The notes beneath the pieces are model-generated. The model was not told the origin of the DNA. It saw nothing but the letters and a program-made list of their open reading frames with translations, and did not search any database. A stretch of DNA of 64,000 bases from Burkholderia sp. GAS332 (lineage in GTDB: Bacteria; Pseudomonadota; Gammaproteobacteria; Burkholderiales; Burkholderiaceae): contig FSRV01000001.1 of assembly GCA_900142905.1 (NCBI GenBank), forward strand, positions 2,604,001-2,668,000, written 5' to 3'. Within the stretch, counting starts at the first letter, position 1. Each line of letters starts with the position of its first letter. Shown here one piece after another: positions 1 to 64,000 of this stretch. Both the position numbers and the translations under genes were made by a program.

Positions 1-174
1 CTGCAGCATCGTGGCAATCGGAAAGGGCGCCCGTCCCGCCCTGCCCTTCGGATAGTGCGGCTCGATCAGGGCGATTAGCTTCGACCACGGCACCACGCGT
101 CTCATCTCTTCGAGGAATTCCCGGTTGCGCGTGCGTTTCGTTGACAGATCCAGACCAAGACCCAGTTGTGTCAT
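1..174 (-). CDS. IS5-family transposase, N-terminal part (cut by window edge)
   Basis: The minus strand reads from ATG at 174 through 58 open codons to the window edge. The start MTQLGLGLDLSTKRTR and the following VVPWSKLIALIEPHYPK are the familiar N-terminus of IS5-group transposases of Burkholderiales; this stretch precedes the DDE catalytic core, which lies outside the window. Whether the element is intact cannot be judged. It marks a mobile-element boundary next to the polyol operon. Confidence 0.75.
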   Translation of the reverse strand, partial: MTQLGLGLDLSTKRTRNREFLEEMRRVVPWSKLIALIEPHYPKGRAGRAPFPIATMLQ

Positions 175-265
175 CGAGAATCTCCCTGATTAACTATTCC
201 TATCTCCCAGGATAGTCCCCCAATACGTCAACGCCAGGACTTTTGCAGACCTTCCCTAGCATGCT

Positions 266-502
266 TTGGCTATCCCTTACACTGCGCGCGGTCCGACTCA
301 CTGGCCTCCGTCGCCGCCACCGCGAGCACAACGGGAGGAATTCTTCATTGGCGACACTGTCGTCTTCACCGACAAACATCTGAGCGAGCGGGTCGGCATC
401 ATCGTCAGGCTCAACGCGAAAACTCCGTCTATCGCCGTCAATCATTCGGAAGGTCATTGGCGGGTGTCGTACGCTCTGCTGCGAAAGTCCGCCGACAGCT
501 AA
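266..502 (+). CDS. Small hypothetical protein or C-terminal remnant
   Basis: This is a 78-codon frame with only a TTG start and no internal methionine. The first 25 residues are low-complexity and proline-rich. From residue about 28 the sequence (IGDTVVFTDKHLSERVGIIV, then HWRVSYALLRK) looks like a compact beta-barrel, KOW/SH3-like segment of the kind found at the end of some proteobacterial hypothetical proteins. There is no clear ribosome binding site. It is probably the tail of a gene cut by the neighbouring IS5 insertion; no function can be assigned. Confidence 0.35.
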   Translation: MAIPYTARGPTHWPPSPPPRAQREEFFIGDTVVFTDKHLSERVGIIVRLNAKTPSIAVNHSEGHWRVSYALLRKSADS

Positions 503-657
503 CAGCTGAGATGCCGTCAATACAGGTTCCGCTAACGGTTACTTACCTAGCGCTTTCGCTCCTGCGTGAGCTTTTGGGGCGAACGAGTTAGCGAACTCGC
601 TATCGCACGCGGGTTGGTGCGAGACGAAGCGAACAGCGTATACGGGAATTCCCTATG

Positions 658-683
658 AGAAAGCGCTTGCGCAAGCGCTTTCT
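658..683. promoter_or_regulatory. Perfect 26-bp palindrome, putative LacI-family operator upstream of the regulator
   Basis: A perfect 26-bp palindrome with the core AAGCGCTTGCGCAAGCGCTT lies about 190 bp upstream of the LacI-family gene. The same 20-bp core recurs in a 28-bp palindrome at 5711-5738 in front of the transporter genes. Two near-identical perfect palindromes flanking regulator and target genes is the usual pattern of an autoregulated local LacI-family repressor. The palindromes are seen directly; binding is inferred. Confidence 0.75.
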
Positions 684-869
684 ATTTTTTACCATTGGCC
701 ATCGATCGGATCGGATCTGGTCAAGGCTGCGAGTTCGGTTTATCTGCTCGAGCCTGCGCTCATCTAGCGATTCAATTGCTGCGGTCGGCATTGTGAAGGC
801 GGTTGGAGCGCGAGCGATGTCATCGAGGTTGCCCACTAAACATGCAGGGCTTTGAAGGAGTGCAGCGAG

Positions 870-1871
870 TTGGCTACGATGGAAGACGTTGCCCGTGCGG
901 CCCAGGTGTCGATGTCAACCGTTTCGCACGTGTTGAATGGGACTCGCAAAGTCAGTCCGACGACGGTGAAGGCTGTCAGAGACGCGATGCAAAGTGTCGG
1001 TTATGTGCCAAACACGCTCGCGCAGGCTTTGGCTGGCGCGGCATCGCGCACGATAGGCGTAGCCATGTCCGCATTGACCAACCACTATTTCACTGAAACT
1101 GTTCGCGCAATCGAAGCGGGCTGCGCAAAGCACGGCTTGTTAATGTTCCTCGCTGATACGCATGACGATCCGGATCAAGAGCTCAGCGTGGTTCAGGCGC
1201 TTCATCAGCGTCGAGTCGACGGGATCGTTCTTGCGCCCACATCAGATCCAGAAAGCCGCACGCTCAAATATTTGCGCTTGAACAGGATTCCGGCTGTGCT
1301 GGTGGACCGGGCCGTGTCGGATGAATTTGATCAGGTTGGAGTGGAAAACAAAAATTCATCCTCCGAACTCGTTACGCACCTGATTCGACATGGACATCGC
1401 CGAATTGGCCTGATAACCGGCTCACCCGGCGTCGCCACCACCGAAGAGCGATTCGCTGGGTATCTGGCGGCCTTGGAAAAAGCGGGTTTGCCTTTCGACC
1501 AGCGCCTTGTTCGATGCGGCGAGTCCAGCATTGATCCCGCATTCCACGCAGCGCACGAGTTACTGAAAATCGAGTCGCGGCCCACTGCGATTATGACCGC
1601 AAACAATTTAATGACTATTGGGGCAATGCATGCCCTTCGCGACGCGGGTGTTGAGGTGCCCAAGGACATGGCTTTGGTAGGATTCGATGATTTCGACTGG
1701 GCAGATTACTTTAATCCCCGATTAACGGTAATGGCACAACCGCTTGAGGATCTGGGCGCGCGCGCTGTCGAATTGCTCATGAAACGTATTAAAGATCCAG
1801 ATGGAACTGTTCAGAGCGTGCATCTTGCGCCGTCAATGAGAATCAGGAATTCCTGCGGATGCCCAGGCTAA
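870..1871 (+). CDS. LacI-family transcriptional regulator of the polyol operon
   Basis: This is a DNA-binding sugar-responsive repressor. The N-terminus has the LacI helix-turn-helix and hinge (MEDVARAAQVSMSTVSHVLN, then VPNTLAQALAGAASRTIGV), followed by a periplasmic-binding-protein-like ligand domain ending in the usual VGFDDFDWADYFNPRLTV region. The total length of about 333 residues is normal. The TTG at 870 is preferred because GAAGGAG sits 9 nt upstream; ATG at 879 or TTG at 852 are alternatives. It is the first gene before the kinase/dehydrogenase/transporter genes, all on the same strand. The likely ligand is a polyol or its ketose, and the likely sites are the palindromes at 658 and 5711. 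Confidence 0.9.
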   Translation: MATMEDVARAAQVSMSTVSHVLNGTRKVSPTTVKAVRDAMQSVGYVPNTLAQALAGAASRTIGVAMSALTNHYFTETVRAIEAGCAKHGLLMFLADTHDDPDQELSVVQALHQRRVDGIVLAPTSDPESRTLKYLRLNRIPAVLVDRAVSDEFDQVGVENKNSSSELVTHLIRHGHRRIGLITGSPGVATTEERFAGYLAALEKAGLPFDQRLVRCGESSIDPAFHAAHELLKIESRPTAIMTANNLMTIGAMHALRDAGVEVPKDMALVGFDDFDWADYFNPRLTVMAQPLEDLGARAVELLMKRIKDPDGTVQSVHLAPSMRIRNSCGCPG

Positions 1872-2038
1872 GTATCAAAGCGTAACTTGCGGTCTGGCGG
1901 TCAGCGACAAACCAGATTGAAATCGGTTCTCCGTTCGCCGATCAGGCCCGCGCTTAAGTGCCTCGATACTCTCGATAGGGAGCGCGACTTCAATACGCAT
2001 CGAAGTTATCCAGCAATCCAGTCAAGGTACATGAATTC

Positions 2039-3541
2039 ATGAGTAGTCCTATATCACTCGGTATTGATCTTGGTACGTCGGAGCTCAAGGCGGTGATGTT
2101 GAGCGAGGACGGTTCCGTAGTGGGGCAGGCGGGCGTTCGTCTTCCAATTTCACGTCCGATCCCGGGCTGGTCGGAACAGGATCCGGAAGACTGGTGGACC
2201 GCTTGCGTTGGCGCATTGGGCCAATTACGAAACCAGCATCCCGACACCTATGCGAGGATTCGCTGCATCGGGTTATCGGGCCAGATGCACGGCGCGGTTT
2301 TGCTGGACAAGAACAATAGATGCATTCGTCCGGCCATTCTGTGGAATGACTCCAGAGCCACATCTGAATCCGCTGCACTTGCACGGCGACATCCGTCATT
2401 TTCCGAGGTAACCGGTAGTTTGCCTATGGCGGGCCTCACCGCACCCAAGCTGCTCTGGCTTAATGCTAACGAGCCGAAAGCATTTGCCGCAGTGGATTGC
2501 GTGATCTCACCAAAAGACTATCTGCGTCTCAGGCTAAGCGGGGATAGGGCAACAGACATGTCTGATGCTGCGGGCACACTCTGGTTGGACGTCAGACGAC
2601 GATCCTGGTTTGCGCCAATTGTCGCCGCAACGGGATTGTCGCTGGAGCAGTTACCTGCACTGGTGGAAGGTGTCTCCGCGACTGGCAGTCTCATTCCATC
2701 AGTCGCCACGATATTGGGTCTAGACGCGGGTTGCATCGTTGCGGGCGGGGCGGGCGACAATCCGGCGTCGGCGGTTGGCATTGGTGCCGTAAGCGCTGGC
2801 GATTCGTTTGTCACGCTAGGGACAAGCGCGGCGGTCGTCTCGGTTACTGACGTCGTTGCTGGCAATGCGGCGGGTGGAGTGCACAGCTATTGCCATGCCT
2901 TACCCGATCGATGGTATGCAATGGGTGCAATCCTATCAGGCGCCAGTTGCCTCCGCTGGGTCGCCGGTTTGGTGTCGCAGCTAGACGAGAAGGCGCTTAT
3001 CGACCGGGTGGCTGCGGAGTGGCCGGTTGATAGACCCATGTCGGCCGACGCACCGATTTTTCTTCCTTACCTGTCGGGTGAGCGAACGCCTCACAACGAT
3101 CCACTCGTACGCGGTGGTTTCATGAATCTTGGGCACGATACCTCAGCAGCCTCACTTGGCTACGCAGTCCTTGAGGGCGTCGGGTTCGCACTTCGCGATG
3201 CGGTCCGGGCAATCGAATCTGCAGGAGCAGTTGTCTCCACGGCTGCGCTTGTTGGCGGTGGCGCACGAAGCGAATACTGGGCACAACTGCTGTCGGACGT
3301 TCTTGGAATCGAATTGCACACCTTGGCGGGTAGCGAACTGAGTGCGAGCATCGGGGCTGCAAAACTTGGATTCATCGCTTACGGCCGCGGCGATGATCTG
3401 TTGAAAAAAGGGCTACCCGTAAAAGCTTCATTCCACCCAAATGCGTCTCGCGAAGATGTGCTAGGGCAACGTTACGAAAAGTTTGTGCACCTCTTTCCGG
3501 CGGCGAAGTCGCTAGCCGCGGGCAACTCGAGGACAGTCTGA
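2039..3541 (+). CDS. xylB: Xylulokinase (FGGY carbohydrate kinase)
   Basis: It phosphorylates D-xylulose (the product of D-arabitol oxidation) to xylulose 5-phosphate in the cytoplasm. The 500-residue length is right for the family. Visible motifs are the N-terminal actin-fold phosphate loop [15 protein letters not shown], the xylulokinase signature [13 protein letters not shown], the catalytic-Asp segment [14 protein letters not shown] and the C-terminal adenine-binding [16 protein letters not shown] lies 11 nt upstream of ATG 2039. It precedes a truncated transaldolase and a polyol dehydrogenase, consistent with a polyol to ketulose to pentose-phosphate route. Strict substrate preference cannot be read from sequence. 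Confidence 0.9.
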
Positions 3542-3567
3542 ACCCAATTGTTTGTTGGGCAATTTCA

Positions 3568-4095
3568 ATGAATCAGCTCGAACAGATCAGGCAGTACACG
3601 ACCGTAACCGCTGACACGGGTAATTTCAATGAGATAGTCAGATTTTCGCCGCAGGATGCCACAACCGATCCCACGCTGATTTTGAAGGCGGTGCGCCAGC
3701 CAGAGTACGAGCCCTTGTCCGAGAGTACCGTGCCTGCGCACCGATCACGTTCGGTGCCAGAGATAGTTGATAACCTTCTCGTTTCCTTTTGGCGCGAGAT
3801 TCTCGATCTGGTGCCGGGTCGCGCATCGACCGAAGTGGACGCGAGGCTCAGTTTTGATACGGTCGCGACGGTCGAGAGAGGACGCAGGATCATGGCACTC
3901 TATGAAGTAGCTGGGGTCACCCGCGATCGCGTGCTGATCAAGATTGCCGCAATCTGGGAAGGAATTCAGGCGGCCGATATCCTTGAGCGGGAAGGCATCC
4001 ATTGCAACCTTACGCTGGTGTTCTCGTTCTGCCAGGCCGCGGCCAGCGCGTTACTTGCCCGTTACAACACCTGCTGGCAGGAAGAGGAGAGCTAG
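3568..4095 (+). pseudogene. Truncated transaldolase
   Basis: The frame encodes the N-terminal half of a class I transaldolase (175 residues against about 315 normally). Recognisable parts are [35 protein letters not shown], the Schiff-base Lys segment [13 protein letters not shown] (K125) and [10 protein letters not shown]. Homology then stops and an unrelated tail leads to a stop codon. The conserved Asn of the DATTNP motif is Asp here (D34), and the second half of the barrel, including the SPFVGRI segment, is missing. It is almost certainly inactive. It lies between the kinase and dehydrogenase genes, so the operon once fed the non-oxidative pentose phosphate pathway directly. Confidence 0.85.
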
Positions 4096-4186
4096 AGGTT
4101 CTTTCCTCGGAAGGCGTCCGCACCGGCTGCAGAAATTGGTTCTGGGCGCCTGGCGGATTGTGTGTGAGATTCTTAAGGAGACAAAC

Positions 4187-5608
4187 ATGAACAGCGACCA
4201 AAGCAGCGGTGCAAGCTCGCAGGTCGTTCTGCACATTGGTGCAGGCTCGTTTCATCGCGCCCATCAGGCCTGGTATCTGCACCGGTTGAACGAAGCGAGG
4301 CAGGAAGGCGAGCCGCACTGGTCGCTAACGGTTGGCAATATTCGCAGCGACATGAACGCCGTCGCCGACGCGCTTGCGTCGCAAAACGGCGTCTACACGC
4401 TCGAAACCGTCACGCCGCTAGGCGGGCGTGCGTACGAAACGGTCCGCTCGATCGAGCGTGTCGTGCCGTGGTCGGAGGGGCTCGAAGCGCTCGTCGAGGC
4501 GGGTGCGGATCCCGCGTGCAAGATCGTGTCTTTCACGGTCACGGAAGGCGGCTACTATCTCGACGAGCACGACAAGCTCGACACTGCGAACCCCGATCTG
4601 GCGGCCGACCTCAACGGCGCGCGAACGACGATCTACGGCGTGCTCGCTGCCATTCTCGAAGCGCGCATGCAGCGCAACGCCGGTCCCGTCACGCTGCAAA
4701 CCTGCGACAACCTGCGCAGCAACGGCGACCGCTTCTTCGCGGGCATGACGCAGTTTCTCGACAAGCGCAGGGCAAGCGCGCTGCGTGCATGGTTCGATGC
4801 GAACACTGCTTGCCCGAACTCGATGGTTGACCGCATTACGCCTCGCCCCACGCCGGATGTGCGCGAGCGCGTGCGTGTCGCCACGGGTTTCGACGATGCG
4901 TGTCCGGTGATGGGCGAGTCGTTCATTCAGTGGGTGATCGAAGATCATTTTATTGCCGGGCGGCCGGCGTGGGAGAGGGTCGGCGCGGAGCTGGTCGAAT
5001 TGGTGTTGCCTTACGAGGAGGCCAAGATCCGCATCCTTAACGCGACGCACGGTTGCATTGCGTGGGCGGGCACGCTCGTCGGGCTGAACTACATCCACGA
5101 AGGCACGCTCGACCCCGAAATTCGCCAGTTCGCCTACGACTATGTGACGCAGGACGTGATTCCGTGTCTCATGCCGAGTCCGCTCGATCTCGCTCGTTAT
5201 CGCGATGTGGTGCTGGAGCGTTTCTCGAATCCCTACATTCAGGACACCAACCAGCGCGTCGCCGCCGACGGTTTTTCGAAAATCCCGGGCTTCATCACAC
5301 CCACGCTTGCAGAATGTTTCGAGCGCGGTGTCGAGCCGAAAGCGACCGCGATGCTGCCCGCGCTATTCCTTCGTTTCCTCGATCGCTGGCACAGCGGCGC
5401 GCTGCCCTACGCGTACCAGGACAGTTTGATGGATGAAGCGGCGGCGCGCGGTTTCTTCGCTGCCGCCGACCCCGTCGACGCGTTCTGCGCGGACCGGCTG
5501 ATATGGGGCAGCATGGCGAACAAGCCTGACCTCGTAGAGGCCGTACGCGCGGCACTTGAACGTGTCGATGCGTGGCTTGCCGCACGCGGAAAACAAGGCA
5601 TGTCATGA
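4187..5608 (+). CDS. dalD: D-arabinitol 4-dehydrogenase / mannitol dehydrogenase family
   Basis: This is an NAD-dependent long-chain polyol dehydrogenase oxidising D-arabitol to D-xylulose or mannitol to fructose. It has 473 residues. The N-terminal dinucleotide motif HIGAGSFHRAHQAWYLH is characteristic of the mannitol-dehydrogenase family, and the K-N-H catalytic set is visible in AKIRILNATHGCIAW. The start at 4187 is supported by AAGGAG 6 nt upstream; an open frame extends further upstream but overlaps the transaldolase remnant. The family member found next to xylB in Burkholderiales is usually annotated as arabinitol dehydrogenase; mannitol or sorbitol activity is equally possible. Confidence 0.88.
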   Translation: MNSDQSSGASSQVVLHIGAGSFHRAHQAWYLHRLNEARQEGEPHWSLTVGNIRSDMNAVADALASQNGVYTLETVTPLGGRAYETVRSIERVVPWSEGLEALVEAGADPACKIVSFTVTEGGYYLDEHDKLDTANPDLAADLNGARTTIYGVLAAILEARMQRNAGPVTLQTCDNLRSNGDRFFAGMTQFLDKRRASALRAWFDANTACPNSMVDRITPRPTPDVRERVRVATGFDDACPVMGESFIQWVIEDHFIAGRPAWERVGAELVELVLPYEEAKIRILNATHGCIAWAGTLVGLNYIHEGTLDPEIRQFAYDYVTQDVIPCLMPSPLDLARYRDVVLERFSNPYIQDTNQRVAADGFSKIPGFITPTLAECFERGVEPKATAMLPALFLRFLDRWHSGALPYAYQDSLMDEAAARGFFAAADPVDAFCADRLIWGSMANKPDLVEAVRAALERVDAWLAARGKQGMS

Positions 5609-5710
5609 GCTTGTGCAAGCACTTCATGTCACGATGCCCGCACGTTTCGATGAAGTTGGCCGCTGCCGTGGTAGGGCTTGTTGATAGGGTAATTACTAGC
5701 TATTCTGGAC

Positions 5711-5738
5711 TAGCAAGCGCTTGCGCAAGCGCTTGCTA
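5711..5738. promoter_or_regulatory. Perfect 28-bp palindrome, second putative LacI-family operator
   Basis: A perfect 28-bp palindrome shares its central 20 bp (AAGCGCTTGCGCAAGCGCTT) with the one at 658-683; the flanks are TAGC/GCTA here instead of AGA/TCT. It lies about 350 bp upstream of the solute-binding-protein gene, just before a decayed SDR gene, so it originally governed a promoter for the SDR/transporter unit. The repeat is seen directly; the regulatory role is inferred from LacI-family practice. Confidence 0.75.
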
Positions 5739-5820
5739 CTGACTAAGATTGACTTTCAGCGGGGGAGCGCGGACGTCCATGCATATCCGTAACCAGGTGT
5801 GTTGGCGCGAGTCCCGTTTC

Positions 5821-6008
5821 GGGCCGGGCGTGTTCGATATGAAAAGCGGCCACCCAGCGAGAAGAAGTATCCAGCTGGTTAAGCCATGCAGCTCGGCCTA
5901 ACGGGCACGCCGGAGGACTTGACCGGCACCGCCCTTGTCGTCTTCTCGGGTGCCGATTACATCACCGCTCAAACCATGAACGTCTGCAGCGGCAACTGGA
6001 TGATCTAA
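5821..6008 (+). pseudogene. C-terminal remnant of an SDR polyol dehydrogenase
   Basis: From ATG 5886 a 40-codon frame reads GTPEDLTGTALVVFSGADYI, then TAQTMNVCSGNWMI, then stop. This is the C-terminus of sorbitol/galactitol-type short-chain dehydrogenases (usual ending ADYITAQTLNVDGGNWM, here with VCSG for VDGG). Just upstream, in another frame, GPGVFDM resembles the family's APGVVD segment, so indels have broken the gene and removed the Rossmann and SYxxxK parts. No SDR activity can remain. It lies between the second operator and the transporter, where Burkholderia polyol operons often carry an intact sorbitol dehydrogenase. Confidence 0.75.
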
Positions 6009-6093
6009 CTAGCAAACCTTGCGGTGCGTTATCCATCGTCATTTTTGTAGACCAAACGCAGTACCACTTAAAGTGCGAGAAAGGAGACGACAA

Positions 6094-7416
6094 ATGAAAC
6101 CAGCCCTCAAACACGCGTTGACAGCGGTTAGCGTCGGCGCTGCCGCATGCTTTTCGATAAGCTCGTCGGCGGCGACTGTGACAATTGCCACGTTGAACAA
6201 TCCGGACATGATCGAACTGAAGAAGCTTTCGCCCGCTTTCGAGCAGGCGAATCCGGACATCAAGCTGAACTGGGTGATTCTCGAAGAAAACGTGCTGCGC
6301 CAGCGAGCGACCACCGACATCACAACCGGTAGCGGCCAGTTCGATGTGGTGACGATTGGCGCGTACGAGACGCCGCAATGGGGCAAGCGCGGTTGGCTTG
6401 CGCCGATCTCGGGCCTGCCCGCCGATTACGATCTGAACGACGTCGTGAAGACGGCCCGCGACGGTCTCTCCGCCAACGGCCAGTTGTACGCGCTGCCGTT
6501 CTACGTCGAAAGCTCGATGACGTACTACCGCAAGGACCTATTTGCGGCCAAGGGCCTGAAGATGCCCGATCAGCCGACTTACGACCAGATCGCGCAATTC
6601 GCCGACAAACTCAACGACAAGGCCAGCGGTGTGTACGGCATCTGTCTGCGCGGCAAGGCGGGCTGGGGCGAAAACATGGGGTACGCGACGACGGTGGCGA
6701 ACACCTTCGGTGGTCGCTGGTTCGACGAGAAGTGGAACGCGCAGCTTACGTCGCCGGAATGGAAGAAGGCGATGACGTTCTACGTCGACCTGCTGAAGAA
6801 AGACGGCCCTCCGGGAGCGAGCTCGAACGGCTTCAACGAGAACCTTACGCTGATGTCGTCGGGCAAGTGCGCGATGTGGATCGACGCGACGGTGGCGGCC
6901 GGCCTGCTCTATAACAAACAGCAGTCGCAGATCGCCGACAAGGTAGGCTTCGCCGCGGCGCCGATCGCGGTCACGCCGAAGGGTTCGCACTGGCTGTGGG
7001 CGTGGGCGCTGGCGATTCCGAAATCGTCAAAGCAACCCGACTCGGCGAAGAAGTTCATCGCGTGGGCCACGTCGAAGCAGTATATCGAACTGGTTGCCAA
7101 GGACGAGGGCTGGGCTTCGGTGCCGCCGGGCACGCGTCAGTCCACCTATGCGCGCCCCGAGTACAAGCAGGCCGCACCGTTCGGCGACTTCGTGCTGAAG
7201 GCGATCGAAACGGCGGATCCGGACCACCCGACGCTCAAGCCGGTGCCGTACACAGGCGTGCAGTTCGTCGGTATTCCCGAGTTCCAGTCGTTCGGCACCG
7301 TGGTCGGTCAGAGCATTTCCGGCGCTATTGCCGGCCAGACGACGGTCGATCAGGCGCTCGCTGCCGGCAACGCCGCCGCGGATCGCGCGGTGAAACAGGC
7401 TGGCTATCAGAAGTAA
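6094..7416 (+). CDS. Polyol ABC transporter substrate-binding protein (SmoE/MtlE-like)
   Basis: This is the periplasmic receptor of a CUT1-type ABC importer for sorbitol/mannitol/arabitol. It has 440 residues with a typical signal peptide (MKPALKHALTAVSVGAAACF, cleavage near SSSAA). The mature start VTIATLNNPDMIELKKLSPA and the YALPFYVESSMTYYRKDLF region match family 1 extracellular solute-binding proteins. The start at 6094 is supported by AAAGGAGACGACAA upstream. It is followed by two permeases, a phosphatase and the ATPase, a complete importer. Two hairpins downstream probably protect its mRNA. Confidence 0.9.
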   Translation: MKPALKHALTAVSVGAAACFSISSSAATVTIATLNNPDMIELKKLSPAFEQANPDIKLNWVILEENVLRQRATTDITTGSGQFDVVTIGAYETPQWGKRGWLAPISGLPADYDLNDVVKTARDGLSANGQLYALPFYVESSMTYYRKDLFAAKGLKMPDQPTYDQIAQFADKLNDKASGVYGICLRGKAGWGENMGYATTVANTFGGRWFDEKWNAQLTSPEWKKAMTFYVDLLKKDGPPGASSNGFNENLTLMSSGKCAMWIDATVAAGLLYNKQQSQIADKVGFAAAPIAVTPKGSHWLWAWALAIPKSSKQPDSAKKFIAWATSKQYIELVAKDEGWASVPPGTRQSTYARPEYKQAAPFGDFVLKAIETADPDHPTLKPVPYTGVQFVGIPEFQSFGTVVGQSISGAIAGQTTVDQALAAGNAAADRAVKQAGYQK

Positions 7417-7438
7417 AGCATCGGTCACGCATGACGCA

Positions 7439-7503
7439 GCCACGTTAGTAACGTGGCATGCGCCTGCTTACGGCAGTCAGCCGGCCCACGCAGCATAGTG
7501 GGC
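7439..7503 (+). other. Two intercistronic hairpins between binding protein and permease genes
   Basis: GCCACGTT (7439-7446) and AACGTGGC (7450-7457) form a perfect 8-bp stem with a 3-nt loop. GCCCAC (7484-7489) and GTGGGC (7498-7503) form a second 6-bp stem. No T-run follows either, so they look less like full terminators than like mRNA-stabilising or attenuating structures, which often raise binding-protein output over permeases in ABC importer operons. Confidence 0.5.
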
Positions 7504-7582
7504 TGTTCCCGGTCGCGCGCGCGGTGCCAGGTTTAGCAGTCTCCAGCGGACAACCCGCGCATTACCGAACAGGTGGTCAATC

Positions 7583-8518
7583 ATGCGTCCTCTGCGCCTA
7601 CCTCTCATGCATGCCCATCCCCAGACAGAAAAAGAACGCGAAACCCGCAAAGCCAATTCCGCCCGCTGGCTCGTCTCGCCCTCGGTCGCGGTACTCGTGC
7701 TGTGGATGGCTATTCCGCTGGCGATGACGATCTGGTTTTCGTTCTCGCGCTACAACCTGCTGAATCCGGATCTCAAAGGCTTCGCCGGATTCGACAACTA
7801 CAAGTATCTGGCCACCGATCCTTCATTCGGACCGTCGATCGGGCACACCCTCGAACTGATTATCTCGGTGCTGGTGATTACGGTGGTCGGCGGCGTGCTG
7901 ATGGCGATCCTGTTCGACCGCAAGTTCTACGGACAGGGCATCGCGCGGCTGCTGGCGATCGCACCGTTCTTTGTGATGCCGACAGTCAGCGCGCTGATCT
8001 GGAAGAACATGATCCTGCATCCGGTGTATGGCCTGATCGCCCAGGGCATGCGCGCGATCGGTCTGCAGCCGATCGACTGGTTCGCCGATTATCCGTTGAC
8101 GGCAGTGATCATGATCGTCGCGTGGCAATGGCTGCCGTTCGCGTTCCTGATTCTGTTCACCGCGATCCAGTCGCTCGATCAGGAGCAGAAGGAAGCAGCG
8201 CGCATCGACGGTGCGGGTCCGTTCTCGATGTTCTTCTACATCACGCTGCCTCACCTGAAACGGGCGATCGCGGTGGTGGTGATGATGGAGACGATTTTCC
8301 TGCTGTCGATCTTCGCCGAAATCTATACGACCACGGGCGGCGGTCCGGGTACCGCGACCACCAATCTGTCGTACCTGATCTATTCGCTTGGCCTGCAACA
8401 GTTCGACGTCGGCCTTGCTTCGGCAGGCGGCATTCTGGCTGTGGTGCTGGCTAACATCGTGTCGTTCTTCCTCGTGCGGATGCTCGCGAAGAACCTGAAA
8501 GGGGAGTACGAAAAATGA
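7583..8518 (+). CDS. Polyol ABC transporter permease (SmoF/MtlF-like)
   Basis: An inner-membrane subunit of the CUT1 importer with 311 residues and six hydrophobic segments, beginning VAVLVLWMAIPLAMTIWFSF. The EAA loop that docks the ATPase is visible as EAARIDGAGPFSMFFYITLP. ATG 7583 has AGGTGG 6 nt upstream; an in-frame ATG eight codons later is the alternative. The stop overlaps the next permease start by 4 bp (ATGA), so the two are translationally coupled. Confidence 0.9.
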   Translation: MRPLRLPLMHAHPQTEKERETRKANSARWLVSPSVAVLVLWMAIPLAMTIWFSFSRYNLLNPDLKGFAGFDNYKYLATDPSFGPSIGHTLELIISVLVITVVGGVLMAILFDRKFYGQGIARLLAIAPFFVMPTVSALIWKNMILHPVYGLIAQGMRAIGLQPIDWFADYPLTAVIMIVAWQWLPFAFLILFTAIQSLDQEQKEAARIDGAGPFSMFFYITLPHLKRAIAVVVMMETIFLLSIFAEIYTTTGGGPGTATTNLSYLIYSLGLQQFDVGLASAGGILAVVLANIVSFFLVRMLAKNLKGEYEK

Positions 8519-9390
8519 GCCACGTTGCCTCTACACCGGCGTCGAGCACGACGTCCATTACTGTGCCGGCCAAGTCGCCGTTCGACGCGATTCGCCGCGG
8601 CATTCCCGGCGTGATCGCATGGCTGGTCGCGCTACTGCTGTTCTTCCCGATCTTCTGGATGACGATCACCGCGTTCAAGACGGAGCAGCAGGCCTATTCG
8701 TCGTCGCTGTTTTTCATCCCGACGCTCGATAGCTTCCGCGAGGTGTTCGCGCGCAGCAATTACTTTGCGTTCGCGTGGAATTCCATCCTGATCTCGGCGG
8801 GCGTCACGGTGCTGTGCCTGATTCTCGCCGTGCCGGCCGCGTACGCGATGGCCTTCTTTCCGACGCGCCGCACGCAGAAAGTCCTGCTGTGGATGCTGTC
8901 GACCAAGATGATGCCGTCGGTTGGCGTGCTGGTGCCGATCTATCTGTTGTGGAAGAACAGTGGCCTGCTCGATTCGGTGTCCGGTCTGGTGATCGTCTAC
9001 ACGCTGATCAATCTGCCGATTGCGGTGTGGATGTCGTTCACATACTTCGCGGAAATTCCGCGTGACATTCTTGAAGCAGGCCGGATCGACGGCGCGGCGA
9101 CGTGGCAGGAAATCGTCTATCTGCTGATGCCGATGTCGCTGCCGGGGCTTGCCTCCACCGCGCTGCTGCTGGTGATCCTGTCGTGGAACGAAGCGTTCTG
9201 GAGCATCAACCTGTCGAGTTCGAACGCGGCGCCGCTGACTGTGTTCATTGCGTCGTATTCGAGTCCTGAAGGCTTGTTCTGGGCCAAGCTCTCTGCTGCT
9301 TCACTGCTTGCGGTTGCGCCGATCCTGATTGTCGGCTGGCTGTCGCAGAAGCAACTGGTGCGCGGTCTTACCTTTGGGGCGGTCAAATGA
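8515..9390 (+). CDS. Polyol ABC transporter permease (SmoG/MtlG-like)
   Basis: The second permease of the importer has 291 residues and six hydrophobic stretches, the first being VIAWLVALLLFFPIFWMTIT. Its coupling loop ILEAGRIDGAATWQEIVYLL is the EAA motif. It starts inside the end of the previous permease (ATGA overlap) and its own stop overlaps the following phosphatase in the same way, showing tight coupling. MalG-type subunits sit in this second position in CUT1 operons. Confidence 0.9.
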   Translation: MSHVASTPASSTTSITVPAKSPFDAIRRGIPGVIAWLVALLLFFPIFWMTITAFKTEQQAYSSSLFFIPTLDSFREVFARSNYFAFAWNSILISAGVTVLCLILAVPAAYAMAFFPTRRTQKVLLWMLSTKMMPSVGVLVPIYLLWKNSGLLDSVSGLVIVYTLINLPIAVWMSFTYFAEIPRDILEAGRIDGAATWQEIVYLLMPMSLPGLASTALLLVILSWNEAFWSINLSSSNAAPLTVFIASYSSPEGLFWAKLSAASLLAVAPILIVGWLSQKQLVRGLTFGAVK

Positions 9391-10088
9391 CCGCAGGTAC
9401 GACGGTAGGTCATTTCGCGCTGATCTGCGATTGCGACGGTGTGCTGATCGACAGCGAAGCCGTGGCGGCGAGCATGCTGGTGCACGAACTCGAGGCGCGT
9501 TGGCCCGATGCCGATGTCGAGCCGGTGGTGCTGCCGCTGCTTGGCTTGCGCATTGAAACGGTGTTGCAGGGCACGGCGGCGAAACTGGGCAGGAGCCTCA
9601 GCGTCGAGGATATCGAGGCGATCCGCCGGGCGGTGGAAGCAGCGGCGATGCAGGCGCCGGCGGTCGTTGGCATCGAGGTTGCGCTCGCGCAGGTGCCGCT
9701 CACCAAGGCATGCGCGAGCAACAGTTTCCGGCCGTATGTGGAGAACGTTCTGGTGCGCACGGGCCTCGTGAAGTTCTTCGGCAACCGGCTCTTTTGCGCC
9801 GACGCGGTGCCGAATCCGAAGCCCGCGCCCGATGTCTATCTCGCCGCAGCGCTTGGTCTCGGCCTCACGCCGTCTGCCTGCCTCGTGGTGGAAGACAGTG
9901 TGACGGGCGTGACGGCGGCAACCGCGGCGGGCATGACGGTGCTGGGCTTTATCGGCGGCGGCCATGCGAGTGACGCGCAGATCGACGCCTTGCATGCGGC
10001 GGGTGCGCGGACTGTATTCGACGACATGCTGCAGTTGCCAGACCTGGTCGCGCAATGGACGCTGAGCGCGACGGCGGCGACGCCGTAA
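9387..10088 (+). CDS. HAD-superfamily phosphatase / beta-phosphoglucomutase-like
   Basis: A 233-residue haloacid-dehalogenase-type hydrolase. Motif I is CDCDGVLIDSE (nucleophile D15, acid/base D17), the motif III Lys lies in PNPKPAPDVYLAAA, and motif IV is VVEDSVTGVTAATAAGM. An alpha-helical cap lies between motifs I and II. It overlaps the upstream permease by 4 bp, so it belongs to the polyol operon. Homologues in such operons are proposed to remove unwanted sugar phosphates; the substrate is not evident from sequence. Confidence 0.85.
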   Translation: MTAGTTVGHFALICDCDGVLIDSEAVAASMLVHELEARWPDADVEPVVLPLLGLRIETVLQGTAAKLGRSLSVEDIEAIRRAVEAAAMQAPAVVGIEVALAQVPLTKACASNSFRPYVENVLVRTGLVKFFGNRLFCADAVPNPKPAPDVYLAAALGLGLTPSACLVVEDSVTGVTAATAAGMTVLGFIGGGHASDAQIDALHAAGARTVFDDMLQLPDLVAQWTLSATAATP

Positions 10089-10158
10089 GCGCGGCCGCGT
10101 AGGCGCAGCACCTGGATAAATGAATTGACGTAGCAAGAGCAACATACGGAGACACATC

Positions 10159-11268
<1,110 letters not shown>

Positions 11269-11318
11269 CCGGCATTCCCATCTGGGATAAGTCCTTTACC
11301 TCGTCTCGCATTGCTCAA

Positions 11319-11825
11319 ATGACCATGGCAAATTCGTGTAGCCGAAAGCGCAGGCTTGCTGCGAAACCGCGGATGCGACTCCACAAGCAACTTCTTCTGC
11401 CACTGCCAGACGAATACGTGCGCCAACTGTCTTTGGCTAGTCACCTCGCGTTTGTGGGGTGTCGAACGGAAGAGGGGAGTAGTCATCTTCTGAACGAGCT
11501 AAGCTGGACGACTTACCTGTCGTTCTACTTATGGAAAGCCGGGATTGGCCGAGGAGGGCTTGACGCCTACAAGCGCGCCGAGATCGTTCTGGATTGCGCA
11601 GTGAGACGCGCTGAGGTAACCGGTACGTGGCGCCTGGACGATGAAGAAGCGCCAGCGATTGAAGAAATTCTTCGCCTGCACGATGAGCAGATCGCGGGAG
11701 TTCCGGGTCACGTATTTCTTGATGCGAAGTCGAGACTGCAGCGGCTTTTGAATAATAAGATGAGTATGTCGCCTGTCAATCGAGCTTACGAAAGTCAATT
11801 CAGCACATTTTCAGATCGCACTTGA
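11319..11825 (+). CDS. Hypothetical protein, Burkholderia small helical family
   Basis: A 168-residue predicted soluble, mostly helical protein. The pattern LASHLAFVGCRTEEGSSHLL, then NELSWTTYLSFYLWKAGIG, resembles a Burkholderiales family sometimes mislabelled as Fis-type regulators in automatic annotation. I see no catalytic motif or helix-turn-helix. The start is uncertain: the first ATG has no good ribosome site, and the conserved part begins around residue 18. It is separate from the polyol operon. Confidence 0.6.
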   Translation: MTMANSCSRKRRLAAKPRMRLHKQLLLPLPDEYVRQLSLASHLAFVGCRTEEGSSHLLNELSWTTYLSFYLWKAGIGRGGLDAYKRAEIVLDCAVRRAEVTGTWRLDDEEAPAIEEILRLHDEQIAGVPGHVFLDAKSRLQRLLNNKMSMSPVNRAYESQFSTFSDRT

Positions 11826-11900
11826 CCTGAATCCGCCCATAGCATTCCGATGCAAGCGGCCGGTAAGTCATTTTGTGGATTGAGTATATGGTCTCGCCCT

Positions 11901-12248
11901 TCAGAAAAACTGAGGTCGGCGTGTTGATTTACGGAATCCTGACCCTTTCTCGACGAGGACCTTGTCGAGCAGTCGATTTGGGCTGCGTCGGATTGCGTGG
12001 TCCACCTTCTTCATCCGATGGTGATAACCGATTGAGTTATTGCCAATGATGCCCACGAGGCTCACCGTCAGGAACTGGTCGTCATCCGACTTGGCTGTGT
12101 TATGGAGCCGGCAGGAGGAGGCGGTAACAAGGTCGATCCTATAGTTTCTTCCCTGAACATCTTTCGCCTCCGGAAATAGCGCACGCGGCGGGACATGCTC
12201 CGTCGTTGTGCCCTCGGCTTCGCACATATAACAGCGGGTAAATTGCAT
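11901..12248 (-). CDS. HNH-like zinc protein, probably C-terminally truncated
   Basis: A 115-residue frame starting MQFTRCYMCEAEGTTTEHVP, a CxxC-plus-(E/D)HVPP arrangement found in HNH-type nuclease or zinc-ribbon hypotheticals. LVTASSCRLHNTAKSDDDQF follows, with a second Cys and His. The zinc/HNH core is thus visible, but relatives are normally longer, and the tail here (GSGFRKSTRRPQFF) looks non-native. It is likely a truncated island gene. No partner gene is evident; it lies just before the KfrA/recombinase boundary. Confidence 0.5.
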   Translation of the reverse strand: MQFTRCYMCEAEGTTTEHVPPRALFPEAKDVQGRNYRIDLVTASSCRLHNTAKSDDDQFLTVSLVGIIGNNSIGYHHRMKKVDHAIRRSPNRLLDKVLVEKGSGFRKSTRRPQFF

Positions 12249-12579
12249 TCAGACCGTCCAGTTTTTTTGAGAAACGAGGAGGCAGCACGGATGCAGAGAA
12301 TCGAGCAGGGAGATCCGTCCAACCTTCATGTCCTTTATGGCCCTAGGTGATCTCCATGCTCGATCGCCCGCTTGCCTCACGCAGCCAGCCCCCATCACAT
12401 GTCGGCCAGCATCGGATATCGTTTGGTACCTTCTTTGGTCGCATCCGTCATGTCACCTTTGCTTCGGTGCAACAGGAAACAAGCACAGGACCTGATGACG
12501 GTTTTGCAGGGATATTTTAGCGTTCTCAGCGGGCAGGGCAGTGTGGCGGCATCCGGCGCGGCGCAGACCCCTCGCGTGA
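12249..12579. other. No gene seen
   Basis: Non-coding or decayed sequence between the HNH-like remnant and the 3' end of the KfrA gene. Short open frames exist, but none has a convincing start, composition or recognisable motif. Confidence 0.5.
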
Positions 12580-13533
12580 TCAGGTCTGCGGACGCGAAAC
12601 TCTGGTTCGACGGGCCGACGGGGATTTTTCACGGGCCTTCAATTGCCCTTGTAACAACGCAACCTGCTGAGCCAGACCATCGCGTTCGTGCCGCAGGTCA
12701 CGGGCTTCCTGCGTGACGCGATCGTGCAGCTTCTCATGCCGCTCGGCAAGGCGCCTTTGTTCGGCGGCGTCCGCCGATATCCGCTCGACGTCGCCGACAA
12801 GCTGCTCTTTGCGCTTCCGGACCTCGGAGAGCGCAGCCTCCGCCCGGCGTTGCGCATCACGTGCCTCTTCGGTCTGTAGCATGACGCGTTTCTGGACACC
12901 TTCGAGCCGCGCCGTCGCACGGTCGACCTCTGCACGCAAGGCCGCTTCATGTTCGGCGTGGGTGGCTCGCAACGTTTCAACTTCGCGACGATGGTCTGAT
13001 CGCACGTCGCGTAGCGCCTGCTCCGATTGCGCACGGACGGCGTCCCTTTCGGCCGCGGCTGCTTCGGCCAGCCGGAGCGCAGCGTCACGCCCGCCCTGGG
13101 TCTGCGCGAGTTCCGCAAGCACTGCGGCAAGTCGTGCCGGCTGGTCGTCAAGCTGACCGCGAACGCTGCGAAGTTCGGCCTGAAGTTCCGCATTGGCGGT
13201 CTCGAGTTTCCCGGCGCGGGTGATGGCGGCGGTCGCTTCCGCTTCGAGTTCGTCACCACGTTGCGCAAAGACCCGTTCGCCTTGCTCGACTGCGAGCGCC
13301 CACACCGACAGCATCGCATCGGCCACCGCCGGCGGCAGTGCTGCGGCAAGCGCGTCGTTGCGCGTCTGCTCGTCCTTCCACAGTTTCAGCTCGTCATTGA
13401 TGGTGGTGCGGCTGCCCTGGCGGATTTCCGCGTAGATCCGATCAACGGTGAGCTCATGCGGGAGCCGGCCCGATGCGACCAGTTGCGCGGCAGCTTTCCG
13501 GGTACGGATGCGGGTGTCGCTAATTCGGCTCAT
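12580..13533 (-). CDS. KfrA-type DNA-binding coiled-coil protein
   Basis: A 317-residue protein. Residues 1-105 resemble the KfrA N-terminal DNA-binding domain (RKAAAQLVASGRLPHELTVD, then YAEIRQGSRTTINDELKLW). Residues about 108-295 form a long Ala/Glu/Arg-rich coiled coil, and the tail is basic. KfrA proteins are plasmid or island proteins that bind their own promoter. It is transcribed away from the tyrosine recombinase, and the 178-bp gap holds palindromes it might bind. This divergent recombinase/KfrA pairing recurs at mobile-region borders in Burkholderiales. Confidence 0.85.
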   Translation of the reverse strand: MSRISDTRIRTRKAAAQLVASGRLPHELTVDRIYAEIRQGSRTTINDELKLWKDEQTRNDALAAALPPAVADAMLSVWALAVEQGERVFAQRGDELEAEATAAITRAGKLETANAELQAELRSVRGQLDDQPARLAAVLAELAQTQGGRDAALRLAEAAAAERDAVRAQSEQALRDVRSDHRREVETLRATHAEHEAALRAEVDRATARLEGVQKRVMLQTEEARDAQRRAEAALSEVRKRKEQLVGDVERISADAAEQRRLAERHEKLHDRVTQEARDLRHERDGLAQQVALLQGQLKAREKSPSARRTRVSRPQT

Positions 13534-13602
13534 GGGTGGAATCTCACCGTGAAAAGTGGCTTAAGAGGGCTTGCACCGAGAAATCAAATTGATATATCAC
13601 AG

Positions 13603-13662
13603 TATAACGTTATATACATAACGATGCGAGGCAGAAATTTGTGATAACGCCCATAATCACAA
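13603..13662. promoter_or_regulatory. Palindromes in the KfrA/recombinase divergent promoter
   Basis: TATAACGTTATA at 13603-13614 is a perfect 12-bp palindrome. TTGTGAT at 13639-13645 pairs with ATCACAA at 13656-13662 across 10 nt. Both lie in the AT-rich intergenic region between the divergent genes, the expected place for KfrA autoregulation. Binding is inferred. Confidence 0.45.
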
Positions 13663-13711
13663 GTTCTGGTCGTGTACGCTGCGAAAAGTCCATTCGAAAA
13701 CGCGTCACACC

Positions 13712-14881
13712 ATGAGCCTGCCTATTACCGCCCCAGAATCGCCCGAGACCATCCTGTCGTTGGCGTTGCCTGCCGCCCTCGACGGGCGCGCGGGCACCAA
13801 TCGCGCACGCGGCGGTCACCTACAGATCGCGGCCGACACGGACGTGGAAGCCGTGCGCCTGTGGCTCGCGGAATATGCGGGCTCGCCGCACACGCTGCGC
13901 AGCTACCGGAAGGAGGCGGTACGCCTGCTGCTGTGGGCCACCCGGACGCTGGGCAAGCCGCTCTCGAGCCTGACGCGTGAGGATTTCCTGCTGTATGAGC
14001 GCTTTCTCGCGGCGCCCACGGGCGACTGGACCGATCCGGCCCGGCCGCGGCGAGGCGGCGCCCGGCGGCTGTTTGACGGCCCGCTGTCCGAGCGCAGCCG
14101 GCATCAGGCGCTCGGCATCGTGTCGGGGCTGCTGTCGTATCTGGTCAGCGCCGGTTATCTGGCCGGCAACCCGCTGGCGCTGCGGCGCCGGACGGGTGCG
14201 GCCGCGAGGCGCACGCCGCGGGTCGAGCGGTACCTGGATCATGCGCTGTGGGATCACGTGCTGGCCAGCGTCGAGCAGTGGCCGCGGCTCACCGCGCGCG
14301 ATCACCAGCACTACGAGCGCAGCCGCTGGCTGATCCGGCTGCTGTATCACACGGGGCTGCGGGTCTCGGAGGCGGCGAACGCAAAGGCGGCGGACTTCTA
14401 TCAGCGACGCGGCAGGTGGTGGCTGCACGTAGTCGGGAAGGGCGGCGCCGAAGGGGCGGTGCCGGTGAGCGCCGCGTTGATGGCAGACTTCGCGCGATAC
14501 CGGGTATTTCATGGGCTGGCACCGATGCCGTCGGGGAATGAGACAGCGCCTGCGGTGATGAGCGTCGCGGGCGACCCGCATAAAGTCCTGACGCCGGCCG
14601 CGGTCTACCTGATCGTCAAGGAAGTGTTTCGACGCGCGGCCGATATGCTCGGAACGGGCGACGTGGCCGGCGCTGAAACGCTGCGACGGGCATCGACACA
14701 CTGGCTCCGCCACAGTGCAGCGTCACATCAGGCTGATGCCGGGACGGACCTGCGTTTCATCCAGAAAAATATGCGTCACGCATCAATCCAGACGACCGGC
14801 ATCTATCTGCATGCTGAGGATGACCAGCGACACGCCGAAACCGTGCGCGAACAAGTCGATACCGCTCGACCGGGCTTCTGA
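13712..14881 (+). CDS. Tyrosine recombinase / site-specific integrase
   Basis: A 389-residue XerC/D-like recombinase. The SAM-like core-binding domain occupies residues about 40-155. The catalytic domain has R217 in HTGLRVSEAANAK, K243 in VVGKGGAEG, H330 and R333 in THWLRHSAASHQ, H356 in RHASIQTTGIYLH and the nucleophile Y365. All six catalytic positions are present, so it is probably active. It is divergent from KfrA. A decayed relative of its last 90 codons lies at 19674-19942, after the kinase/patatin cassette. Confidence 0.9.
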   Translation: MSLPITAPESPETILSLALPAALDGRAGTNRARGGHLQIAADTDVEAVRLWLAEYAGSPHTLRSYRKEAVRLLLWATRTLGKPLSSLTREDFLLYERFLAAPTGDWTDPARPRRGGARRLFDGPLSERSRHQALGIVSGLLSYLVSAGYLAGNPLALRRRTGAAARRTPRVERYLDHALWDHVLASVEQWPRLTARDHQHYERSRWLIRLLYHTGLRVSEAANAKAADFYQRRGRWWLHVVGKGGAEGAVPVSAALMADFARYRVFHGLAPMPSGNETAPAVMSVAGDPHKVLTPAAVYLIVKEVFRRAADMLGTGDVAGAETLRRASTHWLRHSAASHQADAGTDLRFIQKNMRHASIQTTGIYLHAEDDQRHAETVREQVDTARPGF

Positions 14882-15485
14882 CGTGGGCAAAATACCGACC
14901 CTCCACCGAACACCCGCCGATTCCCGCAAAGACCGTTGCCGCCCCGCAGCCCAACCGCCCCGAATACCGGGATCGACACGCAAGGCTCCGGTTACGTCGG
15001 CGCCATCCAGCGAAACTGCGGCATGGCAGAAGAAGCGGTCTAGGCGCGATGGAAACGGAAACTCGCGTCGGGAAAAGCAAACAGGAGGGGGCGGGCGAAA
15101 GGGCCCAACCTTTCCGCTCATCGGCGCGCTGATGCGTTACGACCCGCGCAATGTGCGTGCACGCCGAACCGAGCGGCCAGCATGTGATCATCGAGTCGGT
15201 CAATGCGAACGGCAGCATCTTCTGAAGCACCGAAAATGCATTTGCCGGAGCGCACTTCGCAATCAGCGCTTTTGAGCGATAACGATGCAGCCAACCGAAG
15301 CAGGCAGATCGCGCTCTCTGTCGACATGACATCGACACGACCGCGGGCGCGCTGGCGCCATTCGAGGACAACACCGGTTCGAAACCGGGGGCGACCTGCC
15401 TTCCGTCGTCCGAATGTGGAGCATTGATGGCAAAATATGGGTTGGCAATAGCATACACATCCGAGCGAATGGCACGCGGAAGACT
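14882..15485. other. Gap after the recombinase; no gene recognised
   Basis: About 600 bp of GC-rich sequence. Open frames on both strands lack motifs and start signals. It includes a perfect 6-bp hairpin CCGGTT/AACCGG at 15374-15388 that superficially resembles a tRNA T-arm, without the rest of a tRNA. It could hold the recombination site of the recombinase and the promoter of the following three-gene module; neither is identifiable by eye. Confidence 0.4.
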
Positions 15486-16379
15486 ATGACCACGCGAAAT
15501 GACCTACCCTCCGATCTAGCCGCGCTCGTCCAAAGGCCGCCAATTTACCGATTGCTGGGTGTGGGCGAAAAGGTTTACGGCGACCATCTCAATCACGTCT
15601 GGAAGGGCCTCGCGGGCGTGCCAGGACTGGATGAGCCAGGTATCCCAGTATTCGCAAAGTATCTTCCACGCCAGTCCCAGATCGACATCGAACTGGCTTG
15701 TGGTCTTGCCTCACAGGTCTTGCGATTACCCGTACCGAACCCGGCGCTTGTGATTGCGGACCTGGATGAACTGCCAAACCACCCCAATGGCCTTAAAAGT
15801 GGCCCTGTGCTGCTTTTTGGCAGTCTGTTTCAACCACCCGATCCATTCACGGTGCAACGGACGAAGGAGGGTGAGTTAGGAACGGAATACATCTGGCAGA
15901 AGGTATGTGAAAATGAGGTCGCCCCCCAAGGGGCGGCTTGGGACGAACTGGTGGCAAACCCCGACCGGCATGCGCAGAACCTGCTGTTCGATGGCGTCAA
16001 GTGGTGGTTATTCGATCATAACCTCGCTCTGCAGCCGCTTTCCGATCTGTATGCTTCGATCGGTGAGGCGAGTGCGCAGCGCAAGGTCGTGGACCACATC
16101 GCCCGGGTCAATCAGATTCTTTCGCAACTGAAAAGCAGGCACTCGGGCAACGAGGACATTCTCGAGGAAGCGGACAGGTTATCCAAACAGGCGAAAAAGC
16201 TTACGTTACTGGCCATCGAAATGCGAAAGTGGAAACTGGACGCCAGGATCGCTCCGATCATGATGATCGCTGCCACCATTGTTGATCTGATAGCGCTGCG
16301 TCTGAAGCCGCTGGGAATGTATCTGGAGCAACGGCTCGAAACGCCTACCGCTAATAATCTTTGGTCTTCTTCGTCATGA
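15486..16379 (+). CDS. HipA-like protein kinase (HipA_2-type), first gene of a three-gene module
   Basis: A 297-residue protein with the HipA/PI3K-like kinase core. There is a nucleotide-binding Lys K58 (VFAKYLPRQSQ) and a following Glu E69. The catalytic loop is NPDRHAQNLLF (N158, D160, H162, N165), and the metal-binding D177 lies in WWLFDHNLAL. It lacks the long N-terminal subdomain of true HipA. The C-terminus has a hydrophobic stretch (IAPIMMIAATIVDLIALRL) that may associate with membrane. GGAAG lies 5 nt before ATG 15486. The stop overlaps the next start (ATGA). No HipB-like antitoxin precedes it. Standalone HipA-like kinases of this type are commonly paired with a second gene; the function is unknown. 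Confidence 0.7.
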   Translation: MTTRNDLPSDLAALVQRPPIYRLLGVGEKVYGDHLNHVWKGLAGVPGLDEPGIPVFAKYLPRQSQIDIELACGLASQVLRLPVPNPALVIADLDELPNHPNGLKSGPVLLFGSLFQPPDPFTVQRTKEGELGTEYIWQKVCENEVAPQGAAWDELVANPDRHAQNLLFDGVKWWLFDHNLALQPLSDLYASIGEASAQRKVVDHIARVNQILSQLKSRHSGNEDILEEADRLSKQAKKLTLLAIEMRKWKLDARIAPIMMIAATIVDLIALRLKPLGMYLEQRLETPTANNLWSSSS

Positions 16380-17263
16380 ATATTTGGGAAAGCCCACCAT
16401 TTGCTGCGCTTGCTGCTCCCGTGCTATGGACGCCGACGGCTACGACGGGAGAGCGCTTCGTCGCCCTGATACTTGTTAAGTTTAAGTCGCCCAATCGCGG
16501 CGAGATCGCAACACCTATCGTCTTCCACCCCAAACAGCTTCGCGCGATGATTGGCGCGAAGCGGGCTGAGTCCGCCCTCGGAATCATGCACCATGTCGCG
16601 GAATTCATGCAGCAGCAGATGATCGCCGGTGCCGACTTCAACCAGGTTGTCGCGCCTTTCGACGGCTTCGATGTGGGTGCCACAACGAACATTAAGGGAT
16701 ACTCCGCCAAGCAGGTCGTCGACACCGCAATCCGGACGCTGTCGGCGTTTGGTACGAGATCGTACTTTGAAGACGACGAAGAGCAGGTTCAACGGAACTC
16801 GGTGCCGACCAGACAGTTCCTGAGATCGCTTCGATCAGTGTTTGCGCAGAACGATGATGAGCGTAGGGCGCGCTTCAATCGGACCATCGAGGTGGCCGGT
16901 GCGGCGGGCATGACGATCGACTATGCGCACGATAAACATCTGATACAGGTGACGAGTCTTCCACAAACGGCACCGCATCTCGCGGCCTTACAGAAAGAAG
17001 CGGAAAGTAAGATACTCGAACTGGACATCACCGCATCCATCCTTCGATCGAACGCCCCGGCGCAATCCGCGTTACTGATCAATACAGCGGCATTAATCAC
17101 GGCAAAGACCAAGGAAGCCAGTCAGATCGCCAACGAATTGCTGGCTCGCCTGCGGTTCATGAGCGGACAGAAAGGCATCGACCTTCGGCTGGTACGAGAC
17201 CCGTCTCAGGCTGCTCAGATCCTCGAAGAGTTGGAAGTAGGCCAGGGCCTGACGAATGCCTAG
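16376..17263 (+). CDS. Unknown protein coupled to the HipA-like kinase
   Basis: A 295-residue protein starting MNIWESPPFAALAAPVLWTP, then TGERFVALILVKFKSPNRGE. The early part is faintly reminiscent of DUF3037-type proteins that accompany HipA-like kinases, but I cannot confirm this. The second half is predicted helical with heptad-like spacing (residues about 200-280), suggesting an oligomerisation or partner-binding arm. It overlaps the kinase by 4 bp (ATGA) and the following small gene by 8 bp, so the three are translated together. It is probably a substrate, regulator or antitoxin of the kinase. Confidence 0.6.
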   Translation: MNIWESPPFAALAAPVLWTPTATTGERFVALILVKFKSPNRGEIATPIVFHPKQLRAMIGAKRAESALGIMHHVAEFMQQQMIAGADFNQVVAPFDGFDVGATTNIKGYSAKQVVDTAIRTLSAFGTRSYFEDDEEQVQRNSVPTRQFLRSLRSVFAQNDDERRARFNRTIEVAGAAGMTIDYAHDKHLIQVTSLPQTAPHLAALQKEAESKILELDITASILRSNAPAQSALLINTAALITAKTKEASQIANELLARLRFMSGQKGIDLRLVRDPSQAAQILEELEVGQGLTNA

Positions 17264-17444
17264 CTTCGATGCGGATGAACTGGAGACTTTCTCGTTCGGA
17301 TGTGTACGGAAAGCGGGAGGGATATCCGAACACGTTCCTCTCACATATCTGGCCGAAGCGGGCATCGAACCGTCGGTCGGCAGCCGGGGCGACATTGAAC
17401 CCCTCGGCTATATCCCGCCCGCCGAAGCTGAGGCAAACTGCTAA
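17256..17444 (+). CDS. Small 62-residue protein, third gene of the kinase module
   Basis: An acidic 62-residue frame (MPSFDADELETFSFGCVRKA at the start) whose ATG lies 8 bp inside the end of the previous gene. Its stop TAA interlocks with the stop of the convergent patatin gene (shared bases 17441-17444, CTAA). The overlap arrangement supports it being real. It has no recognised domain. It might be a small antitoxin, adaptor or phosphorylation target, which is inference only. Confidence 0.5.
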   Translation: MPSFDADELETFSFGCVRKAGGISEHVPLTYLAEAGIEPSVGSRGDIEPLGYIPPAEAEANC

Positions 17445-19531
17445 CGGCAACTTGAAACAGCTGCCGCTGAACCCGCATTAACTTGAACCAACCAGCCTCC
17501 ACGATTCCCGGGGCGGTTCAGCCCAGGTTGACCGTCGTCGTCTGGGACGCTTCCTGTGTCGGAAGGCATTGCTTCGCGTGCAGCGTGCAGCCCTGCATAA
17601 AAATAGGCGTTTACGAATTCTCGTGTGACCTGCTGATTCCGGGTAGGCTCGTGGGGAAACTTCTGGTCGAACGACGAACGCAGGCGTAGCCTCAACGGAT
17701 GCGATGCACCGACCGCCAGTTTGATGTAGATCAGCTCGCCGGTCGTACCATCTGGATAGGACACTGTTCCGCGATAAACACACTGGTCATGGCTATGGGT
17801 CTTCCCCGGCATCAGCCCCGGGATGGCAATCTCCGCGCGAAGATCCGTAAAACAGAGTGTCGCTGCCCTTGCGAGATCGACAAACTTGTATTCCGGATCA
17901 TGCCCGGCGTCGACTACGATGATGCTGGCGCAACGTCGACGCACGAGCTCGTAGACACCGAGATTTTCGAAATGGCCGCCGTCGCTCAGCCGTATCCATG
18001 TTCCTTTACCTGCCCAAGCACCCAGTGCGGCAAACAGGTTCAACAGGAGACTGGGCACGCCCTTTCGGAGATGAAATTTGGTGCTGGGATTAATGACCCA
18101 TTGCCCGAGTCCGATATTGCCAAAGCTCAACAAGGCGTTCAGCAATGGAGACTGACGTACCCCGTGCCCGTCAATTGCTGCTCCCGAGGTCGCCGCAAGC
18201 CGCCAGACATCAAGATGTCGTACTGTGTTGTCCAGCATGCGCCAGGATCGGGTCGGATATATGTCGGTCTCGTCCGATCCGCAGTGCAGCCGGGTGTTGT
18301 GGAAGTTGCAGCCACCGCGTTCCCGCACGTCGGGGTCATCGCTTTGACTGGAATGCTGGCAGCAATTGATGATATGGAGCGGCGCAGCGGGATCGGTTTT
18401 CGCCAGCAGAAGAGAGACGTTGTCTACCTTGCCGGTGAATCCTTTTCGAAGACTTGACGAATAGAGATTAAATGGAAAATTCAGCCAGTTTGCGCTGATG
18501 AAGTAGATTAACGCGGTCGCGGCCGAAAGGCCGAAGTAGAGAATAGGCGAGGCAAAGTAGCTGAAGCCTGCAAGCGTCACCATGATCGCGCTCACCGGAA
18601 AAAGCATAATTTTTGCGTAGGTCTGGATCTGGCGAATCCCTTTATGCCTGGGCAACTGAACGAGCAAGATAACAATAACAATGAACGCAGTGAGCAAGGT
18701 GACACTGACGAACCTTGATTGCAGCAGTTTCGTCATTATCAGTATGGTTTGCACCGCCTCTGCGAAGGTCACGGCCGCGAGAGTCGTCCACAGCATGACA
18801 TCGTTCTGGTCTTTTCTGTTCTGCCTCCACGCCCAGATCGCACAAAACAGGGTCGCGCTAAGAAATACGACAAGCAGAATCCATCCATCGTAGTGCGAGG
18901 CGCGGCGGCCCGGCGAATCGTAGCTCATGATGAACAGGCCCTGCTCGGCCAGCAGGAGCGGAGACAGAGATACGATCGCTGAAGCCAGGAAAGCCAGTGA
19001 CATCGTCAGTAGTCTTCCAAGGCCGGTTTCCAGATAGCCTTCTGACTGAAGGAGCCTCTCCCGTGCAGTTTCCGCACGTGACACCCGCTCGCTCGTGCCA
19101 TCCTGTACATCTTGGCCGTACAGATAGCTGGTGGCCGCATAGCCCCCCCCGGAAACGCTGGAAAGATAGTCGATCTCCCGCATCTTTTCGCTGTGTTCCA
19201 GCCAGCGCAGGACGCCCAGGCTGAAGCAGGCCGCCCGAATGCCCCCACCCGATAGTGCAAGACCGACAGTGCCGCCACTGTGGATACCCGCTTTCTTCCG
19301 ACGCCTGGAAATGTGATCGGCTTCCTCTGATTGTGCCTCGTATGCCGTGAGTTGTACCGGCGCATCGGGCACCGTGACGGCCTGCCGATATCGAACCAGC
19401 AGCATACATAGACCGACTGGCGGGACGGTGCACGAAATGACGAGGGCAAGTATCCACCACCAGGGAGGTGCGTCCTTGATCCTGATTTTATCTCCGGGCA
19501 ATGATTCGGCTTTCGGCATTTCTTGATTCAT
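17441..19531 (-). CDS. Membrane patatin-like phospholipase
   Basis: A 696-residue patatin-fold lipase split by a membrane insert. The N-terminal helix at about 24-46 (WWWILALVISCTVPPVGLC) is followed by the oxyanion motif LALSGGGIRA (95-100) and the nucleophile S127 in SSVSGGGY, with Ser at the first position of the usual GxSxG. A long section with about six hydrophobic helices (residues about 155-345) separates this from the catalytic Asp motif LSDGGHFENLGVYELVRRR. It is predicted to hydrolyse membrane lipids from within the inner membrane. ATG 19531 is preferred over GTG 19543. It converges on the kinase module inside the recombinase-flanked cassette, so an effector role is possible. Confidence 0.8.
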   Translation of the reverse strand: MNQEMPKAESLPGDKIRIKDAPPWWWILALVISCTVPPVGLCMLLVRYRQAVTVPDAPVQLTAYEAQSEEADHISRRRKKAGIHSGGTVGLALSGGGIRAACFSLGVLRWLEHSEKMREIDYLSSVSGGGYAATSYLYGQDVQDGTSERVSRAETARERLLQSEGYLETGLGRLLTMSLAFLASAIVSLSPLLLAEQGLFIMSYDSPGRRASHYDGWILLVVFLSATLFCAIWAWRQNRKDQNDVMLWTTLAAVTFAEAVQTILIMTKLLQSRFVSVTLLTAFIVIVILLVQLPRHKGIRQIQTYAKIMLFPVSAIMVTLAGFSYFASPILYFGLSAATALIYFISANWLNFPFNLYSSSLRKGFTGKVDNVSLLLAKTDPAAPLHIINCCQHSSQSDDPDVRERGGCNFHNTRLHCGSDETDIYPTRSWRMLDNTVRHLDVWRLAATSGAAIDGHGVRQSPLLNALLSFGNIGLGQWVINPSTKFHLRKGVPSLLLNLFAALGAWAGKGTWIRLSDGGHFENLGVYELVRRRCASIIVVDAGHDPEYKFVDLARAATLCFTDLRAEIAIPGLMPGKTHSHDQCVYRGTVSYPDGTTGELIYIKLAVGASHPLRLRLRSSFDQKFPHEPTRNQQVTREFVNAYFYAGLHAAREAMPSDTGSVPDDDGQPGLNRPGNRGGWLVQVNAGSAAAVSSCR

Positions 19532-19673
19532 GCAGGTAGTCACGAGAATCTATTACGGCAGGACGGCCATCCGGCTTGAGCGGAGCGGCGATTGTCCCGC
19601 TCATTGGGGCGCGTTGGAGATTCGCAGCGGGTCAAGAGAGCGAGGGGAGGCGTACGTCGACCAGTGCAGACAT

Positions 19674-19942
19674 CTCACGCCGGCGGCGGTCTGCCTGATC
19701 GTGAAGAAAGTGTTTCAACGTGGCGCCGATATGTGTTAAGCGGGCGACGCGGCTGACGCTGAAGCGCTGCGACGTGCATCGACACTATGGTCGCGCCGCA
19801 GTTCCGCTTCACGTCAGCCCAATGCAGGCACCGACCTGCGCTTCATCCAAAAAAAGAACATACAGCACGCATCGATCTAGCCAGCCGGCATTTATCTTCA
19901 CGCTGAAGACAATCTGCGCCACGTCGAGGCCATGAGAGGGGA
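19674..19942 (+). pseudogene. Decayed second copy of the recombinase C-terminus
   Basis: Translation gives LTPAAVCLIVKKVFQRGADM, then C and a stop, then AGDAADAEALRRASTLWSRR, TDLRFIQKKNIQHASI with a further stop, and GIYLHAEDNLRHVEAM. This aligns collinearly with the last 90 codons of the intact recombinase (14588-14860), with about one fifth of positions changed, in-frame stops and an inserted codon. The HxLRH box has become LWSRR. It is a dead relative, not a recent duplicate. It closes the 4.8-kb kinase/patatin cassette on the right. Confidence 0.85.
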
Positions 19943-20271
19943 GCGAGGGGACTTCACATGGGGCGGGTTATCGCCCGGCATGTTCCTGCCGGGTATGGCT
20001 GGCGAGGAAGCCACAATATACGCGCCATTGCGCTTCCCTGACTTCAGGTCGTCCAGAATATCCTGTTGCACCGCTTCGTCGTTATCGAACATCACTTTCC
20101 TGGAGCAGTGATGCGTGCAGGCCTGTCGTAAGCGTCTGGATATCCACGCCCACGACCGAGTCGCTTGCTTCCGGGATTGACGTGACCGCAGGGGCCGTAG
20201 CAGCTCTCAGCGATATCTCACCGCGGGCAGTCGTTGTCTGGCGACGAGGGGTGCTTTAGGACCGCGCCACG
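19943..20271. other. No gene recognised
   Basis: Sequence between the dead recombinase copy and the next decayed frame. A 65-codon minus-strand frame (19898-20095, starting MMFDNDEAVQQDILDDLKSG) has a protein-like beginning but runs into the recombinase remnant; it may be the cut N-terminus of an island gene. Nothing else stands out. Confidence 0.35.
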
Positions 20272-20570
20272 TTGACACAGGCCACTGACCTCGACGCGCG
20301 GCTGAGCGCACATCGGACACATTGCCCAATGGCACACGTCGGATTCGAAGAACTGTTCGATGAATATGAGCGAACGCTCAATACATCACGCGCGCCCGGG
20401 GTTGACTTCCATGTGCGGTCAACGCCGTCAGGCGGTGTGCCGTGCGCGTTAATCAGGCGTGGGGCCTGTTCGCCGAGCATGCAGCGTTGGCGACGCATTT
20501 TACGGACCGGTTCATTTATCCGTGGGTCAAACCTCTTGGACAGGTTGAGGATGAAGCTATGTCGGAATGA
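20272..20570 (+). pseudogene. Frameshifted hypothetical gene
   Basis: The frame from 20272 reads DLDARLSAHRTHCPMAHVGF and EELFDEYERTLNTSRAPGVD, then shifts near 20425 into a frame reading VRVNQAWGLFAEHAALATHF, then DRFIYPWVKPLGQVEDEAMS and a stop at 20570. Both halves have protein-like composition and join without a gap, suggesting one gene of about 98 codons broken by an indel. The family was not recognised. It lies just beyond the CBASS 3' end. Confidence 0.4.
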
Positions 20571-20695
20571 CCTGGACAAGCGCTCTGCATTCCTGCTGAA
20601 GACCGGCTCGTTGCTTACTCCTCCCAATAGAGAGCTTGCAGGTTGATATTGAGAACGGCATTTCACATACCGTAGCGGTCAAGGTCATAGGTCAT

Positions 20696-21127
20696 CTATT
20701 CGGGGTGTTCGCCGCCGCCTGCCCATTCACCCGTGATAAGCCAGTCTTCGAAATACCACAACCATTCGGCGGTCCACGCGATGTAGGTATCGGCAAGCTT
20801 CATCGCATGATTCCATTCTCGGCCTTTTGGATACCACAGGCAGAGTTCTGTTCGACCATTCTCGTGGCTGTAGATATGGGGTGGCCGTTTCCCATGGGCC
20901 ACAGCGACCAGGTCGGGATTGATCACATACAGTGATGGCCAGACGCCGCTGCGAGGCAAGACCAGCAGGCACCGGTAAAGCGGCGAGTACGCGGACGGTC
21001 CAATGGCGAACGAAAAACAGAGGTCGCGGCTGGGTCGCCAGAAGGTTTTTGATTCTGGCAGATGCAGACGACGAAGCTCGAGTTCTCGCTGGGCAAGCGT
21101 CGGACTACGCGGAGGCGGCGGTGCCAT
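20696..21127 (-). CDS. CBASS E2-like conjugation protein (type II-short)
   Basis: A 143-residue E2-like protein. The signature of the short CBASS E2 family is clear: HIYSHENGRTELCLWYP with the presumed catalytic C96, then NHAMKLADTYIAWTAEWLWY, FEDWLITGEWAGGGEHP. In type II CBASS the E2 module conjugates or primes the CD-NTase to raise nucleotide-messenger synthesis. No E1 (Cap2 adenylation domain) or JAB protease (Cap3) gene is present, hence type II-short. It overlaps the CD-NTase stop by one base (TAATG), so it is translationally coupled to it. The proline-rich first 10 residues are atypical, but the overlap supports this start. Confidence 0.85.
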   Translation of the reverse strand: MAPPPPRSPTLAQRELELRRLHLPESKTFWRPSRDLCFSFAIGPSAYSPLYRCLLVLPRSGVWPSLYVINPDLVAVAHGKRPPHIYSHENGRTELCLWYPKGREWNHAMKLADTYIAWTAEWLWYFEDWLITGEWAGGGEHPE

Positions 21128-22383
21128 TACCTACCGAAGAATCTGTGCTGCCGCGACGGGATCACTAGGGGCGCTGGCGCCCCGGTGAACAGTCGCGCTT
21201 TTCCGGCCTCCCTTGTCGCTTGCTGCTCTGCGAACAGGGCATCGCGAACTGTGCGGCCAGACCTTGCGCCGAAGCCGTTTTCAACCGCGCTGACGACTTC
21301 GTTCATGCCGGCGCGCGCCTCAATGGCGTCGATGACCGCTTCGATGTCCTGCATGAGCTGCTCGATCCAGCGGTCGAAAGCGATCTGCCGCAGCGGGAGG
21401 TTCATCTCGGCCGCCAGGTTACTCTGCGGAGCCGCCGGATTGGGCAACCGCCATTCTTCGAGGCTCGCGCCAACCGGGATGCGTGCGAACAGTCTCGGCA
21501 TTGTTTCGACCACATCAAGCAGCAGATCCAGTGGCGATGCGTGCGCCTGCGGCGCCTGAATTGCGTATGCCTGCGCGGCAAGCGTCGTGATGAATACCGA
21601 GCTCGGCCGCAGATCAACCGTCCCGGACTGCGGCCCGAACCGGAAGTTGCGGTGCAGCTTGATGACCTGCACGAACCGGCACAGCAAGCGGTCAAAGACA
21701 TCCCGTGCGTTCGGCAGCGGGACGATATCCGCCTTGCGCACCGAATCCATCGCGGCGGTTATTTTCTCCATCAAGGGGAATCTGGGAGAAATGGCTGCCG
21801 CCTCGTTGAAAAAGCGCGTGTAGCCGCGCGGATTGGTCGACTCAAAGCTCTTCAAGCCCCTGTCGGGAATCAGGCCATGGGTCTCGCCATAGCGGATGGA
21901 GACGCGGGGACTGTCTATGACAGGTGCAATGTCTGCGCACATACCGCCAGCGTAATGCAGCGTAACGCATCGGTCGTGGCGCTGCAATTCCAGTTGATGT
22001 GCCCGGGCGTAGTCTGCCAGCGCGGTCTGAATCTGGTTCAGCAGGCGTGCAGGGCCCTCGTAGTCGGAATATCTGGACCAGGCAGCTTCACTGAAGCGGG
22101 CGATCAGGTCGACATCAAACCCGTTGCGCGAGTCGTCAATCGGCTTGGTCAACGTTCCAAGTTGCCGGGACCCGTGTGGATGAATCTGGATCAGCGTCTC
22201 CGCGAATTCTTCGCGCGCCGAGAGAAACTCTGCGGTGCTCTCATATGATGACGTCAATGCGTCGAGCTGCGTCGTGGTCGGCGTCTGATGTTCTGCCATC
22301 GCGTCGACCAATGCGAAGAAGCGTGTGGACGCGTCAGACGACAGGTTGTGCCGGCGCCGGATACTCACTTGGTCTCGAAGCAT
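21127..22383 (-). CDS. CBASS CD-NTase (cyclic oligonucleotide synthase)
   Basis: A 418-residue cGAS/DncV-like nucleotidyltransferase. The active-site helix and strand are visible as HGSRQLGTLTKP (G71-S72), then GFDVDLIARF (D90, D92), and the third metal-binding Asp is D151 in MCADIAPVID. The C-terminal helical domain is of the expected size. On phage infection such enzymes make a cyclic di- or trinucleotide that activates the effector. GAGGT lies 6 nt before ATG 22383. The E2-like gene follows with a 1-bp overlap, and the S-4TM effector is divergent across a 191-bp gap. Confidence 0.9.
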   Translation of the reverse strand: MLRDQVSIRRRHNLSSDASTRFFALVDAMAEHQTPTTTQLDALTSSYESTAEFLSAREEFAETLIQIHPHGSRQLGTLTKPIDDSRNGFDVDLIARFSEAAWSRYSDYEGPARLLNQIQTALADYARAHQLELQRHDRCVTLHYAGGMCADIAPVIDSPRVSIRYGETHGLIPDRGLKSFESTNPRGYTRFFNEAAAISPRFPLMEKITAAMDSVRKADIVPLPNARDVFDRLLCRFVQVIKLHRNFRFGPQSGTVDLRPSSVFITTLAAQAYAIQAPQAHASPLDLLLDVVETMPRLFARIPVGASLEEWRLPNPAAPQSNLAAEMNLPLRQIAFDRWIEQLMQDIEAVIDAIEARAGMNEVVSAVENGFGARSGRTVRDALFAEQQATREAGKARLFTGAPAPLVIPSRQHRFFGR

Positions 22384-22472
22384 TGCTGACCTCTATGGGG
22401 ACAAAATTGACCGTAAACTTCGATAAATTTTAACTAAGTGCAACTACATTTAGGGATATGTCGCCGTAATTT

Positions 22473-22489
22473 TACCAAGTATAGTGGTA
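22473..22489. promoter_or_regulatory. Small inverted repeat in the CBASS divergent promoter
   Basis: TACCA (22473-22477) and TGGTA (22485-22489) are separated by 7 nt inside the AT-rich gap between the divergent CD-NTase and effector genes. The position would suit an operator governing both transcripts, but no regulator gene is encoded next to the locus. Weak evidence. Confidence 0.25.
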
Positions 22490-22574
22490 TCGGCACAATT
22501 TGCATGCTGGAATTTGTTACCATGTGAAACGCGGCGTCGCCCGGAACGCCGGTAGATGAGAGGAAGCGAGCGCG

Positions 22575-23507
22575 GTGAATGAGATAGCCAGGCGGCAGAA
22601 TGAAAAGCAGATGCTCGCGGTGGCGTGGGAGCGCCGGCGCGTCTACGATCACGTCAAGGTAGTGCAGGGCATCCTCGTCATCGTGTCGCTTTTCATGCCG
22701 GTGCTGGGTGTGATCGTCGCAGTCTGGGCACAGAGCCTGAAACCGTATGTGGCGCTCGCGTCGCTGATCGTCGGCTGCACGGATGCCGCATTTGTCGACC
22801 GGTGGATCAAGCGGCAGATGAAGGAGGGCGCACGCCTGCAGGAACACTTTGACTGTTCCGTCCTCGAGTTGCCGTGGAACAGATTCCTCTCCGGCTCGCC
22901 CATCGACGCGGAAGACATCGCTGCATATCGGCAAACGTGCCCACCGGGCGACGGCGGAGCGATGCGCGACTGGTACGCGCCCAGCGTTTCGCGACTGCCA
23001 GTGCCTGCAGCCCGCCTTGCATGTCAGCGCTCGAATCTTCGATACGATCTGAGTCTGCGGCGGCGATATTGCACGATTGTCACCATTGCGATGGTTGTGG
23101 TCGTGGTTGCGGCTTTCGCCATCGCGGTAGTCCAGAACCCGTCCATGTCCTCGTTCGTCCTGTCGGGTGCCGTGCCCGTGATGCCCCTAGTACTCTGGGG
23201 CGTGCGCGAACGCAACCGCCAGCTGGATGCCAGCGCCCTTGTGGAGCGTCTGAAGGCGCACGTTGAGAAACTTTGGGAAAGCGTGCTGGCGGGCGCGGGT
23301 GACAATGTGCTGACTATGAGCTCACGAGAGCTGCAGGACGCGATTTTCAGCCATCGGGTGTCCAGTCCCCTCGTCTTCAATTGGCTGTATAGCCGGCTGA
23401 GAAGTGGGCTCGAGCAACAGATGGCAGGCGGTGTCGAGCATTCGGTTGATGAGTTCAGGGCAAGCGCATCGAAGCGCAAAACGCAACATCTCCCAGACGC
23501 TTCGTAG
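22575..23507 (+). CDS. CBASS S-4TM membrane effector
   Basis: A 310-residue protein of the S-4TM effector family. There are two pairs of transmembrane helices, at about 31-52, 57-74, 166-186 and 191-210. The conserved segment between the pairs reads GARLQEHFDCSVLELPWN (85-102), then RDWY and ARLACQRSNLRYD (146-158). On messenger binding such effectors are thought to disrupt the inner membrane and kill the infected cell. The GTG start has AGGAAG 8 nt upstream. It is divergent from the CD-NTase/E2 pair and completes the locus. Confidence 0.85.
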   Translation: MNEIARRQNEKQMLAVAWERRRVYDHVKVVQGILVIVSLFMPVLGVIVAVWAQSLKPYVALASLIVGCTDAAFVDRWIKRQMKEGARLQEHFDCSVLELPWNRFLSGSPIDAEDIAAYRQTCPPGDGGAMRDWYAPSVSRLPVPAARLACQRSNLRYDLSLRRRYCTIVTIAMVVVVVAAFAIAVVQNPSMSSFVLSGAVPVMPLVLWGVRERNRQLDASALVERLKAHVEKLWESVLAGAGDNVLTMSSRELQDAIFSHRVSSPLVFNWLYSRLRSGLEQQMAGGVEHSVDEFRASASKRKTQHLPDAS

Positions 23508-23567
23508 TGGCCGCCTCGTGTGGACCAGGACGCGCCGGGACATGTCGCGCTGGAGCGAAGCTCGCGC

Positions 23568-26500
23568 CTACGGTCGCACGTCTGACGGTTCTGACGCGTA
23601 CGATTGGCCGCTTACGTCGATGATTGCCACGGCAATCTGCCAACGCCGCTCCTGCGGGACCAGTTCGGTGATCTGATCCAGCATCGCGGATGCGGATTCA
23701 GCGCGGGTGGCCTCCGTCGGATGTGCGGGTGCGGGCCTGTGCTTCAGGTTCCCATACCAGAACACCGCGTACATCCCGTACCCGGCTGACCCCGGGTCGC
23801 GGGTGTACAGCCGGTCGAGCTGCGACACCGGGGCGGTCCAGACATCGGCGTGATAGTTCCGTTTGAGCTCCACGGGAATCCTGAGGTTGCGCCATATCAC
23901 CACGATGTCGGCCCGTTTGCCGTGGACCATGTGCCCCTCGGGCTCAACCGTGATCCCTTTCGGGTTGAGCCGTTCGCGCAGCAGATCAATCAGGACATCG
24001 CGGCCACTTTCCTCAGGTTTCGGTTCGGTGACCTTGCCATAGCCGTTCTCGTTCCAGAAGCGCTTGTAGATATTGTTGTTGGCGTTTGCGATCCGGTCAC
24101 CAACGTCCTGCATCGTGTCCACAAGCAGCGCATGAAAATCTGCGGCGTTGGCAGGCGCACCATTGGAGAGGGCGCTTACCGTCTCCGCCCAGTTCGGCTG
24201 CTGGTACTCGGCCTCGCGCCTGCGTGCCCGTTGCTCGGCTGCGGCGTGTAACAGATGATCGCGATATGTGCCGAGCGAGGCGTCGGTCGAAAGGCGGCCG
24301 AGAGCAGCCGTGGCGTCCGCGGTGATGTCCACCGCGATTTGGTTAATGAGCCGCCTGACGAATTCCGCTCCGTCCCACGGATTGCGATCGCCGTGACTGC
24401 CGCCCTCCGGATGGGCAGCATTGGGAAAGTGACCGGCGGCCGTAACGAGAAGGCGAGTCAGAACGGGGAGGGGAAGCATGCGGTTTTCACGGCGCGGCTG
24501 GGTGACATGGCCGGACAGATAGTCCCGCAGCGTCCAGACGAGACCGACATCTGTTGATGCTCGCGCGGTAAATTCCGATTCCAGCAGGGCCGGTTGCAGC
24601 AGGAACGCCGTGACCTGCCAGTGGGGAAAGGCACGTGGCGGCAACGCGCCCTCTGACAGACGCGCCTTGGCGAGTGCGGTGAATCCGGCGTGCGTCGTCG
24701 CGTCGGTGAGCACGACTTCCATCAGCCGCTCGAGGAAGTGAGCAGGCAGATCTGGATAGTTGGAGAGCACCTCCATGGTCACGGAGGTCCGGCACCACGC
24801 GAATGCGTCCATGGAAAGCAGTTCGCCAAGCCCTTCTACGTGTTCGTGCCGGGCGGCCATGCCCAGCCTCGCAACCTCGAGATAGGTGTCGCGCGCAAGC
24901 GCCCGTTTCGTCGAAATGAGTGCGGCTTTCCATTCGAACGTTTTGCGGCGCGATGTATTGCCGTCCCGCTCACTTGTTGGGGAGACGAGATCCACTGCCA
25001 GCGCGGCAGCAAGAAGTGGCTCCGGCAGTCCTTCGAGGCTGGCTTCCAGGCCCCATTGTGCGTCGAGTCCCGCGACGAGAGCCAGCCACCAAGTCGGTAT
25101 GGTCGCGCTCAGCGAAGCGTCACCGATGGCTGCGACATCAGGAATGTTCGTGCGTTCAAGTGCAGCGAGAAGTCCGGCGATGGCCGAATCAGCGAATGTG
25201 TCGCCGATGAAAGTAGCGAGTCGGCCGTGAGGTGAGAGGCTGTGGTCGATCTCGTGATATTTGCCGAGATAAACGTTGGCAACCCAACCGATCCAACCCG
25301 ACGCCAAACCGGACCGGATGGCCGCTTCGTGCCGCCCAAACTGCGCGATGAGATTCGCCCGCTCAATATCAGCCTGCTGGCGCCGCTCACGGCTGCGTCG
25401 GGCGTCGTTCTGTCTCCAGTCGAGAATTTCAGAAACGAGCATTGAATCTCTTCTTGCCTGCAGGTTCTTCTGCTCGCCGTAGTCAAAAAGGTATTCGAAG
25501 AATCCGGGCCGCTCCTGCGTTCGCGTGTACAACATCCACAGCGCGAACTCGTATGCGACCGGCAGGCCGGTGTCTTCGGGAGCGCCAGTGCGAAGGACGC
25601 GCACGGCCGTGTCGAGAAAATCGATATGCTCGACTGTGCCGGCCGTCATCCTCTGGAGCCGTTGCAGGAGTAGATAGACATTGGTATCGGCTGGGAGCGT
25701 GCGTAGCCCGTGCGCTACAGCGTTCAGGACGTCTGGCTTCCTCGCCGACAGGGCTTTCGCCAGGCCCGAATATGCCGTGAGTGAGGCCCGGTGGTCGCGC
25801 AATCCATCTAGCCAGTTCCAGAGGCTGTCAGGCGAAACAGGATGCCCACTTTTGAGCAGCCTGATGAGCATGAGGCTCAGAGCGTGCGACACGGGTGACT
25901 CGTTCTGTCGCAATGCGTCTGCTGCATCCAGCTCGGCAGGTGTCCGCATGCCGAGGATCGCAGGTATATCCTGCAGCGGAACGGCGTCCGCAAGATGCCA
26001 GAGATAAAGCCGCCCGCGCAGAGACTCGTCGGTGCGTTCAATCGCTTCCAGCAGCGCAACCACATCAATTGCGTGAAAGAGCCGGCCATAGGCGAGCGCG
26101 ATAACTTCAGCACGTAGTTGCAGGTCAGATGCGCCCCAGCTCAGATCGCGCGTGTATGCGCCGAGAACGGCGGCTTCGCCTTCCTGACCGCATTTCAGAA
26201 GCGCCGCTAGCGCATTTTCCCGCTCGAACGGCATGGCCCGGATGTCAATCATGACAGCAGCGATATCGTCCGTCAGGGTGACATCCGGGGTGCCGGCAGC
26301 CAGTGCCTCCAGCACGAGCGGACGTACCGGGTTGTCTGGAGCACGAAGAATCGAACGAAATTCGTCGGTCATCTCCGCACCGGTCATACCACTCAGGCGC
26401 TCACTTGGCGGCCGGCCGTCTCCTGACAGAAACCACGGATCGTCTACAGCCAGCGCCGCCAGTGCGCCCAGTAGACGGAGTCGGAGTGAGGACGAGAGGG

Positions 26501-27611
26501 AGGCCGGATCGCCGTATGACAGGGCGCCGTAAGGGTCTGAGGCAACAAGCTGTTCGGCGAACCGGGGAGCGCAAACGGTCAGCCAGGCCTGCAGGCCACG
26601 GAGCTGTGAGACGGGGCGGCCGTCGTGTCCCAGCAGCGCACCCAGCCGCCGGAACGACAAGCCATCATTCAGCCGGGCAGCAAGCCATTCAGCAGCGAGA
26701 AATTCGGCGGTGGTGCGGTGCGCGTAGTCGACCGCGCCAAGCCCCGGGATCGCCGTGAAGACGCGGCGTCGCAGGGTCGCGTTGATGATCTGCACATCGA
26801 GGAACGGAATTTCAGTCGCGTCTGGATGACCTGCATCGCGGCTCGCGGGATCGAGGGCGAAACCCTCGACATCGCTGATGAGGCGGAGTGCGCAGAGCGC
26901 GCCCGCTGTCTGCCGGATCGTTTCAGCCGGAAACTGATCACGACGCGCGTGCTCGGAATTGTGCTCGGCGAGCCATAGCCGGGTCGACTGCTCGAAGAGA
27001 TCCGCACGCGTGGCAGGCCATACACCGTTCGTGACGGCGGTCGCCAGCATCTTGAGGTCCTGCGGGTTGCGTTTGAACTCAGCCAGTCCGTGTTCGTCAA
27101 CCTCGGCGAGGAACCCGTCAATCGCCGACAAATCCATACCGTGCTCAGCGAGTACGGCCCGCTGTTCCTGATCCGAAAGGGGGAACAGGCTGACAACAAT
27201 CACCCCGCCGTGGTCGTCAAAATATTGCCTGAACGCCTCAAGGTCGGAGTCTGCCAGCCAGTCCTGGGCGCGGCACGAGATGCGAACCCTGGCAGGCGCG
27301 CAGGCGAACAGCCGCCGGACAATCGCGTCGACCACTTCGTCGTCACCGCGGCCCGCGCGCCGCTCATCAAGCGCATCGATAAAAACCGTAGCCGCACTCC
27401 AGTCAGACCGCGCGTTCAGAAAGCTCCGGACTGTCATGTAGTGACCGCCGGTGGCCTGCGCTGCCGACCTGAAAAGATGGGTTTTGCCAGCGCCCGGGTC
27501 GCCAAGCAGCACGATGTTGGGAACCTCGCTAAGGGATGAGAAGTCCGCCTCCGCCCTCGGGTCATCGGGCTTGACCTGAGGAGAAAGCTGGAGAATCTTG
27601 CGGTCGTTCAT
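23568..27611 (-). CDS. STAND-type NTPase with C-terminal PD-(D/E)XK-like nuclease motif
   Basis: A 1347-residue protein. Residues 1-300 are a P-loop NTPase of NACHT/STAND type: Walker A LLGDPGAGKTH (37-44), Walker B TVFIDALDERR (77-83), then an arginine-rich strand VRISCRAQDW. Residues about 300-1200 are a long helical region with repeat-like leucine/alanine-rich helices, probably the sensor. The C-terminus contains GKRADIVVIWRNLRIPVELK, i.e. D1235, E1248, K1250, with the spacing of a PD-(D/E)XK nuclease core. NTPase plus sensor plus nuclease is the plan of NLR-like antiphage proteins, but in Avs proteins the effector is usually N-terminal. It stands alone and converges on the CBASS effector gene with a 60-bp gap. 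Confidence 0.75.
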   Translation of the reverse strand: MNDRKILQLSPQVKPDDPRAEADFSSLSEVPNIVLLGDPGAGKTHLFRSAAQATGGHYMTVRSFLNARSDWSAATVFIDALDERRAGRGDDEVVDAIVRRLFACAPARVRISCRAQDWLADSDLEAFRQYFDDHGGVIVVSLFPLSDQEQRAVLAEHGMDLSAIDGFLAEVDEHGLAEFKRNPQDLKMLATAVTNGVWPATRADLFEQSTRLWLAEHNSEHARRDQFPAETIRQTAGALCALRLISDVEGFALDPASRDAGHPDATEIPFLDVQIINATLRRRVFTAIPGLGAVDYAHRTTAEFLAAEWLAARLNDGLSFRRLGALLGHDGRPVSQLRGLQAWLTVCAPRFAEQLVASDPYGALSYGDPASLSSSLRLRLLGALAALAVDDPWFLSGDGRPPSERLSGMTGAEMTDEFRSILRAPDNPVRPLVLEALAAGTPDVTLTDDIAAVMIDIRAMPFERENALAALLKCGQEGEAAVLGAYTRDLSWGASDLQLRAEVIALAYGRLFHAIDVVALLEAIERTDESLRGRLYLWHLADAVPLQDIPAILGMRTPAELDAADALRQNESPVSHALSLMLIRLLKSGHPVSPDSLWNWLDGLRDHRASLTAYSGLAKALSARKPDVLNAVAHGLRTLPADTNVYLLLQRLQRMTAGTVEHIDFLDTAVRVLRTGAPEDTGLPVAYEFALWMLYTRTQERPGFFEYLFDYGEQKNLQARRDSMLVSEILDWRQNDARRSRERRQQADIERANLIAQFGRHEAAIRSGLASGWIGWVANVYLGKYHEIDHSLSPHGRLATFIGDTFADSAIAGLLAALERTNIPDVAAIGDASLSATIPTWWLALVAGLDAQWGLEASLEGLPEPLLAAALAVDLVSPTSERDGNTSRRKTFEWKAALISTKRALARDTYLEVARLGMAARHEHVEGLGELLSMDAFAWCRTSVTMEVLSNYPDLPAHFLERLMEVVLTDATTHAGFTALAKARLSEGALPPRAFPHWQVTAFLLQPALLESEFTARASTDVGLVWTLRDYLSGHVTQPRRENRMLPLPVLTRLLVTAAGHFPNAAHPEGGSHGDRNPWDGAEFVRRLINQIAVDITADATAALGRLSTDASLGTYRDHLLHAAAEQRARRREAEYQQPNWAETVSALSNGAPANAADFHALLVDTMQDVGDRIANANNNIYKRFWNENGYGKVTEPKPEESGRDVLIDLLRERLNPKGITVEPEGHMVHGKRADIVVIWRNLRIPVELKRNYHADVWTAPVSQLDRLYTRDPGSAGYGMYAVFWYGNLKHRPAPAHPTEATRAESASAMLDQITELVPQERRWQIAVAIIDVSGQSYASEPSDVRP

Positions 27612-28511
27612 GGTCGCGCAGTGAACATCGTGATCGGTTCGGGCGGGGATCGATACAGCCCCAGGTTCGGCGAATCGACTTGTCCGGGCGCCGCGGCGCC
27701 CCCGGATGAACCGGCCTCGTAGGCTTTGTCTGAAATTAGTCGAGGGAGATTACCTCTTTGGCTGATACGGCGCCATAGGAAAACGGACCGTTCTCCCGAC
27801 TGGCTGATTCGTGCTTGAGCGCCGACGCGACGAGGCTCCGTTCGCGATTTGGTACTCGCGGGTATGGTCGCGACGGATCGATGACGACTCGAGCTGCTGC
27901 CGAAAGTCAACCGCCGTCTCAACCACCTTCTGCAAGCCCTCTGTCCAACAACGTATGTGGGCAGTGCGCCGCCAAAAGAAGGGCGCAGGTGACGCGTCCG
28001 AGACATCCAATGACCATTTCCCCGGAAATTGAGCCCCAATGATTCGGCGCACAAATTATAAATTTTAATGATCCAACGTGATCACGCCACGCTAAGGCTC
28101 TAGATATCGACACCCGCATTAGCCATTAAAGTAGGCTAGACGACTCCGAAAAAATCTACGAGTTTTATTTTTCAAACTGAATGAATTGTGTTCCTCAGCA
28201 CGAATGCTCCATAAAACATCCCTTTTTTTCGCTCTGTTCGGATAGCTCGATGCAGCGTCACCCCAAAACCTGTTAAATGTCTAATATGTGCACGTGTTAA
28301 GTATTAAATTTTATGGTCACATCTTGAGCGATGCCTGGAATATAAAAAAATATCATATTTAATCGGATGAAAAATATTCTAAAGTAATGTCTTCTGGATG
28401 GCGTCGAGGCGACGCAATATCTTCGCAGGGCTTAAGCAATAGGTTGCGCTGCGGGCGAGCAATCTGACAACGCTTGAAAGGGGAGATCATGAGCGCAACG
28501 CGGCTGTCGAA
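27612..28511. other. AT-rich gap upstream of the NTPase; weak transposase traces
   Basis: About 900 bp. The first 450 bp contain minus-strand traces such as LPRLISDKAYEAG, reminiscent of the IS5-type segment LIADKAYDSD, but broken. From about 28050 to 28480 the sequence is strongly AT-rich, with no frame that looks coding. It probably includes the promoter of the NTPase gene on the left and of the orphan gene on the right. Confidence 0.4.
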
Positions 28512-29165
28512 ATGAAAATCGCTTTTCACTTCAATGCCGACGACCCGATTTTTACGGGTGACTATGGCACGCCAATCGTCCAAAGAATATTTCGATTACT
28601 GGTGGGGCGGCGCGGCCTGAGAATCGATTCGAGCGTACTGCTCGGTGATCTGCGCCTCCATGAGTTGAAGATTTCGTGCTCAAATATTCTTTCATCGAGA
28701 TATCTGTCAACGTTGAAAATGTCCCGTACTCAGGCGACCTGTATGTTACTCGATACAAGATATTTAACTTACAGCACTTTAGCGCGAAAATCTGCGCGCA
28801 CATTCCTTCTTCACAATATTTTTGTAGTTTACCTAAAAAACGTGAATTCTTGGCAAACTAAATACCTCGACAATCACCTCAGGAGATTTCAACCCTACCT
28901 TGGCGCCCTTGAAATTAACGATAAAGATTTACTCCATAGAGACTTATACGAATATCAACTTATCGATTTTTATAATATTAAAAATAGAAAATTATATATT
29001 CTTATGGGTCTAGACGATGATGATATTGTTTCAGAATCAACTATTGCCAGATTTATCCGCCTCGGCTTCGACTCTGTAAAAATTCAATACGCCCTGGGCA
29101 ATTCGGAAGTGAGCACATGCCCACGGCTGACCGGGCGCGCCGTCCCGCATCGCCGAGAGCGTTGA
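28512..29165 (+). CDS. AT-rich orphan protein, 3' end probably replaced
   Basis: A 217-residue frame (MKIAFHFNADDPIFTGDYGT at the start) with many Ile, Lys, Asn and Tyr codons, quite unlike its GC-rich neighbours, so it is likely horizontally acquired. The product looks like a mixed alpha/beta soluble protein; no family is recognised. The last 20 residues (STCPRLTGRAVPHRRER) change to GC-rich composition and abut an ATPase remnant, so the natural C-terminus is probably lost near 29105. Immediately upstream a nine-codon frame (28489-28515, with GGGGAG before it) overlaps its ATG as ATGA and may couple its translation. Confidence 0.5.
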   Translation: MKIAFHFNADDPIFTGDYGTPIVQRIFRLLVGRRGLRIDSSVLLGDLRLHELKISCSNILSSRYLSTLKMSRTQATCMLLDTRYLTYSTLARKSARTFLLHNIFVVYLKNVNSWQTKYLDNHLRRFQPYLGALEINDKDLLHRDLYEYQLIDFYNIKNRKLYILMGLDDDDIVSESTIARFIRLGFDSVKIQYALGNSEVSTCPRLTGRAVPHRRER

Positions 29166-29441
29166 CAAAGATAACTTCGGCTTCTTCCGGCAGGTTAAGA
29201 ACTGGTTCAATTCAGGGGCGTGAAAGAGGGCGCTTCGATGGATGCGCCAAAGAGCCTGGCCGAGGTGTACGGGCTGCCGAACATCGCGCGGCGGCTGCTG
29301 GAGTCGTTTCTGTCGTTCCGGGTTCCTGGCAAGGCCGGCAACCTTGCTCAACAGATGGAGACACTCGCTGGCGATCCAGCCGCTAAAGCCCGGATTGTTC
29401 GCCTCTTGCATACGCATTCGCACATGGAACAGGTGTCCTAG
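29164..29441 (+). pseudogene. C-terminal remnant of an AAA/RloC-like ATPase
   Basis: DKDNFGFFRQVKNWFNSG followed by a stop, then from 29220 in another frame EVYGLPNIARRLLESFLSFR, VPGKAGNLAQQMETLAGDPA, AARIVRLLHTHSHMEQVS-like residues and a stop. These two pieces match the end of large AAA-type ATPases related to RloC, where THNFxFFRQVRNWF precedes the YxLPNIARRxLE segment. The gene is broken by frameshifts and lacks the nucleotide-binding domain. It was probably another defence gene once present in the island. Confidence 0.65.
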
Positions 29442-29879
29442 CCCGAGCATGGCCTTGGATTTTTGGAACTAAAGTTATTACGAAGCCGCGACACACGGTT
29501 TTCCGGGTTTTTGCGCCCCAAAAGTACGAAACTTAGTTCCCCGCGCTGCAATGCCCATTCGCGGCAGCTCAAGCCAAGTCGTCCATCCAGACACCGCTTG
29601 CGCCAGTCGAACAGTTGATTCGCGTCAATTCTGGCTGGGTGCAATCTTTGTCACCGAACTCCACTGGATACCGTCCATATACGCATGCTCCGGCGCGTAG
29701 CAGCTGTAGTCAGTTCGCAGCTTTCCAGGTGGGCCTTCGCAGTATTCGTGACAGTTCATGCCGGAGTATAACCATGCGGTATTAGTGCGGGCGTGTTTGG
29801 TCGGAGCAATCGTGTGTGGTTACTGTTCGTGCGGAGGATAGATATGTGGTATTCGCACTTTCGATGGCAAACCGCACAT
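29442..29879. other. Mobile-element debris
   Basis: Short minus-strand fragments. One (29438-29644) reads ARIDANQLFDWRKRCLDGRL, similar to the helix-turn-helix region of IS66/IS3 accessory proteins. Another, a complete 44-codon cysteine-containing frame (29625-29759), starts MNCHEYCEGPPGKLRTDYSC and is unrecognised. None looks functional. Confidence 0.35.
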
Positions 29880-30197
29880 TCATGCTCCGGCCCACTGCAG
29901 CTTCTCGCAGGCCAGCGTCGGTCCGAAATCGGCGTAGCGCTCGCGGATCAGCGCCAGGGCCTGAGGGCACAGATTGACGGGCAACTGATGATTGCCCGGG
30001 CGGCCACGTCGGCGTGAAACAAGTCCTGCAGCACCTTCGCATCGATACCGGTTAGCCAGCCGCTCAACCTGGCGCCGGCTGAGTCCGAGCCGCTCGGCAG
30101 CCCGCCAGGGCATCAGCCGCTCCTCAATGACCGCCTGGATAACCTTCAGCCGATCCAGTTCGCGCATGCTCATGGTGATCGTTCCGGGTTGGGCCAC
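29880..30197 (-). pseudogene. ISNCY-type transposase, N-terminal fragment
   Basis: MSMRELDRLKVIQAVIEERL, then WRAAERLGLSRRQVERLANR and RRRGRPGNHQLP, RERYADFGPTLACEKL is the helix-turn-helix part of ISNCY-group transposases. It ends after 105 codons, where the DDE catalytic region should begin, so the gene is cut. A C-terminal fragment of the same transposase type occurs at 54807-55019. Confidence 0.75.
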
Positions 30198-30251
30198 GAT
30201 GGACTCCGGCAGTCAGAACCGGCATCCAGCATGAGCTGAAAAAGCTCCAGC

Positions 30252-30294
30252 TACGACATTTGAACTTTGCCCAGATACGACATTACAACTTTGC
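30252..30294. repeat. Two 19-bp direct repeats, likely insertion-sequence end
   Basis: TACGACATTTGAACTTTGC (30252-30270) and TACGACATTACAACTTTGC (30276-30294) differ at two positions and are spaced 24 bp apart. Repeated short blocks at the terminus are typical of IS21-like ends. No transposase gene of that group is present here, so this is a residual end. Confidence 0.5.
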
Positions 30295-30536
30295 TCTTAC
30301 AATCCAGTTGTTGATAATTTATATTATGTCAAATTATATGCGGATAATGATGTCGGACTATTTCAACCGTTGGCTTGCTGGCCGAAGTCCTCTGGCACGA
30401 CCGCCAATCCGCACGCTATGCAATCAAACATTGCACGTAGCTATACGCCATTGCCTCAAATTGAGCGCGACAGCCCCCAACAAAACAGTAGCTTAAGCTA
30501 TCATTCAGATTCGAATCCAAACGACGAACGCGATTC

Positions 30537-31127
30537 ATGACCACTTCCGATCCCATCACACGTCAGCCGCGCGCCCGAGAACGGAGCACGCAGCCGTTGC
30601 CCGCGGAACGTCCCGATCACGACCTCGACAATTCGGTCGGCTATCTGCTTAATCTCGCGGCGAGCATCATCGCGGCACGCTTCAGCGACGACCTCAAGTC
30701 CTACGACATTAACCTTCAGGGTTGGCGCGTACTCGCGGCGCTCCGCCACGAAGACCATCAGACCTTGTCCGATCTCGCAAGTCATACTGGGTCGGAGCTA
30801 TCTTATCTTTCACGCGCGGTGAGCGCCCTTGAGACAAAGGGCTATATCTGCCGCAGCGAGTCCGCCTCCGATCGTCGGACCATCCGTCTGTCCCTGACCG
30901 CCGAGGGAGCTGACATCGTCAGCGAACTCGCACCACGCGCCTGGCAAATCGAACGCGCATCTGTAAAGGGCGTATCGGCCCGCGAACTGGAAATCACGCT
31001 CAATACCCTCCGAGCGGTCTACTCCAACCTTGTCGACAACTGCGAAGACGCGCCCGCAGTCAATCGTAAGCTCGCCGTCGCGCGTCGTGTACGCCGACGT
31101 GAAGCGGGCAGCAAAGCGCCCGACTAA
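30537..31127 (+). CDS. MarR-family transcriptional regulator
   Basis: A 196-residue winged-helix regulator. An N-terminal extension of about 30 residues is followed by LNLAASIIAARFSDDLKSYD and the recognition core DLASHTGSELSYLSRAVSAL, and the wing SESASDRRTIRLSLTAEG with the conserved DRR. MarR proteins commonly repress aromatic degradation genes until a substrate or CoA ester binds. It is followed by the convergent catabolic operon at 31319-36204, so it is the best candidate to bind the repeats at 36225-36282 and 42828-42843. Confidence 0.88.
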   Translation: MTTSDPITRQPRARERSTQPLPAERPDHDLDNSVGYLLNLAASIIAARFSDDLKSYDINLQGWRVLAALRHEDHQTLSDLASHTGSELSYLSRAVSALETKGYICRSESASDRRTIRLSLTAEGADIVSELAPRAWQIERASVKGVSARELEITLNTLRAVYSNLVDNCEDAPAVNRKLAVARRVRRREAGSKAPD

Positions 31128-31318
31128 TGCTGGACGGGCGCCGGTATGCGCTGCCCGCCCACGGCATGTCAAAAGCATGCATGCCCTACCCGGCTTCGTG
31201 GTTCATGCCGCCGATCGCGTCGTATCTGAAAGCTTGAACGACGACACCGTCCTGACGCTACATTCGCCAACACGCTCCGGGAGTTTCGGAGCGTCACCGG
31301 TTCGTGTTGCCCCTTGCC

Positions 31319-32182
31319 TCACACCGGCTCGCCAATGACGCGATTAGTGATTGAGCCAATTCCTTCTATTTCGGCTCGCATCACATCGCCTGCTCTCAAG
31401 TACACCGGAGGGCTCATCGCGACGCCCACGCCCGACGGTGTCCCCGTCGCCAGCAGATCACCCGGCTCGAGCGTAAAGGCGGTGGACAGGTGAGCGATCT
31501 GGTCGTAGATGTCGTGAATCATCGCGCCGGTCATATCGTCCTGACGCAACTCGCCGTTCACCCACATCCGCAAACGCAAGGCGTGTGGGTCACCAAGTTC
31601 GTCAGGGGTAACGATCCATGGGCCGGTGGGTCCGCAGGTATCGAACGACTTACCAATCGTCATGGTCTGCGTGGCGAGTTGCCAGTCGCGCACCGATACG
31701 TCGTTGCACACCATATAACCGGCAATAACCGAGCTCGCCGCTTCGCGGCTCACGTGCCGGCAGCGCTGGCCGATCACCACGCACAGTTCGACTTCGTAAT
31801 CGAGCTGATCCGATACTGCGGGCAAGTGCACATCACCGAACGGACCGTTGATACAGGAAACCTGCTTGTTGAACCAGACCTGGGTGGGCGGGGTCTGCAC
31901 GCCGACCTTGGCCGCCTCCGCCACGTGCTTCCGATAATTCATGCCGATCGCGAGATACTTGGACGGATTCGGCAGCGGAGCAAGCAGCGTGACCTCCGAC
32001 AGCGCAACGGCGTGGCCGGCCTGCACGGCACGTGCACGCGCGATTGCTTCCGGACCGGCCTCAAGCAACGCCTTCATGGTGGCCGGCAAGGTCGGATCGT
32101 TGCGTGGCAGGTCAATCACACGGTCGCCCTCCACCTTGCCGATAGAAACGTTTGTGTGGTGCTGGTAAGTAACGAGTTTCAT
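31319..32182 (-). CDS. Fumarylacetoacetate-hydrolase-family protein, cluster 1
   Basis: 287 residues with the FAH C-terminal fold: AIGMNYRKHVAEAAKVG, the metal-binding Glu segment LDYEVELCVVIGQRCR, GYMVCNDVSVRDWQ and the end GDLLATGTPSGVGVAMSPPV. Such enzymes hydrolyse or isomerise/decarboxylate ring-cleavage products in meta-pathways. ATG 32182 is chosen because the frame further upstream overlaps the MFS gene. It is the last gene of the leftward operon after monooxygenase, dioxygenase, flavin reductase and transporter, which suits the last steps on the cleaved ring. Confidence 0.88.
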   Translation of the reverse strand: MKLVTYQHHTNVSIGKVEGDRVIDLPRNDPTLPATMKALLEAGPEAIARARAVQAGHAVALSEVTLLAPLPNPSKYLAIGMNYRKHVAEAAKVGVQTPPTQVWFNKQVSCINGPFGDVHLPAVSDQLDYEVELCVVIGQRCRHVSREAASSVIAGYMVCNDVSVRDWQLATQTMTIGKSFDTCGPTGPWIVTPDELGDPHALRLRMWVNGELRQDDMTGAMIHDIYDQIAHLSTAFTLEPGDLLATGTPSGVGVAMSPPVYLRAGDVMRAEIEGIGSITNRVIGEPV

Positions 32183-32202
32183 GGATGTCAAAAGGAAGTG
32201 GA

Positions 32203-33480
32203 TTATGCCAGGCTCGTACGGGGCGGATCTTCTGATGCGCCGCCGTGCGCAGGAGTCTGGACGGGATACGGATAACTGCGCGGCAGACGCAGCAGCAGCC
32301 ATCCGGCGCAAGTCAGTACACCCACGAACGCAGTCAGCGCGGGGCGGTAGGAACCCGTGGCATCGTAGGCAGCGCCCATCACGAAAGGCCCGAGTCCGGT
32401 CCCGACGGTGAACACGGCGAACAGATAGCCGTAGATCTGTCCAAACGCGCGCAGGCCGAAATATCGACTTTGCAGATACGCGATGAGATCGACTTCCGCG
32501 CCCATGCCGAGGCCGACCAGCACTGCACCGATTGTCGTGAACGACACGTCGGCACTGCCCAGCAGCGCAATCACACCTATGGCCGGTAGGATCACGAACG
32601 CGATCGCGACGTGGGGACCGAAAAACCGGTCGAGCAGAAAACCGCACAACAAGCGCCCTGCGATCAACGACGCCCCGATGCCCGAAAACACGGCTACCGC
32701 GTGGCTCGCCGGAATGCCGCGGTCAGTCAGCAACGGCACAAGGTGCACGATGGTGCCGTTGACAACGATTGGAATGCACAGGAACACCACCGCAAGCTTC
32801 CAGAAATCCGGGCTGCGCACGGCCTCCCCCGCGTCAAGCCCTGGCCAGCCGGGGTCGCGCATATGCGCCTCCGCGATGCGAGGCGCGCTAACTGGATCAC
32901 GGATGAACAGCCCGACCGCGAGAAACGCGATGACGAGCACGGTCAAGCCGATCGCGACATACGCGCCTCGCCATCCGAGCCTGTCGAGATACAGCTGCGT
33001 GAGCCGCGGCACGAGTGCCGCACCCAGGCCTACGCCCGTCATGGCAATGCCCATTGCCAGGCCGCGGCGCCGATCGAATGCCGCGGCGATCGCCTTGGCA
33101 TAAGGCAGCGGTGCCTGCCCGCCGCTGAACAGGCCCATCACCGCGAACATGGCCAGAAACGCCGCGGGAATGGCTGGCGCCAGTGACATGGCGGCGATGG
33201 CCAGCGCAAAGAGCGCAATGGCAATCAACGTGACCCGCCTGATCCCACGCCTATCGATCAGTCTGCCAGCGACGGGCGTGGCAATCGCGGCGAAGATCGA
33301 CCCCAGCATGACCGCGGCGGACATCACGCTGCGATTCCAGCCGAACTCCGCCATGATGGGCTTCATCAGCACCGATGTCGAAAACTGCAGGACGGTGACG
33401 TTACCGACCGTCAGTCCCAGCAGCGAGCCAAACACGATCCACCAGCGGCTTCTGAACATCCCTTGCACGATCATCTCCAA
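32203..33480 (-). CDS. Major facilitator superfamily transporter, cluster 1
   Basis: About 425 residues with twelve hydrophobic segments. The loop 2-3 signature is AGRLIDRRGIRRVT, and the TM4-5 region is GLAMGIAMTGVGLGAALVPR. It resembles OFA/monocarboxylate-type MFS members. It probably imports the aromatic or acid substrate of the pathway. The start is uncertain: TTG 33480 gives the longest frame, with ATG 33474 or 33459 as options. It lies between the flavin reductase and the FAH-family gene in one operon. Confidence 0.85.
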   Translation of the reverse strand: MEMIVQGMFRSRWWIVFGSLLGLTVGNVTVLQFSTSVLMKPIMAEFGWNRSVMSAAVMLGSIFAAIATPVAGRLIDRRGIRRVTLIAIALFALAIAAMSLAPAIPAAFLAMFAVMGLFSGGQAPLPYAKAIAAAFDRRRGLAMGIAMTGVGLGAALVPRLTQLYLDRLGWRGAYVAIGLTVLVIAFLAVGLFIRDPVSAPRIAEAHMRDPGWPGLDAGEAVRSPDFWKLAVVFLCIPIVVNGTIVHLVPLLTDRGIPASHAVAVFSGIGASLIAGRLLCGFLLDRFFGPHVAIAFVILPAIGVIALLGSADVSFTTIGAVLVGLGMGAEVDLIAYLQSRYFGLRAFGQIYGYLFAVFTVGTGLGPFVMGAAYDATGSYRPALTAFVGVLTCAGWLLLRLPRSYPYPVQTPAHGGASEDPPRTSLA

Positions 33481-33537
33481 TTGTCTTTGTTGTCCCCGGG
33501 TATCCGTCGATCCGCAGCGGCGAATCGGGGTTCGCTG

Positions 33538-34035
33538 TTATGCGGTGGCACTGTGTTCGAGGAAGCGGCCGGCATGGAACAGCAGCGGCGATTCGCTGCC
33601 GTAAGAGAAGCGCTCGACGTGGCCCAGAATCATGACGTGGTCGCCGTAAGGCTCGATGCCCGAGGTTCGGCACTCGAAGCAGGCCAGCACGTCGCCGAGC
33701 ACCGGCACCTCGCCGAGGCCAGCCTGCACGCGTTCGCTGAACGGCGCGAACTTGTCTTCCGCGAACCTCGCGAAGTGGGTCGCGAGGTCTTGCTGATCGG
33801 CGGCCAGGACGTGCACAGCGAAATATCCCGATTCCCTGAACACCGGCAGGCTCGGCGACCTGTCATTCAGATACCACGCCACCAGCGGTGGGTCGAGCGA
33901 AACTGAGCAGAACGAATTGACGGTCAATGCAGCTTGCCGCCCGTCCTCAGTACGCGTCGTGACAATACAGACGCCGGTCGCAAAACGGCCCAGTGCGTTG
34001 CGGAGCTCGCGACCATCGATAGAAACTGCGCTCAT
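33538..34035 (-). CDS. Flavin reductase component (HpaC/HsaB-like)
   Basis: A 165-residue flavin-reductase-domain protein: LRNALGRFATGVCIVTTRTE, VNSFCSVSLDPPLVAWYLND, FAVHVLAADQQDLATHFAR and a C-terminal HVMILGHVERF. It supplies reduced FMN/FAD to a partner monooxygenase. The natural partner is the two-component flavin monooxygenase at 34960-36204, two genes upstream in the same operon. It starts 2 bp after the dioxygenase stop, so the two are translationally linked. Confidence 0.9.
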   Translation of the reverse strand: MSAVSIDGRELRNALGRFATGVCIVTTRTEDGRQAALTVNSFCSVSLDPPLVAWYLNDRSPSLPVFRESGYFAVHVLAADQQDLATHFARFAEDKFAPFSERVQAGLGEVPVLGDVLACFECRTSGIEPYGDHVMILGHVERFSYGSESPLLFHAGRFLEHSATA

Positions 34036-34037
34036 GA

Positions 34038-34946
34038 TTATTGTCCAGTTAAAGCGGGCGTGGCGTTCGCGCCCGCACCCGTGAAACAGCGCGGATCGCG
34101 CACGGAACCCCAGGAGTCGAGATTGCTGGGAGACGGCTCCATGCGCCGTGGCTCACGAGGATGCGCTTCAGCAAATGTTTCCATTCCGAAGCTGTACTCC
34201 ATCGTCAACCCATCGGGGTCAAGGAAATACAGAAAGACGCTGTCGGAAGCGGGATGCCGGCCAGGTCCAAACACCACGTCGGAGTTGGCCGCCTTCAGGC
34301 GCGTTAGCGCCTTACCGATGTCGTCGATTTCCGTCACCATGTAATTGACGTGGTGCAGACTGTGGCGCTCAAATCGTGCGATACCGATTCCGTGGTGATA
34401 CGGGTTCGGCCAAACGCGCATGAAGGTGACGAATTCGCCGAGCGAGTCGGACTCCCGGAAATTCAGCACGTCGCGCCAGAATTCAATGGCGCGCGCCGCA
34501 TCAGGGGTGTTGAAGACAACATGCCCGATCCGCTGGACGCGCGCGACCGACGGCAGGAATGGACGCTCCGCGTCTGGCAGTGGGACGTAGAACTCCACCG
34601 TTGCTCCGATCAGCGGTTCGAATACCCTTACAGCCCGCAGTTGCGCCCGTTCCCGACAGCGCTCCTGCGCCGTTTCGTGCACGTCGAGACCGGCGCGCGT
34701 CAGCCGTTCGATCAGCGGCTTGAACTGCGCCTCGTCCTCCAGCATGAAACCGGCGCACCGGAGCCCTGCTTCCGACGCCGCATACAGCACCACGTTATGG
34801 TGATCGTGATCGCAGCGCAGTCGGATCTCGCCGTCGGCACCCGTGTCTACGTATTGGAGCCCTACCACCTCTTCATAGAAACGGCGCGATTTTTCCAGAT
34901 GAGTCACGTTAAGTTCCACACGCCCCAACTTCCGGTATCGGATCAT
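34038..34946 (-). CDS. Type I extradiol ring-cleavage dioxygenase
   Basis: A 302-residue two-domain VOC dioxygenase. The N-terminal domain (LGRVELNVTHLEKSRRFYEE) is structural. The C-terminal domain carries the 2-His-1-carboxylate iron site: H142 in RIGHVVFNTPD, H198/H199 in SLHHVNYMV, and E250 in GLTMEYSFGME. It should open a catechol-type ring next to the hydroxyls. ATG 34946 has GGGGAGGGTG upstream. Thirteen bp after the monooxygenase gene, it fits hydroxylation followed by meta-cleavage. The ring substrate is unknown. Confidence 0.88.
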   Translation of the reverse strand: MIRYRKLGRVELNVTHLEKSRRFYEEVVGLQYVDTGADGEIRLRCDHDHHNVVLYAASEAGLRCAGFMLEDEAQFKPLIERLTRAGLDVHETAQERCRERAQLRAVRVFEPLIGATVEFYVPLPDAERPFLPSVARVQRIGHVVFNTPDAARAIEFWRDVLNFRESDSLGEFVTFMRVWPNPYHHGIGIARFERHSLHHVNYMVTEIDDIGKALTRLKAANSDVVFGPGRHPASDSVFLYFLDPDGLTMEYSFGMETFAEAHPREPRRMEPSPSNLDSWGSVRDPRCFTGAGANATPALTGQ

Positions 34947-34959
34947 GACACCCTCCCCT

Positions 34960-36204
34960 TCAGTACTGGCCGCGCGGCGGCAGACCGAGCCGCATCTGCC
35001 CATACATCGTGGACACCGCATGCCAGTTGACGCTGATGTGGTGTGCAACGGCATTGATATCGCGCCAGGCACGCTGGATGCCGCTGTCCAACTGGATGCC
35101 CGTTCCGCCTACGACGTCGTACAGTGCGTTGATGGCATCAACACACAGACGCACCGCGTATGCGTGGCCTCGCCGTAGCGTGATGCGTTGCTCCTTGCTC
35201 AACTTGACGCCGCCGTCCACCCACTCGGTGATCTGTTGCAGGTCACGTTGCAGAATAAGCTGTGCGGCATCGACCGCGGCTTCGGCCTGCGCCACCGCCG
35301 ACTGGACATGCCCGAACTGGGCAATCGAAGCACCGCCGCCCGCAAAGGCTCCGCGCGTCGCGCGTGCGGCGATGCTTTCGACAAATTCATCAATTGCACC
35401 GCGCAAGGCAGCCACGGCCGGGTTGGCCAACAGCGGCGGGAATCCGCTCAGGAAAGGCACCCGGTAAAGCGCCGAATCATGAACGTCTGCGCCCGGTGCT
35501 TCCTGTTCAAGAACCTCCGAAAACGCGACGGTGCGATGCGCGGGAACGAACACTTCCTCATCGATCAAGATGTCCTTGCTGCCGGTGCCTGCGAGACCCA
35601 CCGTGAACCACGTGTCGACGATGGTGTATTCGCCCTGCGGTACCAGCAGGAAGATCGGCCGGGGGGGCGCCCCTTCAGCCTGTTCGACCATCGCGCCGAG
35701 CGACAGCCACTGAGCGTTATCGCTGTTGCTACCGAAGCTCCATCGGCCCTTAAGCCGGAAGCCGCCCTCCGTTGGCGTGGCCTTGCCGGTCGGCGCAATG
35801 CAGGAGGCAATCAGTGCGTCCGGCGTCTTGCCCCACACGTCGTGCTGCGCTTGCTCCGGAAACATGCCGACCACCCATGACGCCGCGGCACTGAGTCCGT
35901 AACACCAACCGGTCGAGGTGCATCCCTGGCCAATTTCGAATGCAAGACGACGCAACGCCTCCAGGCTCAACTCATATCCGCCAAAGCGCCGCGGCTGCAC
36001 CACCCTGTAGAGCCCAGCTTCCCTGAGCAGATTCGTCACGTCAGACGAAACGCGTCGATCCTGCTCGGTCTGGCGGGCACGTTTGGCGACCAGCGGCCGC
36101 AGTTCTGCAGTTGCATCCAGCAAACGCGCAAACAAGGCGTCGTCAGATGCCGCATCGCCCAGCGATGCGGACTGCCGCTCGATAACGCTCGAAGTCATGG
36201 TCAT
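34960..36204 (-). CDS. Two-component flavin-dependent monooxygenase (HsaA/HpaA-C2, acyl-CoA-dehydrogenase fold)
   Basis: A 414-residue acyl-CoA-dehydrogenase-like hydroxylase. GLYRVVQPRRFGGYELSLEA, the WSFGSNSDNAQWLSLGA flavin-binding stretch and the C-terminal YDVVGGTGIQLDSGIQRAWR, DINAVAHHISVNW are typical of class D flavin monooxygenases that hydroxylate phenolic rings. ATG 36204 is selected because GGAGGTG lies 6 nt upstream. It is the first gene of the leftward operon and works with the flavin reductase at 33538. The ring substrate cannot be deduced. Confidence 0.88.
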   Translation of the reverse strand: MTMTSSVIERQSASLGDAASDDALFARLLDATAELRPLVAKRARQTEQDRRVSSDVTNLLREAGLYRVVQPRRFGGYELSLEALRRLAFEIGQGCTSTGWCYGLSAAASWVVGMFPEQAQHDVWGKTPDALIASCIAPTGKATPTEGGFRLKGRWSFGSNSDNAQWLSLGAMVEQAEGAPPRPIFLLVPQGEYTIVDTWFTVGLAGTGSKDILIDEEVFVPAHRTVAFSEVLEQEAPGADVHDSALYRVPFLSGFPPLLANPAVAALRGAIDEFVESIAARATRGAFAGGGASIAQFGHVQSAVAQAEAAVDAAQLILQRDLQQITEWVDGGVKLSKEQRITLRRGHAYAVRLCVDAINALYDVVGGTGIQLDSGIQRAWRDINAVAHHISVNWHAVSTMYGQMRLGLPPRGQY

Positions 36205-36224
36205 TCCTGTCACCTCCAAATTTA

Positions 36225-36282
36225 TTGCAAAAACAACTAATCTGTGATCGAATTAAAGCCCATAAAAGTTGTTTTTGCAACT
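36225..36282. promoter_or_regulatory. Operator-like inverted repeats in the divergent promoter of cluster 1
   Basis: TTGCAAAAACAAC (36225-36237) and, in the opposite sense, GTTGTTTTTGCAAC within AGTTGTTTTTGCAACT (36267-36282; arms AGTTG/CAACT) lie between the divergent monooxygenase and amidohydrolase genes. A third partial copy, TGTTTTTGC, follows at 36282-36290. The 36267-36282 element recurs base for base at 42828-42843 in front of cluster 2. Probable binding sites of the shared MarR-type regulator. Confidence 0.6.
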
Positions 36283-36317
36283 GTTTTTGCGGTCTGCAAA
36301 TACCAGGAGTTACCCTT

Positions 36318-37340
36318 ATGAAAACGGCCCGCCAGCCTCAGCAATGCGGATGCATCGACATCCATACTCATGTCGTTCCGCACGACTTCCCCGCTTACGT
36401 GGGGCGCTATCCAGACGCACCATGGCCCTCGATGCGCGAAGGTCACGCTTGCCACCGGCACGTGGTCGTCTCATCCAAGGTGTATCGGACGGTTTCGCAT
36501 CAGGCGTGGGACGTTGACGTTCGACGCGCTGACATGAACCGGCTCGATGTCGAACGGCAAGTGCTCTCCCCGATGCCTGAGCTACTGTCGTACTGGCTTG
36601 ATCCCGCAGATGGCGCAACGCTGGCGCGTTACCTGAACGAAACGCTGGCGAATATGGTGGTCCGCGCCCCCGACCGTTTTAGCGCACTCGGTGCCGCGCC
36701 GCTGCAGCACATCGACCGCGCGATTCAGGAGCTCGAATTTGCGGTCGGCACACTGGGGTTGGCCGGGATTGAGGTCGGCAGCAACGTGGGCGGCGTGCCG
36801 ATCGGCGATCCACGCTTCTTCCCGTTCTTCGAGGCCGCCGAAGCACTCGACGCGGCGATCTTCGTGCATCCGCTGCGCCCGGCCGGTATGGACCGGCTGG
36901 TTGGGCCTGCATCGTTGGAGCAGATCGTCGCGTTCCCCGGCGAGATTGGTCTTGCAGCGGCATCGCTGATCACCGGTGGCTTGCTGAAAAAATTCCCCCG
37001 CCTGCGCATTGCCCTGAGCCACGGTGGCGGTGCGATCCAGACCTTGCTGCCACGCATGCAGTTTGCCTGGGAGACACTGGACGCACTTCGGGAAGCCATG
37101 CCCGTGGCGCCGGTCGAAGCGGCGCGGACACTCTATTACGACGATCTCCTCTACAGCGCCACAGCCATCCACGCCCTCATCGAAACGGTCGGCGAGGACC
37201 GCGTCATGATTGGAACCGACTACCCGTTTGCGATCATGGACGCCGATCCGGCAGCGCGGGTCGCTAGCCTTGGCTTGAGTGCCGCGACGCTTGAAGCCTT
37301 ACGATGGAAAAACGCGGCTGCATGGCTCGGCCTGAAGTGA
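36318..37340 (+). CDS. Amidohydrolase, ACMSD-like decarboxylase family
   Basis: 340 residues of the amidohydrolase_2 family. The metal-binding CIDIHTHVVPHDFP opens the protein. FVHPLRPAGM, RIALSHGGGA and the terminal Asp in MIGTDYPFAIMD complete the usual metal set. Family members such as 2-amino-3-carboxymuconate-semialdehyde decarboxylase remove CO2 from ring-cleavage products or aromatic acids. AGGAGT precedes ATG 36318. It is divergent from the cluster 1 operon and shares its operator region, so it probably acts after the extradiol dioxygenase. Confidence 0.85.
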   Translation: MKTARQPQQCGCIDIHTHVVPHDFPAYVGRYPDAPWPSMREGHACHRHVVVSSKVYRTVSHQAWDVDVRRADMNRLDVERQVLSPMPELLSYWLDPADGATLARYLNETLANMVVRAPDRFSALGAAPLQHIDRAIQELEFAVGTLGLAGIEVGSNVGGVPIGDPRFFPFFEAAEALDAAIFVHPLRPAGMDRLVGPASLEQIVAFPGEIGLAAASLITGGLLKKFPRLRIALSHGGGAIQTLLPRMQFAWETLDALREAMPVAPVEAARTLYYDDLLYSATAIHALIETVGEDRVMIGTDYPFAIMDADPAARVASLGLSAATLEALRWKNAAAWLGLK

Positions 37341-37603
37341 CGGCTTGCAACACCTCGCGCGACAAAACCCTGGCTGGCGTTTGACATGGGCACGGCGTTG
37401 AACGCCATCGCGAGAAATGGCTACGCGATGGCGAGGCGCCCATCTACTCAATGACGGTCTCGTCGCTTCGCGGCGGCGTTGCTTGGGCTTCGCACCTGGC
37501 CTGCGGTTATAGTGTTCCCGAGTGGAAGTGCCGCGTCGCCTTCGAGCCAAATCTCCGCACGAAGTCGCGCGGCAGTCTGGCTTCGTGCGGCCGATGGAGA
37601 GAC

Positions 37604-38239
37604 CTATAAAAGCGTACAGGCTTGATCGAATTCGAGGCGCGGCGCGCGCGCAAACAGATTCGCCTTGTCGCCGTACCCGAGATTGCAAAGGAAGTTCGAC
37701 TTAATGTGACCTTCGGGAAAGAATTCTTCGGTGGAATTCGGCTCGCTCTTTCCAGCACCAAAAAATTCCTCGTCGACCTTCGCGTTGTCGAACCCCGACA
37801 TAGGTCCGCAATCTAGTCCTAACGCACGCGCAGCCAGAATCAGGTAAGCGCCTTGCAAACTGGAGTTGCGCTTCGCCGTAGCGTCGACTAGTTCCGGTGC
37901 GTTGGCGAAGAGATCACGCATGCCAGGATCGTGCGGCAATAGCTGCGGCAGCTTCTCGTAGAATTTCAGGTCGTGAGCGATGATGGCTGTCACCGGAGCG
38001 TTCATCGTCTTGTCCACGTTCCCGGGAGCGAGTGCCGGCAACAGCCTCTCCTTTGCCGCCTTGGTGCGCAAGAAAAGGATCCGTGCGGGATTGCCGTTGG
38101 CGCTGGTGGGCGCCCATCTCATCAAGTTGTAAACCTGACGCAAGATTTCGTCCGACACCGGCTCGGCGAGCCACGCCCTGTACGAACGGGCCTCACGAAA
38201 CAGAACATCGAGCGCAACATCCTCTATAGCGTTTCTCAT
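37604..38239 (-). CDS. Nitroreductase-family protein (RutE-like malonic semialdehyde reductase)
   Basis: A 211-residue FMN-dependent nitroreductase-fold protein. The RutE-like pattern VLFREARSYRAWLAEPVSDE, LMRWAPTSANGNPARILFLR, and SLQGAYLILAARALGLDCGP with MSGFDNAKVDEEFF is clear. RutE reduces 3-oxopropanoate to 3-hydroxypropionate in pyrimidine breakdown; no other rut genes are here, so a role on an aldehyde from aromatic catabolism is as likely. ATG 38239 has AGGAG 7 nt upstream. Confidence 0.85.
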   Translation of the reverse strand: MRNAIEDVALDVLFREARSYRAWLAEPVSDEILRQVYNLMRWAPTSANGNPARILFLRTKAAKERLLPALAPGNVDKTMNAPVTAIIAHDLKFYEKLPQLLPHDPGMRDLFANAPELVDATAKRNSSLQGAYLILAARALGLDCGPMSGFDNAKVDEEFFGAGKSEPNSTEEFFPEGHIKSNFLCNLGYGDKANLFARAPRLEFDQACTLL

Positions 38240-38748
38240 CAATTCTCCTAAAGCAGAAGGCCGCGGCTGACTCGCACGAAGTGCTCGCTCACACGGCTAC
38301 GATCAAACATTTCATATCAGCGCGACCCAGCCAGACCTCAACCCGTGCATCGACACCTGCGGCGACGGCGCGCTGGACATATTTTCTTCTTACATTCCCG
38401 AAGTTGCGGCCCCTACCATTGCAGGGAAGCATCTACCCTCGATGAGGGCACCCAATGTCACACGAACAAACGCTTGCCTGATAATAGATTGGCAGCGAGG
38501 GCGTGCATATGTCCTGAATTGCAAAGCAACTTTGCGCGCGGTAGAACGCCGAACATTCAACAAGAATCCACCGATGAGCCCTATCACTGACATCTCGTCA
38601 TCGATCAGGGATTGCGTCCGCAATGTCTGGTTGCGGACGCAATCATGCGTCCTCCTCAGTCACCCGTGTCAGGTTGTAGAATGGATATTTATAAGGATTA
38701 CTATGTTAATAAAGCACATGCTACCCACCTCTGCTCCGCTACGACGTA
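38240..38748. other. Gap with one strong hairpin; no gene recognised
   Basis: About 500 bp between the divergently read nitroreductase start and the porin 3' end. Short frames lack motifs. It contains the perfect 14-bp inverted repeat described separately, and presumably the nitroreductase promoter near 38250-38350. Confidence 0.4.
38610..38644. terminator. Perfect 14-bp inverted repeat, 7-nt loop
   Basis: GATTGCGTCCGCAA (38610-38623) pairs perfectly with TTGCGGACGCAATC (38631-38644) around TGTCTGG. It lies 105 bp beyond the porin stop on the porin's transcription path. It has no T-run on either side, so it may act as a factor-dependent or processing terminator, or as an operator. Confidence 0.5.
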
Positions 38749-39840
38749 TCAGAACTTCTGCTGCAGACCGACCATGACACCAAGCTGATCCGCGCCCGTT
38801 TCGACAGTGCCACCAGCCGCAACCGGGTTGGCAGCCAGCGCACTGTTGAACATGTACCCGACCGACGTGTACACCGTCGTGCGCTTCGATATCAGGTAGT
38901 TCACGCGACCGATCAGCAATGTCGAATTCGCGTCATTCTTCCCAGCCGGACCGCGTTGCAGGTAACGCACCCCTTCTGCGTCGAAGTAAAACGAGGGCGT
39001 TGCATAGTACGTCGCCCCTGCGAAGAAAATATCTGTCTGCAAATGGGTCGCGGCTGCCACGTTGTTTCTGACCCAGCCGACACCGATCTTGGTTGGGCCC
39101 AGAATCACGTAGCCGTCGACGATGTTGTGCGTATCGGTGTACGCGCTGTTGTTCAGCGGCGCCGACGCACCCGTACCACCGCGCATCACGTCGTAGGATA
39201 CTGCCGCACCGAAGCTCGTTGAATCATAGGCAAGCAGCGCGGTGTATTGCCGGCACGCAACGAAGTCGCCGGGCACCTGTCCACCGCAGTTGGTCGCCGC
39301 CGGGCCCGCAGGACCGGCGGCGTCACGGCCAAAGCTGTATGTTCCGCCGAGCGTGACGCCGTGGAATTTGCCGAGATAGCCAACCGCGTTGTCGCTGCGC
39401 GAGTTCGGCAGATACGGATCGAAGCTGGCCATCGAGTGAATCGAAGGGCCGATCACATCCGCGTTCGTCAGCGCGTACATCGTCATGTTCATTTGTCGGC
39501 CGAGCGTGAGTGAACCGTAGTCGCTGCTTACCCCGACATTCGCCTGACGGCCGAAGAGGCGCCCGCCATAGTTCAGCGAGCCAGTGCCCGGCTGAAAACC
39601 GCTCTCCAGGACAAAGAATGTCTTGTAGCCACCGCCGAGGTCCTCGACACCCCTAAAGCCCCAGCGTGACGGTACTTCACCCGTCAAAGCGGGCACCCCA
39701 ACCTCCGATCCGCCGTGGGCTGTTGCGTGGTTGTAGTACGACAGCCCTGTATCGACGATTCCATATAGCGTGACACTGCTTTGGGCATACGTGAACCCTG
39801 ACGCCGCGACGAGCAACGTCGCGCTCCATTTGATTTTCAT
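38749..39840 (-). CDS. Gram-negative general porin (Burkholderiales type)
   Basis: A 363-residue outer-membrane porin. The signal peptide MKIKWSATLLVAASGFTYA is followed by the classic mature start QSSVTLYGIVDTGLSYYNHA. The family hallmarks GFRGVEDLGGGYKTFFVLES and RLFGRQANVGVSSDYGSLTL are present, and it ends in GVMVGLQQKF with the C-terminal Phe needed for assembly. GGAG lies 10 nt before ATG 39840. Its place between the two aromatic clusters suggests it admits their substrate across the outer membrane. Confidence 0.93.
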   Translation of the reverse strand: MKIKWSATLLVAASGFTYAQSSVTLYGIVDTGLSYYNHATAHGGSEVGVPALTGEVPSRWGFRGVEDLGGGYKTFFVLESGFQPGTGSLNYGGRLFGRQANVGVSSDYGSLTLGRQMNMTMYALTNADVIGPSIHSMASFDPYLPNSRSDNAVGYLGKFHGVTLGGTYSFGRDAAGPAGPAATNCGGQVPGDFVACRQYTALLAYDSTSFGAAVSYDVMRGGTGASAPLNNSAYTDTHNIVDGYVILGPTKIGVGWVRNNVAAATHLQTDIFFAGATYYATPSFYFDAEGVRYLQRGPAGKNDANSTLLIGRVNYLISKRTTVYTSVGYMFNSALAANPVAAGGTVETGADQLGVMVGLQQKF

Positions 39841-40126
39841 GACGATCAAATCTCCATTTTTGTGGCGCAATGCCTGGTTTTTTAAAAGACTAGGGAAACG
39901 CTGATCAATAAGTCTATTAAAATTATTAGGATGACTTATCTTATAAATCTCAAGCGGCTACGATAATCCGATCTGAACCCGTGTCATTGCGATCGACCGC
40001 TCCACGCCCGTTCGCATCTCTATGTTGCTTTTGCACGGCGCGTGGACGTGCATCTATCGCGACAGTTCGCGGCAATCGCCCAGGCCGTGCCTCAGGGCGC
40101 GGCGTTTAGTGCAACCAGTCTCCCCC

Positions 40127-41107
40127 TCATCTGTCCGCTCTTGTGGCGTCGTGGGTCATGAACGTGCTCTTGAGCGTGCCAATCCCTTCGACCCAGACCT
40201 CCATCTCATCGCCGGGCTCGATGAACTGGTTGTGCGGCATACCGACGCCCGCCGGCGTGCCCGACAGGATCACGTCGCCCGGATACAGCGTGACGCGACT
40301 GCTCAGGAAGGCGAGTTGTTCGGCAACGCTGAAGATCATCTCGGCGGTACTCGAATCCTGACGCAGCTCGCCGTTACGCCAAAGACGGATTCCGAGTGAC
40401 TGCACATCCGGAATGTCTTCTGCCGGCGTGATCCAAGGTCCAAGCGGACAACTTCCCTCCCAACACTTCTGGGAGATCCAGTCGAAGTGGAACGGTGAAT
40501 GCACGCCAATGTAGTCGCGTACGAATACATCTCGCAGGGAGAGATCGTTGGCCACGGTGTACCCGGCAACGTACGACAGCGCGTCCTCGACTGCGACGTT
40601 GCGTGCCGGACGTCCAATGACCACCGCGAGCTCTGCCTCCCAATCGACGCAGCGGCTGTAAGGCGGCAAAGTCACGGGTTCCCCGGTACCCACCACCACC
40701 GAGCATGACGGAGCCTTGATGAAATGCCACGGTGCGCCCGAAACCGTGTGCGGATCGGGCGACGGTGGCATATTGAATGCGCGGTCCATCTCCGCGACGT
40801 GATCATAGTAATTCGCGCCTGCGCCGTAGATGGTTCCAGGTAGCAGCGGCGCCAGCAGCTTTACCGCATCGAGGGCGAAACCCGGCAGCGATGTCGTCGA
40901 TGCGCTAATGCGAGCGGCTGCCTCGCGCAATTGCGGACCCAATCTGTCCCACTGGCCGATCAGTTCAGTGACCGTCAGGTCATACATGTCAAGCTGCAGC
41001 AATTCGCCAAGCTGCGAACCATACGGATAAACACGCTCGCCGATCAGCAGTCCGGCACGCGCTCGCCCTTCGTCGTTGAAGCTCAGCAGATGGTAACGGT
41101 CGTTCAT
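40127..41107 (-). CDS. Fumarylacetoacetate-hydrolase-family protein, cluster 2
   Basis: A 326-residue FAH-family enzyme with an extra N-terminal domain (residues 1-90). The C-terminal fold is marked by YGAGANYYDHVAEMDR, the metal Glu in CVDWEAELAVVIGRPARN, GYTVANDLSLRDVF and GDVILSGTPAGVGMPHN. It is clearly different from the cluster 1 copy (287 residues), so it is a paralogue for another ring-cleavage product and not a recent duplicate. It follows the VOC gene by 18 bp in one leftward operon. Confidence 0.88.
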   Translation of the reverse strand: MNDRYHLLSFNDEGRARAGLLIGERVYPYGSQLGELLQLDMYDLTVTELIGQWDRLGPQLREAAARISASTTSLPGFALDAVKLLAPLLPGTIYGAGANYYDHVAEMDRAFNMPPSPDPHTVSGAPWHFIKAPSCSVVVGTGEPVTLPPYSRCVDWEAELAVVIGRPARNVAVEDALSYVAGYTVANDLSLRDVFVRDYIGVHSPFHFDWISQKCWEGSCPLGPWITPAEDIPDVQSLGIRLWRNGELRQDSSTAEMIFSVAEQLAFLSSRVTLYPGDVILSGTPAGVGMPHNQFIEPGDEMEVWVEGIGTLKSTFMTHDATRADR

Positions 41108-41125
41108 GTCGAATTGTCCTGCCGC

Positions 41126-41599
41126 TTAGAAGCGATCACCGAAATCGAAGACGTCCTCGTCCTGAAACCCTTCGTAATACTGAAATTCCCACCAGTTGTA
41201 GTCGAGGTCCTGCAGATAGAACGAGTACACGCCATGTTGCAACGTCACTTCGGTAATCTGGCGAATCTTGTAATGATCCTTGTACTCGTGCGCCGAACGA
41301 TGAGCAGCGTCGACTTCTTCACGAGTGCGCACGTCGAGTCCCCAGTGGGTAAGGAACGAGACGTCGTGAATCTTGTCGCCCACTTCGACACAGAACACAT
41401 GGAACTTCAAACCCAGCCGGAATGCGAACGCTGGGGCCGCATGGCGCACGGTTTCAAGACCAAGGAACTCCTCGTAGAAGCGCCTTGTTTCGGCAATGTC
41501 GCGGCACTCGAGCGTGCCGTGTCCGAGCACGTAGGGCCGATTGATCGCGGCGCTGTTTTTCAGCGGTACAACTGCCTCGCTAGGGATTTCAAGCGTCAT
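41126..41599 (-). CDS. VOC-family protein (extradiol-dioxygenase-like), cluster 2
   Basis: A 157-residue single VOC module pair: VLGHGTLECRDIAETRRFYE, EEFLGLETVRH, THWGLDVRTREEVDAAH and the C-terminal DLDYNWWEFQYYEG. His, His and Glu residues that could bind a metal are present. It is half the length of a typical type I extradiol dioxygenase, so it may be a one-domain dioxygenase or a glyoxalase-like isomerase. It lies between the reductase and the FAH-family gene. Confidence 0.8.
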   Translation of the reverse strand: MTLEIPSEAVVPLKNSAAINRPYVLGHGTLECRDIAETRRFYEEFLGLETVRHAAPAFAFRLGLKFHVFCVEVGDKIHDVSFLTHWGLDVRTREEVDAAHRSAHEYKDHYKIRQITEVTLQHGVYSFYLQDLDYNWWEFQYYEGFQDEDVFDFGDRF

Positions 41600-41655
41600 A
41601 AGATGCCTCCATGGTGTTATGTCCGGCGGGTGTATCGATCGGCGATTGCGTGGCC

Positions 41656-42687
41656 TTACGCTGCGGTCTCGGCCTGCGTCAGGAACGCATCGGCGTGGAA
41701 GGCCGTTGCTGGAAGACCGCACGTGCTCGTGAAGTCTTCCCGTGCTGCGTTGACCATCGCCGGCGCGCCGCACGCATAAACCTCATAGCCAGAAAGGTCC
41801 GGAAAATCGTCGACCACCGCATGGTGAACCCAGCCCGTGCGCCCGGTCCAGTCGCAATCCATTCCCGGTTCGGACAGCACCGGCACGAAATGGACGTTCG
41901 GATGATCCTCCGCCCATTTGCGCGGCAGATCGGCCAGATACAGGTCGCGCCGCTGGCGGCCACCCCAGTAGATATGGAATGCACGAGCGCTCCCGCGTTG
42001 CAGTGCATACTCGACGATGGCTTTTACAGGCGCGAAGCCGGTTCCGCCTGCGAGCAGAATGGCGGGCTTGTCGGATGATTCGCGCAGGAAGAACGAACCG
42101 AACGGGCCTTCGAAACGAAGCATCTCCCGCGGGGCAAGCGCCGAGAATACGTGCTCGGTGAAGCGGCCGCCCGGGTGATGGCGAATGTGCAACTCGATAT
42201 GCGTCAGCGACACCGGATCGGGCGGCACAGCGATCGAGTAGCTGCGGCGCACGCCGCCCGGCAACAGGACGTCTATGTACTGACCCGCGCGGAAGAAGAA
42301 GTTCTCGTTCAGCGGAAGTCGCAACCGCAGAACGGCAACATCGGGCGCGGGTCTCGCGATGTCAGTCACCCGGCAGGGGTAGGTGGAAGCCTTGACGGCA
42401 TCGAGGCCGGTTAACTCCTCCACCTCGATGGTCAAATCGGAAAGCGGCTTCGCCGAGCATAGCAATGCGTAGCCGTCCTCTCGCTCCTTGGGTGGTAGGG
42501 CTCGTTCGAGTACGTGACCATGCTCGACGCGCCCCTCCACGACGCGCGCCTTGCACGCGCTACAAGCACCCGAGCGGCAGCTATAAGGAACGAAAAGACC
42601 GGCCTTCATGGCTGCCGCCAATACCGTTTCGCCCTCTTCGATGACATAACGATTTCCGCTTGGCTTCAGTAGTATTTCAAAACTCAC
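41656..42687 (-). CDS. NAD(P)H-ferredoxin/flavin oxidoreductase of an aromatic oxygenase
   Basis: A 343-residue reductase in the order [2Fe-2S], FAD, NAD. The plant-type cluster is CRSGACSACKARV plus a fourth Cys in YALLCSAKPL. The FAD motif is RRSYSIAVPP, and the NAD motifs are LLAGGTGFAPVKAIVEY and YACGAPAMVNA. Such proteins feed electrons to phenol-hydroxylase-like or Rieske oxygenases. No oxygenase gene lies next to it. GTG 42687 is chosen as start because GGAG lies 8 nt upstream. It is the first gene of leftward cluster 2. Confidence 0.88.
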   Translation of the reverse strand: MSFEILLKPSGNRYVIEEGETVLAAAMKAGLFVPYSCRSGACSACKARVVEGRVEHGHVLERALPPKEREDGYALLCSAKPLSDLTIEVEELTGLDAVKASTYPCRVTDIARPAPDVAVLRLRLPLNENFFFRAGQYIDVLLPGGVRRSYSIAVPPDPVSLTHIELHIRHHPGGRFTEHVFSALAPREMLRFEGPFGSFFLRESSDKPAILLAGGTGFAPVKAIVEYALQRGSARAFHIYWGGRQRRDLYLADLPRKWAEDHPNVHFVPVLSEPGMDCDWTGRTGWVHHAVVDDFPDLSGYEVYACGAPAMVNAAREDFTSTCGLPATAFHADAFLTQAETAA

Positions 42688-42784
42688 GCTCGCGTCTCCA
42701 TTCTTGGGTCCAGCCTCCACCCGGCTGCCCTGCGCGTTCCGAACCCACCGCTGGCGTATCGCCACCGGGTCTTCGGTCACAATT

Positions 42785-42915
42785 ATTGCAAAAGCAACCA
42801 AGCCATGAGCGAATTAGAGCTCTTTAAAGTTGTTTTTGCAACTATTTTGCGGTCTGAAAATACCAGGAATTACCCTAATGAAAACGGCCAGCAGCCTTCG
42901 CAATGCGGATGCGTT
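42785..42915 (+). repeat. Duplicated divergent promoter plus remnant start of the amidohydrolase gene
   Basis: This segment repeats 36225-36360 with few changes. It contains TTGCAAAAGCAAC, GCGAATTAGAG, AGTTGTTTTTGCAACT (42828-42843, identical to 36267-36282), TTTTGCGGTCTG, a weakened AGGAAT ribosome site and ATGAAAACGGCC at 42878 followed by CAATGCGGATGC. After about 12 codons the amidohydrolase similarity ends, so only the 5' tip of that gene was copied or survived. It gives cluster 2 the same control region as cluster 1. Confidence 0.8.
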
Positions 42916-43130
42916 CGGATCCGGAATTTCACACGTATCTGTTCCCATCAAAGACCATGAGCGATCTCGCACCCGCCGTTTCAAGCTCTACGATTTCTTC
43001 ATCTGCCGTCCATGTTCGTTGCAGCCAGTTGACTCTAGGATCGTGGTAACTGGCATACGTCAGGGCCTTCACGCCCTCCGGTCGATGGGCGTCAAACAAC
43101 ATTGACTGCCTAACCACACAGGAGTGAAAA

Positions 43131-43535
43131 ATGGACCACAAACTTTGGCCTCTGTTCGCGCATCAATTGGACGCGGCGTGGATCAAATATATCTGGCTCG
43201 CTATTCACGGCGGTGACCCGTCGATTGAAACCAGTGGAGAGGCGAATGACTTGTTGATTGCCGCACTTGTCGCCCAATTGAGTTCGACGAGCCCCTCTGT
43301 CGACCCGGCCACGATGATCGAACGTTTGAAGTTTTTTGGGGTGACTGTGACGATGAAAACAGGCGCTGAACAACACGAGCTCATTCCCGGTGTCGAGCTC
43401 TATGCCGAAGCGCTCGCCGCAGGAAAACCTGGTCGGAGCGTTCCAGAAATTTGCCTCACAAACGGCTATACCGGCGAAATTTGTTGGCCATATCATTACA
43501 GGGCCGGGGGCCCCACTGACGCAGAATCCGACTGA
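43131..43535 (+). CDS. Hypothetical protein, 134 residues
   Basis: A soluble, acidic protein (MDHKLWPLFAHQLDAAWIKY at the start) with ACAGGAG 7 nt before its ATG, so translation is well supported. No family was recognised and no signal peptide or membrane helix is seen. It lies between the remnant amidohydrolase start and decayed sequence, with no operon partner. Confidence 0.6.
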   Translation: MDHKLWPLFAHQLDAAWIKYIWLAIHGGDPSIETSGEANDLLIAALVAQLSSTSPSVDPATMIERLKFFGVTVTMKTGAEQHELIPGVELYAEALAAGKPGRSVPEICLTNGYTGEICWPYHYRAGGPTDAESD

Positions 43536-43603
43536 TCGGCCGGCGGTACGTTGAAGCGGTCGTTTCAGCGTACCGCAAGCGCCCGCTCCTGCCCGCTCGG
43601 CGC

Positions 43604-43798
43604 TTACCTGCTGAGCCAGTAAGGGTCCGAAGAAAATTCCGTGGTGACCGGATGCGTTTCCAGCGTATAGAAACGCAGATGGCGGCCGTCCGGATCTTCT
43701 GCAGCCAGTACCCATCCGATGACCCCGGTAAACACCGGGGAATGGCGAATCCCCTTCGTTTTCAGGTAGTCGCCGGATGCAGCGCCCGGCGGCGCCAG
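43604..43798 (-). pseudogene. C-terminal VOC/glyoxalase fragment
   Basis: The minus strand reads GDYLKTKGIRHSPVFTGVIG, then AAEDPDGRHLRFYTLETHPV, TTEFSSDPYWLSR and a stop. DPDGRHLRFYTLE is the last metal-binding strand of a vicinal-oxygen-chelate protein. The first half is missing; upstream sequence reads in another frame as a hydrophobic tail (LLALSAAFAAVLTLVWRRR) like the end of a membrane transporter. Two gene ends have been joined, and neither is functional. Confidence 0.65.
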
Positions 43799-43906
43799 AC
43801 TAGCGTGAGGACGGCCGCGAACGCCGCGCTGAGCGCCAGCAGCGGCGTGGCCGCCGTGACGTCGTGAAAGCGATCACAGGTCGCGCCGAGTACGTGCGAA
43901 TGATAT

Positions 43907-44521
43907 TTAGCGGAACCGTTGCAAAGACGGATCGATAATCCGTTGTTCCGGCAGATTCAGCATGGTCGGCAACGCGCTCAAAGGCGGCAAGCCGCTGACA
44001 TCGGCCCACCGGCCGCCGCTCGTCATATAAATGATCGTCGGCGTGCCATCGAAGCCGAGGTTTTGAAACGTCTTTATGTTGCCTTTCAACTTCGCTTGTG
44101 TCGCGGGCGGAATCGTCGCCAATGGATTGATACCGCCGGATTCCTCCTTCTCGGAGAATTTCGTTTCGAGTTCGCGCAGCAATGCCGGGCCATTCTGCGC
44201 CTGAAGCAACGCGGCGGCCTTGCCCGGCGAATCCGGTTTCAGAAAGCCCATTGGGATCCAATGCACCTGCAACCCGGCAGCCTCATACGGTTGGAACGCT
44301 TTCCACGCGTAATGACAGAAAATGCAGTTGGGGTCCATAAAGACGTAGATCGTCGATTTGACGTCTTTGCCCGAAGCACCCTCGACGATTGCCGGCGCGT
44401 TCTCGAACGTCGCGGCGGCTGACGCCGGCAAATAACTTGGTGCTGGCTGCTCCGCCGCCACAACACCACCAGACAACACCACCGCGACCGCGGCAACCGC
44501 GAGTCTTACAGGTTTCAACAT
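43907..44521 (-). CDS. DsbG/DsbC-like periplasmic disulfide protein
   Basis: A 204-residue thioredoxin-fold protein with a signal peptide (MLKPVRLAVAAVAVVLSGGV, cleavage after VVAA). The active site is DPNCIFCHYAW (Cys-Ile-Phe-Cys). The end contains the cis-Pro loop GFDGTPTIIYMTSGGRWADV. It lacks the full DsbC/DsbG dimerisation domain, so it is a short DsbG-like isomerase or reductase. GGGAGCG precedes ATG 44521. It stands alone. Confidence 0.85.
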   Translation of the reverse strand: MLKPVRLAVAAVAVVLSGGVVAAEQPAPSYLPASAAATFENAPAIVEGASGKDVKSTIYVFMDPNCIFCHYAWKAFQPYEAAGLQVHWIPMGFLKPDSPGKAAALLQAQNGPALLRELETKFSEKEESGGINPLATIPPATQAKLKGNIKTFQNLGFDGTPTIIYMTSGGRWADVSGLPPLSALPTMLNLPEQRIIDPSLQRFR

Positions 44522-44951
44522 CAAGCGCTCCCATTCGATATAGAACAAACTGTGCAGCTGCGTATGTTCGCCGATTTTCAACGATTCTGCAGTTGAGTCG
44601 ACCGACCGCAGCCAGCCGCACTGGGACCGCTGAGCCTGCTGCCAAGTCTCCGTTCAAGCCTGTTCCGATCCAACCGGCTCGCCTACGCGCTCGGTCCACG
44701 CCGGGTAGTCGCTAGCGCAACCCGATCAGGCATTCTTGCTCGTCGACGTCGAATGCGCGACGCCCGAACAGATCGCGATACTCGAAGAAATCCATCTGAA
44801 AAGTAAAAATTTCGGATTACTACTGTTCATCGCGCTTCAGCCGGAGATCCCGCTCTCGGCCTTCAGCGCATGCCGTTCCGACGTGCTAGCGTGGATACGA
44901 CACCTCCATGACCGCGCTGTTCAGGATCATTGGGTGGATTCCTCCTCGTTC
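44522..44951. other. Gap; possible short gene tail on the minus strand
   Basis: Mostly non-coding. On the minus strand DFFEYRDLFGRRAFDVDEQE, CLIGLR and a stop (near 44715-44800) looks like the tail of a protein, but nothing recognisable precedes it. The sequence composition changes sharply near 44950, at the border of the GC-richer acyl-CoA cassette. Confidence 0.35.
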
Positions 44952-47900
44952 TTACCAAGTATCGACGAACGGAGTCACGCGCTCGCCCGTCTTCGCCGAC
45001 GCGAGCCCGCGTACGAGCCACGCGCGGGTCTCGGCCGGATTGACGACCGCATCGATCTCGAGCGACATCGCCATGTTCACCGCCGCGCCGCGCTCGTACT
45101 GCTGCGCGAGCAGCTGGTCGAACAACGCGTCGCGCTCGGAGCCGGCCGGCACCGCGTCGAGCTCCTTGCGGAACCCGAGCCGCACCGCGCCTTCGAGGCC
45201 CATTCCGCCAAACTCGCCGGTCGGCCAGCTAATCGTGAACATCGATGCGTGGAAGCCGCCCGCCGTCATCGCCATCGCGCCGAGCCCGTAGCCCTTGCGC
45301 AGCACGACGGAAAAACACGGCACGCGCAGATGCGACGCGGTCACGAACAACCGGCTCACGTGCCGCACCTGCGCGGTCGCCTCGACGTCGGGGCCGACCA
45401 TGAAGCCCGGCGTATCGACGAGGCTCACGATCGGCAGCCCGTGCGTGTTGCACAGCTGCATGAAGCGCGCGGCTTTGTCCGACGCGTCCGCGTCGATCGC
45501 GCCGCCCAGATGCAGCGGATTGTTCGCGATCAGTCCGACCGGCCGGCCGTCGATCCGCGCGAGCGCGGTGTGAATTCCGGTGCCGAAACCGGTGCGCAGC
45601 ATCAGCAGGCTGTCCTCGTCGACGAGGCCGGTCATCGCCGCTCGGGTGTCGTACACACGCAGCCGGTTCTCGGGCACGACATGGCGCAGCGTGCGTTGAT
45701 CCGGCGCGCGCCAGTCCGTCGTCGCGCCCTGGAAGAACCCGAGGTAGCGGCGCGCGGCAGCGACCGCCTCGCGCTCGTCGTCGACGAGCACATCGATCAC
45801 GCCGTTCGCGTGCTGGACCTGGCTCGGCCCGATCTGCTCGGGCGTAAACACGCCGAGGCCGCCGCCTTCGATCATCGCGGGCCCGCCCATCCCGATGTTG
45901 CTGTTGCGCGTCGCGATGATCACGTCGCTGCAGCCGAGCAGTGCCGCGTTCCCCGCGAAACAGCGGCCCGACGTGATGCCGACGACCGGCACCTGACCCG
46001 ACAGCGCCGCGTAGCTCGCGAACGTGCCGAGGTGGAGCCCGGCGGCGTGCTGCGAATCGACGTCGCCCGGCCGACCGCCGCCGCCTTCGGCGAACAGCAC
46101 GACCGGCAGCTTCTCCTGCAGCGCCAGCTCGAGCATCCGGTCGGTCTTCGCATGGTTGTAGTAGCCCTGCGTGCCGGCCAGCACGGTTGCATCGTACGAC
46201 ATCACCGCCGTGCGTGCGCGCGCCACGCCGAACAGCGCTCCGTTCACGCCGCCGATCCCGGTGACGATCCCGTCAGCCGGCGTGTTCGCGATCAGATCGT
46301 CTAGCGTGCGGCGGCTGCGCTGCGCGGCGACCGCGAGCGCGCCGTATTCAATGAAGCTGCCGTCGTCGCACAGATCCGCGATGTTCTCGCGCGCGGTGCG
46401 CCCACCTCGCGCGTGGCGTTTCGCGACGGCGTCCGGACGCGCGGCATCGAGCGTCCGCGCGTGGCGGTCGAGCACCTTCTGCAGATCGGCGCGGATCCGG
46501 TCCGGATCGTGCGCGAGCTCGTCGGCGACCACGTCGACGCCGCCGGCGTCGACCGGCTCGAGCACGAGCACCGCCTGCCCCTGCGCGAGATAGCTGCCCG
46601 GCGCGGCGAGAATCGACAGCACGCGGCCCGCGTGCGGCGCGCGCAGCAGATGCTCCATCTTCATCGATTCGAGCACGCCGAGCTCGGCGTCGGTGGCGAC
46701 GACGTCGCCTTCCGATACCGACACTTGCACGACGCGCGCGGGCATCGGCGCGAGTACCGCATGCTCAGGCGCGGCCGGATGGCCGTCCGACGCGGCGGCG
46801 GCCGGCCCAGGGTCGCGCTCGTCCGTGCGGTCCGCGTAAGCGCGCGCCGCGTCGACAAGCACAGGCAGCGCGGCCTCGAGCCAGCGCGTATGGACGTTCT
46901 GGCTCGCCATCGCCGGATCCGCGGCGAGCGCGCGCAGCAACGGCAGGTTCGTCGCCACGCCCGCGATCCGGAATTCGGCGAGCGCGCGCTGCGAGCGGCG
47001 CAGCGCATCGTCGAACGACGCACCGCGCGTACGGATGACGAGCTTCGCGAGCAGCGTGTCGTAATGCGGCGACGGCACGCCGCCGGCGACGCCGTGCGTA
47101 TCGACGCGGATGCCCGGCCCGGCCGGCAGATCGAAGCGCGTCAGCGTGCCGCTGCCAGGCTGGGCGTTGCCGTGCTCGTCGAGCGTCTCCGCGTTGATCC
47201 GCCACTGGATCGCGAAGCCGCGCGGCGCGGGCGGCGTGCGTGCGTCAAGACCGAGATCGGACAGCCGGCAGCCGGCCGCGATTGCGATCTGCGTCTGCAC
47301 GAGATCGACGCCCGTCACTTCCTCGGTGATCGTGTGTTCGACCTGCAGCCGCGGATTCGCCTCGATGAACACGTAAGGCAGATCGGCCGACGCTTGATCG
47401 ACGAGAAACTCGAACGTGCCGAGCCCTTCGTAGCGGACCTCGCGCGCCATCCTGAGCGCGTCGGCGACGATCCGCTGCCGCAGCGCGTCGGAAAGCGACG
47501 GGCTCGGCGCGATCTCGACGAGCTTCTGGAAGCGGCGCTGTAGCGTGCATTCGCGCTCGCCGAGCGACAGCACCGCATCGCCGTCGCCGACGACCTGGAT
47601 CTCGATGTGGCGCGCCCCCGTCATCAGCCGCTCGACGTAGACGCCATCGACGCCGAACGCCGCCTTCGCCTCGCTGCGGCAGCGCTCGTACGCGGCGGGC
47701 AGGTCTTCGGCGGACGCCACCGCGCGCATCCCACGCCCGCCGCCGCCGCCGATCGCCTTGACCATCACGCCCGCGCCGCGCTGCGCGGCGAAGAATGCCA
47801 GCGCCTCGTCGCGCGTGACGGCCTGCTGGCTGCCGGGCATCACCGGCACATCGCAGCGTTGCGCGAGCGCGCGCGAGCGCGCCTTGTCGCCGAACAGCGC

Positions 47901-48239
47901 GAGCTGCTCGACCGTCGGTCCGATGAAACGCAGGCCGGCCGCCGCGCACGCGGACGCGAAATCGGCGCGTTCGCTCAGGAAGCCGTAGCCGGGATGCACG
48001 GCGTCGCAGCCGTGCTCGCGCGCAATCGCGATCAACCGCGCGCCGTCGAGATACGCGGCTGGCCCGGCGACGCCGAGCCCAACCGCAGCGTCGGCCGCGC
48101 GCACGTGCGGCGCATGGGCATCGTCGTCGGCGTAGACAGCGACGCTCGCGACCCCCAGTTCTCGCAGCGCGCGCACGATGCGCAATGCGACCTCGCCGCG
48201 GTTCGCGACAAGGACCTTCTTGAATAGAGTTCGAGTCAT
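44952..48239 (-). CDS. Single-chain biotin-dependent acyl-CoA carboxylase
   Basis: A 1095-residue enzyme that combines all three activities. The biotin carboxylase is residues 1-450 (KVLVANRGEVALRIVRAL; ATP-grasp loop KAIGGGGGRGM at 161-171; EANPRLQVEHTITEEVTG). The biotin carrier is about 495-565 with biotinyl K527 in ESMKMEH. The carboxyltransferase is about 590-1095 (RENIADLCDDGSFIEYGALA; GGGGGRPGDVD; VDTPGFMVGPDVEATA). Most bacteria use separate alpha and beta subunits; single-chain forms resemble long-chain acyl-CoA carboxylases. It follows the acyl-CoA ligase by 28 bp, so a fatty or branched acid is activated and then carboxylated. G+C is visibly higher than around it. Confidence 0.9.
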   Translation of the reverse strand: MTRTLFKKVLVANRGEVALRIVRALRELGVASVAVYADDDAHAPHVRAADAAVGLGVAGPAAYLDGARLIAIAREHGCDAVHPGYGFLSERADFASACAAAGLRFIGPTVEQLALFGDKARSRALAQRCDVPVMPGSQQAVTRDEALAFFAAQRGAGVMVKAIGGGGGRGMRAVASAEDLPAAYERCRSEAKAAFGVDGVYVERLMTGARHIEIQVVGDGDAVLSLGERECTLQRRFQKLVEIAPSPSLSDALRQRIVADALRMAREVRYEGLGTFEFLVDQASADLPYVFIEANPRLQVEHTITEEVTGVDLVQTQIAIAAGCRLSDLGLDARTPPAPRGFAIQWRINAETLDEHGNAQPGSGTLTRFDLPAGPGIRVDTHGVAGGVPSPHYDTLLAKLVIRTRGASFDDALRRSQRALAEFRIAGVATNLPLLRALAADPAMASQNVHTRWLEAALPVLVDAARAYADRTDERDPGPAAAASDGHPAAPEHAVLAPMPARVVQVSVSEGDVVATDAELGVLESMKMEHLLRAPHAGRVLSILAAPGSYLAQGQAVLVLEPVDAGGVDVVADELAHDPDRIRADLQKVLDRHARTLDAARPDAVAKRHARGGRTARENIADLCDDGSFIEYGALAVAAQRSRRTLDDLIANTPADGIVTGIGGVNGALFGVARARTAVMSYDATVLAGTQGYYNHAKTDRMLELALQEKLPVVLFAEGGGGRPGDVDSQHAAGLHLGTFASYAALSGQVPVVGITSGRCFAGNAALLGCSDVIIATRNSNIGMGGPAMIEGGGLGVFTPEQIGPSQVQHANGVIDVLVDDEREAVAAARRYLGFFQGATTDWRAPDQRTLRHVVPENRLRVYDTRAAMTGLVDEDSLLMLRTGFGTGIHTALARIDGRPVGLIANNPLHLGGAIDADASDKAARFMQLCNTHGLPIVSLVDTPGFMVGPDVEATAQVRHVSRLFVTASHLRVPCFSVVLRKGYGLGAMAMTAGGFHASMFTISWPTGEFGGMGLEGAVRLGFRKELDAVPAGSERDALFDQLLAQQYERGAAVNMAMSLEIDAVVNPAETRAWLVRGLASAKTGERVTPFVDTW

Positions 48240-48267
48240 GACACCGGAATGAATGGTGGGGAAAAGA

Positions 48268-49878
48268 TCAGAGGAGATCCTTCAGCATGCGCCGCAGCAC
48301 CTTGCCGGCGCCGGTCGCGGGCAGCGCCTCGATAAAGCGCACGTCGCGCGGCACCTTGTAGGCCGCCATGTTCTCGCGCGCCCACGCGACGAGCGCGTCG
48401 GCGCTCAGTTCGACGCCCGGCTTCCTGACGATGAACGCGCACACGACCTCGCCCTTCTCCGGGTCCGGCTTCGCGATCACCGCGGCCTGCGCGATCGCCG
48501 GATGCTTGATCAGAATGACCTCGACCTCTTCGGGAAACACGCTGTAGCCCGTTACCTTGATCATTTCCTTGAAGCGGCCGAGGAAGGTCAGATAGCCGTC
48601 GGCGTCGAGCTTGCCCATGTCGCCGGTGTAGACCCAACCCTTGCGCAGCGTCGCGGCGGTCGCTTCGGGCTTGTTCAGGTAGCCCTTGAAGTTGCCCGGC
48701 CCATGAATCGTGATCTCGCCGACTTCGCCGGCCGGCAACGGCTCGCCGGTCGCCGGATCGACGATGCGGATCAAATTGCCCGGCACCGGTTTGCCGTGCG
48801 TGCCCCAGCGGATCGCATCGGCCGGCATCGCGGTATCGAACGTGTGCGTTTCACTCAGGCCGTACGCGGCTTCGGCGGAGATGCAGTTCGGCGTGAATGC
48901 GAGCCACTGGTCCGCGAGCGCCTCGGTATAAGCAATGCCGAAGCTTGTGACCGGATTGCGGCGCAGCGCGCTCGAGTCGCGCTCGCGCGCGTCAGGCAGT
49001 TGCATCAGCGCGACGTTCATCGGCGCGATGCTGTACCACCACGTGACGCGATAGCGTTCGAGCGCGACCGCAACGGCCGCCGGATCGAAGCGGTACATCA
49101 GCACCGACGTCGCGCCGTTGTAGACCGGCGCGCAGACGCCGCAGCTCATCCCCGCGATGTGATAGAGCGGCGCGACCGCGAGCATCACGTCGTCGGGCCC
49201 GAGCTCGTTGGTCCGGGTGGAAGGCGAAATCTTGAACAGCACGTTGCCGTGCGTCAGCATCGCGCCCTTCGGCAGACCGGTGGAGCCGGACGTGTAGGTC
49301 ATCAGCGCGAGATCGTCCATCCCGACGTCGACCGGCGTCGGACGCTCACCCGAGCGCGCGACCTCGAGAAAATCCTCGCAGCCGGCCGGCACCGGCGCCG
49401 ACCGCGCGCGCATCTCGAGGAGCTCGGCGAGCACGGGAATCTCGGGCGCGTCCGGCAGCAGATCGCCATAGCGAACCACGAACACGTGCTTCAACTGCGT
49501 CTGCGCGCGGACCTTGTCGACGACGGGCAGCAGCATGTCGGCCGCGACGATCACGCGCGCCTGCAGGTCGGTGAGCTGATACGTGAGCTCGTGCTCCTTG
49601 TTGAGCGGCCCGCACGGGCAGACGACCGCGCCGATCTTCTGGATACCGTAATGCGCGATCAGATACTGCGGGCAATTGTTCATGAACAGTGCGACCGGCT
49701 CGCCCTTCGCGACGCCGAGCGCCTGCAGCCGCGCCGCGAACGCGTCGCTCGCGGCGTCGAGTTCCGCCCAGGTGATTGTTCGTCCGTACCAGATCTGCGC
49801 CGCGCGGGACGGCATGGTGCGCGCGTGAGCGCGCAGGGTCTCGTGCAACGGCAAGGCACGGGGTGCGGCATCGGCCAT
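48268..49878 (-). CDS. AMP-forming acyl-CoA ligase
   Basis: A 536-residue ANL-superfamily enzyme. The ATP loop is LMTYTSGSTGLPKGAMLTHG, followed by GLSETHTFD, the hinge motif YTGDMGKLDADGYLTFLGRF and the catalytic Lys in LPATGAGKVLRRML. It activates a carboxylic acid to its CoA ester in the cytoplasm. AGGAGAC precedes ATG 49878. It is the first gene of the leftward pair with the carboxylase, and its promoter region holds three 49-bp tandem repeats and the divergent TetR gene. Confidence 0.9.
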   Translation of the reverse strand: MADAAPRALPLHETLRAHARTMPSRAAQIWYGRTITWAELDAASDAFAARLQALGVAKGEPVALFMNNCPQYLIAHYGIQKIGAVVCPCGPLNKEHELTYQLTDLQARVIVAADMLLPVVDKVRAQTQLKHVFVVRYGDLLPDAPEIPVLAELLEMRARSAPVPAGCEDFLEVARSGERPTPVDVGMDDLALMTYTSGSTGLPKGAMLTHGNVLFKISPSTRTNELGPDDVMLAVAPLYHIAGMSCGVCAPVYNGATSVLMYRFDPAAVAVALERYRVTWWYSIAPMNVALMQLPDARERDSSALRRNPVTSFGIAYTEALADQWLAFTPNCISAEAAYGLSETHTFDTAMPADAIRWGTHGKPVPGNLIRIVDPATGEPLPAGEVGEITIHGPGNFKGYLNKPEATAATLRKGWVYTGDMGKLDADGYLTFLGRFKEMIKVTGYSVFPEEVEVILIKHPAIAQAAVIAKPDPEKGEVVCAFIVRKPGVELSADALVAWARENMAAYKVPRDVRFIEALPATGAGKVLRRMLKDLL

Positions 49879-49892
49879 GAATGTGTCTCCTA

Positions 49893-50039
49893 TGTCGACC
49901 GGAGTTAGCGCTTTAGCGCTTACTCCGGTCCCATGCAGAGCTGTCGACCGGAGTTAGCGCTTTAGCGCTTACTTCGGTCCCATGCAGAGCTGTCGACCGG
50001 AGTTAGCGCTTTAGCGCTTACTCTGGTCCCATGCAAGGT
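49893..50039. repeat. Three tandem 49-bp repeats, each a hairpin
   Basis: The unit starts at 49893, 49942 and 49991 (TGTCGACCGGAGTTAGCGCT, then TTAGCGCTTACTCCGGTCCC). Within each unit ACCGGAGTTAGCGCT pairs with AGCGCTTACTCCGGT with one mismatch. Copy 2 has ACTTCGGT and copy 3 ACTCTGGT, so the outer stem is drifting. The array lies between the ligase start and the TetR gene and spans the ligase 5' leader/promoter. The block resembles a dispersed repeat known from Burkholderia genomes. Confidence 0.85.
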
Positions 50040-50125
50040 CTGTGTCATGATTCGCCGGCACGGGTACCGTGGTCCGAAACGAATTCGTGCCGGGTTGCAA
50101 CACTCTCTGCGGTGTCCGTTAATAT

Positions 50126-50161
50126 ATACCCACCAGTATTATTTTTGATACCACCAAGTAT
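50126..50161. promoter_or_regulatory. Two ATAC-N6-GTAT elements, putative TetR operator
   Basis: ATACCCACCAGTAT (50126-50139) and ATACCACCAAGTAT (50148-50161) are 22 bp apart, two helical turns, and the second overlaps the TetR start codon. Each has ATAC/GTAT ends around six bases. Spacing and position suit cooperative binding of a TetR dimer pair controlling itself and the divergent acyl-CoA genes. Confidence 0.6.
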
Positions 50162-50825
50162 GAAATCGTTGCCGAGCCTTCCCGCGAAGTCCGGACGCCA
50201 GCGCGTAGCCACGCACGGCACGGACGAAAAGCGCGAGCGCATCCTCGATGCGGCGGAACAGCTGTTCGCCGCGCAGGGCTATGCGAACACGACCGTCGAG
50301 CAGATCGTCCAGGCGCTCGGCGTGACCAAGCCGTTCGTGTACTACTACTTCAGCAGCAAGCAGGAGATCTTCGAGACGCTGGCGTGGCGGCCGGCCGTCG
50401 CGTGCTTTACCGTATTGGATTTTCCCGACGACGATTCGCGCCCGGCGCACGAGAAGGTGAAAACCGGGATCGAGCAGTTGATCCGCGCGACGATCGAGCA
50501 TTACCCGAGCTCGTTCTTCCCCGCGCGCGAGCCGCAAGCGTTCCGCCCCGACTATCTGGTGCGGCAGCGAGAACTCGCTGAGCATTTTTACGAGCGCCTG
50601 TGCGCGCTGCTCGAAGAGGGCCGCGACGACGGCTGGTTCGATTTCAACGAAACGCGTGTGACTGCGCACGCCGCGTGCAGCGTGTCGGGCTTCCTGTACT
50701 CATGGTACAAACCCGACGGCAGGCTCAACGTGGACGAAATCGTGCCGGAGCTCGTGAAGACCGCCTGCCGTGCGCTCGGACTGCGCAGCACGCGGCGCAA
50801 GCAGCGTAGCGATGCGCGATCGTGA
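50160..50825 (+). CDS. TetR-family regulator of the acyl-CoA cassette
   Basis: A 221-residue TetR regulator. The helix-turn-helix is RILDAAEQLFAAQGYANTTV, EQIVQALGVTKPFVYYYFSS. The rest is a helical ligand domain with many aromatic residues (FYERLCALLEEGRDDGWFDF). ATG 50160 is preferred; the open frame extends upstream to 50031, into the tandem repeat, which is unlikely to be coding. It is divergent from the ligase and carboxylase. Acyl-CoA-responsive TetR proteins commonly regulate such genes. Confidence 0.9.
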   Translation: MKSLPSLPAKSGRQRVATHGTDEKRERILDAAEQLFAAQGYANTTVEQIVQALGVTKPFVYYYFSSKQEIFETLAWRPAVACFTVLDFPDDDSRPAHEKVKTGIEQLIRATIEHYPSSFFPAREPQAFRPDYLVRQRELAEHFYERLCALLEEGRDDGWFDFNETRVTAHAACSVSGFLYSWYKPDGRLNVDEIVPELVKTACRALGLRSTRRKQRSDARS

Positions 50826-50887
50826 TCAGCATCATCGCGATGCGGCGAACCCCAATACACGTCACGACCGCTCAAATACAACGCGTT

Positions 50888-52063
50888 TCACGCGGCGCGC
50901 CCCTGGGCCATTCGCTGAGCTGGACTTTTTCCGGCAGTCGACCGTGAGACTCTTGCCAGACACTCGACATAAACCTCCTCTGTGCTATCTGCAAAAGACT
51001 GCAATGAGAACTGCGCCTCGCTCTTGGCACGTGCAGCGGCACCAGCACGCTTGACCTCGCACCGGTTGCCCAGCAGGAGTGCGAGAATCTGAGCGATGTA
51101 CCCGCATCCACCAAGCGGGACGACCCAACCATCCTCGCCGGGGGTTACGTTTTCAGGCAACCCACCCGTGTCGGAAACAATCACCGGCTTACCCATCGCC
51201 ATCATCTCGCGGCATGCGAATGACAGCGCTTCTCGCTGCGAAAGCACAAAACCCACATCCATCACCGCTACTGCGGGCCGGACATCCCGAAGCATTCCCG
51301 TATAGATCACCTGCGCCGCCATCCCCAGCGCAGCCACCCTCGACAGCTGCGTCGCCCCGGGTAATTGCCCCGCGAGGACAATGCGGACGCGTTTGCGCAA
51401 TGCATCCGGTAACGTGGCAACCGCAGTCACCATGTCCATCCAGCCTTTGTTGTCATCCATGCCCGCGATGCTGCCAACTACCAGCGCATCCTCCGGAATC
51501 CCGGGCAAGAGATGACCTCGAATTCTGTCGACGGCGGCCGTCCTCATGGGTACAAAGCGTCCGAGATCGATCCCGTGCCGCACAACCCAATTAGCCTTGC
51601 GTCCATAAACGGTTTTCGCTAGCCGATTGCGCGTGTATGCCGAAACAGAAATTACCGCATCGGTCCCCAACGTGCCCTTAAGCCATGTGGTTACGCTTTT
51701 CGCCGGCAGATCATTGTGTTTCGTGTAAACAATGCAGGGCCTGCTTTTTCCTATTCCCGTCGTAGCAAGCATCGCGATCCGGTGATCCGCCGAACCATTG
51801 ACGTGCACGATATCGAAGCCATTCAGTTTGATCAGACGTCGTAGTGCCCGTCCGGTGTTGACCATTGACGTCAACGTATTGCGAAAATCCAGTGCAATGA
51901 CGTCGACATCCGGCATCTGCCCCGCGCTGAGATAGAGCCGACTTGACCTCGGTGCTGCAATCGTCACGCGATGGCGCCCCCTCAGTGCTTCCGCCAGGTT
52001 AAGGATATACGTCGTATGGCCGCCGCCGTCACCCGCGTGAAAGTTGGTGTACAGAATCTTCAT
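50888..52063 (-). CDS. Glycosyltransferase family 4
   Basis: A 391-residue GT-B glycosyltransferase. The N-terminal domain begins MKILYTNFHAGDGGGHTTYI. The donor-binding C-terminal domain has VVGSIAGMDDNKGWMDMVTA and the E-x7-E motif QREALSFACREMMAMGKPVI followed by DTGGLPENV. It transfers a sugar to a cell-surface glycan or LPS core. It overlaps the deacetylase gene by 4 bp (ATGA), so the two are co-translated and probably act on the same polymer or lipid-linked sugar. Confidence 0.88.
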   Translation of the reverse strand: MKILYTNFHAGDGGGHTTYILNLAEALRGRHRVTIAAPRSSRLYLSAGQMPDVDVIALDFRNTLTSMVNTGRALRRLIKLNGFDIVHVNGSADHRIAMLATTGIGKSRPCIVYTKHNDLPAKSVTTWLKGTLGTDAVISVSAYTRNRLAKTVYGRKANWVVRHGIDLGRFVPMRTAAVDRIRGHLLPGIPEDALVVGSIAGMDDNKGWMDMVTAVATLPDALRKRVRIVLAGQLPGATQLSRVAALGMAAQVIYTGMLRDVRPAVAVMDVGFVLSQREALSFACREMMAMGKPVIVSDTGGLPENVTPGEDGWVVPLGGCGYIAQILALLLGNRCEVKRAGAAARAKSEAQFSLQSFADSTEEVYVECLARVSRSTAGKSPAQRMAQGRAA

Positions 52064-52908
52064 GACAATGCGCTACTTCCAAATTCTCTAAATCGCTTGA
52101 ACCAGTAGTACGCCCCACCCCACTGTACGTGTTGATACCGCTGCACCTTTCCCGCCAGCCACTCTCCGTTCTTTCCGTTATCCGCCATGCGATGTATCTG
52201 GTGCGGGTCACTACCCGCCACGTTGCGTCGGGTGTTGCGCGTTGTATAGAGGTACTCGAACCCGGCAGCTCGCGCAGCGGCGATATAGTCATCGTCGTAG
52301 TAACCTTCTGGCCAACACAAATGCGTCGACGCCGCACCCATTTTTTCAGTCAGAATCAGCTTTGACGTCTCGATGTCCGTGCTGATGTCGCGAAATTTAC
52401 TGGCCGCATCAGTACACGACAGATCCCAGCGACGGTGACTGTGCGTATGACTATGGAACTCGAAAGTGCCCGCTGCGCGCATAAGGTCGATCTCACTCCA
52501 GCGCACGGTGACATCGTCTGCCTGGCCGCCTCGAATGAGGCGTTCGCATTCCGGGTGCGAATGTTCTGCACCTGCGTCCCGAGTCAGAACAGATCGAGCG
52601 GGACCGTCGTGAACGCGACCCGTTACGAGAAACATGATGGCGTTGAGACCATAACGCTCAAGGCACGGATGAGCGTGAATATAGTTGTCCAGATATCCGT
52701 CGTCGAACGTCAACAGGATTGACTTATCAGGCATTGCCGCGCCGTGTAGAAAACGCGCGAATTCGTCTGCCGTTAACGTGACGTATCCGTTACGCGCCAG
52801 CCAGTTCATCTGCGAATCGAAGTGCTCCGGGGTGATGCTAAGTGCCCCGGGCGATGGTGAAACATGGTGGTACATCACTACCGGTACCGAGTGGGCGTAC
52901 GATTCCAT
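52060..52908 (-). CDS. Polysaccharide deacetylase (NodB homology, CE4)
   Basis: A 282-residue CE4 deacetylase. The catalytic base and metal motif LLTFDDGYLDNY and the metal histidines in FEFHSHTHSHRRWDL are intact, and LCWPEGYYDDDYI contributes the third motif. It removes N-acetyl groups from surface sugars. No clear signal peptide is seen. AGGTAA lies before ATG 52908. Together with the overlapping glycosyltransferase it forms a two-gene surface-glycan module. Confidence 0.88.
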   Translation of the reverse strand: MESYAHSVPVVMYHHVSPSPGALSITPEHFDSQMNWLARNGYVTLTADEFARFLHGAAMPDKSILLTFDDGYLDNYIHAHPCLERYGLNAIMFLVTGRVHDGPARSVLTRDAGAEHSHPECERLIRGGQADDVTVRWSEIDLMRAAGTFEFHSHTHSHRRWDLSCTDAASKFRDISTDIETSKLILTEKMGAASTHLCWPEGYYDDDYIAAARAAGFEYLYTTRNTRRNVAGSDPHQIHRMADNGKNGEWLAGKVQRYQHVQWGGAYYWFKRFREFGSSALS

Positions 52909-53378
52909 CGATGGCGTTACCTTCCATGAATATCAAAATACTCTGCAGCTCCTGCTGCGAGCAATCCAGCTCGTCTCGCCAGATGCTTTCGTGTGCTAAC
53001 CAAATGCGTCTCCCTTCTATCACGACACAATGTATTTGCGATGCTAATCACCCCCGCTTCAAATGACTGTCGATTTGCTACCGCGATTGTGGAGTTTTGT
53101 CGCTCGATATTTCGGCATATTACTTAATCGAAGCGCGCCCTCGCCTCACCGAAACCTCAGTTGCACATTGGCTGAGACCGCTGAAAACGCCTTCAATCCC
53201 ACGTCAGTTCAGCGCGACGCACAGCATGCGTCGATGCGTCGCCCATCATGCGGCGCGTAGACAGAACTCGACAAACGTGCACGCAATTCGACCAGTCGTA
53301 GCGCACAAGAACTCAATACCGTCCTGCGGATACGCGACCGGCGAGCGCATCGAGTTTCGAATGGGGGCCTGCATCTGA
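52909..53378. other. No gene recognised
   Basis: About 470 bp of mixed composition upstream of the deacetylase gene, with only short frames lacking motifs. It should contain the promoter for the deacetylase/glycosyltransferase pair. Confidence 0.4.
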
Positions 53379-53426
53379 CTCAGCGAAATGACCGGCATCG
53401 GCCGCACGCCGATTCGGGAAGCGATT
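53379..53426 (+). pseudogene. GntR-type helix-turn-helix remnant
   Basis: Sixteen codons read LSEMTGIGRTPIREAI, the recognition helix of GntR/FadR regulators (LSExLGIGRTPVREAL). Neither the preceding strand nor the ligand domain is present. It is a tiny remnant of a lost regulator gene. Confidence 0.5.
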
Positions 53427-53461
53427 TTGAGCGCGCGGACTTTCTGCCTCCTGGCGCTACG

Positions 53462-54712
53462 TCATTTCGGCAGAACTTCGAATGCGAGAAACTGGGTCAC
53501 TTGGGCCGGATTAAAATTGTCGTCCGACACGAGGACCAAACTGTCGTTCCCATTTGCGAGCTTTGGTCCCCATGCGATGCCCTCAATATTGTCCAGCCTC
53601 GGGAGATTGAGCTGGTTCAGGTCAAGCACGAGCCGCTTACTCGCCGGAACGTAGTTTCCATTACGTAGCGACTGGATCGAATGGGTATCCGTTGCGCCCG
53701 AGATGTCAATCTCATATAGGCGAATGTAGTTTGCGTAAACATTATCGGGGCCCTGGACTGCTGCTCGTTCCACTATAAGAAAGCGGTGATCATCAACGGC
53801 CAACAGGTCGGAAATGCCGTTGTCAGCCAACTTGCCTGCAGCGGGGGCTGACGGAATGGCGTCGACGGGAAAGGCAACTTGCGTGAGCATTTTTCCGCTA
53901 CGGTCATACTGAGTAATCCGCGATACCGCGCCGTCTACAGGCGTCGGAATGGACCCGTCCTGGTAGAGTGGTCCTTCCATCGAAACCCAAATCGATTTTC
54001 CGTCGTGCGCAAAGGTCATGCCCTCAAAGGTTAGATTGTTTCTTGATCCGACGTCCTGCGTCGGAAACATCTTGAACATGGCAGGCACAGGCAGGCTCAG
54101 CATGTAGCTGCCAGCCTGAGTGGCCTGCTTCAAAAATGGATCAAGGGCTAGGGCACGATCGCCTTCGCTTGCATACCAGACGCTGTCGTCAATTGGGTCG
54201 AGACGAACTGCTTCAAAGTCAGGAATCTCGTCGCCGTGGGTGGCGTATTGCTGACGGTTAGGATAGACCGTTCCATCTTCTTGCCGCAAAAAAGTCGCCC
54301 CCAGGAGGCTTATCGATGAGAACTTCTCCATGTCATACGCCAGCGTGGCTGTATAAAAACGCGCTGGATTGATGTCGGAACGATCATCGCTGATTAAAGC
54401 CCATGTACGCGAGTTCGGGTTGTAGTCAATTCCCGAAATACCGCCTACCTTTGTTGCTTCAAAATCCTGCTTGTAAGCAATTCGCTGTTCTCCAATGAAC
54501 CTCAGCGTCCTGACAGACCGCGTCGCGGATGCGCCGTCAGCGCCGGCGCACCCGCATACAGCTAATGCGATAGCTACGATACGGGTGAACGCTGACGCGC
54601 TCCGGTTCCAGGATCGAAGTGCATTTCGGCAATCCAAAGTATTCACCTCTTTAGTGAAAGCAGCATCGAGCGTGGCCTGGCGGGCGCGGGCGGCGAACAT
54701 TTCCACATTCAT
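53462..54712 (-). CDS. Esterase-like protein of the phytase family (PF13449 type)
   Basis: A 416-residue predicted secreted protein. The N-terminus has a long leader of about 60 residues with a hydrophobic stretch AFTRIVAIALAVCGCAGADG, ending in a possible lipobox. The mature part is a beta-propeller-like esterase/phytase domain: GISGIDYNPNSRTWALISDD, PDFEAVRLDPIDDSVWYASE, NLTFEGMTFAHDGKSIWVSM, DNIEGIAWGPKLANGNDSL. Members are periplasmic and mostly uncharacterised. The real start may be downstream of ATG 54712, nearer the hydrophobic segment. Confidence 0.8.
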   Translation of the reverse strand: MNVEMFAARARQATLDAAFTKEVNTLDCRNALRSWNRSASAFTRIVAIALAVCGCAGADGASATRSVRTLRFIGEQRIAYKQDFEATKVGGISGIDYNPNSRTWALISDDRSDINPARFYTATLAYDMEKFSSISLLGATFLRQEDGTVYPNRQQYATHGDEIPDFEAVRLDPIDDSVWYASEGDRALALDPFLKQATQAGSYMLSLPVPAMFKMFPTQDVGSRNNLTFEGMTFAHDGKSIWVSMEGPLYQDGSIPTPVDGAVSRITQYDRSGKMLTQVAFPVDAIPSAPAAGKLADNGISDLLAVDDHRFLIVERAAVQGPDNVYANYIRLYEIDISGATDTHSIQSLRNGNYVPASKRLVLDLNQLNLPRLDNIEGIAWGPKLANGNDSLVLVSDDNFNPAQVTQFLAFEVLPK

Positions 54713-54806
54713 CTAGGGCGACGGCGAACCAGCGAATGAGTTATCGAAAGCTTGCAGTACCCTTCACAACTTGTGTCATGTCAGATTGACGCATGCCCTA
54801 TCCTGA

Positions 54807-55019
54807 TTCATCGCTGACTTTAACGGCCGGTTTGGCAAGGCGCGCAGGAGCACGTTCGATGCGCACCGGCCACTGCGTGCGGAAGACGATCTTGATCTGA
54901 TCCTGACATGTCGCGTGCCGCGGCGCGTGTCGACGGTCCTCACGGTGCAGTACGACCGGGTGATCTATCTGCTTGAAGACACGGTGGCAAACCGCATAGT
55001 GCTTCGGAGAAAAAATGTG
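54807..55019 (+). pseudogene. ISNCY-type transposase, C-terminal fragment
   Basis: The plus strand reads FIADFNGRFGKARRSTFDAH, then RPLRAEDDLDLILTCRVPRR, STVLTVQYDRVIYLLEDTVA. This is the end of the catalytic domain and the C-terminal barrel of ISNCY-group transposases. It stops before the normal terminus. The N-terminal half of such a transposase lies on the opposite strand at 29880-30197, 25 kb away. The rest of the 54713-55097 gap shows no gene. Confidence 0.7.
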
Positions 55020-55097
55020 AATGTGCGCACGTTTTCATTCGATTGCGCAGATTTGCTACCGCCGAACCGCACGTTCACAAATTTGCCGCACGTGGCC

Positions 55098-56420
55098 CTA
55101 CCGAGACTTGTGGCTGAAAGCGCCGTCGACGTTGGCGTACGGATTCGCCTCCTTGCGCCGGGCTGCCGCGTCTGGACCGGACATACCCACCTGCTCGCGC
55201 AACGGCGCGGGAGTGGTCTTTCCCGGTTTGGCGTCGGGCTTGATATCTTCGAGCCCGCACCCCCACGCGTTCAGCATGCCCTTTGCAACTTCGCGGAAGC
55301 TCGGGTGACGGCTCGCGTATTCTTTGACCATCGGCGCGACCTTGTGCACTGCACTCGTGATCCGCTCACGCGCCTCATCCATGTCTGCCTTGCTCAAACC
55401 CAGCCGCGCGCCCCCATATGCCACCAGCATGCTGCCCGAAGCCCACACGCGTTTGCCCTGTAGCGTCAGCGCCGACAACTGCGTAGCGTACTTCGGGTAG
55501 ACGGTGCCACTTAGAACGTCATAGACCGGCGCAAGCCGAACATCATCGACGCTGGTGTAGACAAGCGCGAAGTTCTTCAGGTGAGCATCGGCATTGTGAA
55601 TGGCGTAGTTCAGCAGTATCAGCGTGTAGAGACGCCGGGCATTATCCTTGAGCGCCGAACGCGGCACGTAGATGTTGGTGAGCCCGGCGAGGTCCTCCAG
55701 CGACCCCTTGTACTTGTTGACGGCGTCGTTGGGTTTAAGCGCGCAGTAGTCCTCGACCGCCAGTATCTGGCCATCCGCCGGGCGGTCAAAGCGACGCACG
55801 GCGAGAACCTGCCCGTCGTCGGACAATCTTGCCTCGGGCACCTCAAGGCCGGCTTCGCGAGCCACTTCGAGGCACAGGTATTCGTTGATCGCGAGCCCCG
55901 GCAGGTCCTCGAAACCGGTCTTCAGGATGAACCCGTCGGTCCACACCGTTGCCTTGTCGCCTGGCCGAACGAGCGCCTTTGGCATGACGCCCGATATCCC
56001 TTCCGCGAGGCCGCCTTCAAGCAGACGCAGAAGGTTGTCGCGAGAGTCGGCCGATGCGAGTAGTCCCGCCATGTCGGCCTTGCTGGCGGCGACCGCAGGC
56101 GTGACGCCTCGCGGAACCACCTGAACGCGCCCGATCGTGTTCGCGCCAGTGAACGCGAGCAGACCAAAATCGCTCACGTCAGCGTGCGGGCCAAGACGGC
56201 GGATCATCAGGTCCTTCTTGAATCCTTCCGGCAGATTCATCTGGAGGAAGGGATGCAGCGTCTTCCAGTCGTACGACGCCGCCCGCACGGGCATGAGCAG
56301 GGAGATGAGGCTTGCCGGTGGAACGTCAGGCAGGTAGGTGAAGACGTACTGGCCGGCCTCCTCGGTCAGCGTGCCCACCTGCTGGCCGCTCACATAGACA
56401 TCGAGGCTTGCGCCGCTCAT
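55098..56420 (-). CDS. hipA: HipA-family toxin kinase
   Basis: A 440-residue full-length HipA. The N-subdomain (DVYVSGQQVGTLTEEAGQYV) is followed by the glycine loop GISGVMPKAL, Lys167 in FILKTG, the catalytic loop HNADAHLKNFAL (D278, K282, N283) and the metal Asp D301 in LAPVYDVLSG. HipA kinases phosphorylate targets such as glutamyl-tRNA synthetase and cause growth arrest. It overlaps hipB by 4 bp. A C-terminal extension of about 60 residues, rich in Lys, Pro and Ala, is beyond the usual fold. Confidence 0.92.
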   Translation of the reverse strand: MSGASLDVYVSGQQVGTLTEEAGQYVFTYLPDVPPASLISLLMPVRAASYDWKTLHPFLQMNLPEGFKKDLMIRRLGPHADVSDFGLLAFTGANTIGRVQVVPRGVTPAVAASKADMAGLLASADSRDNLLRLLEGGLAEGISGVMPKALVRPGDKATVWTDGFILKTGFEDLPGLAINEYLCLEVAREAGLEVPEARLSDDGQVLAVRRFDRPADGQILAVEDYCALKPNDAVNKYKGSLEDLAGLTNIYVPRSALKDNARRLYTLILLNYAIHNADAHLKNFALVYTSVDDVRLAPVYDVLSGTVYPKYATQLSALTLQGKRVWASGSMLVAYGGARLGLSKADMDEARERITSAVHKVAPMVKEYASRHPSFREVAKGMLNAWGCGLEDIKPDAKPGKTTPAPLREQVGMSGPDAAARRKEANPYANVDGAFSHKSR

Positions 56421-56740
56421 GACTTACCCTCCGCCGCCTTCAGACGCTGCAAGGCGTTTGTGCGCACGCGCTGGCGCGGCGGCGCGTCGTCTGAGTTGGC
56501 GGACTCAATCAGGACGTCGTCGAGCGTGCGCTGATGGCCAGGCCGACGGGCTATGAGTTCCAGCCCGACCGCGTCGAAAAGACTGAGCATCTTGACGGCA
56601 CCGATTTCAGGCAACGTCCCCGTCTCGAACATGCTGATGCGACCGCGCGTCACGCCGCTCATATCGGCAACCTGTTGTTGCGTCAGGTTGGCAGCCATAC
56701 GGGCACTACGGAAGGCCTCTCCCAGTTCGGCAAGGTTCAT
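56417..56740 (-). CDS. hipB: HipB-family antitoxin, XRE helix-turn-helix
   Basis: A 107-residue antitoxin and repressor. The XRE helix-turn-helix reads AFRSARMAANLTQQQVADMS, GVTRGRISMFETGTLPEIGA. The C-terminal tail is basic. It neutralises HipA and represses the operon. ATG 56740 (GGA just upstream) is favoured over ATG 56758. The stop overlaps the hipA start (ATGA). GAGACATTAAGG repeats upstream are the likely binding sites. Confidence 0.92.
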   Translation of the reverse strand: MNLAELGEAFRSARMAANLTQQQVADMSGVTRGRISMFETGTLPEIGAVKMLSLFDAVGLELIARRPGHQRTLDDVLIESANSDDAPPRQRVRTNALQRLKAAEGKS

Positions 56741-56826
56741 GTTCCATATCCAGTACATTATCGCGTGATGCGCGGATAATGTATCGTATATCGGACATTG
56801 CGGCAGCGCAAGTAATGTCACGTATT

Positions 56827-56879
56827 TGAGACATTAAGGTCTCATTTTGTCATAACGTTCAATATACGAGACATTAAGG
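56827..56879. promoter_or_regulatory. Putative HipB operators upstream of hipBA
   Basis: TGAGAC-ATTAAG-GTCTCA (56827-56844) is an inverted repeat with 6-bp arms. GAGACATTAAGG recurs at 56868-56879, and a related GTATATCGGACATT lies closer to hipB near 56786-56799. Repeated sites spaced 40 bp apart before the hipB start fit HipB autorepression. Confidence 0.5.
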
Positions 56880-56918
56880 CTGTTGTCGGGGGCGGTAAGG
56901 CTCCTTGTCAATGCGGTC

Positions 56919-58601
56919 TCACGTGCGCAGCACACCACTTGCAAGATATTGATGCACGGCCTGAATGGCGGCTGCCCCCTCCCCCACAGCAGCCGCCACT
57001 CTCTTGACGGAGCCACTGCGCACATCACCGGCTGAAAAGATGCCGGGCCTGCTTGTCTCGAGATCATGCGGCGGCCGATCCGCAGTCCAGGCGTCGCCGG
57101 TATCGCCACCGGTCAGCACGAACCCATCCTTGTCCAGGGCGACACACTCGCCAAGCCACCGGGTATTGGGCTCGGCGCCAAGAAAAAGGAAAACGTGCCG
57201 GATGGGCTTGCTTTCGATCTGCCCCTGCCGATCCCACTTTATCGCCTCGAGTTTCGACTCACCGCATAACTCGACGATCTGTGTCTTCGTGTGAAGCGTG
57301 ATGTTGGCCGTCGCGTTGATCCGCCTGATCAGGTACGCCGACATGCTTGCACTGAGTTTGTCGCCGCGAATCACGACGTGCACATGACGCGCGAACTTCG
57401 CAAGAAATACCGCGGCCTGTCCGGCCGAATTCCCGCCGCCCACCACGATCAACTCTTCGTTGTTGCAGAACGCGCCCTCCATGAAGGTCGCACTGTAGTA
57501 GACGCCGCGCCCCTCGAAATGCTCAAGACGGACAAGGTCGGGCTTTCGATAGCGCGCGCCGGTGGCAATGACGACAGCGCGCGCGTATACGCGCTCGTCA
57601 TGGTTCAGGCCGATCTGAAACGATTGACTGTCCGTGCAGTCGATCGTCAGTGCCTCGATGGGCACGCCGACCTCGGCGCCGAACTTGCGGCATTGAGACA
57701 GGCCGCGGCCGGCTAGTGCCTGCCCGGATATGCCGGTGGGAAAACCAAAGTAATTTTCGATCTTCGAACTGGTGCCGGCCTGCCCTCCCGGCGCCTTGGC
57801 ATCCAGAACCGCCACCGACAATCCCTCCGATGCGGCATACACTGCTGCCGCGAGCCCTGCGGGTCCCGCGCCCACGACAACGAGGTCGAAGTGCTCACCA
57901 TTGAGCCGGTCCGGACTCAGGCCGATTGCATCGGCGACGGCACGGTGGCTGGGTTGTTTCAGCACGACGCCTTGCAACGTGATCACAACCGGAAGGTCAG
58001 TTTCCGTTGCGCCATAGCGCGTCAGCAATTCTTTGGCCTCGGGGTGCTCGACGATATCGAAGTACGCCGAAGGTTGACCGTTGCGGCTCAGGAAGTGGCG
58101 CAGGCGTAGCGTAGGCGCCGAGGATGTACTGCCAATCACCATCACGCCGACGTGTTGCCCCTGAATGAAAGCGACCCGCCGCAGGATATAGGCGCGCATG
58201 ATCGTTTCGCTTAACTCCGCTTCAGCGATCACGAGCGCGTGGAGTGATTCCTCATCGATAACGATGACTTCGCAATCGGAAAGGGCGCGCGTTGTTGCCA
58301 CCGCGGCCCGGCCGGCGAGCGTGCCAACCTCGCCGGTGAAACTGCCGGGGCCATGAATGCCCAGTGATCGGGGACCCTCAACGGAGTCTCGGCTCGCATC
58401 GATCGTTCCGGAAAGAATGACGTACATCCCGGTGTGCCGGTCGCCTTCGGAATAGAGGATGTCATTGGCTTTCAGCTTGCGCCGCTCGCCATATCGCTCC
58501 AGTATCGCCAGCTGCGTTTCGTCCAGCGTGGGATAGACCTGATGGTGGCGGCTGCCGCCTGACGACAGATCGTTGGGCTTGCCTGAAGAGGCTTTGTTCA
58601 T
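56919..58601 (-). CDS. cNMP-binding/thioredoxin-reductase-like flavoprotein
   Basis: A 560-residue fusion. Residues about 25-125 are a cyclic-nucleotide-binding (Crp-like) domain (GMYVILSGTIDASRD, GSFTGEVGTLAGRAAVATTR). Residues about 150-230 look like a glutaredoxin/thioredoxin-type segment without a CxxC. Residues 238-560 are a thioredoxin-reductase fold with GAGPAG (244-249) and GGGNSAG (388-394). The redox CATC motif of thioredoxin reductase is replaced by S370-A-T-F373, so it cannot reduce thioredoxin in the classical way. ATG 58601 has GGAG 6 nt upstream. Family members are known but poorly understood; a cAMP-, c-di-GMP- or ligand-gated oxidoreductase is inferred. Confidence 0.85.
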   Translation of the reverse strand: MNKASSGKPNDLSSGGSRHHQVYPTLDETQLAILERYGERRKLKANDILYSEGDRHTGMYVILSGTIDASRDSVEGPRSLGIHGPGSFTGEVGTLAGRAAVATTRALSDCEVIVIDEESLHALVIAEAELSETIMRAYILRRVAFIQGQHVGVMVIGSTSSAPTLRLRHFLSRNGQPSAYFDIVEHPEAKELLTRYGATETDLPVVITLQGVVLKQPSHRAVADAIGLSPDRLNGEHFDLVVVGAGPAGLAAAVYAASEGLSVAVLDAKAPGGQAGTSSKIENYFGFPTGISGQALAGRGLSQCRKFGAEVGVPIEALTIDCTDSQSFQIGLNHDERVYARAVVIATGARYRKPDLVRLEHFEGRGVYYSATFMEGAFCNNEELIVVGGGNSAGQAAVFLAKFARHVHVVIRGDKLSASMSAYLIRRINATANITLHTKTQIVELCGESKLEAIKWDRQGQIESKPIRHVFLFLGAEPNTRWLGECVALDKDGFVLTGGDTGDAWTADRPPHDLETSRPGIFSAGDVRSGSVKRVAAAVGEGAAAIQAVHQYLASGVLRT

Positions 58602-58753
58602 GGCGAACTCCGTCAAGTCAACACAAGGTCTTTGTCACGGAACGGCTGCATCCCCTATCGCTATGATATCTCCGGTTGCGACACGTGATCGAGCGATCGG
58701 GCGATCACCCAATAAGCGACCGCCCAATACGCATCAGTTCAATAGGCGCCCGT

Positions 58754-60007
58754 TCAAGCCGCGACTTTTTGTTGCCCGCCGAGGGGCAATTCAAGAGTGT
58801 CACGGTCAGACTGCGGCACGGAGCCAAGCCGGCGATGGACGTCATGCGTCACGAAACCCTGTTCGCGGCTCGGCACATCGAACCACTCCCGATGAGCAAA
58901 CGAATCGCGGATATCTTCGAGACCGCTTTCCCAATGCTCGCGCATCGTGTCGACGCTAAACTCGTAGTCTTTGTAATGCCCCTCATAAGGCTTGTTCTTG
59001 TAGATGAGGTGCACCACATTGATCGCACTGCCGTCAGCCGCCTCTTCGGCGAGACGGAATAGCGGATCGGTTTTGCGCAGTTCGGATGGGACGTGCGTGA
59101 GCAGTTCCTTGATGAAACGTGCATGCTTCTGGCGATCCGCCAGCATGTTGGTCACCGCCCGCGTACGGCTCGAGTACTGAATGTCTTTGGCACGCTCGGA
59201 CACGTCGAGGAAGTCCCCCGGTGCATTGCCTCGCGCGCTCCACAGATCGACCTGAAAAATCAGCGCATCCTTATGCTCGGCATCGCGAAGCACCTCGGTC
59301 AGCGGCGTGTTAGACACGAGGCCACCGTCCCAGTAGTATTCGCCGTCGATCTCCACCGCCGGAAAGCCCGGCGGCAACGCCCCCGACGCCATGAAATGCT
59401 CCGGTTGCAAGCGCATTTTCGTGTTGTCGAAGTACACCAGGTTGCCGGTCTGCACGTTCACCGCGCCCACCGAAACCCGGATGTCGCCATCATTGATGCG
59501 ATCGAAATCGGCGAACTTCAACAAGGTTTCCTTCAGCGCGGCCGTGTTGTAGTAGCTGACCGCGTTGGGAATCTGCTTGCCGAAACCGGCCATCGGCAAC
59601 GGTACACGTGGAGAGAAAAAGCCCGGCTGGCCCTCCGTCAACGCGCGCCCGGCTGCCCACATGCTGGCCCACTTGCGCGACAGGTCTGGCAGTCCGAGTC
59701 CGGGCAGCGTCCACGCGCCCAGGCCACCGAGCCAGTCGGCTGGATGGCAGATCGAATTCCAGAAACCGCGTAACGCTTCCACACGGTTCTCCGGCGCATT
59801 GCCGGCGATGATCGCGGTGTTCAGTGCGCCGATCGAGACGCCGGCGATCCAGTTCGGTTGCACACCGGCCTCGGCCATGCCCTCGTAGACACCGGCCTGA
59901 TAAGACCCAAGCGCGCCGCCGCCCTGAAGCACGAGGGCAATTTCGTCGTAGCGCGGCAGCACGAATGCATCCGGCTGCCGGTTATTTTCTTTTGTGCTGC
60001 TGCGCAT
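58754..60007 (-). CDS. Patatin-like phospholipase/esterase of the PHB-turnover operon
   Basis: A 417-residue soluble patatin. The oxyanion motif is LVLQGGGALGSYQAGVYEGM, the nucleophile lies in GVSIGALN (GxSxG), and the catalytic Asp is in YYWDGGLVSNTPL. A C-terminal DUF3734-like region follows (HYKDYEFSVDTMREHWESG). It lies directly downstream of 3-hydroxybutyrate dehydrogenase and acetoacetate decarboxylase genes, the usual order in Burkholderiales, which suggests a role in releasing hydroxybutyrate or storage-lipid products. It is unrelated in architecture to the membrane patatin at 17441. Confidence 0.88.
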   Translation of the reverse strand: MRSSTKENNRQPDAFVLPRYDEIALVLQGGGALGSYQAGVYEGMAEAGVQPNWIAGVSIGALNTAIIAGNAPENRVEALRGFWNSICHPADWLGGLGAWTLPGLGLPDLSRKWASMWAAGRALTEGQPGFFSPRVPLPMAGFGKQIPNAVSYYNTAALKETLLKFADFDRINDGDIRVSVGAVNVQTGNLVYFDNTKMRLQPEHFMASGALPPGFPAVEIDGEYYWDGGLVSNTPLTEVLRDAEHKDALIFQVDLWSARGNAPGDFLDVSERAKDIQYSSRTRAVTNMLADRQKHARFIKELLTHVPSELRKTDPLFRLAEEAADGSAINVVHLIYKNKPYEGHYKDYEFSVDTMREHWESGLEDIRDSFAHREWFDVPSREQGFVTHDVHRRLGSVPQSDRDTLELPLGGQQKVAA

Positions 60008-60017
60008 ACGAGACCCC

Positions 60018-60800
60018 TTATTGCATTGACCAGCCGTGGCTGACGATCACCGACTGACCGGTCAGCGCAGACGATTCGAAGCCCGCAAGGAAGGCAACCG
60101 TATTGGCCACATCCTCGACGGTGGTGAATTCACCGTCGACGGTTTCTTTGAGCATCACGTTTTTGACGACGTCCTCTTCGGAGATACCCAGCGCCTTCGC
60201 CTGCTCGGGAATCTGCTTGTCGACGAGCGGGGTGCGCACAAAGCCCGGACACACCACATTCGCTCGCACGCCGCGCGGGCCGCCTTCCTTCGCGACCACC
60301 CGGGCCAGTCCCAGCAAACCATGCTTGGCCGTCACATAGGCGGACTTCAGCTTCGACGCTTCGTGCGAATGCACCGAGCCCATATAGACGATCGAGCCGC
60401 CCTTGCCGCCCGCGTACATATGCTTGATCGCCGCCTTCGTCGTGAGGAAGGCGCCGTCCAGGTGGATCGCCAGCATCTTCTTCCAATCGGAAAACGCATA
60501 CTCCTCGATAGGCGCGACGATCTGAATACCCGCGTTCGACACGAGCACATCGATGCTGCCAAGCTCCTGCACCGCGCGTTCAATGCCGCTATTGACCGCC
60601 TCTTCGTTGGTCACATCCATGGCGACGGCCAGCGCCTTGCCGCCCCCTTCCACGATGCTGTTCGCCACCTTCTGCGCGTTCTCGAGATTCAGGTCGGCGA
60701 TCACCACCGCGGCGCCGAGACTGGCGAGTTTGCGTGCGCACTGCTCACCAATACCGCTTGCTGCGCCGGTCACCAGCGCGACTTTATTGTTCAATGACAT
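60018..60800 (-). CDS. bdhA: 3-hydroxybutyrate dehydrogenase
   Basis: A 260-residue SDR. The cofactor motif is [16 protein letters not shown], followed by [10 protein letters not shown], the catalytic [18 protein letters not shown] (Ser, Tyr, Lys) and [20 protein letters not shown]. This lid sequence with KQIPEQAK is characteristic of D-3-hydroxybutyrate dehydrogenase. It interconverts 3-hydroxybutyrate and acetoacetate. It starts 28 bp after the acetoacetate decarboxylase stop and is followed 10 bp later by the patatin gene. Confidence 0.92.
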
Positions 60801-60828
60801 GTTGCTTTCCCTACCGATTGACTGATCG

Positions 60829-61626
60829 TTATAGATTGACCGCGAGCTTCATGCTCTCGCTCTCGTTCTCGTTCTCGCTCGTGGCCAGATAATCGAGCGC
60901 AACCTCGCCGATATCCAGCGTGAGATTGGCAATCACATGCCGCGCACCGACCACCCGCTTCACAGGCAGATCGGCGACGGGCGCCAACGCGTGCGGATGC
61001 AGTTCGAGCGCGGCCGGCCCCGACCACGCGCCGAGCACGCTCACGTCGCGCAGGAAGAAGCGCACGAGCTCACACACGCGCGCCGTCCCGTCGACGTGCG
61101 GAATCACTTTCAGCAGGTAATTCGGCGTCTCCGCAAGCTTCTTGCGTTCAACCTCGATGTCGAGCGGCACATGCTTGAAACCCATCGTGCCGGTTGCGAT
61201 ACGTTGTGTGCCGTAGTCGAGCGTGCCGAGCAGCGTGTCGTTGCCATCGACGCTCAAGGTCGGCTTGGCCAGCTTCTTCGGAAAACCCCATATTTCACGT
61301 CCACCCGCAATCGGGCCTTCGTCATCGAGGTACATCGAATGCGTGTAGTTGGCGAGGCGCCCTTGCTGATCGCGCACCGAGATGACCTGGCCGCTTTCGG
61401 TGTAGTCACCAAAGCCCGACGAGTCCGGCATGCGAATGAATTCGTAATGGACGAGATCGTTTTCCGGATGCAGGGGCTCCGGCACGATGGCGCGCAGCGC
61501 ATCGAAATCGGTCTCGTATGAAATGATGAAGTATTCCCGATTGATGAAGCGGTACGGCGGCCGGGGATAGGCGGGATTGTGGACAGGCATCGCAAAGGCG
61601 TCTTTGCGGATCGAAGCGAGGTTCAT
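60829..61626 (-). CDS. adc: Acetoacetate decarboxylase
   Basis: A 265-residue ADC-family enzyme. [40 protein letters not shown] (with the Schiff-base Lys region) and the C-terminal [20 protein letters not shown] are the family landmarks. It converts acetoacetate to acetone and CO2. AAGGAG lies 4 nt before ATG 61626; an open frame extends upstream but lacks support. It is first in the leftward adc-bdhA-patatin operon. The C-terminal tail (SENENESES) is written by a hexanucleotide repeat. Confidence 0.9.
60853..60881. repeat. CTCGNT hexanucleotide repeat inside adc
   Basis: About five copies of CTCG(C/T)T encode the acidic Ser-Glu/Asn-Glu tail of acetoacetate decarboxylase, close to its stop. 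Length changes in whole units would stay in frame and alter only the tail. Confidence 0.7.
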
Positions 61627-61778
61627 GAGACTCCTTATGACTGACGGCACATGCAGTGCCGGTGCAATGGTAGAGGCAATGCTCACACGAGAGTTACAGA
61701 TATTTCCCAAAACACTGTTAACCAGAATGCAACACTGCCGCTGGAACTTTGGTCGTCTCATGCAACATCAGTGCATGT

Positions 61779-62123
61779 TCAAATACGATTCGCCAACGGC
61801 ATGGCCAGCAAAATCATGGCGGGTTCGGCGGAATCGTTTCTCAACGCGCGCGCTTCACCCGGGGCCAAGCGACATGAGTCGTACCTGTGAAGCGTCGTTT
61901 CATGATCTTCGGTGCAGACGACCACCTCGCCTTGCAGCACAACGTAGTGCTTTTCCAGCGGGGACGCCGCGAGCGACGTGTGACCGCCCGGCTCAATGGT
62001 CGACACCCCCATCCAAAGTGTGTCGGCAGGGCCGGCCTCGTGCCCCTGAAGCCTCACACAGCGCATCTGATAGTGATGCGCGGGCTGGTACTCGGGGGCT
62101 TTGTTAAATCGCGTTACGTTCAT
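61779..62123 (-). CDS. Cupin-domain protein
   Basis: A 114-residue single cupin. The first motif is STIEPGGHTSLAASPLEKHYVVLQGEVVV (G-x5-H-type with H and E), and the second is RLAPGEARALRNDSAEPAMI, where the metal His is replaced by Arg/Asn. The incomplete metal set suggests a binding or regulatory protein rather than an oxygenase. It stands 150 bp upstream of adc on the same strand. Confidence 0.8.
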   Translation of the reverse strand: MNVTRFNKAPEYQPAHHYQMRCVRLQGHEAGPADTLWMGVSTIEPGGHTSLAASPLEKHYVVLQGEVVVCTEDHETTLHRYDSCRLAPGEARALRNDSAEPAMILLAMPLANRI

Positions 62124-62390
62124 GGTTTAAGCAGGACTCCTCGGATGACGACCTCAAGCGGCCGGGTCAGCACGGTCGGCGCGCGCTCGAACGCGGGTTT
62201 CGCCTTCTCGCGATACCTCACATGCGATGTCCTGGGAAAACGCACGGATGACAATCGTCGCGGGGCGCCGTGTCAGTCGTGTGTCACGCCATGCTTGAGG
62301 ATGATTGACAAGAGTTGACGATAGCCAGGCCCAGAACCCAACGCGATCAGCCGAAACAGATTCGGCTGATCGCACGCGGAGAACAACCCG

Positions 62391-62930
62391 CTAGAAATTC
62401 AATACGACCGGCTTGGAGAACAGATACCGCTGCGCAAGTGCCGCATAACGGTCTGCTGATACGAGCATCCCTGCACGTTCCTGTTCTGTGAGCGGGCGCA
62501 GGAGTCTGGCAGGATTGCCAGCCCACAACTCTCCTGATTCGACCACTTTACCTGGCGTTAGCACTGCGCCCGCCGCCAGCATGCCGCCGGTGCGCACGAC
62601 TGCGTTGTCGAGGACCCGTGCGCCGAAACCCACAAAAGCCAGGTCCTCGATGATGCACGCATGCAGGATCGCGCCATGTCCCACGGTGACCTGGCTACCG
62701 ATCAGGGTCGGCGATCCATTCGTCGTGCCGTGCAGAATCGAACCGTCCTGGATATTCGTTCGCGCACCGATGACAATGCGTTGCACGTCGCCGCGCAACA
62801 CGCAGTTGAACCAGATCGACGCGTGCTCGCCAATCTGGACATCGCCAATAATCGACGTGCCGTGAGCGATGAATACGGTTCGATGAACAGATGGCGTCCC
62901 GAACTGCCGGGCATCCTGATCCTCGCTCAT
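62391..62930 (-). CDS. Gamma-carbonic-anhydrase-like (CaiE/PaaY family) protein
   Basis: A 179-residue left-handed beta-helix of hexapeptide repeats. SIWFNCVLRGDVQRIVIGAR, NIQDGSILHGT, TVGHGAILHACIIEDLAFVG carry the three zinc histidines and the Arg/Asp/Gln positions of gamma-type carbonic anhydrases. Relatives include CaiE of carnitine metabolism and PaaY thioesterase. It overlaps the BKACE gene by 4 bp (ATGA), which supports a joint role in a CoA or carnitine-type pathway. Confidence 0.88.
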   Translation of the reverse strand: MSEDQDARQFGTPSVHRTVFIAHGTSIIGDVQIGEHASIWFNCVLRGDVQRIVIGARTNIQDGSILHGTTNGSPTLIGSQVTVGHGAILHACIIEDLAFVGFGARVLDNAVVRTGGMLAAGAVLTPGKVVESGELWAGNPARLLRPLTEQERAGMLVSADRYAALAQRYLFSKPVVLNF

Positions 62931-63808
62931 TTCACCAACCCCAGTTGCTCGCGCGCCTCGCGTGGCGTCGCAATCTCGCCACCGAGCGACAACACGATGT
63001 CCCGGGCCCGGGCCACCAGCACCGCATTGGTTTCAGCCAGTACGCCTTTGGAGAGGTAGATGTTGTCTTCGAGGCCCACACGTACATGACCGCCGGCCAG
63101 CCATGCCTGGGCAACGATGGGAAATTCCGCGCGGCCAATGCCGAAGGCCGACCACGCCGCACCCTGCGGGAGAAAGTTACGGGCATATAGCAGCGTTTCC
63201 GGCGTCGCAGCGAAGCCGTACTTCACGCCCAGCACAAACGTCCAGAGTCCCGGTCCGTCCAGGACCCCTTCCTTGATCAGATCCAGCGCGAGATGCAAGT
63301 CACCGGAGTCGAAAATCTCCAACTCCGGCTTGACGCCCGCTTCACGTATCACCTTAGCCATGCGTCGAACGTTCTTCGGCGTATTGATCACCACGTCGCC
63401 ACCTGAATTCATCGTATTCAGGTCGAGGCTGCAGATATCGGGTTTCAACGCGGCGATGTGTTCGACCCGTCTTTCCGGTGGCAGCAGAGTCGTTCCCGGC
63501 GCCGCTACCTTGGGATCGTCCTCGCTCGGAATAAAGCGCCCTCCGGGACCCGTCGTCAGATTGATGATCAGTTCGGGATCGACCGAGCGGATGCGCTCGA
63601 TGACCTGCCGGTACAGGTCGATCTCCATCGACGGCCGGCCGGTTTGCGGGTCGCGCACATGAATGTGAACGACGGCCGCGCCGGCTTGTGCTGCTTCCAG
63701 TGCCGAGGTTGCGATCTGCTGCGGCGTTATAGGCAGGCCGGGATGCTGCTCCGGCTTCGTCAGGTTGCCGGTCACCGCGCAGGTGATGATGGTTTTGCGT
63801 TCATGCAT
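62927..63808 (-). CDS. BKACE family (DUF849) beta-keto acid cleavage enzyme
   Basis: A 293-residue TIM-barrel zinc enzyme. TIITCAVTGNLTKPEQHPGL, AAVVHIHVRDPQTGRPS with the two metal histidines, NLTTGPGGRF, PDICSLDLNTMNSGG and ELEIFDSGDL are family signatures. These enzymes condense a beta-keto acid with acetyl-CoA to give acetoacetate and a new acyl-CoA; dehydrocarnitine and 3-keto-5-aminohexanoate are known substrates. The acetoacetate product fits the nearby adc-bdhA operon. An SDR gene ends 25 bp upstream on the same strand. Confidence 0.9.
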   Translation of the reverse strand: MHERKTIITCAVTGNLTKPEQHPGLPITPQQIATSALEAAQAGAAVVHIHVRDPQTGRPSMEIDLYRQVIERIRSVDPELIINLTTGPGGRFIPSEDDPKVAAPGTTLLPPERRVEHIAALKPDICSLDLNTMNSGGDVVINTPKNVRRMAKVIREAGVKPELEIFDSGDLHLALDLIKEGVLDGPGLWTFVLGVKYGFAATPETLLYARNFLPQGAAWSAFGIGRAEFPIVAQAWLAGGHVRVGLEDNIYLSKGVLAETNAVLVARARDIVLSLGGEIATPREAREQLGLVK

Positions 63809-63832
63809 GATGGATCTCGCTTAAGCTCAAGC

Positions 63833-64000
63833 TCAGTTCAAGCGCCGGCCGCCATCGACCACGATCGTGACGCCTGTGCTGAATTTCAAATGGGTGGCGC
63901 ACGCTTCGATCGCCGCGGCAATATCGTCAGGTGTACCGATGCGTCCGAGTGGTGTGGTCGCAGCGACCTTGTCGTTGAAGTCCGCACCCCGTCCCGGCAC
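63833..64000 (-). CDS. SDR-family oxidoreductase, C-terminal part (cut by window edge)
   Basis: Fifty-five codons to the stop at 63833 read FNDKVAATTPLGRIGTPDDI, then AAAIEACATHLKFSTGVTIV and VDGGRRLN. TPLGRIGTPDDIA and TGVTIVVDGG are the C-terminal hallmarks of classical short-chain dehydrogenases. The Rossmann and catalytic parts lie outside the window. It is probably the first gene of the BKACE operon and would supply the beta-keto acid by oxidising a 3-hydroxy acid. Confidence 0.85.
   Translation of the reverse strand: MPGRGADFNDKVAATTPLGRIGTPDDIAAAIEACATHLKFSTGVTIVVDGGRRLN

Follow-up and report, generated by a model that had tools for sequence, protein, structure and literature searches.

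A HipA-like kinase gene and the gene directly behind it form a two-gene module in Burkholderia sp. GAS332, separate from the 62-aa open reading frame (ORF) and the convergent patatin gene that adjoin it. The module is probably a divergent branch of the type named HipAD, DS-6 or, in PADLOC, PDC-M66, three names for the combination of a HipA-like kinase with a DUF3037 protein, and would be a horizontally moving, toxin-antitoxin-type anti-phage module with the kinase as toxic effector and its partner as neutraliser. An earlier reading made from the sequence only had instead joined all four frames into one undescribed abortive-infection system.

Layout of the locus

The window, meaning the whole stretch of 64,000 nucleotides that was analysed, holds the features collected in Table 1. 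The frames of kinase and partner overlap by 4 bp (ATGA) and those of the partner and the 62-aa ORF by 8 bp, while the stops of the 62-aa ORF and the patatin gene interlock (17442-17444 and 17441-17443), all as the sequence-only reading had described. Its further statement that the set lies between an intact and a dead recombinase, beside CBASS and a STAND NTPase, also holds: the upstream recombinase frame is open, the downstream remnant (66% identity over 93 aligned residues) has two internal stops, and CBASS-like genes follow, as does a NACHT protein of the EruA type. No tRNA attachment site was found for the module and no tRNA anywhere in the window, nor did any Rfam RNA reach the gathering threshold in 12000-24000; a search for repeats on either side of the module returned just two short pairs, one direct and the other inverted. 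Upstream of the kinase, no conserved operator palindrome emerged from nine upstream stretches, only one of which (L022) beat nearly all shuffles.

Table 1. Features of the window around the kinase-partner pair.
Feature	Position	Strand	Details and basis
Tyrosine recombinase	13712-14881	+	Open frame, 389 aa; PF00589 E 3.5e-21
Module extent shared by the window and its closest relative (L018)	15406-17338	.	89% nucleotide identity
Kinase ORF (gene 1)	15486-16379	+	ATG to TGA, 297 aa
Partner ORF (gene 2)	16376-17263	+	ATG to TAG, 295 aa; predicted DUF3037-like N-terminal part and PD-(D/E)XK-like (ERCC1/XPF-type) C-terminal domain (AlphaFold2 model, fold search)
62-aa ORF	17256-17444	+	ATG to TAA; calculated pI 4.1
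IS3-type transposase (rve) remnant with IS end	17349-17524	+	137-bp internal deletion relative to the L105 copy
Patatin ORF	17441-19531	-	ATG 19531 to TAG 17441, 696 aa
Remnant of the C-terminal part of a tyrosine recombinase, kin to 13712-14881	19659-19937	+	66% identity over 93 aligned residues

The kinase-partner pair and its distribution

The partner gene lies directly downstream of the kinase gene in all 12 genome loci and all 9 viral-contig loci, these 21 loci including two partners cut by contig ends and a few near-duplicates. Of the 19 loci with a complete partner, 15 have overlapping frames (starts being approximate), and the protein distance matrices of kinase and partner are correlated in a Mantel test (r 0.907, p 1e-4, n=18). 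The distribution is patchy, with the pair present in 9 of 299 genomes of the family, and all 12 genome loci belong to genera of the Burkholderiales. Among the neighbours of the copies are prophage, integrase and restriction-type genes, and several copies are embedded in stretches resembling phage, where genes for a repressor, a methyltransferase or recombination occur no more than a few kb away. Plasmid and phage records each yielded one partial, low-identity kinase match, and the plasmid records no match to the partner.

Phage-like regions would also suit an addiction module, and the pair might be a toxin-antitoxin or kinase-signalling module of the ordinary kind that mobile elements carry, acting in stabilisation or lysogeny regulation and not in defence. 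This seems unlikely, however, as other copies lie near GmrSD or ResIII genes, the window copy lies near CBASS-like genes, and the closest relatives that have been characterised protect against phage (PMC12548924, PMC13092281).

The HipA-like kinase

The product of gene 1 is, as judged from its sequence, a remote kinase of the HipA_2/PDC-M66A type with intact catalytic residues: K58, E69, D153, N158, D160, H162, N165 and D177 are invariant in all 18 family members aligned. Against the PADLOC model PDC-M66A the window kinase gives a weak match (E 1e-5) that covers part of the model, and Pfam returns nothing for it under E 0.1; across the family, 17 of 19 members match PDC-M66A and 10 of 19 match HipA_2 at E up to 0.1. 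Between profiles, the kinase profile aligns with kinases encoded beside DUF3037 genes at an hhalign probability of 96-97 (E 5e-9 to 5e-11). A sequence search of solved structures with the kinase profile gave no match, which says nothing on the fold.

That this HipA-type kinase has no HipB beside it, as the earlier reading had noticed, was confirmed: no adjoining HipB-type antitoxin was met in the window, where the gene upstream is the recombinase, and neither the partner nor the 62-aa ORF gave a helix-turn-helix match in profile searches. In one relative (L025) an HTH_3 protein is encoded upstream of the kinase, at a distance of about 1.9 kb and not adjacent.

The partner protein

The second protein had been called unrecognised but coupled to the kinase, and neither Pfam, PADLOC nor NCBIfam recognises it; not one of 13 partner members matches DUF3037 or PDC-M66B. 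The structure prediction suggested at that time gave an AlphaFold2 model with a pLDDT of 82 (residues 2-295), whose elements follow nearly the same order over the whole length as those in a model of a DUF3037 protein, an agreement that none of 1000 shuffles equalled. In a fold search, the C-terminal half of the partner model resembles the PD-(D/E)XK/ERCC1-like nuclease fold, and the C-terminal half of the DUF3037 model likewise matches nuclease-fold proteins, the best Z of the DUF3037 model, 8.8, being near background. Foldseek returned no match to the partner model that passes E 0.001, and a sequence search with the partner and DUF3037 profiles met no solved structure, which is silent on the fold.

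These results bear on whether the partner is an independent family, unrelated to DUF3037, that occupies the same slot beside a HipA_2-like kinase. There is no sequence-level match to DUF3037 or PDC-M66B, and hhalign was flat against six DUF3037 proteins and still weak in a deeper comparison, with probabilities of 0.1-4% over both. Set against this are the shared gene order, the near-colinear elements, and alignments that separate from those of mismatched family pairs both globally (at best E 0.003 over 266 columns, as against 0.88 and 0.99) and locally (E 0.014, as against 0.48 and 0.27). An independent origin of the partner is regarded as unlikely.

The 62-aa frame and the patatin

The proposal that the kinase operon, the small protein and the patatin make up one abortive-infection system drew on position, namely the overlapping frames, the interlocking stops and the defence neighbours. 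It now appears highly improbable: at E 1e-3 the patatin, the 62-aa ORF, the CBASS cyclase, the 4TM effector and EruA are each near the kinase in none of the 21 loci, for the patatin the very finding that the proposal had named as counting against it, and a close published analogue of the two-gene pair exists.

Both additional frames run into the remains of an insertion sequence. Over 17349-17524 the window shares 94-100% identity with the 3' part of an IS3-type element found in L105, and the segment has repeated matches in G604; a search of the genome that holds the window detected no second copy at E 0.001. Unlike the IS3-type transposase (rve) element, the piece in the window is truncated and internally deleted. 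The small acidic protein of the earlier reading does exist as an acidic ORF, but it is judged spurious and was rejected as a gene or antitoxin, because its second half is transposase remnant, the first being module 3' sequence, and because the frame in L018, read from the DNA, stops after 7 codons. The one short match to the ORF among the loci (L018, E 0.001) ends at that stop.

The patatin itself is convergent, as had been stated, and reads as a membrane protein: it is a minus-strand ORF with hydrophobic stretches, as in a membrane patatin-like phospholipase, and matches PF01734 over the cut-off (E 2e-7). The Gly-rich, nucleophile-Ser and DGG motifs of that family are present (GGGIR at residue 95, SVSGG at 125, SDGG at 516) and kept in L106. 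Its last ~27 residues (~670-696) and its stop come from the IS end, so that the interlocked stops are an insertion scar. A six-peptide pattern search found no relatives of it in viral contigs. The patatin was rejected as a partner of the pair and is judged an unrelated neighbour.

Proposed action of the pair

The earlier suggestion of a defence role remains plausible for the pair, since it is constant, mobile and partly prophage-borne and its nearest known relatives are defence systems. In a HipA/DUF3037 pair, deletion of the kinase abolishes defence against Bas51 and deletion of the DUF3037 gene is toxic (PMC12548924), and DS-6 depends on a catalytic residue of its kinase (PMC13092281). By analogy, the kinase would be a toxic effector that phosphorylates some target in the host, perhaps one belonging to translation, and stops growth; the co-translated partner would hold it inactive and release it on infection, and at a guess the nuclease-like C-terminal fold of the partner might be the sensing part. 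It is less probable that the pair founds a separate, unannotated class of phage defence built on a kinase. There the nuclease-fold partner, with invariant pocket residues D181, Q190, E207 and K211, would sense the phage, and would cage and release a HipA-type kinase whose target is unlike those of known HipA toxins; such a class is a tentative suggestion.

As a divergent branch of HipAD / DS-6 / PDC-M66, the pair would extend the HipA-kinase/DUF3037 type of defence to members that escape, or nearly escape, the annotation libraries used here, and the alignments obtained are a basis for building detection models. The prediction is that the kinase is the toxin and the partner its guard, for which a fold is offered. 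The locus also cautions the reading of defence islands, an IS scar being able to make independent pieces resemble one interlocked operon.

Comparison with known systems

HipBA and HipBST have in common with the window a HipA-type kinase with an N-x-D-R-H motif. In contrast to those systems, the window has no HipB-type helix-turn-helix partner, and the partner it does have lies downstream of the kinase. The Retron-Sda1 associated HipA/DUF3037 pair, whose defence is reported to need neither the retron reverse transcriptase nor the ncRNA (PMC12548924), likewise joins a kinase and a partner; by inspection, no reverse transcriptase was noticed among the listed neighbours of the present pair, and a crude scan of 22 loci for a YxDD-type motif gave long-frame matches in L020, L026, L029, L052 and L057.

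E. coli prophages are the source from which HipAD was described, going by the title of a cited paper; the name HipAD is credited to Brenes and Laub 2025 (through PMC13092281). The window pair differs from HipAD / DS-6 / PDC-M66 in that its partner goes unrecognised by the libraries and its kinase is recognised marginally, and whereas DS-6B is reported with a DUF1829 C-terminal domain, profile searches gave the window partner no DUF1829 match. It agrees with them in being an accessory arrangement of two genes, with a HipA-family kinase first and the partner immediately 3', and in a partner of similar length, nearly the same predicted order of elements and a nuclease-like C-terminal fold.

Layout of the locus

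The sequence-only reading had joined four ORFs, those of a HipA-like kinase (297 aa), its partner (295 aa), a 62-residue protein and a patatin, into one candidate undescribed system, plausibly for abortive infection. All four lie where it placed them and are open, and the interlocked stops of the last two are present. The recombinase remnant to the right matches the related recombinase at 66% over 93 aligned residues and carries two internal stops; the CBASS-like genes and the EruA-type NACHT protein, which scores 1053 bits against the curated NCBIfam EruA cut-off of 1000, are situated farther right still. The genome that contains the window measures 10.4 Mb, and the closest named relatives of the kinase–partner module are found in Paraburkholderia.

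Features of the module and its surroundings in the window
Feature	Position	Strand	Remarks
Tyrosine recombinase	13712-14881		left of module; divergent from KfrA_N protein
HipA-like kinase	15486-16379	+	open ORF
Gene 2 (partner)	16376-17263	+	open ORF; ATGA overlap with kinase
62-aa ORF	17256-17444	+	open
Patatin	19531-17441	-	open; stop interlocks with that of 62-aa ORF
Decayed piece of related recombinase	19659-19937		right of module
CBASS-like set	20699-23504		E2-like protein, SMODS/DncV-like cyclase, divergently placed S_4TM effector
NACHT protein, 1347 aa	23571-27611		EruA (anti-phage) by NCBIfam cut-off

A module of two genes

The module consists of two genes, the kinase and its partner. 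To find kinase loci, a single genome of each species was scanned for two peptide patterns derived from the kinase alignment, a scan that misses any kinase without those peptides; 12 loci were confirmed, and IMG/VR supplied nine more. The partner directly follows the kinase in all 21, about 18 of which are distinct when near-duplicates with identical or near-identical match values are considered (L057 and L058 with L026, L059 with L027); in L053 and L058 the contig ends within the partner. Of the 19 loci whose partner is complete, 15 have overlapping frames; the gap ranges from -32 to +17, starts being approximate. An additional locus, the region around L011, holds the pair and neither the patatin nor the 62-aa ORF. 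Kinase and partner distances correlate across the window and 17 loci, with L053, L057, L058 and L059 left out (r 0.907, n = 18; maximum of 9999 permutations 0.57), which shows joint inheritance and is not evidence of function. The partner was found in 9 of 299 family-sample genomes, own genome counted and one (L017) contributing only a 49-residue match close to a contig start, so the module belongs to the accessory genome and not to the core.

The patatin and the 62-aa ORF

The patatin has the catalytic motifs, with a hydrophobic region between the Ser motif and the DGG motif. Its proposed link to the kinase operon found no support in co-occurrence: relatives of the patatin, 62-aa ORF, CBASS cyclase, 4TM effector and EruA occur at none of the 21 kinase loci (E 1e-3), which span 17–21 kb in genomes and 8–17 kb in viral contigs, with little sequence past the kinase in L053 and L058. 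Among 298 family genomes, a single other one has a near full-length patatin relative (38–40% identity over residues 65–656), in a search that scored at most three candidates per genome, more relatives being possible; the kinase pair is absent within the 18 kb read there. Partial matches are common: the rest of those listed cover only part of the protein and derive from larger patatins or the IS tail. Of 40 plasmid records, two rhizobial ones cover at least 80% of the patatin at 27–29% identity.

Of 40 genomes, the window's own among them, 15 contain DNA matching 17340-17560; one genome has 15 such matches, and the window's own has no second copy. Compared with L105, a locus from another genome, 17349-17394 is 100% and 17394-17524 94% identical, the L105 counterparts being separated by 137 bp and falling in and just past an ORF that matches rve_3, rve_2 and, below its cut-off, rve. 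These domains make up the integrase core of the transposase in IS3-type elements. The 62-aa protein aligns to this transposase across the deletion (E 5e-10, two-sequence comparison). L018, a locus bearing the pair, is 89% identical to the window over 15406-17338, homology ending just short of the IS remnant, and its 62-aa frame meets a stop after seven codons. On the transposase alignment and this early stop we judge the ORF spurious; what had been taken for a third operon gene is instead a scar containing a transposase remnant. The opposite strand of the remnant encodes the last ~27 residues of the patatin and its stop, and these residues recur in many genome-search rows with internal stops, several near contig ends. 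Because one IS remnant supplies both the patatin end and part of the 62-aa ORF, the interlocking of the stops is a by-product of insertion and deletion and no sign of joint design.

Genomic context of other copies

The neighbours of the pair were surveyed as a description, not an enrichment test, with 244 ORFs called, 10 selected proteins compared with Pfam and 10 with PHROGs, one of them in both. Within the stretches covered, they include two GmrSD_N proteins, a KfrA_N protein with a related recombinase (L018), an integrase (L019), ResIII and SNF2 proteins (L020), a PIN protein (L021), a D12-class methyltransferase (L024) and an HTH_3 protein (L025). Phage genes also occur near the pair: L026 has one for a RecT-like protein, L027 one for a phage exonuclease, and L029 genes for a CI-like repressor and a DNA methyltransferase. 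Two neighbour proteins in L028 had no PHROG match.

The KfrA_N and tyrosine recombinase genes of L018 (7143-9650) form a divergent pair that flanks the kinase module, arranged oppositely to the flanking pair at 12583-14881 of the window, the recombinases being 46% identical. Such pairs possibly constitute a mobile element family bearing defence cassettes. In L020, a ResIII-domain gene (908 aa; 7270-10891) on the strand of the kinase ends ~10 bp upstream of it, so this copy of the pair may be part of a larger operon.

Comparison with known HipA-like pairs

Eight residues (K58, E69, D153, N158, D160, H162, N165 and D177) do not vary among the 18 kinases aligned, and we take them to be the HipA-type catalytic and ATP-binding motifs. 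Against Pfam the window kinase gives nothing but one irrelevant match (E 0.12), and HipA_2 matches 10 of 19 family members at E <= 0.1, the best at 8.7e-5 and below the curated cut-off (22.3 vs 27 bits). The PADLOC kinase model PDC-M66A matches the window kinase at E 1e-5 and 17 of the 19 members at E <= 0.1. In profile–profile comparison the family matches DUF3037-adjacent kinases with probability 96–97 (E = 5e-9 with six of these kinases, 5e-11 with 15).

Among other DUF3037 loci, the pair at L035 (758-2292) has a kinase that barely matches HipA_2 (E 0.1) and weakly matches PDC-M03A models, and is perhaps another divergent branch. L036–L040 hold short DUF3037 ORFs (~130–200 aa) with no room for a second domain, each preceded by an ORF of 257–310 aa that may encode a kinase.

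Among the papers listed in a literature search, mostly without subscription journals, none was seen to describe this kinase–partner branch. PMC12548924 reports that a HipA-like kinase and DUF3037 pair (PDC-M66 in PADLOC) protects against Bas51 without its retron, defence being lost on kinase deletion and toxicity arising on DUF3037 deletion. PMC13092281 describes DS-6, renamed HipAD, as a kinase with a DUF3037/DUF1829 protein, in which a catalytic change in the kinase abolishes defence and AlphaFold3 predicts binding. Because the partner's DUF3037 membership is unproven at the sequence level, the window pair is named HipAD-like, not HipAD; it most likely acts in the same way as these pairs.
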